NCBI RefSeq assembly: GCF_021404545.1
Contig: NZ_JAAWWD010000003.1
Coordinates: 124,001-188,000, forward strand
Direction: 5' to 3'
DNA from: Aestuariivita sp.
Lineage (GTDB): Bacteria; Pseudomonadota; Alphaproteobacteria; Rhodobacterales; Rhodobacteraceae
DNA length: 64,000 nucleotides
Position numbers and translations under genes: made by a program. Numbering within the stretch: position 1 is the first letter of the stretch; each line of letters begins with the position of its first letter. Below are positions 1 to 64,000 of the stretch, piece after piece. The notes beneath the pieces were generated by a model, which saw nothing but the letters and a program-made list of their open reading frames with translations, had not been told where the DNA came from and searched no databases.

Positions 1-2
1 GC

Positions 3-524
3 GCGCGGACCGCCGATCTGGTGATCATGGCCGCGGGGGATCCCCAGCACGACCGGGTGGACCAGAACAATGCACAATCCCGCGTGATCCGCGATTGCGG
101 CCGTCCGGTGATCATCGTGCCGCTCGGCTATGACGGGCCGGAGATCGGTCGCTCGGTCGTGCTGGGCTGGAGCGACACGCGCGAGGCCGCCCGGGCGGCC
201 CATGATCTGCTCTTGGTGACGGATCCGGGCGCGGCGGTCAGTGTCTTGCGGATCGACGCGGCGCAATCCGATCCTCTCACCGATTATGTCGGTATGGATC
301 TGGCCGCGACCTATGCCCGTCAAGGACTGAACGCATCGATTGTGCATCGTGACAAGGTCGGCGGCAGCATCGCCGAGGCGATGAATGCCCACGCTTTTGA
401 GCAAGGCGCGGACCTGATCGTAACCGGCGCGTTCGGACATTCGCGCGCCTATGACTTTGTCATCGGGGCCGCCACCCAGGACCTTTTGCATCATGCCACG
501 TATCCGGTGATGTTCAGCAAATAG
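3..524 (+). CDS. Universal stress protein (UspA family), 5' end outside window
   Basis: Frame open to window edge; C-terminal GADLIVTGAFGHSRAYDFVIGAATQDLLHHATYPVMF is UspA-like. Confidence 0.85.
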   Translation, partial: ARTADLVIMAAGDPQHDRVDQNNAQSRVIRDCGRPVIIVPLGYDGPEIGRSVVLGWSDTREAARAAHDLLLVTDPGAAVSVLRIDAAQSDPLTDYVGMDLAATYARQGLNASIVHRDKVGGSIAEAMNAHAFEQGADLIVTGAFGHSRAYDFVIGAATQDLLHHATYPVMFSK

Positions 525-739
525 CCATCTGAGACCCAACAAACCGAAAACTCCAGGCTTATGCGCGATCCAAAGCGTGTTTTTGGGTCGCGCGGCCACG
601 TTCGGCGGCACCTAGGCTGCGCCCTGCCCCAAGCGAAAGCGCCCCCAAAGACGGGATCTTCCGGCAAGCGGCGGATGACCTCTTTCGCACCTTGCGTCAC
701 GCTGCCATACTGCCTGCCAATCAACAAAGCAGAGCAGCA

Positions 740-2695
740 ATGGCCGACGACCTTCTTACCGGGACAAGCCCCGCCTATGACGCCTCTTCCATCGAAGTGC
801 TGGAAGGGCTGGAACCCGTTCGAAAACGCCCCGGCATGTATATCGGCGGTACCGACGAACGGGCGCTTCATCACCTTGTCGCCGAGATCCTGGACAACTC
901 AATGGATGAGGCCGTGGCAGGCCACGCCAACCGGATCGAGGTGGAGCTGCATGGCGATTATGCCCTGACCGTGCGCGACAACGGGCGCGGAATCCCGGTG
1001 GATCCGCACCCGAAATTCCCCGACAAATCGGCGCTGGAGGTGATCCTGTGCACGCTGCACGCGGGCGGCAAGTTTTCTGGCAAGGCCTATGAAACGAGCG
1101 GTGGCCTGCACGGGGTGGGCGCATCGGTGGTCAACGCGCTGAGCGACAGCATGGTCGTACAGGTGGCGCGCGACAAGACCGTGTTCGAGCAACGCTTTTC
1201 GCGCGGTCTGCCGCTGGGCCCGGTGGAAAAGGTGGGCACCGCCCAGAACCGCCGCGGCACCACCGTCACCTTTCATCCCGACCCCGAGATATTCGGCCAG
1301 CACCGATTCAAGCCCGCACGGCTGTTCAAATCCATCCGGTCCAAGGCCTATCTGTTCTCGGGGGTCGAGATCCGCTGGAAATCGGCCATCAATGACGGCG
1401 AGACCCCGACAGAGGCCACTTTCCATTTTCCCGGCGGCCTCTCGGATTACCTGACCGAGACGCTGGGCACGGCCTCGACCTATGCCGAACGGCCCTTTGC
1501 GGGCACCGTCGATTTCAAGGAGAAGTTCGGCAATCCCGGCAAGGTCGAATGGGCGATCAACTGGACGCCATCGCGCGATGGGTTCATCCAGTCCTATTGC
1601 AACACTGTGCCCACGCCCGAGGGCGGCACCCATGAGGCGGGCTTTTGGGCGGCGATCCTGAAAGGCATCCGCGCCTATGGAGAGCTGGCCAGCAACAAAA
1701 AGGCCGCGCAGATCACCCGCGAGGATCTGATCACGGGGGGCTGCGCACTGGTTTCGTGCTTTATCCGCGAGCCGGAATTCGTGGGTCAGACCAAGGACAG
1801 GCTGGCCACCGTGGACGCGCAGCGCATGGTCGAAAACTCGGTCCGGGACCATTTCGACAATTGGCTGGCCGCGGATACCAAATCGGCCGGCGCGATCCTG
1901 GATTTCCTCGTTCTGCGCGCCGAGGAACGGCTGCGTCGGCGGCAGGAGAAGGAAACAGCGCGCAAGACGGCCACCAAGAAACTGCGCCTTCCCGGCAAGC
2001 TGGTCGATTGTTCGCAGAACAATCGCGACGGCACCGAGCTTTTCATCGTTGAGGGCGACAGCGCCGGTGGCTCTGCCAAAATGGCGCGCGACCGCAAGAT
2101 CCAAGCCCTGCTGCCGTTGCGCGGCAAGATCCTGAACGTGCTGGGCGCCGCATCATCGAAACTGGGCTCGAACGCCGAAATCTCGGACCTGACCCAGGCA
2201 CTGGGTGTGGGACTGGGCACCCGGTTTAACTTGGATGACCTGCGCTATGACAAGATCATCATCATGACGGATGCGGACGTGGACGGCGCCCATATCGCGT
2301 CGTTGCTGATGACATTCTTTTTCACTCAGATGCGCCCGATGATCGACGCCGGGCACCTCTATCTCGCCTGTCCGCCGCTATTCCGCCTGACCCAGGGGGC
2401 CAAGCGGGTCTATTGCCTGGATGAGGCGGAACGCGATGTCTGGCTGGAAAAGGGCCTGGGCGGCAAAGGCAAGATCGACGTGTCGCGGTTCAAAGGGCTT
2501 GGGGAGATGGACGCCAAGGATCTCAAGGAAACGACGATGGATCCCGCGTCGCGCAAGCTGATCCGTGTGACGATCGACGAAGACGAGCCCGGCGAAACCG
2601 GTGAATTGGTGGAGCAGTTGATGGGCAAGAAGCCCGAGCTGCGGTTCCAGTACATTCAAGAGAATGCGCGGTTCGTCGAAGAACTGGATGTCTAG
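740..2695 (+). CDS. parE: DNA topoisomerase IV subunit B
   Basis: MADDLL...[63 protein letters not shown]; start trimmed to internal Met. Confidence 0.97.
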
Positions 2696-2916
2696 GGCAT
2701 GACTGCTTAGACCCCGCCAGATTTCGTGTGCATCATGCGTGGCATGCCCGACGACGGCATGCGCGACAGTCTTCCATCGGTGATCCGCCGGACAGCGTTC
2801 CTGAGGCGCGCTCTTGCAAGGCTGCGCGGCTGGCCGCCCGTTTGATGCGCACGCCAAACGCGATTGCCTGACACGCACATCGCACGTGTCAGGCCGCAGT
2901 CAAGCACTTGGACGGC

Positions 2917-4557
2917 CTAGGCGGCGAAGCCCAGTTTGGTCACATGGATCTCAAAGGTCGGGTGCATCTCGGCCCCCACCACGTTCTCCTTGTGATGGCG
3001 ATAGATCGACCGCCAATAGGGTTGGATGATCACGCCCTCGTCCTGCATGATCTTCTGCAACTTGGCCATCACCTCGCGCCGCTGATCCGCATCCGCAATC
3101 GACAGGGCCTCACTCAGCAGGGTGTCGAACTCTTCATTGGCAAAGGCGCTTTCGTTCCACGGCTCACCCGAGCGATAAGCCAGCGCAAGCACCTGGACGC
3201 CCAAGGGTCGCTGCGCCCAATCGGTTGTCGAATATGGGTACTTCGCCCAGTCATTCCAGAAAGTCGACCCTGGCAGAACCGTCCGCCTGACGTTGATGCC
3301 TGCATCGCGCAGCATTGCGGCAGCGGCGTCCGAGGTGTTCTTGCGCCACGTGTCGTCGATCGAGATCAACTCATGCTCGAAATCACCCATACCTGCCTCG
3401 TCCATCAGCGCTTTGGCGCCTGCAGGGTCGAAGACCGGTGCCGGGAGTTCAGCATATTCGGGATGGATTGGCGAGACATGGTGATTCTCGGCAACGCGCC
3501 CATTGTCGGAAAATCCCAGTTCCAGCAGAACCGCGTTGTCCACCGCCATCGCAAGGGCCCGGCGCACACGGGCATCGGCATAGGGCCTGATACCGTTCAC
3601 CTCGGCGGCCTGATTGGGGCGAATGACAACGGTGTTGGCCGTCACGGCTTCGGATTTGGCCCAGCCGATCCCATCCATCACAAAGATGAAATCGCCGATG
3701 GACTCATAAACCATATCGACCTCGTCGGAATCGACCGCTGCGACGATACCGGCCTGTTCAGTGCCGAAATCCAGGTATTCGATCCGGTCCAGATACGCCC
3801 CCTCGCCCCACCAGGCATGGTCTTCGTTCTTGACCAGAACCGCTTTGACGCCAACCTCAAACTCGCCCGGTACGTAGGGGCCGGTGCCGATCGGGGTATC
3901 GAGCGGATCGCCGTTAAAGCTTTGATGCACGATCGCGGCCGGGTAGTCCGAGAAACCGGCGATCAGGGTGATGTCGGGCTGGCCCAGCGTCAGGCGCACG
4001 GTGGTCTCATCCACGACCGTGATGGCCCCCTCGCGGGCTTGTCCAGTGTCCGCGTCAACAAGCGAGCCCATGCGCGACGCCATCGAGTTGCCCTCTACCC
4101 CCGTCTCGCACCAGCGCGCGATATTGAACGCCACATCCTCGGCGGTGAATGCCTCTCCGTTGTTCCAGGTCACGCCCGGGCGCACGTTCAGCGTGTATTC
4201 GGTAGCGTCGGCGTTCACCTCCCAGCCTGCCAGCAACATGGGTTTGAAGCTGCCGTCGATCTGATACTCCACCAGATACTCCAGATAGCCGCGGGTATAG
4301 TTCGACATCTGCGGCCAGTCATAGGTGCGCGGGTCTTTCAGAGCCTTGACGGAGGATTCGATCCGCAGCGTGCCTCCGGATTGAGCATGGGCTGCGGCAT
4401 TGGCCGGTTGCGCGAGGCCCAAAAGCCCGTAAGCGGCAGCAGCCGTGACGCCCAGCGATGTGGCGCGGGTGAGAAATTCGCGGCGCGATAAGGTGCCTGC
4501 GCTGACTTCGTCGGCATAGGCCCGCGCGGAGGGATGAATAGTATCTGACATGGACAT
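2917..4557 (-). CDS. ABC transporter substrate-binding protein, peptide/SBP_bac_5-like, Tat-type signal
   Basis: SRREFLTRATSLGVTAAAAYGLLGLAQPANAAA leader; YTLNVRPGVTWNNGEAFTAEDVAFNI. Confidence 0.9.
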   Translation of the reverse strand: MSMSDTIHPSARAYADEVSAGTLSRREFLTRATSLGVTAAAAYGLLGLAQPANAAAHAQSGGTLRIESSVKALKDPRTYDWPQMSNYTRGYLEYLVEYQIDGSFKPMLLAGWEVNADATEYTLNVRPGVTWNNGEAFTAEDVAFNIARWCETGVEGNSMASRMGSLVDADTGQAREGAITVVDETTVRLTLGQPDITLIAGFSDYPAAIVHQSFNGDPLDTPIGTGPYVPGEFEVGVKAVLVKNEDHAWWGEGAYLDRIEYLDFGTEQAGIVAAVDSDEVDMVYESIGDFIFVMDGIGWAKSEAVTANTVVIRPNQAAEVNGIRPYADARVRRALAMAVDNAVLLELGFSDNGRVAENHHVSPIHPEYAELPAPVFDPAGAKALMDEAGMGDFEHELISIDDTWRKNTSDAAAAMLRDAGINVRRTVLPGSTFWNDWAKYPYSTTDWAQRPLGVQVLALAYRSGEPWNESAFANEEFDTLLSEALSIADADQRREVMAKLQKIMQDEGVIIQPYWRSIYRHHKENVVGAEMHPTFEIHVTKLGFAA

Positions 4558-4781
4558 GAAGATCTCATCGGTTGTTGTGAGAAATGGGGAGCGGCCAAAT
4601 CGTTCAGGTGTCAGGGCAGCTCAGAGCGCGGTCATCGCACCCGTTGGCCGTATTCGGAAAAAACCGACCCGGCACGCGTTAGGAAATACGACATCCGCAG
4701 GAATCGCAAGCGGAGTTATGGCCTCGACGGGTTGTTCTCATGCAAGGGCGCCGTTTGGCCAACAGGCCGAGCCATGTCCGG

Positions 4782-5441
4782 CTAGATTTGGCGGTCCTGA
4801 TCCGCCGCGCTTTTTGCGATCTCGCGGATACTCCATTCGATGGCATCGCGCATGGTGTCGCCCAGGGCCTCGTCAAAGGCAGAAGCCACGTCAGCCGCCT
4901 CGTCCGATGCCGATACGACAATTTCTTCAAATGACCTGGACGCAATGATGCGGTCGGAAAACGCGTCGACAAGCTTGATGTTGAGGCGTACGTCGATGTG
5001 CAGGGCGGATCCTTCGGATTGCTCCGGGACGAAGGCCTGAAACTCCCGAATGTCGGTCACGACCAGATAATCCGCGCGCAGCCCGATGGCCGAACTGCCG
5101 ACAGCCGGGACTTTGCCGGTATTCTCAAAACTCTCGATCAGGAGCGCCTGGACGATCAACGGGGCGCGATCGATCCAGCGCGCATCCGGCAGGTACTGGA
5201 CCTGCAAGGATGTCGGTTGCACGGCAATCTGGTTGGTATCCACCAAGGCCGTCGCTGTCGGCTGATTGACGACGATCTGCGATTGCAGCTTTGGCAAGGA
5301 CGCGCTGAACGTGCTTTTGGGGCTTAAGGTATAGAGGTCAGTCGGGGCTGTCGCCTCGGCAAGGCTCGACAACCCGGCGCATCCCGCAAGCCCGGTATGC
5401 AGCATCAATCCCGTCATCAATGTCGCAAGGCGCAAGGTCAT
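4782..5441 (-). CDS. ABC-type transport auxiliary lipoprotein (PqiC/LptE-like family)
   Basis: Lipobox LAGCAG; DLYTLSPKSTF; adjacent to MCE/Mla genes. Confidence 0.8.
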   Translation of the reverse strand: MTLRLATLMTGLMLHTGLAGCAGLSSLAEATAPTDLYTLSPKSTFSASLPKLQSQIVVNQPTATALVDTNQIAVQPTSLQVQYLPDARWIDRAPLIVQALLIESFENTGKVPAVGSSAIGLRADYLVVTDIREFQAFVPEQSEGSALHIDVRLNIKLVDAFSDRIIASRSFEEIVVSASDEAADVASAFDEALGDTMRDAIEWSIREIAKSAADQDRQI

Positions 5442-6787
5442 CGACGAAAATCTGAGTTTTGTGTGCCAAGCAAGAACCTTGCCGGGTCGCGTTCGATCCT
5501 GCTCACCAGGCGTTCGAGGTTCACGACAAGTCCGCGCGCCTCCTCTGTAAAGCGCACGAACTCCGGCAAGCCCAAGCGCAGGAACTGCGCCAGTTGGCGC
5601 TCGTTTCCGGCCACGACGTTGTCCAGTGTATCGGTGAAACTGGCCGCTGAGCGGGACGCTGCCAAGACTTCGTCGGAAATCGCATCGATATCGGTTGCGG
5701 CCCCTTCCACCGCAGAGGTGAACGCGGTGGCTGCCTCACGCAGGTCACCGATAATCTCGCCAACATCGTTTTCGAACAGGTCATTCGCCATGGTAAAGGT
5801 CTGGTCAGCCGTACTAAGGGTTTCAGAGGTATCCAGCATCGCCTGGTCAATGAGTTCCAATGTTTGTGTTGCATTGTCAAAGGCTTTCGTCGCGGCCTCT
5901 AGCGCCACGCCCCCGTCATCGGCCAGTGTCTGCAACCGCTCTGCAACGATGTCGGAGTTTTCTCCAAGGTCCTTGATCGCCTGCTCACCGGCTTGAACCG
6001 TCGTTCGCAGGTCCGAGGCCAGGGGCGTCAGTTCCTCCTGAGTGAAGGTGTCGATCGTCGCTATGGTGCTTGTGGCGCTCTCAAAGGCGGTATCGGCGCT
6101 GCTCAGCGCGTCCGTGGCGGTCGTGAGCGTCGTCTCGGCCACATCGCCCAACCGCTCAAGACGATTGGAAAACGCGGCAACCTCCTGTGCGGCAACACGC
6201 AGATCGGCCGACAACACCTCGAAATCGCCAAGCGCACTGTCCAGACGCCCCGTTGCGTCAGCCAGGTTGCTGAGGATCGTCGCTGCGGCCTCGCGATTCT
6301 GGTCGTCAAACACGCTGTCGATGTTTTCCAGAAGAGAGATCGCCCGATCCAAGAGCTCTGGCGCACCTTCAAAGACCGATTGCAGCGCCGAGCGCTCGGA
6401 TCGAATAACCGCGTTTTCCGACAATGGTGCGGCGGCGGTCGACCCGCCCGACAAAGCGACATAGCTGACACCGGTCACACCCTGGGCCTGAAGCTGGGCA
6501 ACGGTATCCGAATTCACAGGTGTGTCGGCATCGACTTCAATGCTTACGCGCACCTGCGAGGGGTTGGTTTCGTCCAGCTCCAGATCGATCACCTGGCCCA
6601 CCGGCACGCCGTTGAAGCGCACGTCGCTTGCGGTGCCCAGCCCGGCCACATCGGAAAACAGGATATCGTAGTATGCGTATTGCCGGTCCGCTTCGACCTT
6701 CGCCAACCACAGCACCAGGCCCAGGGCGCCCAAGGCACCCAGCAAGGTGAAGACGCCTATCAGCACGTAATTGGCTTTGGTTTCCAT
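5438..6787 (-). CDS. MlaD/MCE family protein
   Basis: N-terminal TM then FSDVAGLGTASDVRFNGVPVGQVIDLEL, MCE domain; long helical C-term. Confidence 0.9.
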   Translation of the reverse strand: METKANYVLIGVFTLLGALGALGLVLWLAKVEADRQYAYYDILFSDVAGLGTASDVRFNGVPVGQVIDLELDETNPSQVRVSIEVDADTPVNSDTVAQLQAQGVTGVSYVALSGGSTAAAPLSENAVIRSERSALQSVFEGAPELLDRAISLLENIDSVFDDQNREAAATILSNLADATGRLDSALGDFEVLSADLRVAAQEVAAFSNRLERLGDVAETTLTTATDALSSADTAFESATSTIATIDTFTQEELTPLASDLRTTVQAGEQAIKDLGENSDIVAERLQTLADDGGVALEAATKAFDNATQTLELIDQAMLDTSETLSTADQTFTMANDLFENDVGEIIGDLREAATAFTSAVEGAATDIDAISDEVLAASRSAASFTDTLDNVVAGNERQLAQFLRLGLPEFVRFTEEARGLVVNLERLVSRIERDPARFLLGTQNSDFRR

Positions 6788-6803
6788 ATCCGATGGTCGC
6801 CTG

Positions 6804-7589
6804 TTACACTGAGTGCTGGGCAGCGCGCGCGCGCGGTCCGGTGAAGTATTCCTGCACCCAAGGGTGATCCACGTTCTTCATCAGCTCAATTGGCCCTTCC
6901 ACGAGCACGCGCTTTTCCGCCAGCACCGCTATTCTGTCGCAGATCGCATGAAGACTGTCGAGGTCGTGGGTGACCATGAACACCGTCAGGCCCAAAGAGC
7001 GCTTGAGTTCGCCTATCAAATCGTCATAGGCGGCCGCGCCAATGGGATCGAGCCCGGCCGTCGGCTCGTCCAGGAACACAATCTCTGGATCGAGAGCAAG
7101 CGCGCGTGCAAGCGCCGCGCGTTTGCGCATGCCGCCCGACAGCTCGGACGGCAGTTTTCCACAGCTCAAGGGTGGCAAACCGACCAGGCTGATCTTCAGT
7201 TCACCCAACGCCTTCATCAGGGTGTGGGACAGCTTCAGATGTTCGCGCATCGGTGCCATGACGTTCTGAAGGACGGTGAGCGATGAAAAGAGCGCGCCAT
7301 CCTGAAACGCAACGCCCCAGCGACGTTCGGTCTCGCGGCGTTCGGCGCTGCTGCCATGCAGCATATCGACCCCCAGAACGCGGATCGATCCGGCCGCGGG
7401 GCGGTTCAGACCCACAATCGTCCGCAGCAAGACCGACTTGCCGGTGCCCGAGCCGCCGACAATGCCCAAGACCTCGCCACGCCAAACGTCCAGATCCAAT
7501 TGATCATGCACAATCTGGCGTCCGAACTGGGTACGCAGATTTCGAACCTCGATGATGGGGGTCCGGTCGTTCGGGGCGCCAGTATTCAA
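6804..7589 (-). CDS. MlaF-like ABC transporter ATP-binding protein
   Basis: Walker A GGSGTGKS, signature LSGGMRKRAALARALALDPEIVFLDEPTAGLDP; ORF trimmed to a TTG overlapping the permease stop. Confidence 0.88.
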   Translation of the reverse strand: MNTGAPNDRTPIIEVRNLRTQFGRQIVHDQLDLDVWRGEVLGIVGGSGTGKSVLLRTIVGLNRPAAGSIRVLGVDMLHGSSAERRETERRWGVAFQDGALFSSLTVLQNVMAPMREHLKLSHTLMKALGELKISLVGLPPLSCGKLPSELSGGMRKRAALARALALDPEIVFLDEPTAGLDPIGAAAYDDLIGELKRSLGLTVFMVTHDLDSLHAICDRIAVLAEKRVLVEGPIELMKNVDHPWVQEYFTGPRARAAQHSV

Positions 7590-8710
7590 AGCCCAAGCTC
7601 CGCGAAAAAGACCGAAAACAGGGCATCTACCGCGATCACGAGAAAAATCGACTGAACCACCGATGTCGTGGTGTGACGACCGACACTGTCTGCCGAACCG
7701 CGCACCTGCATCGCCTGCCAGCACGCGACGGTGCCAATGATGGCGGCAAAGACCGGCGCTTTTATCATCCCGATGATCAGATGCCAGATATCGGTGTTTT
7801 CCTGAAGACGCGTCATGAACATTCCCGGACTGACGCCCAGCTCGATCCAGCTCATCAAGGCACCGCCAAACAAACCTGCGATATTGGCGATGAAGCCAAG
7901 GATCGGCAGCATGATCACCAGCGCCAAAACGCGGGGAAGGACCAGAACCTCGATCGGATCCAGACCCAGAGTTCGCATCGCATCCAGTTCCTCGCGCACT
8001 TTCATCGACCCGATTGACGCGGTGAACGCCGATCCCGACCGGCCTGCCACGATGATTGCAGTCAAAAGAATGCCCAGCTCGCGCAGGACCGAAATCGCGA
8101 TCAGATCGACCACAAAGATTTCGGCCCCGAACTGACGCAACTGCGAGGCGCCCTGAAAGGCAAGCACCACACCGATGAGAAAGCTCATCAGCACCACGAT
8201 CGGGATGGCGTTGAACCCCACCTCCTCCATCTGGTTCACCAGCGCAGCGTGACGCCAACGTGAAGGGCGAAACATCGTCCGGGCCAGGACAACCAGCGTT
8301 TCACCCATGAAGCTCATCAATGACAGGATCAATCGGCCGATCTCGGCCGTCTTTTCCCCGATTCCCGCAAGCCAAGGCAAAAGACCGCGCGGCAGATCCT
8401 CAATGCCAGTCTGATCTGGCCGCGACGCCGCGACGATTTTGATCAATTGTAGATGTGCGGCAGATGCTTTGCTGTACTCCACCTCAACGCCGGAGGCTTC
8501 GAGCCGCGAGGCAAGATCGGCGATAAGCCATGCGCCGCCGGTGTCGAGCGCATCAATTTCGCTCAGATCGATCCGAAACGTCGTCGAGCGCGTTGTTGCC
8601 TGCGCGAAATCAGCTTCTACCTTGCCCAGGCTTTTAGTCACCAACCGTCCGAACAGGCGCAGCGTTGACGCGCCTTTGTCCTCCTCGATACGGAATGTCG
8701 GTTCTGTCAT
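7586..8710 (-). CDS. MlaE-family permease with N-terminal STAS-like domain
   Basis: IDLSEIDALDTGGAWLI (STAS-like); GSAFTASIGSMKVREELDAMRTLGLDPIEVLVLPR (MlaE); start at MTEPTF. Confidence 0.9.
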   Translation of the reverse strand: MTEPTFRIEEDKGASTLRLFGRLVTKSLGKVEADFAQATTRSTTFRIDLSEIDALDTGGAWLIADLASRLEASGVEVEYSKASAAHLQLIKIVAASRPDQTGIEDLPRGLLPWLAGIGEKTAEIGRLILSLMSFMGETLVVLARTMFRPSRWRHAALVNQMEEVGFNAIPIVVLMSFLIGVVLAFQGASQLRQFGAEIFVVDLIAISVLRELGILLTAIIVAGRSGSAFTASIGSMKVREELDAMRTLGLDPIEVLVLPRVLALVIMLPILGFIANIAGLFGGALMSWIELGVSPGMFMTRLQENTDIWHLIIGMIKAPVFAAIIGTVACWQAMQVRGSADSVGRHTTTSVVQSIFLVIAVDALFSVFFAELGL

Positions 8711-8985
8711 CAGGGTCCCACTCCGATCAGGCATACGCCCTCCGGCGCGCATCCTAAAATACACGCAAGTGCGGGGAAAGACCAACGGACTGTGAAGATG
8801 TAACAACTCTGCAGAGCCGTCGCTGCCAGGTCATCAACTTGACTGGGTGGTTGCCCCACCAATGCGTGCCCCCTCCAGACCACGCTCGCAGCCCAAAAAG
8901 CCGGAACAGAACAAAACCGAAATCTGTGCAGATGGCCTTGCCGGGAAAGAAACGCAATGCTAAGCGCTTGCTAGATTACCACCAA

Positions 8986-9059
8986 GGCGAGTTGGCGGAG
9001 TGGTGACGCAGCGGATTGCAAATCCGTGTACACCGGTTCGATTCCGGTACTCGCCTCCA
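8986..9059 (+). tRNA. tRNA-Cys (GCA), CCA encoded
   Basis: Acceptor GGCGAGT/ACTCGCC, anticodon loop attGCAaat, TpsiC ggttcgattcc. Confidence 0.97.
9012..9059 (+). repeat. attL, 3' part of tRNA-Cys
   Basis: cggattgcaaatccgtgtacaccggttcgattccggtactcgcctcca, identical to 41397-41444. Confidence 0.95.
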
Positions 9060-9105
9060 ATAAAATCAGAGACTTAGCCCCAAACTAAAGCCGGCGAATT
9101 TATGT

Positions 9106-9126
9106 TTAGGCTCATTTCAGGCACAG
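9106..9126 (+). promoter_or_regulatory. Candidate integrase arm-type repeat, left end
   Basis: ttaggctcatttcaggcacag; near-copy of 41260-41280. Confidence 0.5.
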
Positions 9127-9365
9127 AATTAGGAAATCCTGACAGACGATAAAGTGAAGAGAGTACATGAGCCATCTGGGCTCAACTAGATCGCAACGAC
9201 GAATTTAGCGCTTGCATCAAAGACGCACCCTGCCCGTTTCATAGCAAGCGCGCTTGATTTATCTCCAGCTTTGGGCGATCCCAGAATACAACTGACCCTC
9301 AAGTTATCCCACTTGCTTTGGGTGCGAGTGAACAAGTCATGGTATAGTTAAGAAAAGGCAATCCT

Positions 9366-10424
9366 ATGAAATCTGGTGTAGTAACAGGCCGTGAATACGT
9401 TGAACTCGTAGAAGCATGCAAACGTGGTGCTTATGCGCTACCCGCAGTAAACGTAGTGGGAACAAATTCGGTCAACGCAGTTTTGGAAGCTGCGTCGAAT
9501 GCTCGCTCCGACGTGATTATTCAGATTTCAAATGGTGGCGCACAATTTTTTGCTGGGCAAGGCATTCAAGACGCGCTTAGGGCGAAAGTGCTTGGCGCAG
9601 TTTCCATGGCACAACATGTGCACACAGTCGCGAAAGACTATGGAGTGTGTGTTGTGCTACATACGGACCATGCAAACCGTGGCCTGCTCCCTTGGATAGA
9701 TGGTTTGATCGTCGAGAATCGAATGCACTTCGAAAAAACAGGCTCACCACTCTTCTCAAGCCATATGCTGGACTTGTCCGAGGAGCCGGTAAGCCAAAAC
9801 ATCGATACCTGCGCGAAGTATCACGAAGCCCTGGCGGAACTGAATATTTCGTTGGAGATAGAGCTTGGAGTTACCGGTGGTGAAGAAGACGGCGTGGGGT
9901 CAGATGATGTATCGGACAACTCACGTCTTTATACGCAGCCAGAAGACGTATGGTACGCCTACCAAACCTTGAACGATATTGGCCACTTTTCTATTGCGGC
10001 AGCTTTTGGCAACGTTCATGGGGTCTACCGTCCAGGCAACGTTCACTTGCGACCTTCGATACTGGACGATTGTCAAAAGTATATTTCTTCAAGGATTAGC
10101 GGCGCGAATTCAAAACCGTGCGATTTTGTATTTCACGGTGGATCAGGCTCTGGAAAGAACGATGTTTCGAAAGCAGTCGATTATGGTGTTTTCAAGATGA
10201 ACATCGACACTGATACCCAATTCGCATTTTCCTCTGCATTGTTTTCTTTCATGGAGCCAAACAGTCAGGCTTTCAAACATCAAATCGATCCTGACACTGG
10301 AAAGCCCAATAAATCTTTATACGATCCTAGAAAATCTTTGCGAGAAGCGGAAAAGGGCATAGTCGCTAGATTACAAGAAGCTTTTGACGTGCTGGGGTCC
10401 GCAAACAAAACAATCGCGGATTAA
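9366..10424 (+). CDS. Class II (IIA-type) fructose-bisphosphate aldolase
   Basis: LHTDHA..LLPWIDGLI, LEIELGVTGGEEDGV, VFHGGSGS, KMNIDTDTQFA. Confidence 0.9.
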   Translation: MKSGVVTGREYVELVEACKRGAYALPAVNVVGTNSVNAVLEAASNARSDVIIQISNGGAQFFAGQGIQDALRAKVLGAVSMAQHVHTVAKDYGVCVVLHTDHANRGLLPWIDGLIVENRMHFEKTGSPLFSSHMLDLSEEPVSQNIDTCAKYHEALAELNISLEIELGVTGGEEDGVGSDDVSDNSRLYTQPEDVWYAYQTLNDIGHFSIAAAFGNVHGVYRPGNVHLRPSILDDCQKYISSRISGANSKPCDFVFHGGSGSGKNDVSKAVDYGVFKMNIDTDTQFAFSSALFSFMEPNSQAFKHQIDPDTGKPNKSLYDPRKSLREAEKGIVARLQEAFDVLGSANKTIAD

Positions 10425-10468
10425 TCAAAGACATTTTCTAATCGGCTCTAGTGGTCTTGAGACAGCGA

Positions 10469-11125
10469 CTACAAACTCAAAAATTCGTGCTTGAGTTTTT
10501 TGAACCGAGTCCGTTCATCAATGTCGAGATGGAAGAGTTCAAGATTGTCTGAATCAAAATTTGTGCGTGGTAAGTGAGATTCTCCAAATACTTTGGCTCT
10601 CAGGCTGGGATATCCGCACACATCAGCTTGATAATAGGAACTCACCAATTCCCATACCTCTATCCGAGAGCAACGCAAAGTTCTGACTAACAAAATCAAC
10701 TCAGACAAAGCTCTTTCCTGCGTCAAGCGGTGTTTTGCGTTCAAATGCTTTCCAATCGGGTCTATCGTTACAACCGCCAAGATGTCTGCCAACTGGCTAG
10801 AAGACATTTGTCCTCGCGGTACGAGCGACCCTATGAAATCGGACGTGATTTCATGCTGACGTTCGGGGTCACCAACCGCAATAGCTTCAGGTTTTCCAAC
10901 ATCATGCAAAAAAATCATTGCCCTTATCTTATCGGCGGGAAATAAAAACTGATGCGATGGCAAGAAGAAAAACTCGAAGGCTTGCCAAACCGCCAATGTA
11001 TGCTCCCAAAGAGTTAAATTATCTCGGCCTCCAATCGACTTCTCAAACTCATCCAAAAGCCAACTTTTGGAACTCTTGACGAAACTCAATTCTTCAGAAA
11101 AAACTCTCTCAAAAGTCTTGTTCAT
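10469..11125 (-). CDS. HD-domain phosphohydrolase-like protein
   Basis: LWEHTLAVWQAF ... IRAMIFLHDVGKPEA; 22 bp after the GAPDH-like gene. Confidence 0.75.
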   Translation of the reverse strand: MNKTFERVFSEELSFVKSSKSWLLDEFEKSIGGRDNLTLWEHTLAVWQAFEFFFLPSHQFLFPADKIRAMIFLHDVGKPEAIAVGDPERQHEITSDFIGSLVPRGQMSSSQLADILAVVTIDPIGKHLNAKHRLTQERALSELILLVRTLRCSRIEVWELVSSYYQADVCGYPSLRAKVFGESHLPRTNFDSDNLELFHLDIDERTRFKKLKHEFLSL

Positions 11126-11147
11126 GATTCTTCAAAAAAACTGGCGG

Positions 11148-12143
11148 TCAAGAATCAGAATTCTTTTCGACTAAAAAGCAACAAAGATCATGCAACCGTA
11201 TCCCCGATCCTTCGTTGTTGAAGTATCCAAAAAAGTATGCTCGGCTACCGCGCACATCGACCTCATCAATTACAAGGTTTATGGATTCTTTGGAGTGTTG
11301 AAAGGCCTGTCCTCCAATGTCTTCACCAACAATACCCACGATCCCCCGCCATTCTTCACAGAGTGCTTTCTCTTTCAAGAATGCAACAACGTCACTTCTA
11401 GAGATTTGAGCTGTGGTCTCAACACAAAAATCCATCAGAGAAACACCCCAATATGGTGCGTAAGTGTAATTTACTTTCAATTCTTCTTCTTCAAAATTCA
11501 AAATCCGAGAACCCACAGCCTCTAGCGAACACTCTTTTCGCTGCAATGAATTCCAGCGTCCTTCTTCAAGCTGCCATCGTGGCACAGAGTGGAGTATATT
11601 TACCAAGCAAGACTTCACGCCGAACTTTTCCTTCATAGCGGATACAACATGAGTCCCTGGAATAACTGTGCAGGAGCCAAAAGAAATAACTTTGTGTATG
11701 TCCGCCTGGTAAGATCTATGATTAAGACCAAATATCAACTCGGTGTCCGCATTTTCAATCGTTGCACCAACAAGAGCAGCGAAGGTTTTTCCCTGAACCG
11801 CGTTGTTCAAGTACTGGTGGTTTTCACGACGACCAGAGCACTCGAACAATATTTCTGGTTCACCAAGCCATTCCGCAGCCTCCAACATACCAGTAGAGCA
11901 TCTAATTCTTTTTGAACCATTGGCCGCGTTTGGAAGTATGAGGTCATCGTTCTCGAGGAAAACGCCTTGATCAGAAAATGACCGAACGATTGGGTCGTTT
12001 TTCAGAATCGATAGCACTTCGTTGGGGCCCAGAATCGGATCGTGTATGAAACTAATGTCATAAGGGGAGTTTTTATCTTGATACCAGGCCTGAAACAGTC
12101 CTAGTCCAAACCTACCGAAACCATTAAGTCCAGCGACAACCAT
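11148..12143 (-). CDS. Divergent glyceraldehyde-3-phosphate dehydrogenase-like protein
   Basis: MVVAGLNGFGRFGLG N-term; catalytic-type SFGSCTVIPGTHVV in place of canonical SCTTN; ggag RBS before internal ATG. Confidence 0.75.
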   Translation of the reverse strand: MVVAGLNGFGRFGLGLFQAWYQDKNSPYDISFIHDPILGPNEVLSILKNDPIVRSFSDQGVFLENDDLILPNAANGSKRIRCSTGMLEAAEWLGEPEILFECSGRRENHQYLNNAVQGKTFAALVGATIENADTELIFGLNHRSYQADIHKVISFGSCTVIPGTHVVSAMKEKFGVKSCLVNILHSVPRWQLEEGRWNSLQRKECSLEAVGSRILNFEEEELKVNYTYAPYWGVSLMDFCVETTAQISRSDVVAFLKEKALCEEWRGIVGIVGEDIGGQAFQHSKESINLVIDEVDVRGSRAYFFGYFNNEGSGIRLHDLCCFLVEKNSDS

Positions 12144-12487
12144 ATTTTTCTCCTTTGGCGGCAAGGATTTTGGCACAGCCCCCACGCGCAAACAATATCT
12201 CGAAAGGACAGCTTCTGAGTGCAGTAGTTAAATGTCCACCCAATCTGCTCTGAATATGTATGTGTTCGACGTGCGATTTTTCGACCAACTTCGTCAGTTC
12301 TTCTCATGTTCGATTGCAGCTGCTCTGCAGAGTCTGGGAAGCCAGCGCATATCATTTAGCCTATAGCCCAACTTCAGAACTAGCAGTCAGTATTGTCGTC
12401 GTGTCGTCCAATGCGCAGTATATTCAGCGGTTTTATAAGACCTCGGCGCGCATCCGCTCTGGCTCACCTTGGGTGATGGACTGACTG

Positions 12488-12902
12488 TCATGGCTGTGGT
12501 CCTAATGGCTTGTCCGCGAGCAGAAGTTTGAAAAGTTTCAAAAAAGATCGATCTTCACCTCGCAAATGGGCACGTTTCATAAGTTGACTGCTAGGCAGCG
12601 TCTTCGTCCTGTGGCCTAGTGTTCAGAAGCTCGAGAAGCTTCACAAAAGTTCGATCTTCGCCTCGCAAATGTGCACATTATTGACATGATAGATCAGCTG
12701 GCCTCTAGGCTGCCCCATCACCCCGTCGTTCAGTTCGCAGCTTATCGAGTAGATCAATAAAAGTTCGGTCTACGTTTCGCTCCTGTGTACATTATTGACA
12801 TGATAGATCAGCTGGCCTCTAGGCTGCTCCATCACTCTGTGGTTCAGTTCGCAGTTTATCGAGTAGATCAATAAAAGTTCGGTCTACGTCCCGCTCCTGT
12901 GT
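12488..12902 (-). repeat. Tandem 3'-end copies of the serine recombinase C-terminal tail (114-bp register)
   Basis: Stop codons at 12819, 12705, 12591 spaced exactly 114 bp; fourth diverged copy ends at 12488. Confidence 0.85.
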
Positions 12903-14318
12903 ACCACCGAGGAGGGTTGGGTCAGATTTCCCCCTCGTGACCCAAGAATATGGCTCAAACGCTACCTCGTTTCGCGACACCGTGCGGTTCGGCCACACGT
13001 TTTCGACGATCATGCGCTTTTCGGCCCGATTTGCCATATCATAAAGATATACAAGGTTCTTTCGTAGTTCGGCCAACTGTTCTTGATATTCAGCTAAAGC
13101 GTCGACATCAGGCAATTTGAGCATCTCATCTTGGAGTTCAGCGAGGCGCAACTGAATGTCGCCCTGCTTACGTGTAAACCTGTGTCGGTCCAGCGTTCCA
13201 TCAATCAATAAGTCCTCAAGTCGCTCCAATCGGCACTCCTGATCCTTGATCTGGAGGTCCAGCGCAGAACGCTGTTCTTCCAAGTCAATCAAGGCGTCAG
13301 GTTTGTCCGTGTTTTGTGCTCTCGCTGCAGCCGTGGCGCTTAGCTCCAAGGTGCAGAGTTCCTGTCGGATCGCATCATCGAGCAACTCCTCTCGTAGTGT
13401 TTTGGTAGCACAGCCGCTCCGATTGCAGCGGTAGTATACGTGGCCCTTCTGCCGTTCAGGCACCATCGGCTTGTCGCAAAGCCCACAGCGGAACAGCCCC
13501 ATGAACAGGTGGTTGTGGCGAGTGGATTTCGGACCTGACCGTTCACTTCGGATGGCCTGGACGCGCTTCCAAACGGCGACCGGCACGATAGGTTCATGGA
13601 CACCCTGATATGTCTTGCCAGAGCTCTTGACATGCATAAAGCCGATGTAAAAGGGGTTCTGCAGGATGTTACCTAAGCCACAAAGGGTGAGCTTTCCGCC
13701 GCGCGTGTTGCGCAGCCCCCGTCGGTGCAGTTCGTCCAATAGCGTTTCATACGAATACTGCCTCGAGGCATAGAGCTCGAACGCAAGCTTAATCAGTGGC
13801 GCTGTCTTAGGGCACGGAATCTTCGGTTTTCCGCCCCCTTGGTTCAGATATCCAGGCGGAGCACCCCAAGGGAATAGCCCTTGTTGCAAACGACCGTTCA
13901 TCCCTTTGATGCACTCTTCCCGCAGGTTGCGGATGTAGTCGGCGGCGATGACGGCCTGGATGTCGGCGGTGAGACGTCCACCGCGAGAATTGAAGTCCAG
14001 ACTCTCGGTGGCGACGTAGACAGACACACCCGCGTCAGGCAATTCACTGAACATCGCCCAATCGCGCAGGTTGCGGGCAGAACGGTCGATCTTGTGGATG
14101 ATGACGCCCTGGGCTTTGCCTTGCTTCAGTTGCTTGAGCATGGCCGTGAACACTGGGCGACCAGATTTGGCCGCGGTCTCTTTCTCTTCAAACCACTTCG
14201 TGACGGTGAGATCGTTCCGACTCGCAAAAACCGTGATGGCGTCTTTCTGTGCGTCGAGTGATACACCCTCGCCTTGCTTCTGGGTGGATACTCGAATGTA
14301 TCCAAAGCACGGTTTCAT
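12819..14318 (-). CDS. Large serine recombinase (resolvase N-term, recombinase and zinc-ribbon domains)
   Basis: FGYIRVSTQKQGEGVSLDAQKDAI; RCGLCDKPMVPERQKGHVYYRCNRSGC. Confidence 0.95.
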   Translation of the reverse strand: MKPCFGYIRVSTQKQGEGVSLDAQKDAITVFASRNDLTVTKWFEEKETAAKSGRPVFTAMLKQLKQGKAQGVIIHKIDRSARNLRDWAMFSELPDAGVSVYVATESLDFNSRGGRLTADIQAVIAADYIRNLREECIKGMNGRLQQGLFPWGAPPGYLNQGGGKPKIPCPKTAPLIKLAFELYASRQYSYETLLDELHRRGLRNTRGGKLTLCGLGNILQNPFYIGFMHVKSSGKTYQGVHEPIVPVAVWKRVQAIRSERSGPKSTRHNHLFMGLFRCGLCDKPMVPERQKGHVYYRCNRSGCATKTLREELLDDAIRQELCTLELSATAAARAQNTDKPDALIDLEEQRSALDLQIKDQECRLERLEDLLIDGTLDRHRFTRKQGDIQLRLAELQDEMLKLPDVDALAEYQEQLAELRKNLVYLYDMANRAEKRMIVENVWPNRTVSRNEVAFEPYSWVTRGKSDPTLLGGTQERDVDRTFIDLLDKLRTEPQSDGAA

Positions 14319-14461
14319 ACGTCAGTTTCAGGTTGTTGGGACTCTACCACATCTTCAGATTTTGGCCAATCCGGCCACAGCCATTTGCCCTCGGCCACCA
14401 GCCGTTCATATACCCGCTGGCAGATTTCCAGGTGCCGCTCAATGCGTTCGTCTTCGGTCAT
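14315..14461 (-). CDS. 48-aa small protein overlapping the serine recombinase start
   Basis: MTEDERIERHLEICQRVYERLVAEGKWLWPDWPKSEDVVESQQPETDV*; ATGA overlap; below ORF-track cutoff. Confidence 0.7.
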   Translation of the reverse strand: MTEDERIERHLEICQRVYERLVAEGKWLWPDWPKSEDVVESQQPETDV

Positions 14462-14505
14462 AGGCAAAATGTACAAAAGCCCACAAGTCGCCTCTAGCGA
14501 CCACT

Positions 14506-15669
14506 TTAGGTCCCGGAATGATAGGCTGGCAGCATATGCGCGGTGAACGGTCGGAGGCGCTCACTCTGATGCATCATCCAGACTATCGCACGGTGGTTTG
14601 GTTGGTTTTGCAAGTCAGCAGGACTGAAGGGGCCAAGGAACCGCGCCAAAGGTGGCGCATCGTGCGCACCAACGCGGAACAGCACCAAGGAGCCCACATT
14701 GCCCAGGATGGCATCTCGCGACGCGGTATCGATCTGGGAGAGGTGCTGATGCGCAAGCGTTACCGACAGCGCATACTTCCGGGCCTCGGACAGCATGTCG
14801 GTAAAGCTGTGGGTCGTCAGGTTGTGAAACTCGTCAATGTGCAGCGCGAAAGGACGGCGGTCATCTTCCACAGTATCGTGGCGCGTGAACGCGGCGTTGA
14901 GTATACTTGAGGAAATCAGCCCACCCAGAACGTTGGTGACATCTGCGCCAAGACGCCCTTTTGCAAGGTTGATGAGCAGGATCTCTCCGTCATCCATCGT
15001 GCGTCGAAACCGCAATGGCACGCGTGGTTCACACAATGCGGTCCGAACGGTCGGGTGGGCCAGAAAGGCTCCCAACTTGTTTGAAATCGGCGCAACACCG
15101 TCCGCGCTGGTCTGATAGTTCAACGCGGGGAATTCGTGCTTCCAGAAGAACCTAACCTGCGGGTCGGTAAGACGTTCGGTGACCTGTCTGCGGAAGCCTT
15201 TGTATACAAAGAGGCGCATGAGGTCGCGCAAATCGACTGTAGGCTGTTCCAGCAACGCCAGGATTGCATGGCGCAGCAAATGCTCCATACGTGCACCCCA
15301 GGCATCCGGCCATTGTTTCTTCAATGCGTCGATCAGCCCTGAAGCCACCAGCGGTCGGAAGGCGTTGCCAACATGCTGAAGTGGATTGTACCCCAGCGGA
15401 CAATTGGGATCGGATACGTCCCAATAGAGATGGGGGCGTGTGATGTTTTGGTGCACATCAAACGCCAGATCACCGTGCGGATCAATCAGACACAGCCTCT
15501 GGCCAAAGCGTGCTTCTTGCCAGATCAAATTCTTCAGCATGGTGGACTTGCCGGTGCCTGACTGCCCCAAACAGTACAGGTGGAACCGTCGGTCGGCAGG
15601 CGTGATCCCGAATGGCGCCGGATCTCCATAGCGGCGATGTGCGAGACCAAGCACGGGATAGGGCAACAT
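14506..15669 (-). CDS. VirD4/TraG-like DNA-translocating ATPase
   Basis: LGQSGTGKSTMLKNLIWQE, LCLIDPHGDLAFDV, FALHIDEFHNL. Confidence 0.8.
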   Translation of the reverse strand: MLPYPVLGLAHRRYGDPAPFGITPADRRFHLYCLGQSGTGKSTMLKNLIWQEARFGQRLCLIDPHGDLAFDVHQNITRPHLYWDVSDPNCPLGYNPLQHVGNAFRPLVASGLIDALKKQWPDAWGARMEHLLRHAILALLEQPTVDLRDLMRLFVYKGFRRQVTERLTDPQVRFFWKHEFPALNYQTSADGVAPISNKLGAFLAHPTVRTALCEPRVPLRFRRTMDDGEILLINLAKGRLGADVTNVLGGLISSSILNAAFTRHDTVEDDRRPFALHIDEFHNLTTHSFTDMLSEARKYALSVTLAHQHLSQIDTASRDAILGNVGSLVLFRVGAHDAPPLARFLGPFSPADLQNQPNHRAIVWMMHQSERLRPFTAHMLPAYHSGT

Positions 15670-15859
15670 ACGAGCAGTTTGCGTTGCCGGTCACCGTTCG
15701 CAAAGCGACCCGTTTATTGCTCACAAGAATACGCTGGTCGGTACGTCCATCTCTCTTGTCATGCCACCATGCGATCAGATGCTCCTTCTCACTGTCGCCT
15801 CCTGCCGGGCGGCCTCGAACACTGGGTTCGGGATCGCCTCAGCAAGAGGAGACAGATCA

Positions 15860-16378
15860 ATGGACAATGAAGATAAGATTGGCAACGTACCGCGCTGTCG
15901 GACCTGCGGCTCCGAGCGCGTCGTTCTGGACGCATGGGCATGTTTCAACCCAGACAGTGGAATGTGGGAATTGGAGCAAACCTTCGACGATGCATTCTGC
16001 CACAATTGCGATGCAGCTACCCACCTCGAATGGATGAAGCAGTCCGCACCGCCGCACCTACGCATAAGGGAACTCAATGACCAGTTCCGAACCAACGGCA
16101 AAGGGCGTGGAACGGTCTTAGTGACGCAAGGCATTCAGTCGGAGGGAGCCGACTTCATGCTGTCGGCAATCGTGGCAGTACGGGGCTTCACCGAGTTCAG
16201 CGAAGACAATGACCCGTGGGGTGAGCATGACTTCGGCGCCCTCGACGTCGCGGGCCAGAAGGTCTTTTTCAAGCTCGACTATTACGCTGACGAGACTCTT
16301 AGTGCCGGGTCAGAGAACCCTGCCAATGAGAGTATGACCTTCAGGGTTATGACCATCCTGCTGGCGCGTGAGTACTGA
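15860..16378 (+). CDS. DUF3768-like protein with N-terminal zinc-ribbon-like CxxC motifs
   Basis: IRELNDQFRTNGKGRGTVLVTQGIQ...VFFKLDYYADETLSAGSENPANESMTFRVMTILLAREY; CRTCGS, CHNCD. Confidence 0.75.
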   Translation: MDNEDKIGNVPRCRTCGSERVVLDAWACFNPDSGMWELEQTFDDAFCHNCDAATHLEWMKQSAPPHLRIRELNDQFRTNGKGRGTVLVTQGIQSEGADFMLSAIVAVRGFTEFSEDNDPWGEHDFGALDVAGQKVFFKLDYYADETLSAGSENPANESMTFRVMTILLAREY

Positions 16379-16662
16379 TGGGCAGCGCGTACGAAACGTT
16401 CGAACTCGTCTGGCAGGAACGTCGGGTCGAAGTGTCGTTCCAATTCAACTGGTTGGGCTCCGATTTTTGGCACATCGAACTCCGATCTCCGGATGTTCTG
16501 CCGCTGACCGAGACAGGCTATCGCTCATGCTTCGTTCCATCCACTGATGATGCGTCGGAGCAAACCATACGAAACCTGGTACTGCATTGGCTCGATGACG
16601 CTGCAGATACCGAGCGCTGGCAGAGTTACCTCAATGAGAGCCGTCAGTTGTCGCTGTTCTGA
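16378..16662 (+). CDS. Hypothetical protein translationally coupled to DUF3768 gene
   Basis: TGATG overlap with upstream gene. Confidence 0.6.
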   Translation: MGSAYETFELVWQERRVEVSFQFNWLGSDFWHIELRSPDVLPLTETGYRSCFVPSTDDASEQTIRNLVLHWLDDAADTERWQSYLNESRQLSLF

Positions 16663-16682
16663 GCCTCCAGCGCAAAACGCAA

Positions 16683-16713
16683 TACGCCGTCCGGTAGCCG
16701 GGCGGCGTTTTCC
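16683..16713 (+). terminator. Rho-independent terminator
   Basis: acgccgtccgg-tag-ccgggcggcgtttt. Confidence 0.75.
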
Positions 16714-17101
16714 CTGTGACCGTGCGGAAATGCTGTCAGAAATCGCTCACTCATTCGTCACACCAAGTGAACGCACCTGGCCTTGGATTGGTGGCTTGGC
16801 CAGACAAGGTGCGGAGGACGGCGCCACGTGGCGTTTGCCGATCCCGGCCCTTTTAAAGGGGGCCGGTTCGGCGCGGACAGCCATCGTGGCACGTTATGTC
16901 TGGTTTAAGAGCGCACAAGGACCAGTTCACCTCAGGCTCATGCCGAATTCAGACGCCATGTACTAGGGTGAAGGAGCCGCGCCACGTTTGATTGGGCTTG
17001 CTGCAGGTTCTGTTTTTATCCTTGAAAGAGATAGTCTGGTCTCTTTGTCCGTCTGGCGGGCTGCAATAGACTGGCCGGGTACAAGTTTAATTCTAAGCAT
17101 T

Positions 17102-17446
17102 ATGCGCACTCAATTTGCATTGGATCTGCGGACAGAACGCAGGAAATCCGGTTTTACCCAATCTGATGTTGCTCACCTCATCTCTTCAAACCAATCGCTC
17201 GTCTCGGAACTTGAGCAGGGCAAGCGACGTCCCAATCTTGAGCAGATCGTTGATCTGTCGATTGTATACGCCCGCAGTTTTGAAGCCTTCTTTGGGACAC
17301 TCATGAGCGAGCGGCAACGTGTCATTTTGGGACAAGTACACACACTCCCCGTCATTGAGGCCCGTTCATCCAACACACACAACCGGCCCGGCTCAATCAA
17401 TCGCCTTGAAAAACGTCTGACCGAAGCTCTTGCCTATGAAGCTTAG
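17102..17446 (+). CDS. XRE-family HTH protein
   Basis: LRTERRKSGFTQSDVAHLISSNQSLVSELEQGKRRPNLEQI. Confidence 0.8.
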   Translation: MRTQFALDLRTERRKSGFTQSDVAHLISSNQSLVSELEQGKRRPNLEQIVDLSIVYARSFEAFFGTLMSERQRVILGQVHTLPVIEARSSNTHNRPGSINRLEKRLTEALAYEA

Positions 17447-17903
17447 TGTTCTTGCGATTGCGGTTGGTTCCGGGCGCGCAGGTTACATCCTCCTGCGAAA
17501 TGGGCAGGTTCAGGATTGGGGGTCAACGGAACGCCTAGCGCGTAAGCCGGAAGGGATGAGAAGATTTCTAAGTGGTCTGATTGCCGATTATCAACCAGAC
17601 GTAGTTGTAACGGAGTCCATTGCCAAAGGTTGCTTGAAACACCCGAGAACCAAGGTTCTGATTCAGGCGCTCCAAGAAGAAGCGGCTCAACACGAGCTGC
17701 TCGATGTCTCAGTCCCGCTGCCTCGGGCCTACCCGTCAAAATACGAGCGGGCCGTGGCACTTGCTGAACGTCACGCTGCGGTTGCTGGATACCTTCCCAA
17801 ACGTCGCCCAATGTTCTACGAAAACACGCCGCGTGGCTACCTTCTGTTTGATGCTGTTGCGCTGGCGGAAGCTGCTTTGGCGGGACCGTCCAAAGTCGGA
17901 TGA
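17436..17903 (+). CDS. RuvC/RNase H-fold-like protein
   Basis: LAIAVGSGRAGYILLRNG...DVVVTESIAKG...LFDAVALAEAAL; spaced acidic residues. Confidence 0.6.
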   Translation: MKLSVLAIAVGSGRAGYILLRNGQVQDWGSTERLARKPEGMRRFLSGLIADYQPDVVVTESIAKGCLKHPRTKVLIQALQEEAAQHELLDVSVPLPRAYPSKYERAVALAERHAAVAGYLPKRRPMFYENTPRGYLLFDAVALAEAALAGPSKVG

Positions 17904-17909
17904 AGTCAG

Positions 17910-17932
17910 AACCGCCTCCTCGTGAGGCGGTT
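17910..17932 (+). terminator. Rho-independent terminator
   Basis: aaccgcctcctcgtgaggcggtttg hairpin. Confidence 0.65.
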
Positions 17933-18054
17933 TGTCGAACAGACAAAGCTAGCCCTCTCCAGGCAATCGAGTCTTAGAAAGCAATTGCAGGAACGGTTCA
18001 AGACTTTGATTTCACTCGCAGCAAGCACTGCAACCAAACTTCATTTCGTTGTCC

Positions 18055-18098
18055 TGTGAGCGATACTTGAACTGCGACTCCTATTGCTTCTGAGGGTA
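18055..18098 (-). mobile_element. Relic of an IS30-type end (solo terminus)
   Basis: tgtgagcgatacttgaactgcgactcctattgcttctgaggg matches the reverse complement of the IS30 right end at ~29495-29538. Confidence 0.7.
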
Positions 18099-18199
18099 TG
18101 GGCCATGCTGCACCATCGACACTTCCGCGAGGCGCGTAGGGTTCATTATGTAAATATTGCCAAACAATGATCGAGCGCCTTTACAACAGACTTTGGCGG

Positions 18200-20611
18200 C
18201 TAGCGACAATTTTGAATGTTGGACGTCTCACACAACCACCTGAGGCCGCTCCTTAAATCATCCGGGCTCTTTGGCATGACACCAACGACTACGCGGGCTT
18301 CAATCATTGCTCTCATCAGGTTTACTTCGCTAGCAAGCATGTCAAACGCAAGAAAGAAGCGGCGTACTTCAGGATGCTGTTGGTTAGTTGCTCTCTCCGG
18401 TTGAGCGGACCAAATATCTGCTGCGTCTCGCAGCCTCAGTAACGGGGCGCAAGAATCGCCGCGAAATTGCAAATCATTATTTCGCTCAAATGAGTTAACC
18501 TCAAAGGCTATATTTCGAGACAGGCGCTGCATGGCCGCCCATACCGTAGCCTCATTTGATGCTGCGACGTCAGAACACGCAGTATGCAGAGATGAAAAAA
18601 ACTTTGAAAGTGCTTCAAAGCTCAGTCTAAGCTCATTCCTAGCATCCAAGTTTTGAATCCTAGCGATGGCACTCTGAAGCTCTATATTCTTTGTTTCAAG
18701 CTGATCATTGAGGTTTTCAAGTTCTGTGTTTTTCGCTTCAAGTTCGCTAAGAGCTTCAACAGCCTGCTGTCTTCGAAACTCCAAACTATCGTTCGAATCT
18801 ACGAGCTTTACTCGCTCCTCTTCTAGAAGCGCAGAGGTTCTATTTGCCTGCAGGTAGAAGTATGAGGCTGTCACCATACCAGCGAAAGCGAAGATAGCAG
18901 CGGCAGATATAACGTACGATCTTACTTTCCTTCTTTTCTGGTCTTCAAGTTCAATTTTTTTCCACTTCTCTATTGAAGCTTTTATGTAACCCGAAATTTC
19001 ACCTAGACCTTGGCGTCCGTGTGTTTGCAAAAGGTATTTTGCATCTTCGATGGGTTTACCTTCTGGAATAAGCAAATCTGAGTCAAAACCGCTTTCCTGG
19101 TATTGAGTGTAGCTGGCACGCATGCGACTAACTTGCAAATGAAACTCAATATCATCGTTCAGCCAATCCCGGAGTGAGGGCCACGAACGGATCAGCTCTT
19201 CATGTGCTATCTCAACAAAATCTGTTTCCGTGCCCGGTTTAGTCACATCGTTTGATCTATAAATCGTTAGGAGGCGACTGTCCCTATCTGATAGCTTCCA
19301 TAAAACTTCCCGTTGCTCGGCGCTGAATTGAGACAGGGGCACACTTAGCTTTACGTCGTTTCCGAACTCGCCGAGATTTACCAAGGCGGGCAAAGTATAC
19401 TTCGCGATCTTCCTTTCGGTGGGTTCTAATTTCTCGATGACCTCATCAGCATGTGTTTTGATGACGTTTCTGACACCACCGAGATTACTGTAAGTCTCGA
19501 ACGTTACTCGATTGAGCTGAAGATCACGTCCAAGCCAGAGCTTTGAAAGTGCGAATTGCATAATCGGGAGCTGACCTTGATCCATGCCAACGTCTTCCAA
19601 TAGCTGATCGATTAGTCCCCTTTCAAATTGTAGGCCTGTTTCTTCCAGTGGCTTCTCCACAGCGGCACGCAGCTGGTCTAAAGCCATCGGCTCTAGATCG
19701 ATGAGATTTGGTTTAAGTAACTTGAAAAACGGCGGCTCCGAGCTTTGAAGTTCTCCATAAAAGTCGCTTCGTACTGTTACTAGGACTTTGACAGCACCCT
19801 TTTGGATGGCCGAGACGATATTTCGTAAGAAAACTGCCCGCTCGATTTCATCGTTATGAACATACAGCTCTTCCCATTGATCGATGAGCAGGACTGGTAT
19901 CTGTCCCGTATTTTGCTGCTTGCCTTCAAGGTAATGATAAAGAGCGTCACTGTCTTCATTAAGTTGGTGAACGAACCGAGCAATGCGCGCTGGTAAATCA
20001 AGCTGTTCTTCAGCAAAAAGCCAAGCATCCAGCGCATGGAAGAGACTTTCAAGCGGTTTAGCTTTGATACGAAATGACAGCAGGGTCCAGCCTGGTCGCT
20101 CTGCCGTGATCAAGGGACAAACGCCAGCAAATGCCAAGGAGGATTTGCCGCTTCCGGAGGCGCCAATTATGCCAACGAGGTTGTATTCCCCCAGACGATC
20201 AAACACCGCCCTTGCTTCATCGTCGCGGCCACCAAAAAACCTAGCGTCTTTGGTGCTAAAGGCCTGGAGACCCTTATAAGGACTCTCATACTCGGAAAAG
20301 GTGATGCTCTCGAAACTGACGCCAAGAATGTAAGCAAGGCTTCTTAGAAGGTTCTCCTCGAACAAGTCGTCCGATCGGGTCTCAACATTGCTGAGCCAAC
20401 CGTTGCCGAATTCGTTGATCCATACCGGTGGCGTCTCGCCCTTGAATTTAGCCAAGGCTTCTCGGTCAGCCGAAAGATTAGCGATGTACTGCTGAGAAGC
20501 TTTCTTCCCGTCTAGGAGCTTCTCACGGAGCTTCCTGATCAGCTTCCCATTCGCTTTTACACTGGTCAAATCCCAAAACCCTTTCTGAAAACACAACCCA
20601 AGAGTACCCAA
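18200..20611 (-). CDS. nSTAND-type P-loop ATPase with N-terminal HTH-like region and C-terminal TM/coiled coil
   Basis: FFGGRDDEARAVFDRLGEYNLVGIIGASGSGKSSLAFAGVCP; IPVLLIDQWEELY; TM VISAAAIFAFAGMVTASYFYL; true start likely downstream of ORF start. Confidence 0.8.
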   Translation of the reverse strand: MGTLGLCFQKGFWDLTSVKANGKLIRKLREKLLDGKKASQQYIANLSADREALAKFKGETPPVWINEFGNGWLSNVETRSDDLFEENLLRSLAYILGVSFESITFSEYESPYKGLQAFSTKDARFFGGRDDEARAVFDRLGEYNLVGIIGASGSGKSSLAFAGVCPLITAERPGWTLLSFRIKAKPLESLFHALDAWLFAEEQLDLPARIARFVHQLNEDSDALYHYLEGKQQNTGQIPVLLIDQWEELYVHNDEIERAVFLRNIVSAIQKGAVKVLVTVRSDFYGELQSSEPPFFKLLKPNLIDLEPMALDQLRAAVEKPLEETGLQFERGLIDQLLEDVGMDQGQLPIMQFALSKLWLGRDLQLNRVTFETYSNLGGVRNVIKTHADEVIEKLEPTERKIAKYTLPALVNLGEFGNDVKLSVPLSQFSAEQREVLWKLSDRDSRLLTIYRSNDVTKPGTETDFVEIAHEELIRSWPSLRDWLNDDIEFHLQVSRMRASYTQYQESGFDSDLLIPEGKPIEDAKYLLQTHGRQGLGEISGYIKASIEKWKKIELEDQKRRKVRSYVISAAAIFAFAGMVTASYFYLQANRTSALLEEERVKLVDSNDSLEFRRQQAVEALSELEAKNTELENLNDQLETKNIELQSAIARIQNLDARNELRLSFEALSKFFSSLHTACSDVAASNEATVWAAMQRLSRNIAFEVNSFERNNDLQFRGDSCAPLLRLRDAADIWSAQPERATNQQHPEVRRFFLAFDMLASEVNLMRAMIEARVVVGVMPKSPDDLRSGLRWLCETSNIQNCR

Positions 20612-20817
20612 AACCGGCCCTCGATCAACCGCAGATTCTGCGTTCGAGGAGCCGCCGCCGCCGACCTGTCTTTGAAGTTACTTAGAGAGCTTTGAGAGTG
20701 ATTAAAATATAATAAAAACAGATATTTAAAGGACACTAACACATAGAGATCACACCAGAAGCTTAGAGGCCTGAGACCTTCTCTTTCTGTCCCTGTCATC
20801 AACACAGGAGACAGAAA

Positions 20818-21540
20818 ATGACATCTCTTATTAAGGTTCTGGGCATTCTGATAGTTCTCGCACTGGCAGCTTGCTCCACCCCGCAAATTACCAGCGGATC
20901 CTTCTCGAGCAATGCCGGTGCAACGTTCCAAGATGGGCAGATCGTTCCAGAGATCAAAACGACGTTCGAGCTGAAATTCTCCACCAAACCAGCCGATGAA
21001 GTTGTTCTGAACACGGATGGTAGTCAGCTGCAGAATGAGGGTGAAACGGCGAACGTCGCGCCACTTCTAGACTTGATCGGCTTGACGGAAGGGACAGACA
21101 AGGGTGAAGGCTATAATGAAACCCTTTCCTACGGCGCCTACACGGGTGGCGATGTCGATCTGACAAGCATGACGTTGGCAGAGATAGACGTCCTGCAGAC
21201 TTCAATGCTCGCTCATCCTGCCAACACGTGGAACTCTTCCGCCATTGGGCGCTACCAAATCGTCCGCACAACACTGCGGGCATTAAAGAAGAAGCTTGAG
21301 CTCGAAGACGACCTCAACTTCACGGCAGAGCTCCAGGATCAACTTGCGCTGGAACTCCTCAATGGACGCGGTTTTGATGCCTGGAAAGCAGAGCGTATCG
21401 ATGATCAGCAGTTCATGTTGAACCTGTCTAAGGAGTGGGCATCATTGCCGAACCCACAAACCGGTAAGGGCTTCTACTCCGGGCAGAACGCAGCGGCGAC
21501 TGTCGCGAAAGTAAAAGCTGTACTGGACGAAATCCGGTAA
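20818..21540 (+). CDS. Lipoprotein with lysozyme/muramidase-like (GH104-type) domain
   Basis: Lipobox LAACS; LLDLIGLTEGTDKGEGYNETLSYGAYTGG...NSSAIGRYQIVRTTLRALKKKL. Confidence 0.75.
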   Translation: MTSLIKVLGILIVLALAACSTPQITSGSFSSNAGATFQDGQIVPEIKTTFELKFSTKPADEVVLNTDGSQLQNEGETANVAPLLDLIGLTEGTDKGEGYNETLSYGAYTGGDVDLTSMTLAEIDVLQTSMLAHPANTWNSSAIGRYQIVRTTLRALKKKLELEDDLNFTAELQDQLALELLNGRGFDAWKAERIDDQQFMLNLSKEWASLPNPQTGKGFYSGQNAAATVAKVKAVLDEIR

Positions 21541-21570
21541 AACCTACTGCGCAGATTTCTGCGTGAGAAC

Positions 21571-21603
21571 GAAGCGCCCCTCGCTAGCTAGCCGGGGCGC
21601 TTC
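21571..21603 (+). terminator. Rho-independent terminator
   Basis: gaagcgcccc / ggggcgcttc perfect 10-bp stem. Confidence 0.7.
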
Positions 21604-21656
21604 TGTTTGCTTCCAGAAAGGGTCCCGTTTGAGCGAGCATCTGCTATTCCTCACTC

Positions 21657-21872
21657 CTACTCATATCCCCGCTTTGCCTTCCGCATTTGCAGATTGAACC
21701 GCGCGTCTTTGGCGGCTTCTTCAGTCTCAAACCAGTCCGTGCGGACCTGACCAGAGCTGCCAATCCGGCCCCAGCTCCGCAGCAATCCCCAGTCGCCAAA
21801 GAGACCCGGCACGATGTCCATGCGATAGAAGCGATGCATATTGGCGCTTGGGTCAGTTTTCGTCAGATACAT
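21657..21872 (-). CDS. WGR-domain protein
   Basis: MHRFYRMDIVPGLFGDWGLLRSWGRIGSSGQVRTDWFETEEAA. Confidence 0.8.
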   Translation of the reverse strand: MYLTKTDPSANMHRFYRMDIVPGLFGDWGLLRSWGRIGSSGQVRTDWFETEEAAKDARFNLQMRKAKRGYE

Positions 21873-21877
21873 CTCCC

Positions 21878-22483
21878 CTACCCCCACATCCTGGCGGCTA
21901 TGTCCTGCTCTTCCTTGCCCACCGCGTCGGCATAGATCGCCGTGGTGCTGAGCTGCGCATGACCCATCCATTTCTGAACCATGTGCAGCGGAATGCCGTT
22001 GACCGTGGCGTTAATCCCGAACCCGTGCCGTAGCCCCTTTGGACTTCGATGCGGCGCATCAGGAATACCCGCCTCGATCATGACGCCTTTGACGATCTGC
22101 CAAACCCGCACGCGCTTGATCGACCAAATCGGCACGCTTGCCAGTTTGCGCGACTTCTGGGCCTCACGAATACCGTGGGCTGTGTTCAGTGTGTCGAGAT
22201 AATCCGGCGGAACTGGCACGGTGCGATAGACCACCTTCTGCTTGCCGGTCGCATCCTTGCGCTTCTTCAAGCTGCGGATCGCCACTGTACCCCCGGCCAA
22301 GTCCACCCGAGCGGGCGTCAGCTCGATCAGCTCAGAAGGACGGCACCCGGTATAGTGCAGGGTCTCGCAGATGGTACGGTCGCGGGCAGGCATCCGACGC
22401 GCAGCGGCAAGGAAATCTGCCCTCTCCTCAGCGTTGAGGTAGAGGCGATTGCCATCACGGTCATAGAGGGTCATTTCGCTCAC
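21878..22483 (-). CDS. Short tyrosine recombinase (catalytic domain only)
   Basis: LHYTGCRPSELIELTPARVD ... SPKGLRHGFGINATVNGIPLHMVQKWMGHAQLSTTAIYA. Confidence 0.85.
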   Translation of the reverse strand: MSEMTLYDRDGNRLYLNAEERADFLAAARRMPARDRTICETLHYTGCRPSELIELTPARVDLAGGTVAIRSLKKRKDATGKQKVVYRTVPVPPDYLDTLNTAHGIREAQKSRKLASVPIWSIKRVRVWQIVKGVMIEAGIPDAPHRSPKGLRHGFGINATVNGIPLHMVQKWMGHAQLSTTAIYADAVGKEEQDIAARMWG

Positions 22484-22484
22484 A

Positions 22485-22512
22485 TAAACACTATACCCGA
22501 ATAGTGTTTATT
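22485..22512. promoter_or_regulatory. Perfect 11-bp dyad immediately upstream of the short recombinase
   Basis: ataaacactat-acccga-atagtgtttat. Confidence 0.6.
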
Positions 22513-23011
22513 GCGCGAGGAAAGATCGCAGGATATTCACACCCCTACCCTACCTAGGCTGGGCTCGGAGCAAACAGAATTACTAATTGTGTTACGTGGT
22601 CGTTTCCGAACGCGACTTCTGCACGGCATATCCCGTTGAAATCATGGTAGGTCGGTCCCGCGCCCAAGAGTCGTGATTTTTGCACGGACGTAGAAACGTC
22701 CCAAAACCTCAGACGTTCTGATCCGGGTTTCTGATACGGCTAAAGTGCTTGATCGCGTGCAGGCCGAGCGGGGCGGTCAAAATGCACCGTTTTTGGCCGA
22801 GGGGTTTTGGCAGGGGGTATTTGTCCCATGTGCGTGCAGTGCTGACGTACGCGCGAAGTCCGCTCTTGGAGTGCGAAATTTTGAACGAGATTGTCAAACG
22901 AGTTCATTCTTTCGGATCGTTAACAGGGCTTTGGTGCTGGGAACTCTTGCTTTCCCGGTGCTTTTGGCAAAGCATTCACACCATAACAAACTGGAAGAAC
23001 GGTGTTTCATC

Positions 23012-23530
23012 ATGGGTGCACTAGCACAGCAAGTTTCTATCATACTACCGTTCGTCATTGGACTTTTGGTTGGCGGCTTGGGTGTTTGGTTGTGGACGCG
23101 AATTTCAACCGAGACATCGAGAGAAGAATTGAGGCTGTCGTCTGTGAGCGAAACGGCCCTGATTGATCAGCTTCGGCATCATACCAATGAAAATAATAGG
23201 CTAGCAGGCTCAGAAGGTGAGGAGGCCCTCTTCGATTTTATAACTTCGGAAGCATTGTTAGCGGGTAGAATTGATGAAATTGCGGAAGCAATTGATAGCT
23301 CGGACAGTTACGACGAAGCCTTCGCTAAGGCTCGAGTCATTCCGTTTCGAACAAGAGAAGCCCCTGGAGAAGACAATGGCGACCTCCAACCACCAGAAGA
23401 CGATCCCTCTCGCTGGGAGCGTATAAAAGGGAAAGCCAAGGGAGTGAAGGACAAAGCTCTAAAGGTTGCCAACCAAAAGCTTCAATCAACTGTCAAAAGT
23501 TGGGCTGGCGATGCCTCCCAAGACGAATAG
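23012..23530 (+). CDS. Membrane-anchored hypothetical protein
   Basis: N-terminal TM ILPFVIGLLVGGLGVWLW; start at MGALAQQ. Confidence 0.6.
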   Translation: MGALAQQVSIILPFVIGLLVGGLGVWLWTRISTETSREELRLSSVSETALIDQLRHHTNENNRLAGSEGEEALFDFITSEALLAGRIDEIAEAIDSSDSYDEAFAKARVIPFRTREAPGEDNGDLQPPEDDPSRWERIKGKAKGVKDKALKVANQKLQSTVKSWAGDASQDE

Positions 23531-23744
23531 TGGGAAGATCGCGACCCAGCTGGCAGTTTCTGGTGGAAATCGCAGTGGTTGCTCGATCTCCCTATTAACA
23601 AATATCAATTTCTAACATGCCAAAACTCATACGTTTATGACACCAGAAAAACGACCGTTTTGGATAAATGACTTCGTAAGTTTCCAAACTCGAAACACCG
23701 TAACTGCGTCATTCATAAGCACTACCAGAGCTGATTAAAAGATT

Positions 23745-24878
23745 TTACGACCTAAATCGACCTCGTATGAAACATACTAGTCGAGAAAACCTTGTTTTGC
23801 GCGGTGCTACACGTTTGTTGTCATCTATTTGACTGAAGTCCAGTGTCGGCTGTTTATTCGGGTAGGGCAAATCAAAACCATATGTTGTCCTTAGGAAATC
23901 TATGACTTCGTGGCTGGGTTGCTCACCATAGCAGCTAGCGACTACTGTTCCAAAATCCTCAAGATCAATCACACCCTTTGATTCAATTGCACTCATAAAC
24001 TCTTGTTCACGGTCTTTGGCAACATGTACAAAGTAATAAGCCCAACGCCCAGTATTATCCCTTGCCTTCAGTTTGTGGATTAGATGCCCCTCACGCGAGA
24101 AATCCGGTACGATACGACCTAGTCCTTGCTCCTGAACACTACGCATTGCTTGTCGCGATAAAGCATTATCACTCGTCGCCTCTGCCTTCTCAAATACTAC
24201 CTCTTTCATGAGCGCAGAATGGTCCCAGGGTACTTGTGCACCACTGGTAACTGCATGAACGTCATTGCGAACGCGACGCAATATAACCTCAATAGGCTCA
24301 CGATGCTGTCCTATATTCTGGCAAAGTGATGCAGCGTAAGGGCTATGTTGTCCAAGACCATCTAACGCCACCTGACCAGGGGAGGTAGAATAAGCGATCA
24401 AGGTATTTTGAGGTGAACTTGAAGCCGCAAGGCCTCTGTGCCCTCCTCGCACTTGTGCTGTAAACGGGTAGTTTCGACACCCATCAACAAAAATCATCCG
24501 AGTATGCGGGACACTTGGAACAACCAGCTTACTCTGCAACCAAGTCAGCGAAACAGCTGACCGGTCAAGCCACTGCACGTCCTTCTCTCGCATTGATATG
24601 GGTAAAAGGTAGTTTTCGCCCATATGTTGGATAGCGTGCCCAGCATAGTAGAAAATAACTTCGGAATCCGGTGGGAGCAGTCTCACTTTCTCAGAAAACT
24701 GAACGCAAAGTTCAAGCATCCTATCGATATCAACATCTGGCACCACAAAAACCTCGTATCCAACAGATTTCAAGCTGTCTGATACTATCTTGATATCGTT
24801 CACAGGATTCTTGAGATAGGCTAGCTCGGAGTATTGAGAATTACCTACAAGAAGAGCGGTTCGCTTAGGCTGAGACAT
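23745..24878 (-). CDS. Caspase-like (peptidase C14) protein
   Basis: KRTALLVGNSQYSELAYLKNPVNDI; His motif FYYAGHAIQ; Cys motif FVDGCRNYPF. Confidence 0.88.
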   Translation of the reverse strand: MSQPKRTALLVGNSQYSELAYLKNPVNDIKIVSDSLKSVGYEVFVVPDVDIDRMLELCVQFSEKVRLLPPDSEVIFYYAGHAIQHMGENYLLPISMREKDVQWLDRSAVSLTWLQSKLVVPSVPHTRMIFVDGCRNYPFTAQVRGGHRGLAASSSPQNTLIAYSTSPGQVALDGLGQHSPYAASLCQNIGQHREPIEVILRRVRNDVHAVTSGAQVPWDHSALMKEVVFEKAEATSDNALSRQAMRSVQEQGLGRIVPDFSREGHLIHKLKARDNTGRWAYYFVHVAKDREQEFMSAIESKGVIDLEDFGTVVASCYGEQPSHEVIDFLRTTYGFDLPYPNKQPTLDFSQIDDNKRVAPRKTRFSRLVCFIRGRFRS

Positions 24879-24879
24879 C

Positions 24880-25665
24880 CTACACGCTTTCAATACGATA
24901 GCGGCTGACAAAAACAGCCTCTACTTCCTTAGAAAACTGAGAAAGCTCTTTAGCTAGGCTATCACCGCGTATATCTCGAACCGGAAAATTCTGCTCGTAC
25001 AAGTCTAGGACCTGAGATTCATCCGAAAAAGATACTACAAACAAATCGTTCGGCCCAACAGGGGGGCCGATTGCAAAACCCTTCTCTCGCTCGTCAAGTA
25101 GACTGCTGGGTATTACGATCTGTGCACCTATCTTTTCGTGTCGGCATTCTCCCCAAGAATGGCCTGGATGCAGCATAACGGTTTGATTGTCAGGATAAGA
25201 GTGGTTGAAGACAAATAGTAGGCAATCTGTGCTACATGGGATTAGCAAGTCCAGCATCCCACCGAGTGGAACTATCTTCCTTTCATCGACGCTACCTTCC
25301 GCTGGGGGCTGGAGGCCGCGCCAATTCTTTGGTCTGAGGATGGTGTTATCGACCCTCGCAGGCAGCGCGTGCAACCAGTTAGCCAGAGTGTGCCCAACCC
25401 CGTGCCAAGGACGCAATCCTAACAAAATTTCATGCTCCGTAGAACCGGGCACAATGTTGAAACAAGCGAGTAGCGCCCTGTGCCGGGTGCCGTTTGACGG
25501 CGGCCCGTTAACAAACCAATCGGCCACACGGCCTGGTGCCAGATTGTCGAAAACCTCGTCGGCATCGACTGCTGCCTGTTCAAGCTTCCCGATAAACTCC
25601 TTCACCGACCACCCGCGTACCTGGACTAGGTAGCGAAGAAACTTACCAGACGAATCCTGCGACAT
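24880..25665 (-). CDS. Caspase-operon partner, unknown; C-terminal DUF4384-like pattern
   Basis: Ends 1 bp before the caspase start; PVGPNDLFVVSFSDESQVLDL; start at MSQDSSGK. Confidence 0.5.
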   Translation of the reverse strand: MSQDSSGKFLRYLVQVRGWSVKEFIGKLEQAAVDADEVFDNLAPGRVADWFVNGPPSNGTRHRALLACFNIVPGSTEHEILLGLRPWHGVGHTLANWLHALPARVDNTILRPKNWRGLQPPAEGSVDERKIVPLGGMLDLLIPCSTDCLLFVFNHSYPDNQTVMLHPGHSWGECRHEKIGAQIVIPSSLLDEREKGFAIGPPVGPNDLFVVSFSDESQVLDLYEQNFPVRDIRGDSLAKELSQFSKEVEAVFVSRYRIESV

Positions 25666-25762
25666 GCGATCCACCGTGCAATTGCGTGCATCAACGTGAC
25701 TACGAGAAGCACGTTGAAAACGCGAGCCTTTACCAACTGCAAAAGTGTTCAAGGAGGCTCCA

Positions 25763-26116
25763 ATGCCGAAACTAAAGTCGATCCTCGCCGCCTGTGCATC
25801 TATCTCGATTGCCAGTGCACCCCTGCCCTCTTTCGCTCAGAGCTGCTCCCAGTTGGAAAGACAACAGCAGAGCCTCGAGAACGAGAAGTCTCGACTGTAC
25901 GAACAGTACCCCGGCACGCTGCTGTCACTGTTCACATGCATCGCCGTGGCCAACGAAGCAGACGAATCGGAACAAGTGCCGGTCTTCCTGATCTGCACAA
26001 CCGGCGTTTGCCTATTCAGTGGCATCGAAAACTGCATCGACATCGGTACTAGGGCGTTCAACGTCGAGCGCCGCTCGAGCGAAGTTGAACGCCAGATGAG
26101 CCGCGAAGGTTGCTGA
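25763..26116 (+). CDS. Small secreted Cys-containing protein
   Basis: Sec signal MPKLKSILAACASISIASAPLPSFAQ. Confidence 0.65.
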   Translation: MPKLKSILAACASISIASAPLPSFAQSCSQLERQQQSLENEKSRLYEQYPGTLLSLFTCIAVANEADESEQVPVFLICTTGVCLFSGIENCIDIGTRAFNVERRSSEVERQMSREGC

Positions 26117-26259
26117 AGCACGAATACGAGGCGCTATGGCTACCCGGAGTCGTCGCGCCTTACATTCTGACCACCTTTGGCCTCGCCATGGCGCTGAATG
26201 ACGGCTAGCGTAAACCCAGTTGAACTAAGCCAGCCCAGAATGAAGAGATTCGGAAACTG

Positions 26260-28050
26260 ATGATTAAAAACTTTGTAAGCGCCTTTGTAATTTTCTCGCT
26301 CTTTATTACTCCAATCTATCCAACACAGGTCTCTGCTCAGAGCCTCGAAAGCTGCACATCGGATAGCGAAGATGTCCTTTTTACAGCCCTTCAACAGCGC
26401 GCTCGTGACGGATACCGCGAAGCACATGAAACCTTTGACTACAGAATAGCGGTCCGCAATGCCTGGCGGCAGGTTGGAATGACAGGCCGAATTGCTTCTT
26501 CTGCACAATCCGCAGGAGACGACTATAGGCCAGGAGGACTTTTACCCCGCCGCCTAACTGGTTGGTCAGAGGAAAGAGCGCGTGAAGCCGCCAATACCAT
26601 AGCAGATCAAACATTCTCAAATACGAGAGTAGAGTCCGGCTTTGAGGAAGTCGTAAATCTAGCTGTCGAAGACCTATTAGATTTTTTCGAAGTCCGCTCA
26701 CAAGATATTTCTGAAACACTAGGCGTTTGTTTTTCAGATTTCCTCAATGTGAATTATCCCCCCATCATTCAAGGGGCGGTCGGCGCACACATGGAAGAAA
26801 TTGATGTGAGTGTACCGACATCTACAGGAGAAGCAGGTCAAACAGGTGTCCCTGTCGCAGCCATCACCGGGGCACTACTTGTCGTCATTGCAACTGTGCG
26901 ACGGCAAGTAGTGCGCCGCATCGCAGGTCGTATAGCTGGGCGCATTGGCGGTAAGATTGCTGCGAGAGCAATACCAGGTCTGGGCTGGGCACTTCTTGGT
27001 TATGAAGTCCTATTTGAAGGAAACGGTGCGATCCCTGAAATTGTGGAAAATATGAGTAGCTCTGAGATCGTTGCTAATTTGCAAGATGAAATCTCCTCAG
27101 AGATCGAACAAGAAATTAGTCAGCAACTCGACAACATCTCAGCCGATGTTGCGCGCGGCTCAATGGAGTCTTGGCGATCATTCGTTCAAGCTAATCAGCT
27201 CGTCCTAACTTTGCGGGAAGCGAATCCTCTATTTTCCGGATACCTTGACCAATTTACGAACGAAGACGACCTTCTCCCAATCAGAGATGCTATCGCAATA
27301 ATTGTCGAGCTAGAAGGCGAAGAAGGCTTGAATGATATTCTTAATGGCAATCAAATGGCTGATGTCGTAGCTCTTACAGATTCAGCTCGTGCTATCGCCA
27401 GAGCAACAGACTCTGTTAGCACAGCTATATCGTGGCAACGCAAAGCTGGCACTGATATCTCAGCGGTAGCACAACATCGCCTCTATCAGTTCAAACAACC
27501 AGATGATCTTACCCAAGACCAACTATCCTACATTCTAAGTCTAAACGAAGGAAGCTTGATCCGTAAGGCCGCGCTTCTTTCACCAGATGATTTACAATCC
27601 CTCAGAATTATCGATGACTTATCGACCCGGAAAATACTGGCAACTGTCAATGAAGAAGACTTGCCAGATACCATCAACTATCTCAGGCAAATCACCGATC
27701 AGAGTGCACGCAACACTGTAGCGGCGTACGTGAACGGTAGTAACTACAGACCGGCGACTTTGAACGATGCGCTTCAAGATATCTCGATTAGCAGGAACCA
27801 AGAGCTTGCCTCAGAGCTACTCCTGTCCACTACATTCTTTGGCCTTTTAGACCCGCAGTTTGCCTATCAAACGTTCAACGGGGTTACTAGCGGAGAAATC
27901 AGCTGGCAAGTTGCCATGGCTCGTTACAACCTGCCCTCAGCAGTCTTGATAGGGTTGCTCGTTTTGTTGGCGCTTCTGGTTATCCGCCCGTTTGGACTAT
28001 TTAGACGGCGGCAGGAAGTCATTATTCGGCATGAGAAGAGCAATGACTAG
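26260..28050 (+). CDS. Exported membrane protein, two internal hydrophobic segments, no recognised family
   Basis: Signal MIKNFVSAFVIFSLFITPIYPTQVSAQ; GALLVVIATVRRQVVRRIAGRIAGRIGGKIAARAIPGLGWALL; C-term TM AVLIGLLVLLALLVI. Confidence 0.7.
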   Translation: MIKNFVSAFVIFSLFITPIYPTQVSAQSLESCTSDSEDVLFTALQQRARDGYREAHETFDYRIAVRNAWRQVGMTGRIASSAQSAGDDYRPGGLLPRRLTGWSEERAREAANTIADQTFSNTRVESGFEEVVNLAVEDLLDFFEVRSQDISETLGVCFSDFLNVNYPPIIQGAVGAHMEEIDVSVPTSTGEAGQTGVPVAAITGALLVVIATVRRQVVRRIAGRIAGRIGGKIAARAIPGLGWALLGYEVLFEGNGAIPEIVENMSSSEIVANLQDEISSEIEQEISQQLDNISADVARGSMESWRSFVQANQLVLTLREANPLFSGYLDQFTNEDDLLPIRDAIAIIVELEGEEGLNDILNGNQMADVVALTDSARAIARATDSVSTAISWQRKAGTDISAVAQHRLYQFKQPDDLTQDQLSYILSLNEGSLIRKAALLSPDDLQSLRIIDDLSTRKILATVNEEDLPDTINYLRQITDQSARNTVAAYVNGSNYRPATLNDALQDISISRNQELASELLLSTTFFGLLDPQFAYQTFNGVTSGEISWQVAMARYNLPSAVLIGLLVLLALLVIRPFGLFRRRQEVIIRHEKSND

Positions 28051-28387
28051 CAAAAGGCCTCTAGTCTTCACTATGGATAGCCCGCCAGTTTTGTTGACCG
28101 GAAACTACACTTTTGGATCGGCCATCTTTGTCACCCACACCCAGGCTTCAAACGTTGTGAAAGACGTCCAGGAAAACATACGAAACTTAGTTGGTGGGCG
28201 ACTAAAACACTATGACGCACTGGTCACGGAAAGTGTCTCAGCCGCATTCGAAAAACTCAAAGACCATCTTGAGAAAAATGGCTGGGATGGTGCTTGTGCG
28301 GTTCGAATTTCGCATCCGTCTGTCGTCGATGGTGGCTGTGAGGTCGTGGTTTACGGCACACCATTTAGGCTGGAAGAAAAAACATAA
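28043..28387 (+). CDS. YbjQ-like small protein
   Basis: SAIFVTHTQASNVVKDV...HYDALVTESVSAAFEKLKDHLEKNGWDGACAVRI pattern; overlaps upstream gene. Confidence 0.45.
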   Translation: MTSKRPLVFTMDSPPVLLTGNYTFGSAIFVTHTQASNVVKDVQENIRNLVGGRLKHYDALVTESVSAAFEKLKDHLEKNGWDGACAVRISHPSVVDGGCEVVVYGTPFRLEEKT

Positions 28388-28427
28388 AGCGCCTTATGCG
28401 CTGTCGGCGTGCGAAAGGGCGCGCGCT

Positions 28428-29533
28428 ACTTTGAAGTGCGACTCCTATTAGAAAACAACGAGTTATCTAATAGGAGTAATATCGCATGGGAGCCGTTTAC
28501 ACGCAACTTTCACTTCAAGAGCGTCGTAGGATCGAAGACTGGTGGCTTGCAAAGGTCCCTGTCGCGGAAATGGCGCGTGTCCTCAAACGTCACAAATCGA
28601 CGATCTTTCGCGAGATCAAACGTAACTTCTGGTCGGATGATGCCTTCCCGAAGAAGTACGCAGGTTACTTCGGGCATGCGGCTCAGTTGCAAACCGATAA
28701 GCGTCGATCCGTGCAGCGTAAGCTGATCCGCCATCCAGACCTTTGCAAGCGCGTCATCGAACGGATCAAGCAAGGCTGGACGCCCGAGCAGATCGGCAAC
28801 CGCATGATCTTTGAGGGTGCCAAACTTCGTGTCTGTCAGGAGACGATCTACCGCTACATCTATTCGAAGGAAGGCATGGACAAGGAGCTGTGGTGGTACC
28901 TGCCCGAGCATCGCAAAGCCCGCAGACCGCGTCGTGCCAGAAAGCGCCAGAAACCCAAGTTCGACCGCGATGTCAGCATCTTGTTCCGTCCGGATGATGT
29001 CGCACACCGTCGCCAGTTCGGACACTGGGAAGCTGATCTTGTCTTGTTCAAACAACGCTTTGGACAATCAAACGTGACCTCGCTGGTCGAGCGTGTCAGT
29101 CGCTTCACCGTGCTATTGAAGAACCCCAATAAGCGCACCAAACCTGTCATGGGCAAGATCATGAAGGCGGTGCGCGACCTGCCTTACATGGCGCGTCGTT
29201 CCATCACCTTCGACCGCGGCACAGAGTTCGTCAGCTGGCCACATCTTCAGGCCGAGATCGGCACGCAAACCTGGTTCTGTGATCCCTCTTCGCCTTGGCA
29301 GAAAGGCACCGTCGAAAACACGAACCGACGTGCCCGAAGATGGCTCCCGAGAAAGCGCGACATCACGGCGGTCACAGATCATGAATTGAGAATGATCTGC
29401 GACCGCCTAAACGCGACACCCAGAAAATGCCTCGGATGGAGGACACCGGCCGAGGTCTTCCGCGAAAAGATGATGGAGGAAATGGGCCGATCCCACTACC
29501 CTCAGAAGCCATAGGAGTCGCGGTTCAAGTATC
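28428..29533 (+). mobile_element. IS30-family insertion sequence (ends approximate)
   Basis: Imperfect terminal inverted repeats tactttgaagtgcgactcctat / ataggagtcgcggttcaagta around the transposase. Confidence 0.85.
28486..29514 (+). CDS. IS30-family transposase
   Basis: LSLQERRRIEDWWLAKV...KSTIFREIKRN; GHWEADLV; FDRGTEF; SSPWQKGTVENTNRRARRWLP. Confidence 0.95.
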   Translation: MGAVYTQLSLQERRRIEDWWLAKVPVAEMARVLKRHKSTIFREIKRNFWSDDAFPKKYAGYFGHAAQLQTDKRRSVQRKLIRHPDLCKRVIERIKQGWTPEQIGNRMIFEGAKLRVCQETIYRYIYSKEGMDKELWWYLPEHRKARRPRRARKRQKPKFDRDVSILFRPDDVAHRRQFGHWEADLVLFKQRFGQSNVTSLVERVSRFTVLLKNPNKRTKPVMGKIMKAVRDLPYMARRSITFDRGTEFVSWPHLQAEIGTQTWFCDPSSPWQKGTVENTNRRARRWLPRKRDITAVTDHELRMICDRLNATPRKCLGWRTPAEVFREKMMEEMGRSHYPQKP

Positions 29534-29662
29534 GCTCACAAGTCTTCATTTTTGAACGCGGGCGGTGATCTACACCGGACTTGCGCACCACCCTACCCCA
29601 TTGATTTCGTTGATCTGGCAGGATGGTGCGTAGGATATGATTCATGCACCTAAAAATTTCTA

Positions 29663-30388
29663 CTAGGCGGCCTGCGGCAAATGCTCCGGCAACGTCCTAG
29701 CTAAGCTTAGACCGAGTGCAGAGAGGAAATTCACATCATCGAAAAGGGATGCTGCAGAAGGCGAATTCCCCGGATTCAGGGAATGGGCAATGGCATTCCG
29801 CTTCTCCATGAAGTCGTTTAGCCGAATCAAAAGCATGCCATGTACTCGCCCTGCATCCGGCTCCTCAAAATATTCTGAAAGGGGTTGTTTGTGCGATGCT
29901 TTGGCACAAACATCCTTCAGGTCACAGATCGCGAAGATAGCGTTTAGCTGAGTTGGGCGCATGTTGCTTTCGTTGTGAACCAGTGGACCATAGATCTCTT
30001 GCGTCAAATCTCCTTCCAAGAACCTGCAAACAGCATCGATCCTTGACCGAGCATCGCGGGAGATGGTTTCCAAGGCCACTGTAGTTCCGCCGGTATCAAT
30101 CTTCGCACGGGCAAGCTCTTCCAACGTTCTCTTCCATGCGGTAGCGCTAAGCTTTCGGGGCAATCGTCTTGGATCGACCTGTAGCCTAACCATTTCCCTC
30201 GCATATTGCCTACCTTGCTCTCGAATGAATTCTTCGAATCGGGCAGCCAGTAGAAGTGTTGAGGAATTCACAGACGCAACTCGCGACCTAGCAGAGTTGC
30301 CTGCTGTCTCCATTACTGACACTAGCTCCGATATTGCAGTCAGATCAGCTAGAAAATCATCTGATATGGCATCAAAAATAGTTGGCAA
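29663..30388 (-). CDS. HEPN-domain protein (RiboL-PSP / MAE_28990-like)
   Basis: RNAIAH matches HEPN RxxxxH; downstream of DUF262 gene. Confidence 0.75.
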   Translation of the reverse strand: MPTIFDAISDDFLADLTAISELVSVMETAGNSARSRVASVNSSTLLLAARFEEFIREQGRQYAREMVRLQVDPRRLPRKLSATAWKRTLEELARAKIDTGGTTVALETISRDARSRIDAVCRFLEGDLTQEIYGPLVHNESNMRPTQLNAIFAICDLKDVCAKASHKQPLSEYFEEPDAGRVHGMLLIRLNDFMEKRNAIAHSLNPGNSPSAASLFDDVNFLSALGLSLARTLPEHLPQAA

Positions 30389-30398
30389 ATTTCTACTA

Positions 30399-31586
30399 TC
30401 AGGCTGGCTGAAGGATGTCTTGTAGTAGGCTGATCCGTGCTCTTACCGTCTCCGCAGTATTTCCACGACCAACCAAAATTTCATATTTGTCGTAATCATC
30501 GTTAGCTTCACGCATGCGACGGTTTACGTTCGCTTTGTCCTCAATAATCGCTTCCCTGCTTTCCCATAGAGTGTTCATTGCGACCATTGCTGCATCGTAG
30601 ACCGCTGCAGATACACGCTGCTTCTGGTCGGTTTCAGAAACAAGCAAGAACGGCTTTCCGTCAAAAACCTCGTACAACGTAGAGAACCGTAGTCTGTATT
30701 CTTCTATAGCCTCTGCCGCTTCGGCTTCGGTTAGCTTTACATCCATCGCCCTGTCTAACATTGACCTCATGGAACCACGGATATTTTCCGGTTCTTTCAG
30801 TGCAAAGTACCTCAGCACTAGCTCACAATCCCTCATGTTGCGGTACAGTGAATTTTTCTGTCGCTCAGGATTGGTGTAATAATCCTCCGGGTCTGTTTCA
30901 GTGTAGGCAGGTATACCAAAAACCTCAGTAAAAAGGTCAAACCGACTGAGAGAAACAATGGCTTCGTTCAATGGACCGGGGTTTTGTGCATTGCGGAGTT
31001 CTTGCGCATTAAGGCGCATGCCTCCCGTGTTCAAACGATCAAAAACAAGCCGCCGAATGTCAGGAAGGGACAGAGAACCTTGAGTAGGACGCTCAGACTC
31101 GCTTTCCATTAGAAGAACAATCGCGGACAAGCTGGCTCGGTCAAGGGTTCTCTTCACTCGTGGTGGTGCTACCGGATAGCGCAGTCCGTTGAGAGGGGTC
31201 AGAACCTTCAAACCGCTAAGCGCAAAAGCACCCGCAAAAAAGTCCCGAATTGTGTTTAGCCGTTGTTGTCCATCCATCACCTCATATCGCGCGGCAGCGC
31301 TTTCGTAAAAAAACACAGGAGGTACTGGAATATTGAGCAGTAACGACTCAATCAACTTTGATTTCTGAGAGGCCGACCAACGCAATCGGCGCTGATATTC
31401 GGGATGAAGGTTTATAGCCTCTCTTTTCTCGATCATGTCTCGAATCTGAGGCAACAGAAAGTTGTTTGTCTGATAAACGATACGAAAAGCATTTTGGGCC
31501 AGAAATTCATCTGGATCGCGGCTGTCTGCGGGAACAGCCGTGTCATCGTTCTCATCTATGTCGCCAAGATCAATCTCTACGTTCAT
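30399..31586 (-). CDS. DUF262 (GmrSD/ParB-like) protein
   Basis: LHPEYQRRLRWSASQKSKLIESLLLNIPVPPVFFYE...YEVMDGQQRLNTIRDFFAG. Confidence 0.92.
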   Translation of the reverse strand: MNVEIDLGDIDENDDTAVPADSRDPDEFLAQNAFRIVYQTNNFLLPQIRDMIEKREAINLHPEYQRRLRWSASQKSKLIESLLLNIPVPPVFFYESAAARYEVMDGQQRLNTIRDFFAGAFALSGLKVLTPLNGLRYPVAPPRVKRTLDRASLSAIVLLMESESERPTQGSLSLPDIRRLVFDRLNTGGMRLNAQELRNAQNPGPLNEAIVSLSRFDLFTEVFGIPAYTETDPEDYYTNPERQKNSLYRNMRDCELVLRYFALKEPENIRGSMRSMLDRAMDVKLTEAEAAEAIEEYRLRFSTLYEVFDGKPFLLVSETDQKQRVSAAVYDAAMVAMNTLWESREAIIEDKANVNRRMREANDDYDKYEILVGRGNTAETVRARISLLQDILQPA

Positions 31587-31695
31587 ATCTTATGCCCGTC
31601 CCTAAGCCGCTTCTAATGTTTGTTTAGACACAAAGCGTGAGTTTTGCCACCCGCGGCTACGAACGCGCATAGGCCCTTGTACGTTATCTATCCAG

Positions 31696-32366
31696 TTAGG
31701 CTTGAGCCTGCTGACCTCCCCTACGGCCAATACTCGCACACCAGCCTGCCTGCACTGCTTCAAGCTCGTCGCAGAACCAACGTTCACCCTTGCTCTCTGA
31801 TATGATTGTTCGGTTGTACCAAGGCGACCAAGGCGTGTGATATATTCTCCCGTTTTGGCTGATGTTGCCTTTAATCGGGCAGCCTTCGCGCGGTGTTGCG
31901 TTTATGGCTGCTTGCCAACGCTCTGATCTAAATTCCCATGCTGGTTGATTGGTTGCCGCCCAAATGCCCAACGCTTGTTTTCGAGCCGTATCCTCAGTGG
32001 TCACATATATGGTGGAGAAACGACGAAACGCCCAAGCCAACCCTTGAGCCACCAGCGCTACTCCAAGATCGATCTCCCCTACCCTGCAAGTTGCAATGAC
32101 CCGACCGTACTGGTCTTTCTCACGCTCCTCGCAAACCACCTCTCGGTTGGTGACCAAAGCGAGCATCGCGTCGGCCGCTTCTTTTCCACATTGCCAACGT
32201 CCAGTATTGCTCTCGCATCGTTGCCCAATCTCTGGGGCGTCAATCCCTTGGATACGATAGCCCTGACCACGATCTCAAGTGTGTCGCCATCAATGACCCG
32301 TACCTGAGCGATAAGAGCAACGGGAACCAAGAGAGCTAGAGTGAGAAGAACAAAGAAGAAGTGCAT
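31696..32366 (-). pseudogene. Frameshifted SNase/thermonuclease-like gene
   Basis: Frame 1 QVRVIDGDTLEIV joins by one-base shift to frame 2 GYRIQGIDAPEIGQRCESNTGRWQCGKEAADAMLALVTNREVVCEERE. Confidence 0.75.
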
Positions 32367-32554
32367 ATCTCACGATACAACAATGCTCATGCACGACAAC
32401 GGTCAGCTTAAAGTCGAAGAGGCGTTCGAAGTACTGCGAGCACAACTCAAAAAAGCGAACTCTCCAATTGGTTGATTTTTTTGCACCACAAATCAATTGA
32501 CACAAAACCGGTCAAACGGGCAGCCTTCTTCCAATAACAGAAGGGGGAAAGAAA

Positions 32555-33232
32555 ATGCGTTCATATGAAGCCGCGCGCGGCATGTTTAGCTTCCTGGGAT
32601 TCTGCAGTTGGATTGTGATTCTTCTTGGAGGATTTGTGGCGCTTGGCGGGATGTCGGCCGGATCAAGCTTGGGGCGTAATGCCGGAGCGATGCAGGCGAT
32701 GCTTGCGGCCGCGCCCGGCCTCATTCTGGCCATGGTCGGCTTTTACGGCCTCGCCCTCGTCCAGATGGGCCGCGCCAGCGTTGATAGCGCCGAATATGGG
32801 CAGCAAGCCCTCCAGGTCGCGCGTGATCAGCTTGAAGTGTCGCGTCAAGCCCTACAGCAAGGGAGACAGATGGCGGCGTCATACGCGGTCGCTGCGAATA
32901 AGCCTTCGATGGCGACTGCGAAAACTGACCCGCAATTAGAGGGGGCTGGGCCCTCATACGGGAATAGAACTGAACCAGCACCACCCACAAGCGGTTCGGA
33001 TGAGACTGCAAAAATCGAGCCCAAGGCTGAAACCGCCTCCTTGCCCAGCCCCGGCGGCGAAACCACCGTGGACGAGCTGCTCGGTGAAAAAATCACCGTC
33101 GCGGGTCGCGAGCTGGTGCTGGTGGAAGGCACCTATCGGTATCGCTCCATACGCTTCAGTTCGCTTGAAAAAGCGGAAGCCTATTTCGCACCGATGGGCG
33201 TTAATCCAGCCGCCAAATCGCGGTCAACATGA
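32555..33232 (+). CDS. Membrane hypothetical protein
   Basis: Two N-terminal TM segments, low-complexity linker, C-term YRYRSIRFSSLEKAEAYF. Confidence 0.6.
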   Translation: MRSYEAARGMFSFLGFCSWIVILLGGFVALGGMSAGSSLGRNAGAMQAMLAAAPGLILAMVGFYGLALVQMGRASVDSAEYGQQALQVARDQLEVSRQALQQGRQMAASYAVAANKPSMATAKTDPQLEGAGPSYGNRTEPAPPTSGSDETAKIEPKAETASLPSPGGETTVDELLGEKITVAGRELVLVEGTYRYRSIRFSSLEKAEAYFAPMGVNPAAKSRST

Positions 33233-33280
33233 CCCCCATACACACCCCCAACCCCCGTGGGGGTCCTGTGTGGGGGTCAG
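33231..33280 (+). repeat. Nested C-rich/G-rich hairpin overlapping the stop of 32555-33232
   Basis: gacccccatacacacccccaacccccgtgggggtcctgtgtgggggtc. Confidence 0.7.
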
Positions 33281-33452
33281 GGGTGCACATTGCTGATCAG
33301 CGCAGAATGTTTAACGGGAATTGCCTACCTGACTTCAGTCGCTTTTGGCGACTAAAGTTCGCTTGCGCGAACAAGGCTCCCTCTAGCGCCCTGATACCGC
33401 CCACCCGTTCCTGTCCTGATCTTGTCAATTCAACCCAAACTGAGAATGCCGC

Positions 33453-33812
33453 ATGCGTGTCAGTCTAAAACACAACACCGTCAAACGAGGTCTGCTCTTC
33501 AGAAAAACCTTCTACGAGGTCGCTTGCACTGTTCTCTTCACTCACGAAGAGATTCAGATCCTCAGACAGCGAAACCTGCTCAAGACCAAATTGGTAGATC
33601 GAAGACCAGCCACGGCCAAGGTTGATGATCGCGATGACAAGTTCGAGTTGCTGATCAATGATCTCATCAACGGCAAGACTGACCGGTTTCTTTTGGCCAA
33701 TCCTTCCTCGGCGAAGCTCTATGAGGAAACCTTGCTTGATGCCCTCCAGCAGCTGAAACTGTGGATCAGTGACAACGCTGAGCTGGCCGAGGACTTTGTG
33801 GTTGAGTTCTGA
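33453..33812 (+). CDS. Hypothetical protein, operon with VirD4-like ATPase
   Basis: End overlaps start of the 33812 gene. Confidence 0.55.
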   Translation: MRVSLKHNTVKRGLLFRKTFYEVACTVLFTHEEIQILRQRNLLKTKLVDRRPATAKVDDRDDKFELLINDLINGKTDRFLLANPSSAKLYEETLLDALQQLKLWISDNAELAEDFVVEF

Positions 33813-35887
33813 TGGGTCGTGAATTCGGCGATCTGTTTGGCAGTTTGGTCGGCGCGGCGATCATCGTCATCGGTTTGCTGATCCTGGCCGCGATTGTGAC
33901 GCCGCTCTTTCTGCTTGGCATCGCTGTCTATGTTGGCGTGCGCTTGTGGCTTGAAAGCCCGGCCCGGCTCGAACGCCTGGCCAAAACCGAAACGATGCAG
34001 CTCTATAACCACGCGATGTCCGGGCGGGTGCAGTTGAGCGAACCAGAGGTTGAGGCAGCGCTGTCCCGCCACTGGTCAACCGGTACACCAGACGCGCTGC
34101 GCGTACAGCTCTTCGACCTTGGCCGCGCTCTGTTTGAAGCCGAAGGTTTGTCCTCCGACATCCCGCCGCCACCCGAACTTTGCAACACGGTGGAAGGTGG
34201 CCGATATCGCGACCTGCTGGCGCGACAGGGGCGGGCCCGCAATGACCGCCAGATGCTCCTCTCCGCACTGGATGTCATCGGCCAGGCTCTCGCACCCGTG
34301 GCACGGGCTGCGCCGTCGATGGGAGGCGATGTGTTGGTGTCCATCGAACAGTTTTTGACCCCACTCGGGCCGACCATTGACCAGATCGTCAGCCCCTTCT
34401 TTGCCGACACCGGATACAATCATTTCAAAGCGCTGCGCGATCAGCTGGATCGCAACCTGCGCCAGACCCATCGCACCAACCCGATCTACCCCGCCGACTA
34501 CAAAGGCGACGAGGCGGTTGAGACCTACCTCAAGGGGACGCTGCTCACCGAGCTCTTCGCACTGAAGACCCCGTTCGCCATTCCGGACGAGCTGCGCTTT
34601 GAACACATGCACATCGTCGCCGGGAGTGGCCACGGCAAGACCCAGACCTTGCAGCACCTGATTGCCGAAGACCTGCCGGACGTGGCCGAGGGCCGAAAGT
34701 CCGTCGTAGTGATCGACAGCCAGGGTGACCTAATCCGGACCCTCCTTTCGGCCAAGCATCTGCCGCCGGAACAAATTGTCTTGATCGACCCCGAAGACAT
34801 TGCATTCCCGGTCTGTCTCAACCTGTTTTCGGTGGGGATGGAGCGGCTCGATGGCTATTCAGCCCTCGAACGCGAGCGCCTAACCAATTCCATCATTGAG
34901 CTATACGACTTTGTGCTGGGTACACTCCTATCCGCCGGGATGACGGCCAAACAAAGCGTTGTGTTTCGGTACGTCACCCGGCTCATGTTCCACATCCCCG
35001 ACGCCACCATACACACGCTGCAAGACCTGCTGGAGCCAGGCGGTACTGAGAAATACGCTGACTACATTGCCAGGCTTGAAGGCACACCGCGTCGCTTCTT
35101 TGAGACCGAGTTTGATAGCAAAGAGTTCAATGCCACCAAGACACAAGTGCTGCGCCGCCTCTATGGTGTGCTCGAAAACCAGACCTTCGAACGGATGTTC
35201 TCCAACCCGCAATCGAAGTTCGACATGTTCGCCGAGCTCAATGCGGGCAAGTTGATCTTTATCAACACCAGCAAGTCGCTCCTGAAGGAACAAGGCACAG
35301 AGATTTTCGGGCGCTTCTTCATCGCACTTATTGCCCAGGCCGCCCAGGAGCGCGCCACCATCCCGGATTGGAAGCGCTTGCCCGCGCATGTCTATATAGA
35401 CGAGGCGCAGGACTACTTTGACGCCAATATCGGCATCATCCTGAGCCAGGCGCGCAAGTACCGGGTCGGCCTCACCATGGCCCACCAGTTCCTCGGCCAG
35501 CTATCGTCCGGTCTGCCAGACGCCATGGAAGCCAATACCTCCATCAAGCTGGCAGGCGGCGTCTCAGCCAAAGACGCTCGCGCATTGGCTAGCCAAATGA
35601 GCGCCGACGCCGACATGATCCAGCGTCAGCCCAAGGGCACCTTCGCCACTTTCCTGCGCGGGTTGACCAACAAAGCGGTGCCAATTGCCTTCCCATTCTT
35701 CGTTTTGGAAAAGTTCCCGAAGACCACAAAAGAAGACGGTGAAGCTATCGTGCAACACAGCCGAAACGCCTATGCCGAACCATGGCGACCCAAGGCTGAT
35801 CATAGCGAACCAGAGCCAGAAGAGCCGGATATCATCCCGCCAAAAAATGATGGTGATGACCCGGATGGGCTTTCTCCGGAGCTCTGA
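33812..35887 (+). CDS. VirD4/TraG-like coupling ATPase with N-terminal TM segments
   Basis: FEHMHIVAGSGHGKTQTLQHLI; VVIDSQGDLIRTLLS; VYIDEAQDYFDANI; GLTMAHQFLGQL. Confidence 0.85.
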   Translation: MGREFGDLFGSLVGAAIIVIGLLILAAIVTPLFLLGIAVYVGVRLWLESPARLERLAKTETMQLYNHAMSGRVQLSEPEVEAALSRHWSTGTPDALRVQLFDLGRALFEAEGLSSDIPPPPELCNTVEGGRYRDLLARQGRARNDRQMLLSALDVIGQALAPVARAAPSMGGDVLVSIEQFLTPLGPTIDQIVSPFFADTGYNHFKALRDQLDRNLRQTHRTNPIYPADYKGDEAVETYLKGTLLTELFALKTPFAIPDELRFEHMHIVAGSGHGKTQTLQHLIAEDLPDVAEGRKSVVVIDSQGDLIRTLLSAKHLPPEQIVLIDPEDIAFPVCLNLFSVGMERLDGYSALERERLTNSIIELYDFVLGTLLSAGMTAKQSVVFRYVTRLMFHIPDATIHTLQDLLEPGGTEKYADYIARLEGTPRRFFETEFDSKEFNATKTQVLRRLYGVLENQTFERMFSNPQSKFDMFAELNAGKLIFINTSKSLLKEQGTEIFGRFFIALIAQAAQERATIPDWKRLPAHVYIDEAQDYFDANIGIILSQARKYRVGLTMAHQFLGQLSSGLPDAMEANTSIKLAGGVSAKDARALASQMSADADMIQRQPKGTFATFLRGLTNKAVPIAFPFFVLEKFPKTTKEDGEAIVQHSRNAYAEPWRPKADHSEPEPEEPDIIPPKNDGDDPDGLSPEL

Positions 35888-35907
35888 TTTCCGCGACACT
35901 GCGGGCC

Positions 35908-36717
35908 ATGACCCGTTCCAAAGCCAAAGTCTCTGCCGACCTGCGTCCGACACCGCGAGAACTGCGTTGGATGGCTCATATTGACCGTCACGGGCCCCAG
36001 AGCAGCGAATTTCTGTATGAGTTGACCCGCGTCACGCATCGGTGCAAAGACACATCGCTACGACGCCTGCAGACCTTGCGTGAGGCTGGATACCTCTGTT
36101 TGCCCAAGCAGCAAGATCAGATAGCCAAAGCGGACTTCAATCCCTACGTATACGACCTGACCGCCAAGGGCTTTGAGTACCTGTCATATCACCAAATCCT
36201 TGAACGCCACACCCGCCCCACCGGGCATTGGTGGCACGCGTTTTGGGTATCGAGTGTCTCCAGCGCGATTGAGATCAACGCTAGACGCGCAGGCTTGCAG
36301 TACATTCCTGCCGCCCGCATTCTGGCGATCAAAGATGTACTCATGCCCATTCCACTGAAGAAAGGCACACTTATCCCCGACCAGCTCTTTGCTATCAAAT
36401 ACCCAGGTGGGTATCTCGCCTTTGCGCTTGAAGTGGATCGAGGCACTGAGCCAGTTCGATCAACTTCGGCCAGGAAGTCCTTGGCCCGGTCTGCTCAGCT
36501 ATACCGCGAGGTCTTGAACGAGAAGCTGCATCAGCGGCACTATGGGCTGAAGAGCAATCTGAAGGTGGTGTGGGTGTTTATGAGTGAGGCTCGAGAAAGG
36601 CAATTTCAGGAACTCTCCACAACTAGCACTAAACTCGCGACGACTTCTGTGGCTGGTCTGGCGTTCCCAACACTAGCCACTGTGCAAGCTGCTTCAAAAG
36701 ACCTACTTCAATTCTAG
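35908..36717 (+). CDS. Replication-relaxation family-like protein
   Basis: TPRELRWMAHIDRHGPQSSEFLYELT winged-helix start; LIPDQLFAIKYPGGYLAFALEVDRGTEPV. Confidence 0.75.
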   Translation: MTRSKAKVSADLRPTPRELRWMAHIDRHGPQSSEFLYELTRVTHRCKDTSLRRLQTLREAGYLCLPKQQDQIAKADFNPYVYDLTAKGFEYLSYHQILERHTRPTGHWWHAFWVSSVSSAIEINARRAGLQYIPAARILAIKDVLMPIPLKKGTLIPDQLFAIKYPGGYLAFALEVDRGTEPVRSTSARKSLARSAQLYREVLNEKLHQRHYGLKSNLKVVWVFMSEARERQFQELSTTSTKLATTSVAGLAFPTLATVQAASKDLLQF

Positions 36718-38024
36718 CTCCTATTGCTTTCCGGCCAATACTTATTGGACTGCAGGTATTCCAATGACTCGGCTTTTTCAGAAAATTCAAGCAAGCTGCC
36801 CACTTTTTCAATAAGGACTTCCCGAACTTCGCTGGGTTTCGCAAAGAAGAACTCTTTTCTGCTGTTCACCATGTTCACCGCCCGGTCGCGAAAATGGGTG
36901 TGCAGCTCATTCTCAAGGGTCACCGCGTCTTCTGAGAAAAACAGTGCATGTACGTCGAATCTGAAGGGTACAGATGCACCTCCGAGTTCGGTTATTCGAT
37001 CGTTCGGTTCGAGCCTTCTGGTGAGCCCAATCTTCACAACATTCTCACCAAAGGCACCACGGTTTGATATCACATAGACGTACCCGGATCTGATATTGGC
37101 AAGCCGGTAGTCATTCTGCAGAATCGCCTCATTCAGCTCATCCAAGTTTGCTTCCAAATCAGGGTTCCGCTCACCTTTTTGAGAAAGCGCCGCAATCGCG
37201 TTCTCCAAGTGCAGCTTCTCCTTGAGCAAACGGTCCCTTTCCGCAGCAAACTCTTTCTCAATCCGCTTCTCTTCGCGAATACGCGCGCGATTTTCCCTCT
37301 CACGTTCTCTTTCTTCGCGTTTCTTCATCAACCAATCAGCAGTGAGTTCAAGCTCTTGCAGCCGCAGATCATGGTACTGTTCGCTGATCTGCATCTCCAT
37401 GATCGCACCCAGTTTTGCTATTGCTTTACGAGAGGCTTCCAGTCGTTTTTTTGCGGTCTGAATGTTGCCTGCGCGTAACGTACGAACACAATTGTCGCAC
37501 TCTGCGTTGTATGCGCGAAGCATCAACTTTCCCAGGTCTCGTGACAGTTTCCGTCCTCTAGCTAGGGAATTTTCAAAAGTGAATGAGCTGGAGGCCCGAA
37601 TTGCGCGAGAATTCTTAACCAATGAAGCAACTTCCGTTTCGATCTCACTAAGCTTGTGTTTGTACGCAGCCGCGTTCTCCAGCGGATGATGGTAACGGTA
37701 TATTCCAATGCTCTGCAGAATTTGATCGTCGTCAAGAGGAACCACTTCTTCAGACGTTGGGCTTTGGGCGAGTTGCTCTTTGAGGGCCGCAATCTCCGCT
37801 TTGAGCGCGTCTGGATCATCCGAAAGTGAGTCCGGTGTCTCGTGCTCTTCCTCAAGGAGCTCTGCTGTATCGGCTGCGTCAGTCGTATCCGATACCCAGA
37901 GATCCCATCCTTCAGGCATGGGTGGCCAATTTGGATCAGGTGACCAACCAGCAGGAGGTCTCCAGCGCGGTGGCGGTTTCGGCCATCCTGGAGGCGGGTT
38001 GAACTTCTTGCCAGTAGTGCTCAT
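36714..38024 (-). CDS. DUF4041-like / GIY-YIG (T5orf172, Mug113-type) nuclease
   Basis: Helical DUF4041-like middle; GYVYVISNRGAFGENVVKIGLTRRLEPNDRITELGGASVPF; Pro/Trp-rich N-term. Confidence 0.8.
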   Translation of the reverse strand: MSTTGKKFNPPPGWPKPPPRWRPPAGWSPDPNWPPMPEGWDLWVSDTTDAADTAELLEEEHETPDSLSDDPDALKAEIAALKEQLAQSPTSEEVVPLDDDQILQSIGIYRYHHPLENAAAYKHKLSEIETEVASLVKNSRAIRASSSFTFENSLARGRKLSRDLGKLMLRAYNAECDNCVRTLRAGNIQTAKKRLEASRKAIAKLGAIMEMQISEQYHDLRLQELELTADWLMKKREERERERENRARIREEKRIEKEFAAERDRLLKEKLHLENAIAALSQKGERNPDLEANLDELNEAILQNDYRLANIRSGYVYVISNRGAFGENVVKIGLTRRLEPNDRITELGGASVPFRFDVHALFFSEDAVTLENELHTHFRDRAVNMVNSRKEFFFAKPSEVREVLIEKVGSLLEFSEKAESLEYLQSNKYWPESNRS

Positions 38025-39253
38025 GATTTTCGAACACCAAGCACATCAACTGCTACCAAGTTTACTGGGTCTTTAGATATCGCAGCGCCCAAGTGCTTCA
38101 AAGTCGCCAGTGGGACCACTCCGGCCAAGTCAAACTCCATGAACGACTTTCTTTCCGCACTGACGCCTACGAACGGTAGGAAGCCACTCTTGCCAGTGGC
38201 GGGGTCATTTTCATCTGACCCGACTTCAAGGGCGATTGTTCTGATCAACCCCCGCCGGTCTGCTTCAAACACCTCGTGCAGGGACCGGATCGCAACCTGG
38301 TAGAGCGCACGCCCATAGCGGTCCTTAAACTCCGTTTTGGAGAGCGGTAATTCTCGAATCTCGTCTGAAGTCTTTACGTATTTGTACGCTTTGATCGCAG
38401 GAAAGTCTGCTGGTGCAGGGATTGACACTTTCATCTGCAATTCAGCAGTTTCAGCAACAAATGTGAAAATATGCGATACCGAAAAATGATCCGGATAGCT
38501 TGAGTTTTCAACCACCATGGCAATGTACTCTTGAACCGCCTCAACATCGCCGTACGCTAGGTTTGATATAAATTGGTCGATTTTTTGATTGTGCTCTTCA
38601 ATAGCTAAGCGGAACCGCTCTTTCTCTTTCTTTAGCTGTTCCAGACGGTTGGCCTCTGCCACCTCGAATGCAGCGAACTGGGTCTCGTATTTGGATTGAT
38701 TGGCAGCGATCATGTGTTCCCACTCCTTGATCGCGAGCTCATGTTCTTTTTTGGCTTCACCAACAGCGGCTATCAGCTTTTTCTTCTTACCGAAAAATCC
38801 TCTGGGTTTTGGAGGCTCCACGTACGCTGGTTTATCAGGGAGCCTTGGTTTTTTGGGTTCATTAGATGGAACCTCTAGTTCCGGCATGTCGAATGGCGTT
38901 GTCTTTTCAGAGAGACGCAACAGCTCCAAATCAACATAGTCATCGACTTCAAGCGTGGCCTCAAGCAGCCCATCTATTTCTTCAAAAGTGTCTTCGATCT
39001 GAGCGTTTAAGCTAGCGACTTTCGCCATTTGAGTGTCAACGTGGGCGGCCTTTAGCGCCTTCTCGTGCGCTTTCCGTTCGCGTTCGTCGGCAATCGCCAT
39101 CCTCCTCAAGCTGGCTTCATGAGCTTTGGCGGCACGCTCACGCTCCCTTATGGCAGCTTTTTCATCGCGCAAAGCAGCCTTTGCTTGCCGAACTCTCTCT
39201 CGTTCAGCGGCCTTGATTGCTTTCATTGTGGCATTAAGGAAGCTCTTCGCCAT
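38021..39253 (-). CDS. Coiled-coil partner of the GIY-YIG protein, unknown family
   Basis: ATGA overlap with 36714-38024; Lys/Glu coiled coil; C-term globular domain. Confidence 0.6.
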   Translation of the reverse strand: MAKSFLNATMKAIKAAERERVRQAKAALRDEKAAIRERERAAKAHEASLRRMAIADERERKAHEKALKAAHVDTQMAKVASLNAQIEDTFEEIDGLLEATLEVDDYVDLELLRLSEKTTPFDMPELEVPSNEPKKPRLPDKPAYVEPPKPRGFFGKKKKLIAAVGEAKKEHELAIKEWEHMIAANQSKYETQFAAFEVAEANRLEQLKKEKERFRLAIEEHNQKIDQFISNLAYGDVEAVQEYIAMVVENSSYPDHFSVSHIFTFVAETAELQMKVSIPAPADFPAIKAYKYVKTSDEIRELPLSKTEFKDRYGRALYQVAIRSLHEVFEADRRGLIRTIALEVGSDENDPATGKSGFLPFVGVSAERKSFMEFDLAGVVPLATLKHLGAAISKDPVNLVAVDVLGVRKS

Positions 39254-39472
39254 TAAGCGTACTCCGACACGATATTCAATCAATGATAGAGACTTATCGT
39301 GCCGTCCTGTAAGCGTTTTGTCCACAGGGTGAGGAATTGAATCGCTGCGAACAAGGAAGCTGCAGTAGCGCAAGTTGCTCAGTTTTAAATTTGGCCAATG
39401 GCCTCAAATTGGGTGACCGGATAGTGCACATCCGGCCACCCAGCTCCTGAGATCAGGAGTGTCGGTTTGGTC

Positions 39473-39649
39473 CTATCGGCGCGACAGGCGCTCTTCGAGC
39501 CATTCGAGTACCTCACTCTCAACCCAGCCCACCCGGTTCGGGCCCAGCGGTACCCGCTTGGGGAATTGGCCTGCCTTCTCCAGCCGGGCTATGTGTTGGG
39601 GTGAGTACAGGACAAGCTCCTTCACCTGACGCTTTGAAAGTATCCTCAT
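39473..39649 (-). CDS. AlpA-like HTH (excisionase/regulator)
   Basis: MRILSKRQVKELVLYSPQHIARLEKAGQFPKRVPLGPNRVGWVESEVLEWLEERL. Confidence 0.85.
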   Translation of the reverse strand: MRILSKRQVKELVLYSPQHIARLEKAGQFPKRVPLGPNRVGWVESEVLEWLEERLSRR

Positions 39650-39762
39650 CACGATCTCTCCATGATTGAAGAGCATCGCGATGCTCGGGTTTCGACAAGC
39701 CTCCCGAGAGGATTGCAGGTTAGGCTGATGATGAAATCGCTGGCAAGAGTTTCTGCTGCGTT

Positions 39763-40038
39763 TTAGGATGCGAATTCCGCCGGGTTCGCAACCTGGTACT
39801 CCTGCGCGCTCTGAAGATCAGCGTCATTAGGATATGGAAACCGGCACCGGTTGTCGTCATATCGTGGATGATCCGGCTCCTGGTAGTAATAATTGTCGGC
39901 TATGTGATGCAGCCCGTCGGTGAATTGGTCTTGTGTTAAATCTTCGTCGACTAGCTCGATTAGGTCTTGCAAAGCGCGGTCCGGCAAGCAGGTCTTCCGT
40001 TGGAGGTACTCTACGTATGGTGTGATAGTCATATACAT
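39763..40038 (-). CDS. Hypothetical protein
   Basis: ORF between AlpA-like and integrase genes. Confidence 0.45.
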   Translation of the reverse strand: MYMTITPYVEYLQRKTCLPDRALQDLIELVDEDLTQDQFTDGLHHIADNYYYQEPDHPRYDDNRCRFPYPNDADLQSAQEYQVANPAEFAS

Positions 40039-40130
40039 TGAATCTATACGAAAAACGCCAAATAGTCGAATCTCATTCCGAGTCACGAAACAGAATCTGT
40101 CAAGAGTCAAACCAAGCGGCCAATGCCTGG

Positions 40131-41258
40131 TCACCCGGACCCAACTACGTTGTTGATGTAGTTATCGTAACCGACCATCGCGGCCTGCATCTCTTCAAAG
40201 TACGAGTGTCGGTTGTACACAGCCGCCACGCCGCTGATTGTCCCCGATACATGGTTCAGCAGCTTTTCGGTCACATGGATTGGTGTGCCAATCTTGGCGT
40301 GGATCGTTGCGAAGGTACGCCTGAGGTCATGTAGGGTGTACGGCCCGACCTCTTCCAGTCCTTCGTCAAAGCGGGCTTTGTGCCACGCAAATGTTGTGAA
40401 CGGTTTTTCAAAGTTGGTTGCCGCTGGGAACAGCAAGTCACCGGTATCTGGCAGCGCATCGATTTCCGCTTGGGCCTTAGGCGACAAAGGAAATCTGTGC
40501 TCTCGCTTGTTCTTTGCAAATCCTTCAGGAAACGTCGCCGAGCCGTCGATGATCCAGGAGCGGCGCATTTGCCCAACTTCCGTCCGGCGTTGGCCTGTGA
40601 GAATCAGAAGCATGAGTAGTGGTCCGAACGGAAAAGGTGTTTCTTCTGCCCGTCGATAGATTTGTCGTAACTCACCGTCGGTCAACACCCGGTTACGCTC
40701 ATGGGTCTTTTGCTTCATCGGCGGTACGACCGAGTGCTCAATGAGACCGTGTCGCACGCACCAGTTCATCATCGTCCTGATCGCGACAAAGGCATGTGAC
40801 TGTTCAGATGGGGTGGCGGACAGTCCAAAAATCACTTTCATGACCTGTTTGCGCTCAACGGACTGTATATCACCAACAAAGTTGAAGTGTCGGTCCAGTA
40901 GGCGCTTGTAGTCATTGTAGGTGCGGGGCTTGTTTCGGCGCGCGCTGTCTTCGAGGAAGCGCACTTTCGCCTCAGCGAACGAAATCGGCGCCGCGCTTAA
41001 AGGAAGCTGTCCATCTGCCTCTAGCCCACTTGCCGCTAGCAATTGCCTCGCTTGTTTTCGCGCATCAGCCAGAGACAGGCCTGGGTATCTACCCAACGTC
41101 TTGCGGCGGCGCTTCTCACCGAGCAGCACGATATATGACTTGCTGCGCGTCGAACATCGCACACCAAAGTTAGGCGTCAACTCATCCCAGTATGTTACCT
41201 GTCCACTCTCAGACAACGGCAGCTTTCGTACGGCTAGGTCGGTTAGGCGGGTACGCAT
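40131..41258 (-). CDS. Tyrosine integrase of the tRNA-Cys island (DUF4102-type N-term)
   Basis: VRCSTRSKSYIVLLGEKRRRKTLGRYPGLSLADARKQA; TGQRRTEVGQM; LHDLRRTFATIHAKIGTPIHVTEKLLNHVSG. Confidence 0.95.
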   Translation of the reverse strand: MRTRLTDLAVRKLPLSESGQVTYWDELTPNFGVRCSTRSKSYIVLLGEKRRRKTLGRYPGLSLADARKQARQLLAASGLEADGQLPLSAAPISFAEAKVRFLEDSARRNKPRTYNDYKRLLDRHFNFVGDIQSVERKQVMKVIFGLSATPSEQSHAFVAIRTMMNWCVRHGLIEHSVVPPMKQKTHERNRVLTDGELRQIYRRAEETPFPFGPLLMLLILTGQRRTEVGQMRRSWIIDGSATFPEGFAKNKREHRFPLSPKAQAEIDALPDTGDLLFPAATNFEKPFTTFAWHKARFDEGLEEVGPYTLHDLRRTFATIHAKIGTPIHVTEKLLNHVSGTISGVAAVYNRHSYFEEMQAAMVGYDNYINNVVGSG

Positions 41259-41259
41259 C

Positions 41260-41280
41260 TTAGGCTCATTTTAGGCTCAG
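41260..41280 (+). promoter_or_regulatory. Candidate integrase arm-type repeat, right end, just upstream of int
   Basis: ttaggctcattttaggctcag: two 11-bp-spaced copies of ttaggctca. Confidence 0.5.
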
Positions 41281-41396
41281 AAATCACAGGCGTATGGACG
41301 TTCTTCTATGTTCAACCATACACCGATTTCGCCCATATTTCCATAACTTTCATGCATTTAAGGGGCATTATGTTCAGCTATGACAGAGATACCGTA

Positions 41397-41444
41397 CGGA
41401 TTGCAAATCCGTGTACACCGGTTCGATTCCGGTACTCGCCTCCA
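41397..41444 (+). repeat. attR, partial tRNA-Cys copy
   Basis: Exact 48-bp copy of 9012-9059. Confidence 0.95.
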
Positions 41445-41525
41445 TATTTTTCAATGGGTTAGCCCACTTACCTTTGCCAGGGGTATCAACGTGGGTATCA
41501 GTTTCCCGTTCTGTGCTTGTTCTGT

Positions 41526-42545
41526 TCATTTGCGCTTTGCCGCAGCTTGACGTGCTCGCATGATCTGTCTCGCCTCCCCCGCATACTTGATAATCATCGC
41601 TTTCGACGTGTGACCGCTGTAACTGGCGATCTCGTCATCGGTGCATCCAGCCCACGCCAATTCCATCACACCGCGATAGCGCAGGGCGTGTTGATCGAAG
41701 GCCATCAGCCCCAGCCGTTTACGTTCGCGCACCATGACGCGCGCCATCGCGTGATAGTCCATCGCCGAGCCATCGGCCCGCGTCAGGATGTGCCGCGACG
41801 GGTGCGGTGCGAAGGCGAAATCAGCCTTGGCACGGTCCAGCGCGGCTTTGAGCGCCTTGGTGCAAGGAAGGTGCAGCGGCGTATCGGTCTTGTTCTGGCG
41901 CAGCTTGAGGGTTTCCCCGTCATAATCGCCCCATTGGAAGTCAACCCAATCGCCGGGGCGCTGGACACTGCCCACGCCAATCTCAAAGATCAGCAGCGGC
42001 AGTGCATCGCCTTCGGCGCGCATCTTGTCCACCGCCCAATTCGCCCAGGGCAAGTGTGGTTTCTGCCGAGCCTTTGGCACCTTGAGCGGCTCAATATCAA
42101 TCGCCGGGTTATCCTTGCGCCACCGCTTGCGGATCGCCAGTTTGGACAACATGCTGATCGCGGTCGGGATGTAGTTGGCAAACCGGACGCGGTGCCGATT
42201 CTTTTCCATCGCATCGTAAATGTCGGCTTGAGTAAGCCGCGCCACGTCCGCATGACCAATCTTGTCCTTGAGGTATTCAAAGACAGGCTCAAGGTCTTTG
42301 CGGTAGCGTGGCGAGAAATTGGCCCACCTGTCGGTTTCCCGCATGGCCTCGATCAGTGCGCCCCATGAGGTTTTCGCCGCAGCTTTCTTGCCGCTCACGA
42401 TCTCCCAATACTGACGGTCAAATTCGGCGGTGCCTTCGTCCGCCTCGATCCGGCCCAGATAGATCATCTTGCCGTTCATGTACTTGCGGACATACCACCG
42501 GCCAGCCGGATGCTGCCAAAGGAGTTTCTTGCGAGGCGTCACCAT
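41526..42545 (-). CDS. Phage-type tyrosine integrase
   Basis: YVRKYMNGKMIYLGRIEADEGTAEF...QHALRYRGVMELAWAGCTDDEIASYSGHTSKAMIIKYAG. Confidence 0.85.
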   Translation of the reverse strand: MVTPRKKLLWQHPAGRWYVRKYMNGKMIYLGRIEADEGTAEFDRQYWEIVSGKKAAAKTSWGALIEAMRETDRWANFSPRYRKDLEPVFEYLKDKIGHADVARLTQADIYDAMEKNRHRVRFANYIPTAISMLSKLAIRKRWRKDNPAIDIEPLKVPKARQKPHLPWANWAVDKMRAEGDALPLLIFEIGVGSVQRPGDWVDFQWGDYDGETLKLRQNKTDTPLHLPCTKALKAALDRAKADFAFAPHPSRHILTRADGSAMDYHAMARVMVRERKRLGLMAFDQHALRYRGVMELAWAGCTDDEIASYSGHTSKAMIIKYAGEARQIMRARQAAAKRK

Positions 42546-42745
42546 TCGATCACCCCGGCACCGTTAGCCAAATCACCAGACGCTATCGCGCGCAGTTGCT
42601 CCACGTCCCAACGCTCGAACCCGCCGATTTCGGCAGGCTTCGGCAAGACACCTTCATCCACCAACGCGCGAAAGTCGGCGGGCTTCATGTCCAGAAGTTT
42701 GGCGGCGCTGCGTTCTGCGACAAAAAGGGGTCTGTGATTAGACAT
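42539..42745 (-). CDS. Small AlpA/excisionase-like HTH protein
   Basis: LFVAERSAAKLLDMKPADFRALVDEGVLPKPAEIGGFERWDVEQLRAI; overlaps int start. Confidence 0.75.
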   Translation of the reverse strand: MSNHRPLFVAERSAAKLLDMKPADFRALVDEGVLPKPAEIGGFERWDVEQLRAIASGDLANGAGVIEW

Positions 42746-42756
42746 GGCAAATGCTC

Positions 42757-43302
42757 CTATGCCTTGGCCAAGGCGCGATATCTCTCATCCAATACTTCAA
42801 AGGGATGCAGGCCAAGGCGACGGCAAACTCTGCCAAAGACCTTCGATGCGTTTACCACAACAAAGCTATCCAGATCACCAATAGGACCACCCAGATAGCC
42901 CATAGCTTCATCAAGCGCCTGATTGCTGCGATTGTGGCAACCGATCCAATGTCCGATGCCGCCGACAATCATCAAAGTGTCGCCGTATTCTTGGTGCATC
43001 GGGAGCCCAGGGACCCGCAAGTGATCCATATCGTCAGTGCTTCCGAAGTGTGCGAAGTGAGGCGATTTGGCGAAAGCTTCCTTAGGGTTCATTCCTGCAT
43101 CGACCAGCGCTTTGGCAATCGCGAAGTCCATTACGTGTCGGAAGGTATAGCGGCGAGCCTTACCCTGCGCGCCGCCGCCTTCGGGCTGGTGGCTTTTTCC
43201 TGTAATGCAATATCGGGCGTTCCAAAGCTGAAACTTCTCCTTGGGAATGTCGCAGATCTGCGCGACTTGCGCCGTCGAAAACCTGAGTTCGTCCAGTTCC
43301 AT
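42757..43302 (-). CDS. MerR-like HTH regulator
   Basis: LRFSTAQVAQICDIPKEKFQLWNAR...ARRYTFRHVMDFAIAKALVDAGMNPKEA. Confidence 0.65.
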   Translation of the reverse strand: MELDELRFSTAQVAQICDIPKEKFQLWNARYCITGKSHQPEGGGAQGKARRYTFRHVMDFAIAKALVDAGMNPKEAFAKSPHFAHFGSTDDMDHLRVPGLPMHQEYGDTLMIVGGIGHWIGCHNRSNQALDEAMGYLGGPIGDLDSFVVVNASKVFGRVCRRLGLHPFEVLDERYRALAKA

Positions 43303-43316
43303 TTTCTCTATCCCTA

Positions 43317-43334
43317 AAATATCATGTGATATTT
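43317..43334. promoter_or_regulatory. Perfect dyad upstream of MerR-like gene
   Basis: aaatatca-tg-tgatattt. Confidence 0.55.
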
Positions 43335-43435
43335 ATTTGTGCCGCGTCACGCCACAGCTGTCAATTGTTTTGTCAAAGCTATTGGTTCAATGCACAAACA
43401 AGGCGCAACGGATCACTCCCAGTATAGGAAGGGGT

Positions 43436-43876
43436 TCACGCCTGATACGGCTCATGAAGCGGATGAAACTGGCGAGAAATGTCGCGTGCTCGGGTTATGG
43501 CGTCTTCAAGCTTATCTAAGCCCTCCAAACTGCGAATTGCCAACCAGTAGACGGCATCGCTCATCTGATCGCCATCCGCTAGGGCATTGTGCATGGCGAG
43601 TTGGCAGATAAGTTCCATTGCCGCTCTGGGTGCACAGCTCGGTTCGAGGATGTCTTTGGTGTCCTCAAGCGTTTGGTAAATGTCCGCCAGTGCTTTTCTA
43701 GGCTTCTTAGGTAGGCTCTGCTCATATCTTTCTTGCTGTTGACGCAGCGCCGTCACCTCGGCCAGATGAGTTTCAAAGACGCGGTTGTGAGCAAGTGCTT
43801 GCCCTTTCGTACGTCGGTTTTCCCAATATTGAACAGGACGAGGTTCACTGTTCGCGCGGGCGCGTTCTTTGGTCAT
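43436..43876 (-). CDS. Hypothetical protein
   Basis: Leftward gene from a divergent promoter shared with the XRE regulator. Confidence 0.55.
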   Translation of the reverse strand: MTKERARANSEPRPVQYWENRRTKGQALAHNRVFETHLAEVTALRQQQERYEQSLPKKPRKALADIYQTLEDTKDILEPSCAPRAAMELICQLAMHNALADGDQMSDAVYWLAIRSLEGLDKLEDAITRARDISRQFHPLHEPYQA

Positions 43877-43900
43877 TGTCTTGTTCTCCTTGTGTGGTAT

Positions 43901-43940
43901 TGTCCGGAACAGGACATAGCATGATGTCCTAAAGCGGACA
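43901..43940. promoter_or_regulatory. Paired operators TGTCC-N6-GGACA in a divergent promoter
   Basis: tgtccggaacaggaca (43901-43916) and tgtcctaaagcggaca (43925-43940). Confidence 0.7.
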
Positions 43941-43947
43941 GTGTTTT

Positions 43948-44175
43948 ATGACAACTTCTGATCAATTAAGAGCTGCGCGAGCGCTCAAAGCTATGTCGCA
44001 GAGGGAATTGGCGGACCTCATCGGCTCAACAACCAAAACGATAAGGCGCGCTGAGACTGGCACGGACACCGTGTCGCCCCAAACTATACAAGCGATCCGC
44101 GCCGCACTTGAGGCGAAGGGTGTCGAATTTATCGAGGCAAACGGCGGGGGTGCAGGCGTGAGGTTGAAAAAATGA
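43948..44175 (+). CDS. XRE-family repressor-like protein
   Basis: QLRAARALKAMSQRELADLIGSTTKTIRRAETGTDTVSPQTIQAIRAALEAKGVEFIEANGGGAGVRLKK. Confidence 0.85.
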   Translation: MTTSDQLRAARALKAMSQRELADLIGSTTKTIRRAETGTDTVSPQTIQAIRAALEAKGVEFIEANGGGAGVRLKK

Positions 44176-44396
44176 CTAAGGCCGAAGCCGAGCGTATCAT
44201 ACGATACAGCTGCCGCATGTTCGCCGAAGAGCGAGGCATACCGATGAATGGTTCCATCAGACCGAATTTCTATGAGTTTAAGAGTTGGTTGCTCAAGCGC
44301 CACCCCGACGCTCTGGATTTTCGCTGCCGTGGAGGCCCGATGTTCACGGCGCAAAAGTGGGTGGATCAGGAGTTTAATCGAGATCAGTTCAATTAG
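44172..44396 (+). CDS. Hypothetical protein coupled to XRE gene
   Basis: ATGA overlap; MTKAEAERIIRYSCRMFAEERGI. Confidence 0.55.
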   Translation: MTKAEAERIIRYSCRMFAEERGIPMNGSIRPNFYEFKSWLLKRHPDALDFRCRGGPMFTAQKWVDQEFNRDQFN

Positions 44397-44512
44397 ATTG
44401 CGCGCCGCGCCCGCTGGAGGTATGGGCCGCGCGCTGTCGGGGTTGTTGCGGCACTCACCGACTGAACCAGAATGCTATGGGGTGAGCAAAGGAGCCCCGA
44501 GGCGCATTCTGC

Positions 44513-45589
44513 CTATTCTTTCCAATCGACCATGCACATCGCGCCGGACACGTCACCGGGCGGGATGCCCGCTTTTTTCGCCTCGGCCAGCGTCTTGATG
44601 ATCGCCGACAGGGCACGGGCACGTCCGCCAGCGTCGAAGGCTTGCAAGGGCCGGATCGTGTCAATCGTCACCTCGGCCCCGAGCTTGGCGGTCGCTTCAT
44701 CCGCCAGCATCGCGGCGATGGGCTGCAAGGTCCAGATTGCGAGCTGGCGTTGCGCCTCGCGGATCACGGGGCCGGTGGCGGCGCGATTGAAGAATGACGG
44801 CAGGACGCCATAGGCCATGCCGATTCCCTTGCGCGCCGCTGCCAGCGTCTCGTCTGTCATGCTCTTGGACAAGTCCGGCGAAAGCTGATCGGGCTTCTGG
44901 CCGATGGTCGGGTTCATGCCCGCCGCCGTCGCCTGGGCGACACCCTCGATCACCAGCGTTGAGCCGCGCCGCCCTTTGAACGCGCCGCGCATGGTGGCCA
45001 TGTCGTCGGCGCCAGTATCGGGCAAGGGCACGATCTGGCTTCCCAGAGGGGCGTTCTCGAATGTCTCTGCAAGCGCGGCCTCGACCGCATGGAGCATCCC
45101 GCCTGTCAGGCTGGATCGGCGCAGCGGTGCGGTGCCGATCCATGGCGTCAGGTTGTCCACACCGATCCGCAGGTGCAGCACCTCGGCGGCAAGGGCGGTG
45201 ACAGTGCGCCCTCCCCCGGCCTCGGGGATGGACAGGCGATAGGCGCGCGGCTTCCCGTCGCGGGTGGTCACGTCCCAGTCCGTCGCCGAGACAAGGCCCA
45301 ACTCGGTGATCAGATAGACCGCCTCGCCGTTCAAAGCGATGCTTCGGGCGATCATCGCCATGGTTTGCCGGGTCAGCAGGTTGGTTCCGGTCACGTCCGC
45401 CATTGCGAACCCGCCTTCCCAAAGGCTGACGCAGCTCTGCACCGTCGCCGTCAGCTCGGCCACGCCGCGCCGCCCGCTGATGAAGCTGTCCCGCGCCGCC
45501 ATCACTTGCGCGGTGTATCCACCGCCGTTGGACCGCGCCTCGATCGGGCGCAGCTTGTTTATGATCCATTCCAGCATGGTCACCTCCAC
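44513..45589 (-). CDS. HK97-family phage portal protein
   Basis: NLLTRQTMAMIARSIALNGEAVYLI...LRIGVDNLTPWIGTAPLRRSSL; GMAYGVLPSFFNRAATGPVIREAQRQLAIWTLQPIAAML. Confidence 0.9.
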   Translation of the reverse strand: MEVTMLEWIINKLRPIEARSNGGGYTAQVMAARDSFISGRRGVAELTATVQSCVSLWEGGFAMADVTGTNLLTRQTMAMIARSIALNGEAVYLITELGLVSATDWDVTTRDGKPRAYRLSIPEAGGGRTVTALAAEVLHLRIGVDNLTPWIGTAPLRRSSLTGGMLHAVEAALAETFENAPLGSQIVPLPDTGADDMATMRGAFKGRRGSTLVIEGVAQATAAGMNPTIGQKPDQLSPDLSKSMTDETLAAARKGIGMAYGVLPSFFNRAATGPVIREAQRQLAIWTLQPIAAMLADEATAKLGAEVTIDTIRPLQAFDAGGRARALSAIIKTLAEAKKAGIPPGDVSGAMCMVDWKE

Positions 45590-46158
45590 CGGCTTGTGTT
45601 GTTGATCCGAATGAGCGCTCGGCGCACCGTAGGATGATAGGCCCAGTTCCGGGCCTCGATTTGAGCTTGTGGATAGGCGGGTTTCGTCACGGCGCTGATT
45701 TCGATCAGGTCAGCCGCTCGGACTGTGCGCAGGATTGCGTTGCCGCGTTCCTCTACCGTCTCGCCGCCTGGTCGGACGCGGAAGCCGGGTGACAGGCCCC
45801 GCACCAGCCCGGCCGCATGGGCGGACAGGAAGTCCCGCACATAACTGACCTGCTCCATGTCGGCGCTGATCGTCGCGTCAACGGTAAGGGCGTCATCGGT
45901 TTCAGTCAGTGTCAGAGTGCCAGCGGAACGTGACGCCAGCGGCTTGTTGAAGTCGTGACCGGCCAGAAAATGCACGTCCTCGCCGCGTTCCAGCCGATCC
46001 GCGAAGGCACGGGCTGCGATCATCTCACGACGCTCACGCCCTGCCCCCATGCGTTCGGCCAACACAGTTTCCCGGCCATATGGGAAAGTTGCCCGAAGGC
46101 GGGTTTCCCCGCCCTCGGTGCGCAGCTCCAGGCTGCCGACATGAGCGCCCCAGAGCAT
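45580..46158 (-). CDS. HK97-family prohead protease
   Basis: RREMIAARAFADRLERGEDVHFLAGHDFNKPLASRSAGTLTLTETDDAL...EISAVTKPAYPQAQIEAR; start trimmed to MLWGAHV. Confidence 0.9.
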   Translation of the reverse strand: MLWGAHVGSLELRTEGGETRLRATFPYGRETVLAERMGAGRERREMIAARAFADRLERGEDVHFLAGHDFNKPLASRSAGTLTLTETDDALTVDATISADMEQVSYVRDFLSAHAAGLVRGLSPGFRVRPGGETVEERGNAILRTVRAADLIEISAVTKPAYPQAQIEARNWAYHPTVRRALIRINNTSRWR

Positions 46159-47426
46159 TAGGCTGCCAGCTCCAGGCCGGTCAGCAGTTCGAGCTGGGCT
46201 GGGCGCGCTTCCGTCACGTCCATCGTCGCAAGGGCAGTGATCCGCAGCCCGCCGGACTGTGCATCGCTGTAGGGGTCGCGGATCATGTCCACCGCGCCCC
46301 ATGCGCCAATGAAGATCGGAGCCACCCCGCCCGCTGCGGTGGTCAACAGCGAAGACGTGGCCTCGGGGATGCCGGACGGCGCGGCGAGCGCGTTGTTCGT
46401 CATGGCGATGTTGGCCGAGGGCAGGTTTTTCACCAACCGGTCCCATTCGGACACCGCTGTGCCGCTGATCAGAACGCTGTCCAGATAGTCCCAAAGTTCG
46501 GGGCGGATCAGTGCCCGCACCGCGTCCGGCGAACCGGCGGCATTGGCGGTCATGAACCGGGTGACTGCCGAGCGGAACGCGCCCCAGCTCGCCAGTGCAT
46601 CCACCGCCGTGGACGTGATGCCGTACGTCGCAGCACCGGTGATGACTCCGAGCGGTTGGCCGTTGGCCCCGGTGCCGAGGAATGCCGCCTGATCCATCGC
46701 CGCGCCCATTGCCCCGCTCATATCGCGCCGCACCGCCTGTTCCAGCGCCGCGCCGGACTGTTTCAGCGTCTTGCGGGTGATGCGCATCTGAATGCCGAGG
46801 TTGTGATCCGGCGACATGGCGCGGTCGGTGGTGGCATAGGTGGTCGGCCCAGCCACGTTGGCCGTCTCGCCGTCCGCCCAGCCTGCTGTGACCGCCGAGG
46901 TAGTCACCGGCCACTCCACAGCGCCCGCGTCGATGCTGATCATCTGCGCCCCCATGCGTGCCGCCACGCTGTCCGGGAACAGGCGGTCGAAGATGGGGCG
47001 GGTCTGGATCGGGTTGGGGGTGCCGCTGGCAACCGTCTCACCGGCCCGGACTTCCAGCGCCTGCCACGGCACGGGAATGCCCCGGAAACCGCCCGAGTTG
47101 CGCAACTCGGTCACGATCTCCGCCGTCTGGCCGTCCAGTTGCCGCCCTTCATCGAGGGCCAGCGCGACCTGGCGCATCTCGAAACCGGCCATCAGCTCGG
47201 CCCATTCCTGGGCGGAGCGGGTCTCAAGCTCGTCGCCCGCGTCCCGGCGTTCGGTATCCTCGGCAATCAGGGCTGCACGATAGCGGGTTTCGTTGGAACG
47301 GTATTCCCGGTCCAGTTCGTCCATCTGCCGGACTTCATCCTCGGATGGGGCTTCCTTACCCGCCAGCTCGGCGAGGTTCTGGCGGATTTCGCTTTGCCGC
47401 CGGGCGATCTTCACAGATTCGAGCAT
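46158..47426 (-). CDS. HK97-family major capsid protein
   Basis: N-term coiled-coil delta-like region; IQMRITRKTLKQSGAALEQAVRRDMSGAMGAAMDQAAFLGTGANGQPLGVI. Confidence 0.92.
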   Translation of the reverse strand: MLESVKIARRQSEIRQNLAELAGKEAPSEDEVRQMDELDREYRSNETRYRAALIAEDTERRDAGDELETRSAQEWAELMAGFEMRQVALALDEGRQLDGQTAEIVTELRNSGGFRGIPVPWQALEVRAGETVASGTPNPIQTRPIFDRLFPDSVAARMGAQMISIDAGAVEWPVTTSAVTAGWADGETANVAGPTTYATTDRAMSPDHNLGIQMRITRKTLKQSGAALEQAVRRDMSGAMGAAMDQAAFLGTGANGQPLGVITGAATYGITSTAVDALASWGAFRSAVTRFMTANAAGSPDAVRALIRPELWDYLDSVLISGTAVSEWDRLVKNLPSANIAMTNNALAAPSGIPEATSSLLTTAAGGVAPIFIGAWGAVDMIRDPYSDAQSGGLRITALATMDVTEARPAQLELLTGLELAA

Positions 47427-47429
47427 GGT

Positions 47430-47765
47430 TTATCCTTTCTGCTCAATAGGGGTGCCGGGTCGCTCAAGCGCCTCGACTGCTTCCCGCCAGTTTTGGCGGT
47501 CCTCTCGGGGCGGGGGATGCCCGCACTCGATCCTTGTCTTTCGGGTGTGGCAACCGGGGCAAAGCGCCTGAAGGTTGCGCGGCTCATAGGACAGCTCGGG
47601 GTGCGTCCTGACCGGTTTGACGTGATCCACTTCCAGCCGCCCGCCGCAGCCACATGAGCGGCAGCGGTAACGGTCGCGTTCGAGGATCTCCGCGCGAAGT
47701 ACCTTCCAGCGTTTCGTGCGGGTGACGTGCCGCGAATGCCGTTTATGTTCCTTGCGGATGCTCAT
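47430..47765 (-). CDS. HNH endonuclease
   Basis: ILERDRYRCRSCGCGGRLEVDHVKPVRTHPELSYEPRNLQALCPGCHTRKT. Confidence 0.92.
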   Translation of the reverse strand: MSIRKEHKRHSRHVTRTKRWKVLRAEILERDRYRCRSCGCGGRLEVDHVKPVRTHPELSYEPRNLQALCPGCHTRKTRIECGHPPPREDRQNWREAVEALERPGTPIEQKG

Positions 47766-47869
47766 GGGATTTGATCCGTCTGGGCGGTGTTTTCGAGAAA
47801 AGCGCCGCTGCCTAGGACTACCTTGACGCCGCCGATTTCGTAGGTGATGCCCTCGTGGTTCAAAACCAT
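47762..47869 (-). CDS. 35-aa phage small protein
   Basis: MVLNHEGITYEIGGVKVVLGSGAFLENTAQTDQIP; overlaps terL end and HNH start. Confidence 0.5.
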   Translation of the reverse strand: MVLNHEGITYEIGGVKVVLGSGAFLENTAQTDQIP

Positions 47870-49563
47870 TGCATCCTCGCTTTCGCTTTGGGTTGTGCTG
47901 TGATCCGCGCTCCTTGCGCGACGGCCAGAACCGATGCCGCCGCGGCGTCGATCCGGCCCGTAGATCGGGCCTTCGCAATCTTGATGTTGTTCGCCGGGTC
48001 GCGCAGGCACACCGTGTCCGCAAAGGCCGAGCGCAGAAGCAGGGACGGCTTGGCCTTCACCAGCCCGTCAAAGGCGGCGCGACGGAACCGTTCCGCATCC
48101 TCGCCACGGTCCCGGAAGCCCTGACCGCGCCAGACCAGCGGCGCGCGGATGCCCGCCCGGCTGATCGCTTCACCCAGCTCGGCCTGCTTGTAGCGGTCCA
48201 TGGTGATCGCGATGACGGGCTGATCCTCGACATGGCGCATCACCTCGACCAGCCACGGGGCCACCGGCACGGTCTTGTCGCCGAGAACCGAAAGCTCCCC
48301 CCGGTCGTGCATCTCGACATAGCGACCGGCCACGCCGTCCGTCTGGCCGCGATCCAAGAGGCTGGGCATGGACGGGAAGGTGCCAAGACACTCAAGCCGC
48401 CCCGTCTCGGGCCAGTAGAACGCCGCCGCCGTCATCGAGGCCGAACCGCCGAGGTCGATCCCGATCACAACACCGCCTTCGCGGGATGGCAGCGCCGAGG
48501 TTTCGCAGCCGAGCCATTCGTCCAGGGTGATCAGCAGGTCACGCGATTCCCCGGATACACGCTCATTGCGGTTGTAGAGCCGGAAGCTGGTGAGGCTGGA
48601 ACCGCCCCGCGCAATGGCCCGCTTCGCTTGCGCTTCCAGCCATTCCAGCGAACCGCCGATGCCATGAGGCGCGCCGGGGTTGGCGATCAAAAGGCTTTCC
48701 GCGTCATCGGCTGGCAGGCCGGGCGCGGGCCGATGCTCTTGAACGTATGAGCCGGGCGACGGATCGTCGATCCACCGGGAAAAGGGGTGCGTGTCGTCGC
48801 TGGCGCTGGTGCTGATCAGGAAAGCCCGGCCCTCGCGCTTGCCCAGACCGGACAGCAGCGCGTGTTCCAGCTCGTCGCCGCGATCAAGGGCCCAGTGCCC
48901 GCGCTCGTCAAGGATTGCCATCGTCGGTGCGCCGCCGAGGGCCGATTTACCGTCCGCCGCGATCACGCGAAGGACATGCCCGCCACCGTCGCCCTCAAAT
49001 TCGATTTCGAGGCGCGGGGCCCGGCGGTAGATCAGGCGGCGCTGCACCTCAAGCGGCAGGGTGGCGGCAAACCCGGCCACGAAGTCCCAGATAATGCGCC
49101 CCTGATCGCGGGTCCGCGCGGCTGCGATGATCTCGCGCCGGGGCTGTCGGTCCCAGACGCCAACAAGACCGCCGAGCGCAAGTCCCGCCGTGATCGCGGA
49201 TTTGCCGTTGCCGCGCCCGATGCTGAGAATGGCGTTGGCGGTCGTGTCAGCCATCGCGCCTTCGATGAATTGGCGCTGAAAGGGGGCGAGCGTGACAGGC
49301 TTTCCGGCGTTCGGTCCCTCGGGAATTTGCAGGCTATGCATGAATTGCATAGCTCGATCTGCCGGGGCCGCGTTTTCCGCCTCTGCGCCGGGCGCGAAAA
49401 TTGAGGAGTTAGACACACGGTTACCCGTATTTGCCAAAGTCGCGGCATTGGGACCAGATGCAAAGAGGTCAGCCTGTTGATGATCGGAACGACGCGGTGC
49501 AGGCGAAAGGATCGAACCATCCGCCTTGCGCCATGATCTTGCTTTCTTCGCTGCCTCTGTCAT
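47860..49563 (-). CDS. Phage terminase large subunit
   Basis: AMQFMHSLQIPEGPNAGKPVTLAPFQRQFIEGAM; ILSIGRGNGKSAITAGLAL; VVIGIDLGGSASMTAA; start set at MTEAAKK. Confidence 0.92.
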   Translation of the reverse strand: MTEAAKKARSWRKADGSILSPAPRRSDHQQADLFASGPNAATLANTGNRVSNSSIFAPGAEAENAAPADRAMQFMHSLQIPEGPNAGKPVTLAPFQRQFIEGAMADTTANAILSIGRGNGKSAITAGLALGGLVGVWDRQPRREIIAAARTRDQGRIIWDFVAGFAATLPLEVQRRLIYRRAPRLEIEFEGDGGGHVLRVIAADGKSALGGAPTMAILDERGHWALDRGDELEHALLSGLGKREGRAFLISTSASDDTHPFSRWIDDPSPGSYVQEHRPAPGLPADDAESLLIANPGAPHGIGGSLEWLEAQAKRAIARGGSSLTSFRLYNRNERVSGESRDLLITLDEWLGCETSALPSREGGVVIGIDLGGSASMTAAAFYWPETGRLECLGTFPSMPSLLDRGQTDGVAGRYVEMHDRGELSVLGDKTVPVAPWLVEVMRHVEDQPVIAITMDRYKQAELGEAISRAGIRAPLVWRGQGFRDRGEDAERFRRAAFDGLVKAKPSLLLRSAFADTVCLRDPANNIKIAKARSTGRIDAAAASVLAVAQGARITAQPKAKARMQWF

Positions 49564-49623
49564 CGTGTTCACTCTCGCGTGTCTCTTTTCGTTCAATCGT
49601 TGCTCACTTGGCCCTCTGCTCAC

Positions 49624-49957
49624 TGGTGAGGGTTGCTGTGACGGTCAGAAAGCGGGTTACTCCAGCGGGGTTGAAAACCCGCCTCCCGCCCTGACCGCCG
49701 CGATCTTGCCTGCTCACCGGAGCCGGGCCGCCGCTTAGGCCAGACCTGCCTTTCCCCCGGCTCGGTCCGCACTCCCATGTTCACCGCCTTGGAGGGTGGC
49801 AGTGGGGCCTTGGGGCGTGGAGTGACCGCACGACGCGGAATAGCTGCCCTTGTGCTTTGGCCCGTTACCCGGTAGCACTGTGATGCGTCAGCCCCGGCTA
49901 ACCCGTGAACGCCGACTGCCGCATGGCCCGCCGCTGCAACGGCGGGCTTTGTTTTTT
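49624..49957 (+). ncRNA. Candidate structured noncoding RNA or packaging-site region
   Basis: ~330-bp gap in a compact operon; nested stems GGTCAG/CTGACC and GCGGGTT/AACCCGC; plus-strand terminator at its end. Confidence 0.35.
49926..49957 (+). terminator. Strong plus-strand intrinsic terminator
   Basis: gcccgccg-ctgcaa-cggcgggc-tttgtttttt. Confidence 0.8.
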
Positions 49958-49958
49958 C

Positions 49959-50189
49959 TCACCTCTCGATCAGTTCAACGTCAGGCTCGGAGCCGGTGCC
50001 CAGCTCGGACACCAGCCGCCGCATGATCTGCTCTTGCTTCATCGTGGGACGCCACGCCGCCCGCTTGCCGTGCCGGGCGATGGACCGCACGAACCCTTGC
50101 AGCCATTCGTCGGTGCCGTCCGCCATCACCCGCCGCACCACCAACGGCCAGCGGAAGGTCAGGATTTCATCAAGCTCGCGGTCGGTCAT
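49959..50189 (-). CDS. Hypothetical phage protein
   Basis: MTDRELDEILTFRWPLVVRRVMADGTDEWLQGF; overlaps head-tail connector end. Confidence 0.6.
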   Translation of the reverse strand: MTDRELDEILTFRWPLVVRRVMADGTDEWLQGFVRSIARHGKRAAWRPTMKQEQIMRRLVSELGTGSEPDVELIER

Positions 50190-50734
50190 ACCTGCACCCC
50201 GCGATAGCGCGCGCTCACGCGGGCCATGTGGGGGGACGTGGTGAGGGACTTGGCGTCCATCGGCGACCTGCCGTCATAGTGCAGCGCGGCCTGATCCATG
50301 AGGGCCTGGGCGAGATCGGCAGGCACGTCCGCCGCCGCCGGTCCAAACCCGGCCTGATATTCGATGATGACGCGGCTGGGGGTGAGGTCGTGATAGCTCG
50401 CCAACCAGCGGATGTAGGGCCGGGTGCCGCCCACGAAGTCAAAGGCGGTGAACGCTTCGCCGTCGATGGTTACGCTCGGCACGTCTTCGTCCGCCACCGG
50501 CCCGATGGGTAGGCTCAAGCCATGCTCTTGTGCCGGGTTGAAGATCGTCACCCTGATCGTTTGCGTCAGCAGCGCGATTTGGGCGAATTGCTCGATTTCC
50601 GCCGCCGCCGTCAGGCCGATGTTCTGAATGGCATTGTCTTCGGCGTCGGCATCCACCCGGATGTGCCACTTGAGGTCATCAAGGATGAAGGGCAGCGCAG
50701 AGCCACCCGCAATCCGGTGCACAAGCATCTTCAT
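50186..50734 (-). CDS. Phage head-tail connector (gp6-like)
   Basis: LDDLKWHIRVDADAEDNAIQNIGLTAAAEIEQFAQIALLTQTIRVTI...DLAQALMDQAALHYDGR. Confidence 0.85.
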   Translation of the reverse strand: MKMLVHRIAGGSALPFILDDLKWHIRVDADAEDNAIQNIGLTAAAEIEQFAQIALLTQTIRVTIFNPAQEHGLSLPIGPVADEDVPSVTIDGEAFTAFDFVGGTRPYIRWLASYHDLTPSRVIIEYQAGFGPAAADVPADLAQALMDQAALHYDGRSPMDAKSLTTSPHMARVSARYRGVQV

Positions 50735-50997
50735 GCGGCGATCTCCACTTCGGAAATGTGTTTGCGGAATGCCATCTGGTCGCGTTCGGGCAAGGCTTCA
50801 TATGCCGCCAGTGCATAAGCCTTGCGCTCTTTCAGAGAGGCGAAGGAAGCCCACCAGCGCGCATCGTCCATCGGATTGAGGAAGGTCGGCAGGGGGTAAT
50901 CGGCGAAGGACAGGACCGCTTCGGCGACCTGCTCGGCCTGTTCCGGGGTATCGAGCGCCCGAAGTGCCGCCCATGCCAGTGCGGCGCGCTCTTCGAC
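50731..50997 (-). CDS. Unlisted ORF with unresolved start (alternative start or frameshift)
   Basis: Open frame VEERAALAWAALRALDTPEQAEQVAEAVLSFADYPLPTFLNPMDDARWWASFASLKERKAYALAAYEALPERDQMAFRKHISEVEIAA*; TGA overlaps connector ATG. Confidence 0.45.
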   Translation of the reverse strand, partial: VEERAALAWAALRALDTPEQAEQVAEAVLSFADYPLPTFLNPMDDARWWASFASLKERKAYALAAYEALPERDQMAFRKHISEVEIAA

Positions 50998-50999
50998 GG

Positions 51000-51272
51000 T
51001 TAGCCAAGAAGAGACGCTACACCAAAGGCGGCGGCCAAGATCGCGCCGACGGTGGTAAAGCCGTGAATGACAAAGGCGCGGTACATCTCGGCCCGCAGTT
51101 CAACGAGATCGGTTCGCACCTCGTTGATGTCGGCCCGGGTTGCGAGATCACCCTCGACCCGAGCAGCCTGCACGGTCGCCACGATTTCCGCCGCCAAGTC
51201 AGCACTTGCGCCTTTCTGTTGCAAGCGCTGTACGGCGGCATGTGTATCATTGATGATGATTGACGTGTTCAT
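51000..51272 (-). CDS. Small coiled-coil protein with C-terminal TM
   Basis: MNTSIIINDTHAAVQRLQQKG...ATRADINEVRTDLVELRAEMYRAFVIHGFTTVGAILAAAFGVASLLG. Confidence 0.65.
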   Translation of the reverse strand: MNTSIIINDTHAAVQRLQQKGASADLAAEIVATVQAARVEGDLATRADINEVRTDLVELRAEMYRAFVIHGFTTVGAILAAAFGVASLLG

Positions 51273-51587
51273 ATGTGCCTGAATTGTATCACACTTTTCG
51301 GTTCTTGTATGACCTGTGGAGAGGACCCGCCGGTGACATCGGCTCACACGCGCTGTGTGTTATCCTAAGCAGCGTTTTCAGCAAAGGTGGGGGTCACTTC
51401 GTTTTTGGTGGGAAAAGCGCGTAGCGGGGCATTGTTGGGGCTCTGGTGGCGTGTTGTTTACGCTGGGAGGCAGGGTCTTTAGCCGCCTTGCCGACCTGAC
51501 CCTTTCTGAATTTTTATTCGAGAATTTGTTTATCTGTTTTTGTTTTAGTCTCAGCGTCTTAGTAGTTGTTTATAGTAGTCGGGAATT

Positions 51588-51679
51588 CTTACCGAACCAG
51601 GACGGTAAACCTTACCGGACTGGGTGCCCCATTCTTACCGGCCTAGAACGGTAAATCTTACCGGTCTGCAACGGAACCA
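51588..51679 (+). repeat. Four 23-bp iterons
   Basis: cttaccg at 51588, 51611, 51634, 51657; units 1 and 3 contain cttaccg...acggtaa. Confidence 0.85.
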
Positions 51680-51686
51680 TTGCGAC

Positions 51687-52076
51687 CTAAGCCGCCCCTG
51701 CCTGTTCCCTCTCCAACTCTTTTTGCACGTCCCTCAAGACAGGTGCCTCGTCGTTGATGACGTAGATGTTGTGCAAGCCCCGCCCCTGCTTTTTCACTTC
51801 GATCATTTGCAGGTCTTGCAGCTCGGCCAGATACTTGCGGATTGACTTTTCATTCGTGCCGATGTCGCGCGCCAGCCGTTCCTGCGCAGGAAAGCAGAAG
51901 CCGTCCTGCCACGCGTAGTCGAGAAGGGTCGCGAATGTGATCTTCGCCATCGGAGAAATGCGCTTGCCCGCCCGGATCACCACGCGCGGCAATTGCGCGA
52001 AGCCGCTCGCAAGCAACGGGTTTGCTTTTTTGAAGCGCACAGTGCGCGCCTTCATGAGGTCTTCCATCGATGCCAT
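51687..52076 (-). CDS. Winged-helix replication/regulatory protein
   Basis: SPMAKITFATLLDYAWQDGFCFPAQERLARDIGTNEKSIRKYLAELQDLQMIEVKKQGRGLHNIYVI. Confidence 0.7.
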   Translation of the reverse strand: MASMEDLMKARTVRFKKANPLLASGFAQLPRVVIRAGKRISPMAKITFATLLDYAWQDGFCFPAQERLARDIGTNEKSIRKYLAELQDLQMIEVKKQGRGLHNIYVINDEAPVLRDVQKELEREQAGAA

Positions 52077-52085
52077 GTCCGAGAA

Positions 52086-52931
52086 TTATACCCTATGCCA
52101 ACCCGGTTCCGGCTGTTGATATCTACTGGCCGGATTGTGCTCTGGAGGAGTTGGCTGCTCGGTCGGCGACATCTCTGCTTCTTCGGTAAACCGCACGGGC
52201 TCGGATGGTTCGGTGCGAGACGACACCCCACTCAGCGCCAATGCCTTGTTCGCTTCGGCCTGCATTTCAAAACTGCGGACAACACGGTCGATTGTCTTGA
52301 GTGCTTCGTCGGTTGACGTCGCCCGGCGCTCCACTTCGGCCTGCGCCTTGTCGAGTTGCCCGCGCAAGAACGCGATCTCTTCTTCCTTGTCGCGCAATCG
52401 TTCCCGCACCTCTTCGAGAACATTCGCGGACACCCCTGCTGGTCGGATGTCAACCGAACCCGTGCGCACGGGTTCGGACGCGTTCGCACGCGGTTCGTCG
52501 GTCTTTGAAGGCTTCTGATCAGAGTTTGTCTCTGAGATCATGCCTGCACCGGTTCGAACAGGTTCGAACGTGTTCTCAGGTTCGACCGTGGTATTTTCCG
52601 CCGTTTCGGTCGCACCCGTGCGCACCGGTTCGGACGCGTTCGCACCGGCGAGAGATAGTTCTTGATCGACCTTGCGCGCCAGGGAAGCCTTCTCGATCTT
52701 CCACCGGTAGCTCCACATCGTATCTTCGCGCCGCACGGTGATATCCGCGTCCTCCTTGTTGTAAGAACGCTCCGCCCACTTTCGGAGGGTCTTCGGGGTC
52801 CGAGACAGACCACGTTCCGCACAGAAGGCGACAGCCTCATCGACGGTCAGCCACTCATATTCTAAAGGGTTTTCAGGGGTTCGCACTGGTTCGGACGGGT
52901 GCGAACTCGTTTGATTTATTGGCACGTTCAT
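52086..52931 (-). CDS. HTH plus coiled-coil protein with SEPVRTG repeats, Rep-like candidate
   Basis: EWLTVDEAVAFCAERGLSRTPKTLRKWAER HTH; five (S/F)EPVR motifs; C-term coiled coil. Confidence 0.65.
   Translation of the reverse strand: MNVPINQTSSHPSEPVRTPENPLEYEWLTVDEAVAFCAERGLSRTPKTLRKWAERSYNKEDADITVRREDTMWSYRWKIEKASLARKVDQELSLAGANASEPVRTGATETAENTTVEPENTFEPVRTGAGMISETNSDQKPSKTDEPRANASEPVRTGSVDIRPAGVSANVLEEVRERLRDKEEEIAFLRGQLDKAQAEVERRATSTDEALKTIDRVVRSFEMQAEANKALALSGVSSRTEPSEPVRFTEEAEMSPTEQPTPPEHNPASRYQQPEPGWHRV
52192..52906 (+). repeat. Five dispersed ~27-bp repeats embedded in the CDS
   Basis: tgcgcaccggttcggacgcgttcgcac-type copies near 52192, 52462, 52545, 52618, 52879. Confidence 0.75.
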
Positions 52932-52965
52932 ATGTGGTTCAGTTTACCATGCCGAACCGGACGAG

Positions 52966-54111
52966 TTACTTGCCCGTCAGAAAATCCGCCCACTGTTCCA
53001 ACAACACGCGGCGCTTCTCCAACAAGTCACTCCGCTGATACGCGCGTTCAACCTCGCTTCCAACTTGGTGACCGAGGGCGGTTTCTTTCACCTCGAACGG
53101 CGTGTCGGTCGTCTCTTCCACCCACGTTCGAAATGTCGCCCGGAACCCGTGCGGTCGGGCCTCCATCTCCTCGCGTTCCATCAATCGGCTCATGGTGGCG
53201 TCGGACATTGCTTTCCCTCGCGGGGACGGGAAGAGGTAGTCAGACCCGACGATGACGGGGCGGGTGTCGATGACGCGCAGCGCCTCGGGCGACAGTGGTA
53301 CCCGATGCGCCGTTGCGGTCTTTGTCCGCTTTGGGTCGAGCGTCCAAACGTTATCCTCGATCTCGTCTGGCACGGCAAACCGCACTTCACTCGTGCGCGC
53401 GACTGTCAGCATCAAAAACCGCAGCGCGTACGCAGACGGGAAACTCTGTGCAGAGAGCCAGCGGTAGAAACTTGGGGCCTCGCGGTAGGGGAGAGAGGGG
53501 ATGTGTTTGGTCTGATGCCGCCGCTTCCCAAGGAGCGCCTGAGCTTTCATCACCGCTTGCAGATCGACGTCGAGCCCGAGTGCGGCGGCGTGCTTCAAGG
53601 TGAGGTTCATCCGGTTCATCGCCTTACGCGCGGTGTCGGCTTTCTCGTGCCAGATCGGTTCAAGCGTCTTCTTGAGAACGTGCTGGTCGATGTCTTCAAC
53701 CGCCATCGTTCCGATCTTCGGGATCACATGCACCGACAGGGGAGACAGCCATCGACCTGCTCGCCCATCGTTCTTGAGCTCGGCCTGGCGGGCCACGAAG
53801 CACCGCTCAATCGCATCCGCTACTGTCAGCCGTTGCTCCCGCCGAAGCGCCACTTGTCGCGCCTGGATCGGATCGACCCCATCACGCAGTTGGCGACGTG
53901 CATCAGACGCCCGCTCCCGCGCTTCAGAAAGGGACACATCCGGCCAGCGTCCCAGACCCATTTCGCGTCTTTTTCCGGCAACGATGAGGCGCAACATCCA
54001 CTTGCCAGCTTCTTTCCGGCTCTTCACCAACATCAAACCTTGGCCGTCAAAGTGCTTTCCCGGCCCGAGCGACTTGATCTTTAAGTGTGATAGCGCGTTG
54101 ATGTTGGTCAT
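52966..54111 (-). CDS. P4-type tyrosine integrase adjacent to tRNA-Phe
   Basis: KRREMGLGRWPDVSLSEARERASDARRQLRDGVDPIQAR; TVARTSEVRF; RPHGFRATFRTWVEE; start at MTNINALSH. Confidence 0.92.
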   Translation of the reverse strand: MTNINALSHLKIKSLGPGKHFDGQGLMLVKSRKEAGKWMLRLIVAGKRREMGLGRWPDVSLSEARERASDARRQLRDGVDPIQARQVALRREQRLTVADAIERCFVARQAELKNDGRAGRWLSPLSVHVIPKIGTMAVEDIDQHVLKKTLEPIWHEKADTARKAMNRMNLTLKHAAALGLDVDLQAVMKAQALLGKRRHQTKHIPSLPYREAPSFYRWLSAQSFPSAYALRFLMLTVARTSEVRFAVPDEIEDNVWTLDPKRTKTATAHRVPLSPEALRVIDTRPVIVGSDYLFPSPRGKAMSDATMSRLMEREEMEARPHGFRATFRTWVEETTDTPFEVKETALGHQVGSEVERAYQRSDLLEKRRVLLEQWADFLTGK

Positions 54112-54247
54112 CTGGCCCCTTTTTTGGACCACCTTAACATCTGAAAAACAATGGGTCAGCATATTTCTGCATGGTCAGAAAACGCCACATAAGTCCTTGG
54201 TTTAAGGTTCTTTATACGGAAATATGAAGATGAATGAGAGTATTTAA

Positions 54248-54322
54248 TGGTGCCCGGGGGCGGAATCGAACCACCGACACGAGGATTTTCAATCCACTGC
54301 TCTACCCCTGAGCTACCCGGGC
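54248..54322 (-). tRNA. tRNA-Phe (GAA), CCA encoded
   Basis: Reverse strand gcccgggtagctcaggggtagagcagtggattGAAaatcctcgtgtcggtggttcgattccgcccccgggcacca. Confidence 0.95.
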
Positions 54323-54356
54323 ATAGGGAAACCGCTTGGTTTCGGGTGTCGGCGTT

Positions 54357-55790
54357 CTAGGGGAGTGAACCGGGAGTGTCCAGCGGATTTTTGGGCGTAT
54401 CCAAGCCGGATGCTCGGGTGCCCGTTCCCCCTGCAGCTTCACCCGCGATGCGGCCCAGAACGACGGCACTCAGCAGGCCGTTTCCTGACAGATAGCCCGC
54501 GTCCGATGCCCCCGAAACCCCGCAGGCCGCCCCCCCCACAGCATAAAGGTTGGGGATCACATTTCCGTCCTTGCGAAGCACTTGGGCACAACCATTGACC
54601 GATAGCCCCCCTTGTGTGTGAAAAAGCGCGCCTGTCACCCGCACCGCACAGAATGGCGGCGACAGCGCTGCGGTGTCAAAGAGACGCCCGAACCGGTCCG
54701 GCCCTGTCGGCAGAATGCGAGACAGCTCGCGAGACAGACACCCCGACGGAAGGTGCGTGGCCACCTCAAGGTCGTGCAGGGTGTCCGTGGTGATAATCGC
54801 CCCTTGCGCTTCCGCCTCGCGGAAATCGGCAAACTGACGGGCGATTGCTGCGATGCGGCTGTCAAATATCGTCCAGGCCACGCCGTCCGGCTGTGCCAGA
54901 ACGGCGCGCGCCGCCTCGGAATAGCCTTGCGCTTCGTTCCAGAACCGGACGCCATCGGTGTTGACCTGAAACCCGCCTTGGGTAATGACAGCCCAGGTGA
55001 TCAAGATCCCGTGCGGATGGGCGACGTTGCCATGCCCTTGGTAGGCACCCAAATGGCGGGTTTCCGCGCCGATCTCGTCGCCCCAAAGGACCGCGTCACC
55101 GGTATTGCCATCATGGCCGAACCACAGGGCCTCTGCGATTTCGGGCAGGTGTCGGCGAACCAACTCCCGGTTGCCGCCAAAGCCATTGCAGGCCAGGATC
55201 ACGGCGGAACAGCCAATACGCTCCTGCCCGCCATCCGGACGCGTCACAGCGATACCGCTCACGGTGTTTGCGTCCCAATAAAGCGTATCGACCAGAGCCT
55301 CACAAACGATGTCGATGCTCAGGGCCTCACACCGGCTGCGCAACGCATCGATCAACTCGCGCCCCGCGCGCGTAGGCAACCCATGCATGCGGCGGCGGCT
55401 GTGCCCGGGATAGTCAAAATCATCGACCAAGGAAAATGGCAGACCATGTGTGCCCTCCAGCCAGTCTATCGTATCGGCAGCCCCTGCGGCGAGAAGATCG
55501 ACCAGATGGGGATCGTTCTCTCCCTTGGCCTTGGCCTGAATATCGGCCGCAAAGAGCTGCGGGGTATCCGTGATGCCGAGCGCGCACTGAAGGCGCGTGC
55601 CTGCCGCCGGGATCAACCCCGCAGATAAGGCGGTTGAGCCTGAAGGCTGGCTATCGCGCTCCAACACCAGAACGTCCCGTCCGGCCTCATACGCCGCAAG
55701 TGCTGAGACCAGACCGGCCGCACCTGCCCCCACGATCACGACTTCAATGGACAGGTCGAATGTCTCGGGGGCGGGCAGGACTTTGGCCAT
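54357..55790 (-). CDS. FAD-dependent oxidoreductase (fumarate reductase flavoprotein-like)
   Basis: VVIVGAGAAGLVSALAAYEAGRDVLVLERDSQPSGSTALSAG. Confidence 0.9.
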   Translation of the reverse strand: MAKVLPAPETFDLSIEVVIVGAGAAGLVSALAAYEAGRDVLVLERDSQPSGSTALSAGLIPAAGTRLQCALGITDTPQLFAADIQAKAKGENDPHLVDLLAAGAADTIDWLEGTHGLPFSLVDDFDYPGHSRRRMHGLPTRAGRELIDALRSRCEALSIDIVCEALVDTLYWDANTVSGIAVTRPDGGQERIGCSAVILACNGFGGNRELVRRHLPEIAEALWFGHDGNTGDAVLWGDEIGAETRHLGAYQGHGNVAHPHGILITWAVITQGGFQVNTDGVRFWNEAQGYSEAARAVLAQPDGVAWTIFDSRIAAIARQFADFREAEAQGAIITTDTLHDLEVATHLPSGCLSRELSRILPTGPDRFGRLFDTAALSPPFCAVRVTGALFHTQGGLSVNGCAQVLRKDGNVIPNLYAVGGAACGVSGASDAGYLSGNGLLSAVVLGRIAGEAAGGTGTRASGLDTPKNPLDTPGSLP

Positions 55791-55791
55791 T

Positions 55792-56658
55792 TCAGTCGTC
55801 GCCTGCCTCGTATCTGGATCCCTCGGCGAGCATGGCGTCCGTTCCGATCACATCATTCAGACCGCCAAAGTCAAACATCCGATCCTGAAAAGGACCATTC
55901 GATCCATGGGTCCGCAGACTGCGATAGTAGCTCTGCGCGGTCTTCGCCAGTGCGCGGACGATGCCTCCTGGAAAGATGACGATGGAAAACCCCAGCGTTT
56001 CAAGATCAGAGGCGTTTTGCAGCGGCGTCTGCCCGCCCTCGACCATATTGGCCAGCAACGGGATGCGGCCCGCAAACTGGCGCGCCAACCGCGACACCTC
56101 ATCGCCTGACCGCGGCGCTTCGACGAACAACGCGTCTGCCCCGGCCTCGACATAAGCTTCGGCCCGGTCGATTGCCGCGTCAAAGCCATCGACGGCGATA
56201 GCATCGGTACGGGCAATGATCAGTGTCTCATCGCTGGCCCGCGCCTCCGCCATCGCCGAGATCTTGCCGACCATTTCCTGTTTCGAGATCAACGACTTGT
56301 CAGAAAGGTGACCGCAGCGTTTGGGGAAGGTCTGATCCTCGACCTGCAATGCATTCGCACCGGCCCGTTCATAAGCGCGCATGGTCCGCTGCGCGTTCAG
56401 CGCATTGCCAAAACCGGTATCGGCGTCGATGATCACAGGCAACGCAACCCGGTCCCGGATCAGGGCCATGGTATCGGCCATCTCACTCATCGTCGAAAGA
56501 CCGATATCGGGCCGCCCCAGCCGGGTATAGGCGACGGCGGCACCCGAAAGATAGAGCGCCTCGAACCCCGCTTGTTCCGCCAGTGTCGCGGTCAGCCCGT
56601 CATAAACCCCCGGCGCACAAAGAATTTCAGGTTGCGTGAGGCGCGCTTTGAGACTCAT
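55792..56658 (-). CDS. Isocitrate lyase/PEP mutase family protein
   Basis: CAPGVYDGLTATLAEQAGFEALYLSGAAVAYTRLGRPD; PVIIDADTGFGNALN; VEDQTFPKRCGH. Confidence 0.92.
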   Translation of the reverse strand: MSLKARLTQPEILCAPGVYDGLTATLAEQAGFEALYLSGAAVAYTRLGRPDIGLSTMSEMADTMALIRDRVALPVIIDADTGFGNALNAQRTMRAYERAGANALQVEDQTFPKRCGHLSDKSLISKQEMVGKISAMAEARASDETLIIARTDAIAVDGFDAAIDRAEAYVEAGADALFVEAPRSGDEVSRLARQFAGRIPLLANMVEGGQTPLQNASDLETLGFSIVIFPGGIVRALAKTAQSYYRSLRTHGSNGPFQDRMFDFGGLNDVIGTDAMLAEGSRYEAGDD

Positions 56659-57272
56659 GAGGCCGCCCCGATCAGTGCCAGGGTCTCGGCACAGGTCATC
56701 ACCTGCGTGACCGTGCCCAGAGAGGTCAGCGTGGCCTTGTGCACGTCATCGTTGAATGCGGCCGATCCATCTGACAACAGGATCGTCTCGATGTTGCGCA
56801 GATGCGCATCGCGCAGGGTGGACGCGACGCCGCCATTTGTCACGATCCCGCCAACGATCAGCGTGTCGATCTCCAATGCACGCATGATGTATTCCAGCCG
56901 CGTTTGATAAAACGCGGAATAAGCGACCTTCTCGACCGTGTAATCCGCCGGTGCCAGTGTATCGACCAGCGAATGACCAAAGCCACCCGGTGCGAAATCG
57001 CCCTTTGTCAGAAACGGACGCAACTGTTTGAGATGCGGTGCGATGAGCGGCTCCCCACCCGGCCCGGGTACCAGAGTAAACTGGGCCGACAGATAGGTGC
57101 CCCCTTTGGCGCGCAGCGCCTCCACCACCGGCTTGATCCTTTCGGGCAGCGCGGCAATCGCCGGGGCGCCCTGCCCCGCGCGACCATAGGCGCCTTCGGG
57201 ATGCAGGAAGTCGTTTTGCAGATCAATCGTCAGCAGCCCCGTGCGGGCGGGGTTCAGGACATCCAAGCTCAT
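56655..57272 (-). CDS. Isochorismatase-family cysteine hydrolase
   Basis: TGLLTIDLQNDFLHPEGAYGR ... LEIDTLIVGGIVTNGGVASTLRDAHLRN. Confidence 0.88.
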   Translation of the reverse strand: MSLDVLNPARTGLLTIDLQNDFLHPEGAYGRAGQGAPAIAALPERIKPVVEALRAKGGTYLSAQFTLVPGPGGEPLIAPHLKQLRPFLTKGDFAPGGFGHSLVDTLAPADYTVEKVAYSAFYQTRLEYIMRALEIDTLIVGGIVTNGGVASTLRDAHLRNIETILLSDGSAAFNDDVHKATLTSLGTVTQVMTCAETLALIGAAS

Positions 57273-59326
57273 ATGCGCCTCTCGATGATGACATTGCCGT
57301 AAGGGTCCACCGTCCCCTGCAAATCCGGCTCGATCAGGATGGTGGTATCCAACTGCTCCAGAATGGCGGGCCCCTGAACAATGGCGCCTACCGGGAGGGA
57401 CAGACGATCATAAATCGCCGTCTTGTGCCAGCGATCGCCGAAATGCACCTCGCGCTGGGTCTTAAACGCGCTCTGCATACTGCCGCCCGGGTCCGGGGCC
57501 AGCGCCGACAGATCGAATTTGGGTCGTCGCCCGATCACTGCACTGCGCAGGTTCATGACCCGGCGCGTGCCGTTCTGCAAAAGCCGCCCGTAGGTGGCGT
57601 GATAGGCCAGGTCGAACGCTTCGGCGATCTGCGCGCGGGTCGGGGGCGTAACCCGGCCCTCAGTCACGGCAACGGGCAAGGGCACCGCCACAGTGTGGGT
57701 TTGACCGACATAGGCCATATCGAGCTCAAACCGGATATCGCGTGCCTCGAACCGGGACTGGGCGGCGTCCAGCATCGCAAGGCCCTCATCCGCATGCGTT
57801 TGCATCACAGCCGCCAGGGCGGTCTCATCGACCTGATCGGCCATCACATTCAGCGTTTGCACGAAATCCTGCCGCATATCGGCGATCACACAGCCCATGG
57901 CCGAGGTCACACCGGGAAAGCGCGGTACAATCGCCCGCGCCAGCCCCACATCCGCCAGGATTGCCCCGGCATGCAACGCCCCCCCTCCGCCGAATGGCAT
58001 GTAGGAAAATCGCTTGGGATCAAACCCCCGCTCGATACTCACCAGCCGGATGGCGCCCGCCATGCGGGAGTTGGCCACCGTCAGGATCGCTTCGGCCGCC
58101 GCCATCGTGTCCAGACCCAGCGGAGTGCCCACATGGGTGTCAATGGCAGCCCTTGCGGCCTCTACATCCAGCCGCTCCAACGTACCGCCAATGGGGCTCT
58201 CTGGATCGATCCGACCCAGCACCACATTGGCATCCGTCACCGTGGGCCGGTCATTGCCACGTCCATAGGCGACAGGGCCGGGATCGGAGCCTGCGCTTTC
58301 CGGCCCGATATTCAGCAAGCCGCCCTTGTCGACCCAGGCGATGGAACCGCCGCCCGCGCCGATCGTCGCTATCTCGATCATCGGGGTGCGCACGACCATG
58401 CCGAAATCGATGGAAGTTTGCGCCGCCAGCATCGACTGGCCATTGGCCACCAGAGATACGTCAAAGCTGGTGCCGCCCACATCGCCGGTGATCACATCCG
58501 CAAAGCCTGCGGTCTGGGCGATATAACCGGCCGCGATCACGCCTGCCGCTGGGCCGGAAAGGGCTGTCCGCACTGGCAGACGGCAGGCCGTCTCGACCCC
58601 CATTACCCCGCCATTGGATTGCACGATCATGAACTCACCCGTGAACCCGCCGCCCTTGAGCGCGGTTTCCAGCCGGTCGAGATAGCCCGCCACTTCGGGT
58701 TGCAAATAGGCATTGAGCGCGGTGGTGGAGAACCTCTCGAACTCGCGGATTTCCGGCAGGATTTCCGAGGAGGCGGCGACATGATCATTTGGCCAGATTG
58801 CCCGAACAGCTTCTACCGCCGCGCGTTCGTTTTCGGGATTGGCATAGGCATTGGCAAAGAGAACCGCCACCGCCGCGCAGCCCAGGTCGATAAGCCGCCG
58901 CGCCGCGTCGCGCACCGCATCCAGGTCGACGGCCACGCGGATCGTGCCATCGGCCAGCACACGCTCGGGCACCTCCAGCCGCCGGTCTCGCGGCACGACA
59001 GGTTCGAAATCGCCACGCAACCCCCAGGTGCGGGGCCGATCCCGGCGGCGCATCTCCAGCACATCGGAAAGCCCTTGCGTCGTGATCACACCGACCCTTG
59101 CGCCCTTACGCTCCAAAAGCGCATTGGTCCCTGCGGTCGTCCCATGCACCACAACGGCGATCCCGGCCAGATCGTCGATCTGCTGGCCGATCCCGTTCAG
59201 GAACCCGCCTGACTGATCGGGCCGCGTCGTGGGCACCTTGGCCACACGGGCCTGCCCTGTCGCCTCGTCCAGCACAAAGACATCCGTGAAAGTGCCACCC
59301 ACATCCACACCAACCATCTTGCTCAT
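57269..59326 (-). CDS. Hydantoinase/oxoprolinase A-type subunit
   Basis: VGVDVGGTFTDVFVLDEATG; TGDVGGTSFDVSLV; YMPFGGGGALHA. Confidence 0.95.
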   Translation of the reverse strand: MSKMVGVDVGGTFTDVFVLDEATGQARVAKVPTTRPDQSGGFLNGIGQQIDDLAGIAVVVHGTTAGTNALLERKGARVGVITTQGLSDVLEMRRRDRPRTWGLRGDFEPVVPRDRRLEVPERVLADGTIRVAVDLDAVRDAARRLIDLGCAAVAVLFANAYANPENERAAVEAVRAIWPNDHVAASSEILPEIREFERFSTTALNAYLQPEVAGYLDRLETALKGGGFTGEFMIVQSNGGVMGVETACRLPVRTALSGPAAGVIAAGYIAQTAGFADVITGDVGGTSFDVSLVANGQSMLAAQTSIDFGMVVRTPMIEIATIGAGGGSIAWVDKGGLLNIGPESAGSDPGPVAYGRGNDRPTVTDANVVLGRIDPESPIGGTLERLDVEAARAAIDTHVGTPLGLDTMAAAEAILTVANSRMAGAIRLVSIERGFDPKRFSYMPFGGGGALHAGAILADVGLARAIVPRFPGVTSAMGCVIADMRQDFVQTLNVMADQVDETALAAVMQTHADEGLAMLDAAQSRFEARDIRFELDMAYVGQTHTVAVPLPVAVTEGRVTPPTRAQIAEAFDLAYHATYGRLLQNGTRRVMNLRSAVIGRRPKFDLSALAPDPGGSMQSAFKTQREVHFGDRWHKTAIYDRLSLPVGAIVQGPAILEQLDTTILIEPDLQGTVDPYGNVIIERRI

Positions 59327-61014
59327 GGCGCGACCCCCTGCCAGGCGGGACCGTAAAGCGCGGTCGCGTTGTCCTCGCTCAGAAAGCCAAGCGCGACGTC
59401 GCGCGCAACCGCCTTGGGATCCCGTTCAGACGCAGGGCCATAGCCGCCGCCACCGGGGGTTTCCAACCGCACGGACTGGCCGCGCCTCAACGCCATGCCC
59501 AACATCTTGGACGACATCGGCGGCGCGTGCCAGCCATCGTCCTGCTGATACTCAAAGTGGTTCATCGCGCCGTCACCACCGCCCGCAATGCCTTTGGGAG
59601 CAAACCGTCCACGCTCTCCGAAAAGGAATGCGCGCGCGCTTTCTTCCAAAAGCTCGATCTCATACACGGCACCCAGCCCGCCGCGATGAGCCCCCGCACC
59701 CGCACTGTCGGGGCGCAGCGACCATTCCTTGAACATGACCGGGTAAGCAGCCTCAAGGATCTCCAGCGGGGGGATCGTCGCCGTCGAAATCGGTGCGTTG
59801 CCGTGATTCAGCCCGTCGCTTTCGATAGACCCTCCATGCCCGCCTCCAAAGAAGGAAAACATCACCCAGGGCGCGCCATTCGCACGTTTGCCCGCAATCG
59901 ACAGGGCGTTGATCGTGCCATAGGCGTTGGCCACCACCCGCTCTGGCGCGGCCTGGGCCATGGCCGAAAACATCACGTCGATCATCCGCAGGATCGTTTC
60001 GGTATAGCCGCCCACGGGGGCCGGAAACTCCGCAGACAAAAGCGACCCATCTGGCACCCGCACTTCGATCGGCCGCATCACGCCGGCATTGGCAGGCAGC
60101 GCGGGAAAGATATGCTTAATCGCAACATAGGCCGTGGCCACGGCGGTCGGCAAAGCGATGTTGACCGGACCGGCCGTGACAGGGGCGGTGCCTTCGAAAT
60201 CCAGCACCATCCGGTCGCCCGTAATCTCAAGGGCCACCCGAATGGGCAGCGGCATATCGGTGATCCCGTCATTGTCGAGGAAATCCTCGGCCTCCCAACG
60301 ACCATCTGGCAGACCTTCCAACTCCGACCGCATGAGCGCTTCGGCCCGGTGGCCAAGCGCGTCGAGCGCTGCGGCCACCGTTTCGGCCCCGTATTCATCG
60401 AGCAGCGCGTCGAGCCGTTTGACCCCCAGATCCAGCGCGCCCAACTGACCGTTCAGATCGCCCTGGGCCGATTGCGGCAGGCGGGTGTTGCGCATCAGAA
60501 TGTCGATCACGTCCTGCTGGATCACTCCGGCGCGCGCGATACGGACCGGGGGCAGCACGAACGCCTCCTGAAACGCATCCGTGGCAGAGGGGTTGTAATT
60601 GCCCGGAACCGCTCCGCCGACATCATGCCAATGCCCCACCGAGGCGAGATAGCAAAACAGCTCTCCGTTATGGAAGTAGGGCCGCACCAGCCGCATATCG
60701 GACAGATGCGTCCCACCCAGATGCGCATCGTTAAAGATATAGATGTCGCCATCAGCCAGATCGCCATTCGCCGCGGCCTTGTCGATCACGGCCTTGACCG
60801 CAAAAGCCATGACGCCCACGAAAATCGGCAGTCCGGATTTGCCCTGCACCAGCGTGTCGCCGGTGACGGCATGATAGAGCCCATGCGAGGCATCATGCGC
60901 CTCGGCGATGATCGGGTTGAAGGCGGCGCGAAAGAGGGTCGCGTCCATCTCATCGGCGATCTGCTCCATCCGGCCGGCCAGAACCGCCAGGGTGATTGGA
61001 TCTATCTCGCTCAT
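59323..61014 (-). CDS. Hydantoinase/oxoprolinase B-type subunit
   Basis: DPITLAVLAGRMEQIADEMDATLFRAAFNPIIAEAHDASHGLY; LETPGGGGYG. Confidence 0.95.
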   Translation of the reverse strand: MSEIDPITLAVLAGRMEQIADEMDATLFRAAFNPIIAEAHDASHGLYHAVTGDTLVQGKSGLPIFVGVMAFAVKAVIDKAAANGDLADGDIYIFNDAHLGGTHLSDMRLVRPYFHNGELFCYLASVGHWHDVGGAVPGNYNPSATDAFQEAFVLPPVRIARAGVIQQDVIDILMRNTRLPQSAQGDLNGQLGALDLGVKRLDALLDEYGAETVAAALDALGHRAEALMRSELEGLPDGRWEAEDFLDNDGITDMPLPIRVALEITGDRMVLDFEGTAPVTAGPVNIALPTAVATAYVAIKHIFPALPANAGVMRPIEVRVPDGSLLSAEFPAPVGGYTETILRMIDVMFSAMAQAAPERVVANAYGTINALSIAGKRANGAPWVMFSFFGGGHGGSIESDGLNHGNAPISTATIPPLEILEAAYPVMFKEWSLRPDSAGAGAHRGGLGAVYEIELLEESARAFLFGERGRFAPKGIAGGGDGAMNHFEYQQDDGWHAPPMSSKMLGMALRRGQSVRLETPGGGGYGPASERDPKAVARDVALGFLSEDNATALYGPAWQGVAP

Positions 61015-61568
61015 GGGCGCATCTCGGCAATATCGTTCCAGACGTCCTGGCGCAGGATCCGGCCTTTGCTCAGCTCAAACCGGTCGATGAAACGGATACC
61101 CTCGAACGCTGCGCCGTTGGGCCATTCACCATGCAGCGTGCCGTGGCAATGCACAACCGTACCCTGATCGCCCGCCGAGGCATCAAAGCCCGCATAGGTC
61201 TTTTTGACAAACCGGTAGCGCGGCCTGGCCCAGTCGATCAGCTCCGCCAGCGTACTCATCGGGTCCGCTCCGGGAAACTGCATCGTAAAGCCGGGCGCCA
61301 GATGCGCCTCTGCCCGGTCAAGATCGCGAGCCTCCATCGCTTCAAGATAATCGCGCACGATGGCCACCGGGTCGGGCAAGGCCGCCGCAGGCACGCGCGC
61401 CTGTCCGCCCCGCAGGTAATTTGCGTGTGGGATGTCACGGGTGATGACGGTGATTGCTTCGGGGTCGGCGGGCACGACAGAGCGCACCGCATCACTCACA
61501 GCGCGACCCAGCCGCGCCTTGTCCTGGGGCCCATACCCTTCGAGGATATGGATTTCAACGATCGGCAT
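61011..61568 (-). CDS. 4-OT-like tautomerase fused to SnoaL/NTF2-like domain
   Basis: MPIVEIHILEGYGPQDKARLGRAVSDAVRS... then IVRDYLEAMEARDLDRAEAHLAPGFTMQFPG. Confidence 0.82.
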   Translation of the reverse strand: MPIVEIHILEGYGPQDKARLGRAVSDAVRSVVPADPEAITVITRDIPHANYLRGGQARVPAAALPDPVAIVRDYLEAMEARDLDRAEAHLAPGFTMQFPGADPMSTLAELIDWARPRYRFVKKTYAGFDASAGDQGTVVHCHGTLHGEWPNGAAFEGIRFIDRFELSKGRILRQDVWNDIAEMRP

Positions 61569-61613
61569 AGCTCCCCCCCCAATCCTGTAATTGGTATTTT
61601 CTATAGGACAGAT

Positions 61614-61643
61614 ATCAGAACATGTAAATTTCTGATTTCAGAA
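61614..61643. promoter_or_regulatory. Candidate GntR operator in divergent intergenic region
   Basis: atcagaa...ttctgat-t-tcagaa overlapping inverted repeats. Confidence 0.5.
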
Positions 61644-61713
61644 TATCTGGAGCATAAGTTCTTGCGTTGACGCATCCCCGTGATACCTTATCGGGCGCAA
61701 CCAGGGGGCAGAT

Positions 61714-62508
61714 TTGCGCGATCAAGCCACATCCGATTTACCCGAAGGCGGCAAGTCCCGCAGGGTGTATCTATTGCTGCGCGAGGATATCTCCAGCGGT
61801 CAACAGGTGGAAGGATCGGTTTTGCCCAGCGAACAGCGCCTGGCACAGATGCACAACGTATCGCGGGTCACTGTCCGGCGGGCCCTGGACGCGCTGGCCC
61901 GTGACGGGCTGATCGAGAAAAAGACAGGTGCGGGATCCATTGTGCGCCTGCGCACGGATCGTCCCGACACGATCACAGCAGATATGGCGACCCTGATCCC
62001 GCAGATCGTGCAGATGGGGCGCGACACCACCGCGCGGCTCTTGTCGTTTTCCTACGGCCCTGCCCCGGCCCCTGTCCGCACCGCCCTGGGGCTGGAGGAG
62101 GGCGCGCGGGTGCAAACCGCTATCCGGGTGCGCAGCGCCGAAGGCACCCCGTTTTCCCACCTTACAACCCATGTGCCCGAGACCGTGGCCGCCCATATGT
62201 CGGAAACCGACCTGGCGACCACACCGCTTTTTGAGCTGTTGGAGCGCTCCGGCGTGATTGTCGCCTCCGCCCGGCAGAGCGTATCCGCCGCCTTGGCCAC
62301 GCCCGATGTGGCCGATGCGCTGGATGTGTCGGTGGGAGCGGCACTGTTGTCCCTGACCCGCGTGGTGCAGGACGATCAGGGGCGCGGGATCGAGTACCTC
62401 TCTGCCCTTTACCGGCCCGACATGTTCCGGCTGGACATGGCACTGAGTCGGGTGGACGGGCGCAACGGGCGGCATTGGGAGCCGGTGATCGGTGGAGGAA
62501 CGCAATGA
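61714..62508 (+). CDS. GntR-family regulator (HutC/UTRA type)
   Basis: EDISSGQQVEGSVLPSEQRLAQMHNVSRVTVRRALDALARDGLIEKKTGAGSIV. Confidence 0.92.
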   Translation: MRDQATSDLPEGGKSRRVYLLLREDISSGQQVEGSVLPSEQRLAQMHNVSRVTVRRALDALARDGLIEKKTGAGSIVRLRTDRPDTITADMATLIPQIVQMGRDTTARLLSFSYGPAPAPVRTALGLEEGARVQTAIRVRSAEGTPFSHLTTHVPETVAAHMSETDLATTPLFELLERSGVIVASARQSVSAALATPDVADALDVSVGAALLSLTRVVQDDQGRGIEYLSALYRPDMFRLDMALSRVDGRNGRHWEPVIGGGTQ

Positions 62509-63872
62509 GCAATCCGCAAACCCTGTTTGACAAGGTCTGGGGCGCCCATGTGATCCATGCGCGGCCCGACGGGACGGACCTTTTGTGGGTCGACCGGCAT
62601 TTCGTACACGAAGGCTCCCACCACGCGTTTCGCAAGCTTGCGGCGCGCAACATGGTTTTGGCCGAGCCGGGGCTGACATTTGGTGTGACCGATCACTATG
62701 CGCCCACGCGTGGCGCGCCCGCCAGTGACGATATCGCCGGGATGATCCAGACCCTGAAGGCCAATGCCCAGACCCACGGGCTGGAGCATTTCGCGTTGGG
62801 TGATCCGCGACAGGGCATCGTGCATGTGATCGGGCCGGAACAGGGACTGACCCTTCCGGGGTTGGTCATCGTGTGCGGGGACAGCCACACCTCGACCCAT
62901 GGGGCCTTTGGCTCGGTGGCCTTTGGCATCGGAGCCACGGATGTCGCCCATGTACTGGCCACGCAGACGATCTGGCAGCGGCGCCCGCGCGCGATGCGCA
63001 TCACGGTCGAAGGAACGCTCTCCCCCGGGGTCACGGCCAAGGATATCGCCCTGGCCTGGATCGCGGAACTGGGCGCGGACGGTGCGCGCGGGCACGCGAT
63101 CGAATACGCAGGCTCGGCCATTCGGGCGCTGTCGATGGAGGGGCGGCTGACCTTGTGCAACATGTCCATCGAGGGCGGTGGGCGATTTGGCATGATCGCC
63201 CCCGACGAGGTGACGCTGGACTATGTAAAGGGGCGCCCCTATGCGCCCGGCGATTGGGATCGTGCGACAGCGGCCTGGCTTGCCCTGCAAAGCGATGCGG
63301 ACGCAGCGTTCGCACGGGAGGTGACCCTCACCGCCACCGATATCGCCCCGACGCTGACTTGGGGGACCAGCCCGGATCAGGCGGTGCCGATCACCGGCCA
63401 TGTACCGCAGGACGCGACCCGCGATGTGCTGGACTATATGGGGCTGCGCATCGGCGACCCGTTGAACGGCACCCCCGTGGATCAGGTTTTCATCGGGTCC
63501 TGCACCAATGCCAGGATCGAGGATCTGCGCGCCGCCGCCGCCGTTTTGCGCGGACGCAAAGCGCGGGTGCCGGGCCTTGTGTCGCCGGGATCGAGCGCCA
63601 TCAAACGGCAGGCCGAGGAAGAAGGGTTGGATGCCGTCTTCGTTCAGGCAGGTCTCGACTGGGTCGCCTCGGGCTGTTCGATGTGCGTGGGCATGAATGG
63701 CGATCTGGTGGCGCCGGGCAAACGCTGTGCCTCGACCACCAACCGCAATTTCAAAGGACGGCAAGGCCCCGGCGCACGTACGCATCTGATGTCGCCCGCC
63801 ATGGTGGCAGCGGCCGCCGTAACCGGGACGCTGACCGATGTGCGCCCCCTTTTGGAGGGGCGCGAGAGATGA
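62505..63872 (+). CDS. Aconitase-family dehydratase large subunit (LeuC-like)
   Basis: FGVTDHYAPTRG; IVCGDSHTSTHGAFGSVAFGIGATDVAHVLATQ; VFIGSCTNARIEDLRAAAAVL; TTNRNFKGRQG. Confidence 0.92.
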   Translation: MSNPQTLFDKVWGAHVIHARPDGTDLLWVDRHFVHEGSHHAFRKLAARNMVLAEPGLTFGVTDHYAPTRGAPASDDIAGMIQTLKANAQTHGLEHFALGDPRQGIVHVIGPEQGLTLPGLVIVCGDSHTSTHGAFGSVAFGIGATDVAHVLATQTIWQRRPRAMRITVEGTLSPGVTAKDIALAWIAELGADGARGHAIEYAGSAIRALSMEGRLTLCNMSIEGGGRFGMIAPDEVTLDYVKGRPYAPGDWDRATAAWLALQSDADAAFAREVTLTATDIAPTLTWGTSPDQAVPITGHVPQDATRDVLDYMGLRIGDPLNGTPVDQVFIGSCTNARIEDLRAAAAVLRGRKARVPGLVSPGSSAIKRQAEEEGLDAVFVQAGLDWVASGCSMCVGMNGDLVAPGKRCASTTNRNFKGRQGPGARTHLMSPAMVAAAAVTGTLTDVRPLLEGRER

Positions 63873-64000
63873 GCGCCTTTCCCCGCCTCACCGCCTCACC
63901 GGCGCGCCTGCCGCTGGACAACGTGGACACCGATCAGCTGATCCCGGCCCGGTTCATGTCACGTGCGCGCAGCGAGGGCTACGGCGCGGTCCTGTTGCAC
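63869..64000 (+). CDS. LeuD-like dehydratase small subunit, 3' truncated by window
   Basis: MSAFPRLTASPARLPLDNVDTDQLIPARFMSR; ATGA overlap. Confidence 0.85.
   Translation, partial: MSAFPRLTASPARLPLDNVDTDQLIPARFMSRARSEGYGAVLLH

Follow-up and report, generated by a model that had tools for sequence, protein, structure and literature searches.

The head-gene element at positions 41397-51003 of the window (the whole 64,000-nucleotide stretch of DNA that was analysed) is probably a phage satellite of the capsid-forming kind, present here as a damaged copy. The HK97-type family to which it belongs appears to consist of satellites and not of decayed prophages, because 31 relatives with paired attachment (att) sites are near-constant in size, share one tail-less core order and have head genes under purifying selection. 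Judged from its genes, the window copy is a member of this capsid-satellite family that has been damaged.

Extent, gene content and damage of the window copy

The sequence-only reading had drawn a single unit from 41470 to 54247. These boundaries proved wrong and the stretch is composite, as a comparison with locus L052 reveals: at the same host locus, tRNA-Phe is followed there by 549 unrelated bases and then by window 51002-41397 at 99.8% identity. The module at 51003..54247 (minus strand), which adjoins tRNA-Phe in the window, is missing entirely from L052 and therefore does not belong to the head-gene element; the L052 locus rules out its assignment to the element. This separate module holds a P4-type integrase (52966-54162), an ORF (52086-52931), an HTH_36 protein (51687-52076), iteron-like repeats (51585-51670) and a coiled-coil ORF (51000-51347), so that the replication-type genes formerly credited to the unit (HTH_36 with its iterons) lie outside it, together with the P4-type integrase. 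The breakpoint at 51003 falls inside gene c6. At the integrase side, the element is bounded by an att site (41397..41444, plus strand), an exact 48-bp copy of the 3' end of tRNA-Cys; the tRNA-Cys gene itself is located at 8986-9059, and a separate island of ~32 kb lies between it and the att copy at 41397. In a search for the empty site in a close relative, the matches in the same-genus genome G280 were found to sit on short contigs.

HMM scans bore out the gene list that had been read from the sequence, i.e., integrase, AlpA-, MerR- and XRE-like regulators, portal, protease, HK97 capsid, HNH, TerL and connector. Unless stated otherwise, the genes are on the minus strand. The att site is followed by a tyrosine integrase of the tRNA-Cys type (41526..42545), which is 93% identical to the integrase abutting tRNA-Cys in L027/L028, an AlpA-like excisionase/regulator (42539..42745; weak MerR_1 match, with HTH_17/AlpA matches in relatives), a MerR-like regulator (42757..43302; weak match, below the Pfam cut-off) and the hypothetical protein o146 (43436..43876), which is present in several relatives. 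On the plus strand, an XRE/Cro-CI type regulator (43948..44175), divergent from the head operon, precedes the small hypothetical protein o74 (44172..44396). The head and packaging genes comprise the portal protein (44513..45589; PF04860), the S78 prohead protease (45580..46158; PF04586/phrog_80), the HK97-type major capsid protein, MCP (46158..47426; PF05065/phrog_617), an HNH endonuclease (47430..47756), a remnant of the head-closure gene Hc1 (47762..47869; PF05521 in relatives) and the terminase large subunit, TerL (47860..49623; PF03354+PF20441/phrog_9). A noncoding stretch (49624..49958, minus strand) with a covarying, pseudoknotted RNA, whose core is the model R1 match at 49735-49878, separates TerL from o76 (49959..50189), a conserved three-helix protein, the head-tail adaptor (50186..50734; phrog_442) and c6 (50731..51003), the first gene of the element. 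For both c6 and o76, a fold search gave no match, the c6 model being of only moderate quality.

The sequence-only reading had implied an intact unit, which is contradicted by three lesions. An in-frame deletion of 78 codons has removed most of the head-closure gene, c6 is cut at 51003 and has lost its start (the first ~34 codons), and the copy has a single att site, the distal one being absent. Because of these losses, the window copy is probably non-functional as a satellite, i.e., unable to perform the satellite cycle.

Related elements and the search for tails

Comparison of the 31 att-bounded relatives gives good support to the proposed class, a tail-less satellite with a capsid of its own making. 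The relatives sit at tRNA genes that together represent nine amino acids, measure 9317-10862 bp from att to att (median 10087, sd 348) and have a constant core gene order. Median dN/dS values of 0.18-0.41 for the head and packaging genes point to purifying selection. The hosts of the family are mostly marine alphaproteobacteria, with intact members in culturable strains such as Roseovarius lutimaris DSM 28463 (L004) and Thioclava sediminum TAW-CT134 (L008), and the distribution is patchy: the capsid is present at an identity of at least 54% in 40 of 397 host-family genomes (~10%). Among 92 related viral contigs none exceeds 15.6 kb, although the lengths of such contigs partly reflect the trimming of proviruses.

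The reported absence of tail and lysis genes was confirmed, since HMM annotation of the ORFs in the window unit matched no tail, holin or lysin family. In the relatives, tail-shaft and lysis families were likewise missing from the 25 commonest PHROG/Pfam families of 115 non-core ORFs, and from the commonest PHROG/Pfam families in the flanks of further loci. A rare tail gene outside the 25 commonest families could be hidden, but the size of the elements leaves little room for it. Relatives in which the head module is contiguous with tail genes were looked for in genome, viral-contig and phage collections, and none was found. The G047 element (L254/L261) carries tail genes together with an unrelated capsid, and has only the first two small genes, c6-o76, in common with the family. 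As a possible helper tail module in the window's own genome, one tape-measure match on a 9.9-kb contig was considered and set aside; it looks GTA-like, by gene sizes only. Capsid and TerL are at most ~30% like those of any of 50,697 phage records, whereas the tail-facing head-closure protein resembles those of Paracoccus siphophages (43% and 41%), a similarity that lends transfer with helper tails indirect support only.

The main alternative had been a decayed prophage, i.e., the remains of an ordinary tailed phage from which the genes for tail, lysis and replication had disappeared. Signs of decay are indeed present in the window copy (one att site absent, c6 truncated, most of the head-closure gene deleted), but for the family this explanation fails and is improbable: the relatives occupy many tRNA sites with the same tail-less content, paired att and a standard deviation of only 0.35 kb, their head genes are under purifying selection, and neither phages nor viral contigs nor genomes yielded a full-length tailed parent with a window-type capsid. 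A complete mini-virus, whose tail-less heads would infect by themselves, is less probable still. The relatives do have complete head and packaging genes and no tail genes; however, tail joining is the usual task of portal, adaptor and head-closure proteins in HK97/SPP1-type phages, the head-closure protein has its closest counterparts in siphophages that infect related hosts, and genes for receptor binding or lysis were not recognised.

It is also very unlikely that the whole of 41.4-54.2 kb forms a single, larger element that would possess two integrases and replicate by an HTH_36/iteron module of its own. In favour of this, the genes adjoin one another, most of them share a strand, and HTH_36 initiators occur inside some relatives. 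In those relatives, however, the initiator genes are placed between the adaptor gene and TerL, in the position that the RNA occupies in the window element; 51003-54247 is wholly missing in L052, and the 51003 breakpoint cuts c6. Least likely of all is a domesticated GTA-like capsid in the host's use. The elements are common in the Rhodobacteraceae, the bacterial family known for GTAs, whose heads likewise have the HK97 fold. GTAs are fixed clusters with tails and without integrase or att, whereas the elements described here have an integrase, paired att and many different insertion sites, are patchily distributed, and in the window genome coexist with a distinct HK97 capsid gene elsewhere, which is the stronger Pfam match.

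Known satellites and a putative life cycle

The capsid-forming satellite reading places the family beside the cf-PICIs (e.g., EcCIEDL933), to which the likeness is one of gene content: both are small integrated elements with their own capsid, protease, portal, connectors, TerL, HNH, AlpA-like gene and integrase, and without tail or lysis genes. In the 31 relatives the integrase is accompanied by specific, paired att sites; the relatives encode MCP, protease, portal and head-tail connectors, of which the window copy has lost head closure, and both TerL and HNH are encoded. Relative to cf-PICIs, the family is smaller (~10 kb, against an average of 14 kb), it is alphaproteobacterial, whereas the cf-PICI host list lacks Alphaproteobacteria (PMC10803314), and it has no recognisable small terminase (TerS), which cf-PICIs encode: no TerS profile matched the window unit or any of the families listed for its HK97-type relatives, although lambda-type cousins do carry TerS.

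Compared by description, the Mulch/Flayer satellites of Streptomyces also combine capsid formation and packaging without a recognised primase, and MulchRoom uses a tail of helper length; their virulent helpers, terminal repeats and TerS set them apart, and their hosts are unrelated (PMC10690885). The cf-PISP satellite-plasmids of Vibrio share capsid, portal, protease, adaptor, closure, HNH and terminases and have no tails, but are episomal with parA/repA and gammaproteobacterial (PMC13230959). PICMI, likewise small, marine and integrated, have an integrase and AlpA but lack capsid and packaging genes and insert at fis (PMC10803314).

In intact members, the integrase would insert a circle of ~10 kb at the 3' end of a tRNA gene, where the XRE-type repressor would probably hold the element silent; the AlpA-like protein would probably aid excision. 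In the presence of an active helper phage, the element could build its own procapsid from portal, protease and capsid, and its own TerL and HNH nuclease could package its own DNA. Adaptor and head-closure proteins would then present a neck, to which the siphovirus tail of the helper might bind. Repression, helper induction, tail capture and ~10-kb packaging are steps that we infer, and the family probably spreads by borrowing tails from other phages.

Head-module exchange and a structured RNA

In other genomes the same chassis bears an unrelated, lambda-type head module, and the exchange is seen directly in several cases. The RNA of ~330 nt before TerL is covarying and pseudoknotted and has no Rfam match. 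Unlike in cf-PICIs, most members carry this structured RNA in the slot where other members hold a replication gene. On a tentative reading, one ~10-kb chassis (c6, o76, RNA, AlpA and integrase) swaps whole unrelated head modules of HK97 or lambda type, and in most members the RNA might have replaced the protein replication initiator as an RNA origin or primer; this replication job is a guess from position. Copies of the RNA also occur close to serine recombinases and a restriction-modification gene, within integrative elements of other kinds. Because of this occurrence, and because lambda-type cousins hold both the RNA and TerS, a role as a phi29 pRNA-like substitute for the small terminase was dropped as leading idea. 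GOLLD and ROOL RNAs are prophage-associated. Like the RNA described here, these ornate RNAs are large structured bacterial RNAs with no function assigned (PMC12286853). The RNA of the satellite family differs from them by its length of ~330 nt, its own helix arrangement and the lack of an Rfam match.

If intact members act as proposed, capsid-making tail thieves would extend to a dominant marine bacterial group, as satellites with unusually small genomes whose capsid occurs in about a tenth of the host-family genomes sampled. The tight 10-kb size, the siphophage-like tail-facing protein and the exchange of head modules would make head acquisition by satellites testable in culturable strains, along with the matching of a head to a foreign tail and replication without a recognised initiator protein.

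Gene content and limits of the element

On the minus strand of the element (window 41397-51003), HMM scans identify, in transcription order, an adaptor (50186-50734), TerL (47860-49623), HNH (47430-47756), MCP (46158-47426), an S78 protease (45580-46158) and a portal (44513-45589); the small conserved gene o76 (49959-50189, minus strand) lies between adaptor and TerL. The portal is followed by an XRE gene, divergent from the head genes, a MerR-like gene (weak match), an AlpA-like gene and finally the integrase (41526-42545), at the far end from the adaptor. These scans bear out the integrase, regulator, head and packaging genes called in the sequence-only reading, and, as that reading had stated, they matched no tail or lysis family in the window element.

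The limits proposed there (41470-54247) had to be redrawn; the region has three integrases at short distances from one another. The 3′ end of a tRNA-Cys gene (8986-9059) recurs as an exact 48-bp copy at 41397-41444, and in four relatives (L027, L028, L016, L020) the intact tRNA-Cys adjoins the homologous integrase, which identifies 41397-41444 as the integrase-side att site. Since L027, L016 and L020 also carry a 47-bp att copy just before the adaptor-side genes, these elements span att to att, about 10 kb. At the other end, L052, a copy at the same host locus, runs from host DNA to the tRNA-Phe end, through 549 unrelated bases and straight into window 51002-41397 at 99.8% identity; 51003-54247 is therefore a different module. 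This module, beside tRNA-Phe, contains iteron-like CTTACCGG repeats together with genes for a P4-type integrase and an HTH_36 protein that resembles an initiator. The genome assembly has the 3′ end of tRNA-Phe only once, and the module is apparently a remnant of another element whose second att site was lost.

A separate island of ~32 kb (about 9060-41396, integrase at 40131-41258) lies between tRNA-Cys and the integrase-side att site. It looks like a defence island; ten large ORFs scanned with PADLOC gave matches to mads_8 (two genes), NsnA/PD-T4-2, PD-Lambda-1 and a caspase-like protein. Past its own tRNA-Cys att site, L052 (14796-15237) differs from the window, and another HTH_36-like gene begins there. 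This suggests that various islands accumulate one after another at the tRNA-Cys site.

The window copy of the element is broken. Compared with the intact member L004, the first gene, c6, begins mid-frame at 51003, so that its start and the distal end of the element are lost; no further tRNA-Cys ends occur in the genome beyond the two known ones. Moreover, the head-closure gene, full length in 56 loci, lacks 78 codons, in frame, only in the window and L052.

A tail-less family and its different head modules

Searches with the capsid yielded 49 loci in named genomes and 97 viral contigs (80 kept); among 397 family genomes, 40 carry it at ≥54% identity and 62 do when weaker matches are counted. 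An att pair adjoining a tRNA gene (Cys, Thr, Glu, Phe, Arg, Lys, Asn, Met or Ser; Leu in L036) delimits 32 loci, 31 of which measure 9317-10862 bp (median 10087, sd 348), the outlier being L036 (6.6 kb, without protease and portal). Core gene order is constant, with the integrase at the opposite end in some members. PHROG and Pfam scans of the 115 non-core ORFs, called by a simple codon-based gene caller, recognise head closure and neck proteins besides integrases, excisionases and replication initiators. Tail-shaft families are absent from the 25 commonest families of these scans and from the top families in the sequence flanking further loci. Head and packaging genes have median dN/dS values of 0.18-0.41, which are approximate because synonymous sites are near saturation. 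A decayed prophage was the main alternative to a satellite encoding its own capsid, but the constant tail-less gene set and paired att sites are at odds with independent decay and support the satellite class that had been guessed. In L049, a second, distant terL-HNH-capsid set (18417-20218, 29-33% identity) directly adjoins the first element.

The same chassis also carries other heads. In genomes G065 and G216, c6, o76 and the structured RNA described below lie at one end and AlpA-like/c11 at the other (with the integrase in G065; the G216 stretch compared ends before it), and the middle is a lambda-type set of TerS (phrog_57), TerL (phrog_15), portal (phrog_21) and fused protease-capsid (phrog_4523), joined in G065 by a phrog_2545 adaptor. 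G312 and G154 have the same set, G240 carries HK97-type and lambda-type elements side by side, and G266 has a distant HK97 set (27-33% identity). Tail-less elements that combine this chassis with a lambda-type module (TerS, TerL, portal, fused protease-capsid) are seen at L217, L218, L252, L257 and L258. The exception is a ~17-kb tRNA-Arg element headed by c6-o76 (G047:C14; L254, L261), which encodes a head, major tail protein/tail tube, tail terminator and tape measure; its capsid is only 24% like that of the window, and no baseplate or lysis genes were seen among its genes scanned.

A pseudoknotted RNA between o76 and TerL

The noncoding stretch between o76 and TerL (49624-49958) encodes an RNA of type I. 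In the type I alignment, fitted to nested helices only, its 44 pairs including three pseudoknots are 98.9% formed, and both partners differ in 17 of them versus 1.7 in shuffles. A second type (L003:7243-7572 and relatives), of very different sequence, keeps the same helix arrangement less one small hairpin (97.9% formed; 16 double-changed pairs versus 6.5). Free-energy folding alone is unremarkable (z about -1.4), so the case for structure rests on covariation; Rfam gave no match.

A replication gene occupies the RNA's position in 11 of 13 elements without the RNA and in 0 of 19 with it, leaving out three weak matches (E 0.0003-0.007) in a regulator near the integrase; the Fisher test counted these three and is thus conservative, while kinship among elements makes the contrast less independent than apparent. 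Strong-score matches occur in 8 (type I) and 28 (type II) of 397 family genomes, about 36 together, and some copies sit in other, non-capsid integrative elements. L042 has a nearly identical type I RNA (6981-7125) beside head proteins of a divergent clade, with the integrase at the other end, which suggests that the RNA moves between elements. A replication or regulatory role, although unproven, is likelier than one in packaging.

Putative mode of action and relation to capsid-forming satellites

In phages of the HK97 type, the head assembles from portal, protease and capsid, and a neck of adaptor and head-closure proteins binds a preassembled siphovirus tail. The element would build its head from its own portal, protease and capsid and its neck from adaptor and head closure, package via its own TerL and HNH, and obtain the tail from a helper phage; no small terminase was recognised in it. 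Head closure, the protein that faces the tail, shares 43% identity with its counterpart in the Paracoccus siphophage Pthi1 and 41% with that in the Paracoccus siphophage Shpa. Against phage records, the capsid reaches about 30% identity at most and TerL about 29% among the best matches listed, and the adaptor has no match. This likeness in head closure, together with the distance of capsid and TerL and the unmatched adaptor, fits a helper-derived tail.

Capsid-forming PICIs (cf-PICIs) are described as depending on a helper for tails only, since their own genes supply HNH and both terminase subunits as well as capsid, protease, portal and connectors (PMC10690885). Those known average 14 kb, and the hosts listed for them are mainly Enterobacteriaceae, Morganellaceae, Pasteurella and Firmicutes groups (PMC10803314). 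Satellites go unmentioned in the main text of a survey of Rhodobacteraceae prophages (PMC8224337). The window family shares the cf-PICI features that were tested, save a recognisable TerS, and most likely works like a cf-PICI, a likeness judged from gene content. With cf-PICI membership itself not proven, the family is classed here as an alphaproteobacterial variant of the cf-PICI kind.
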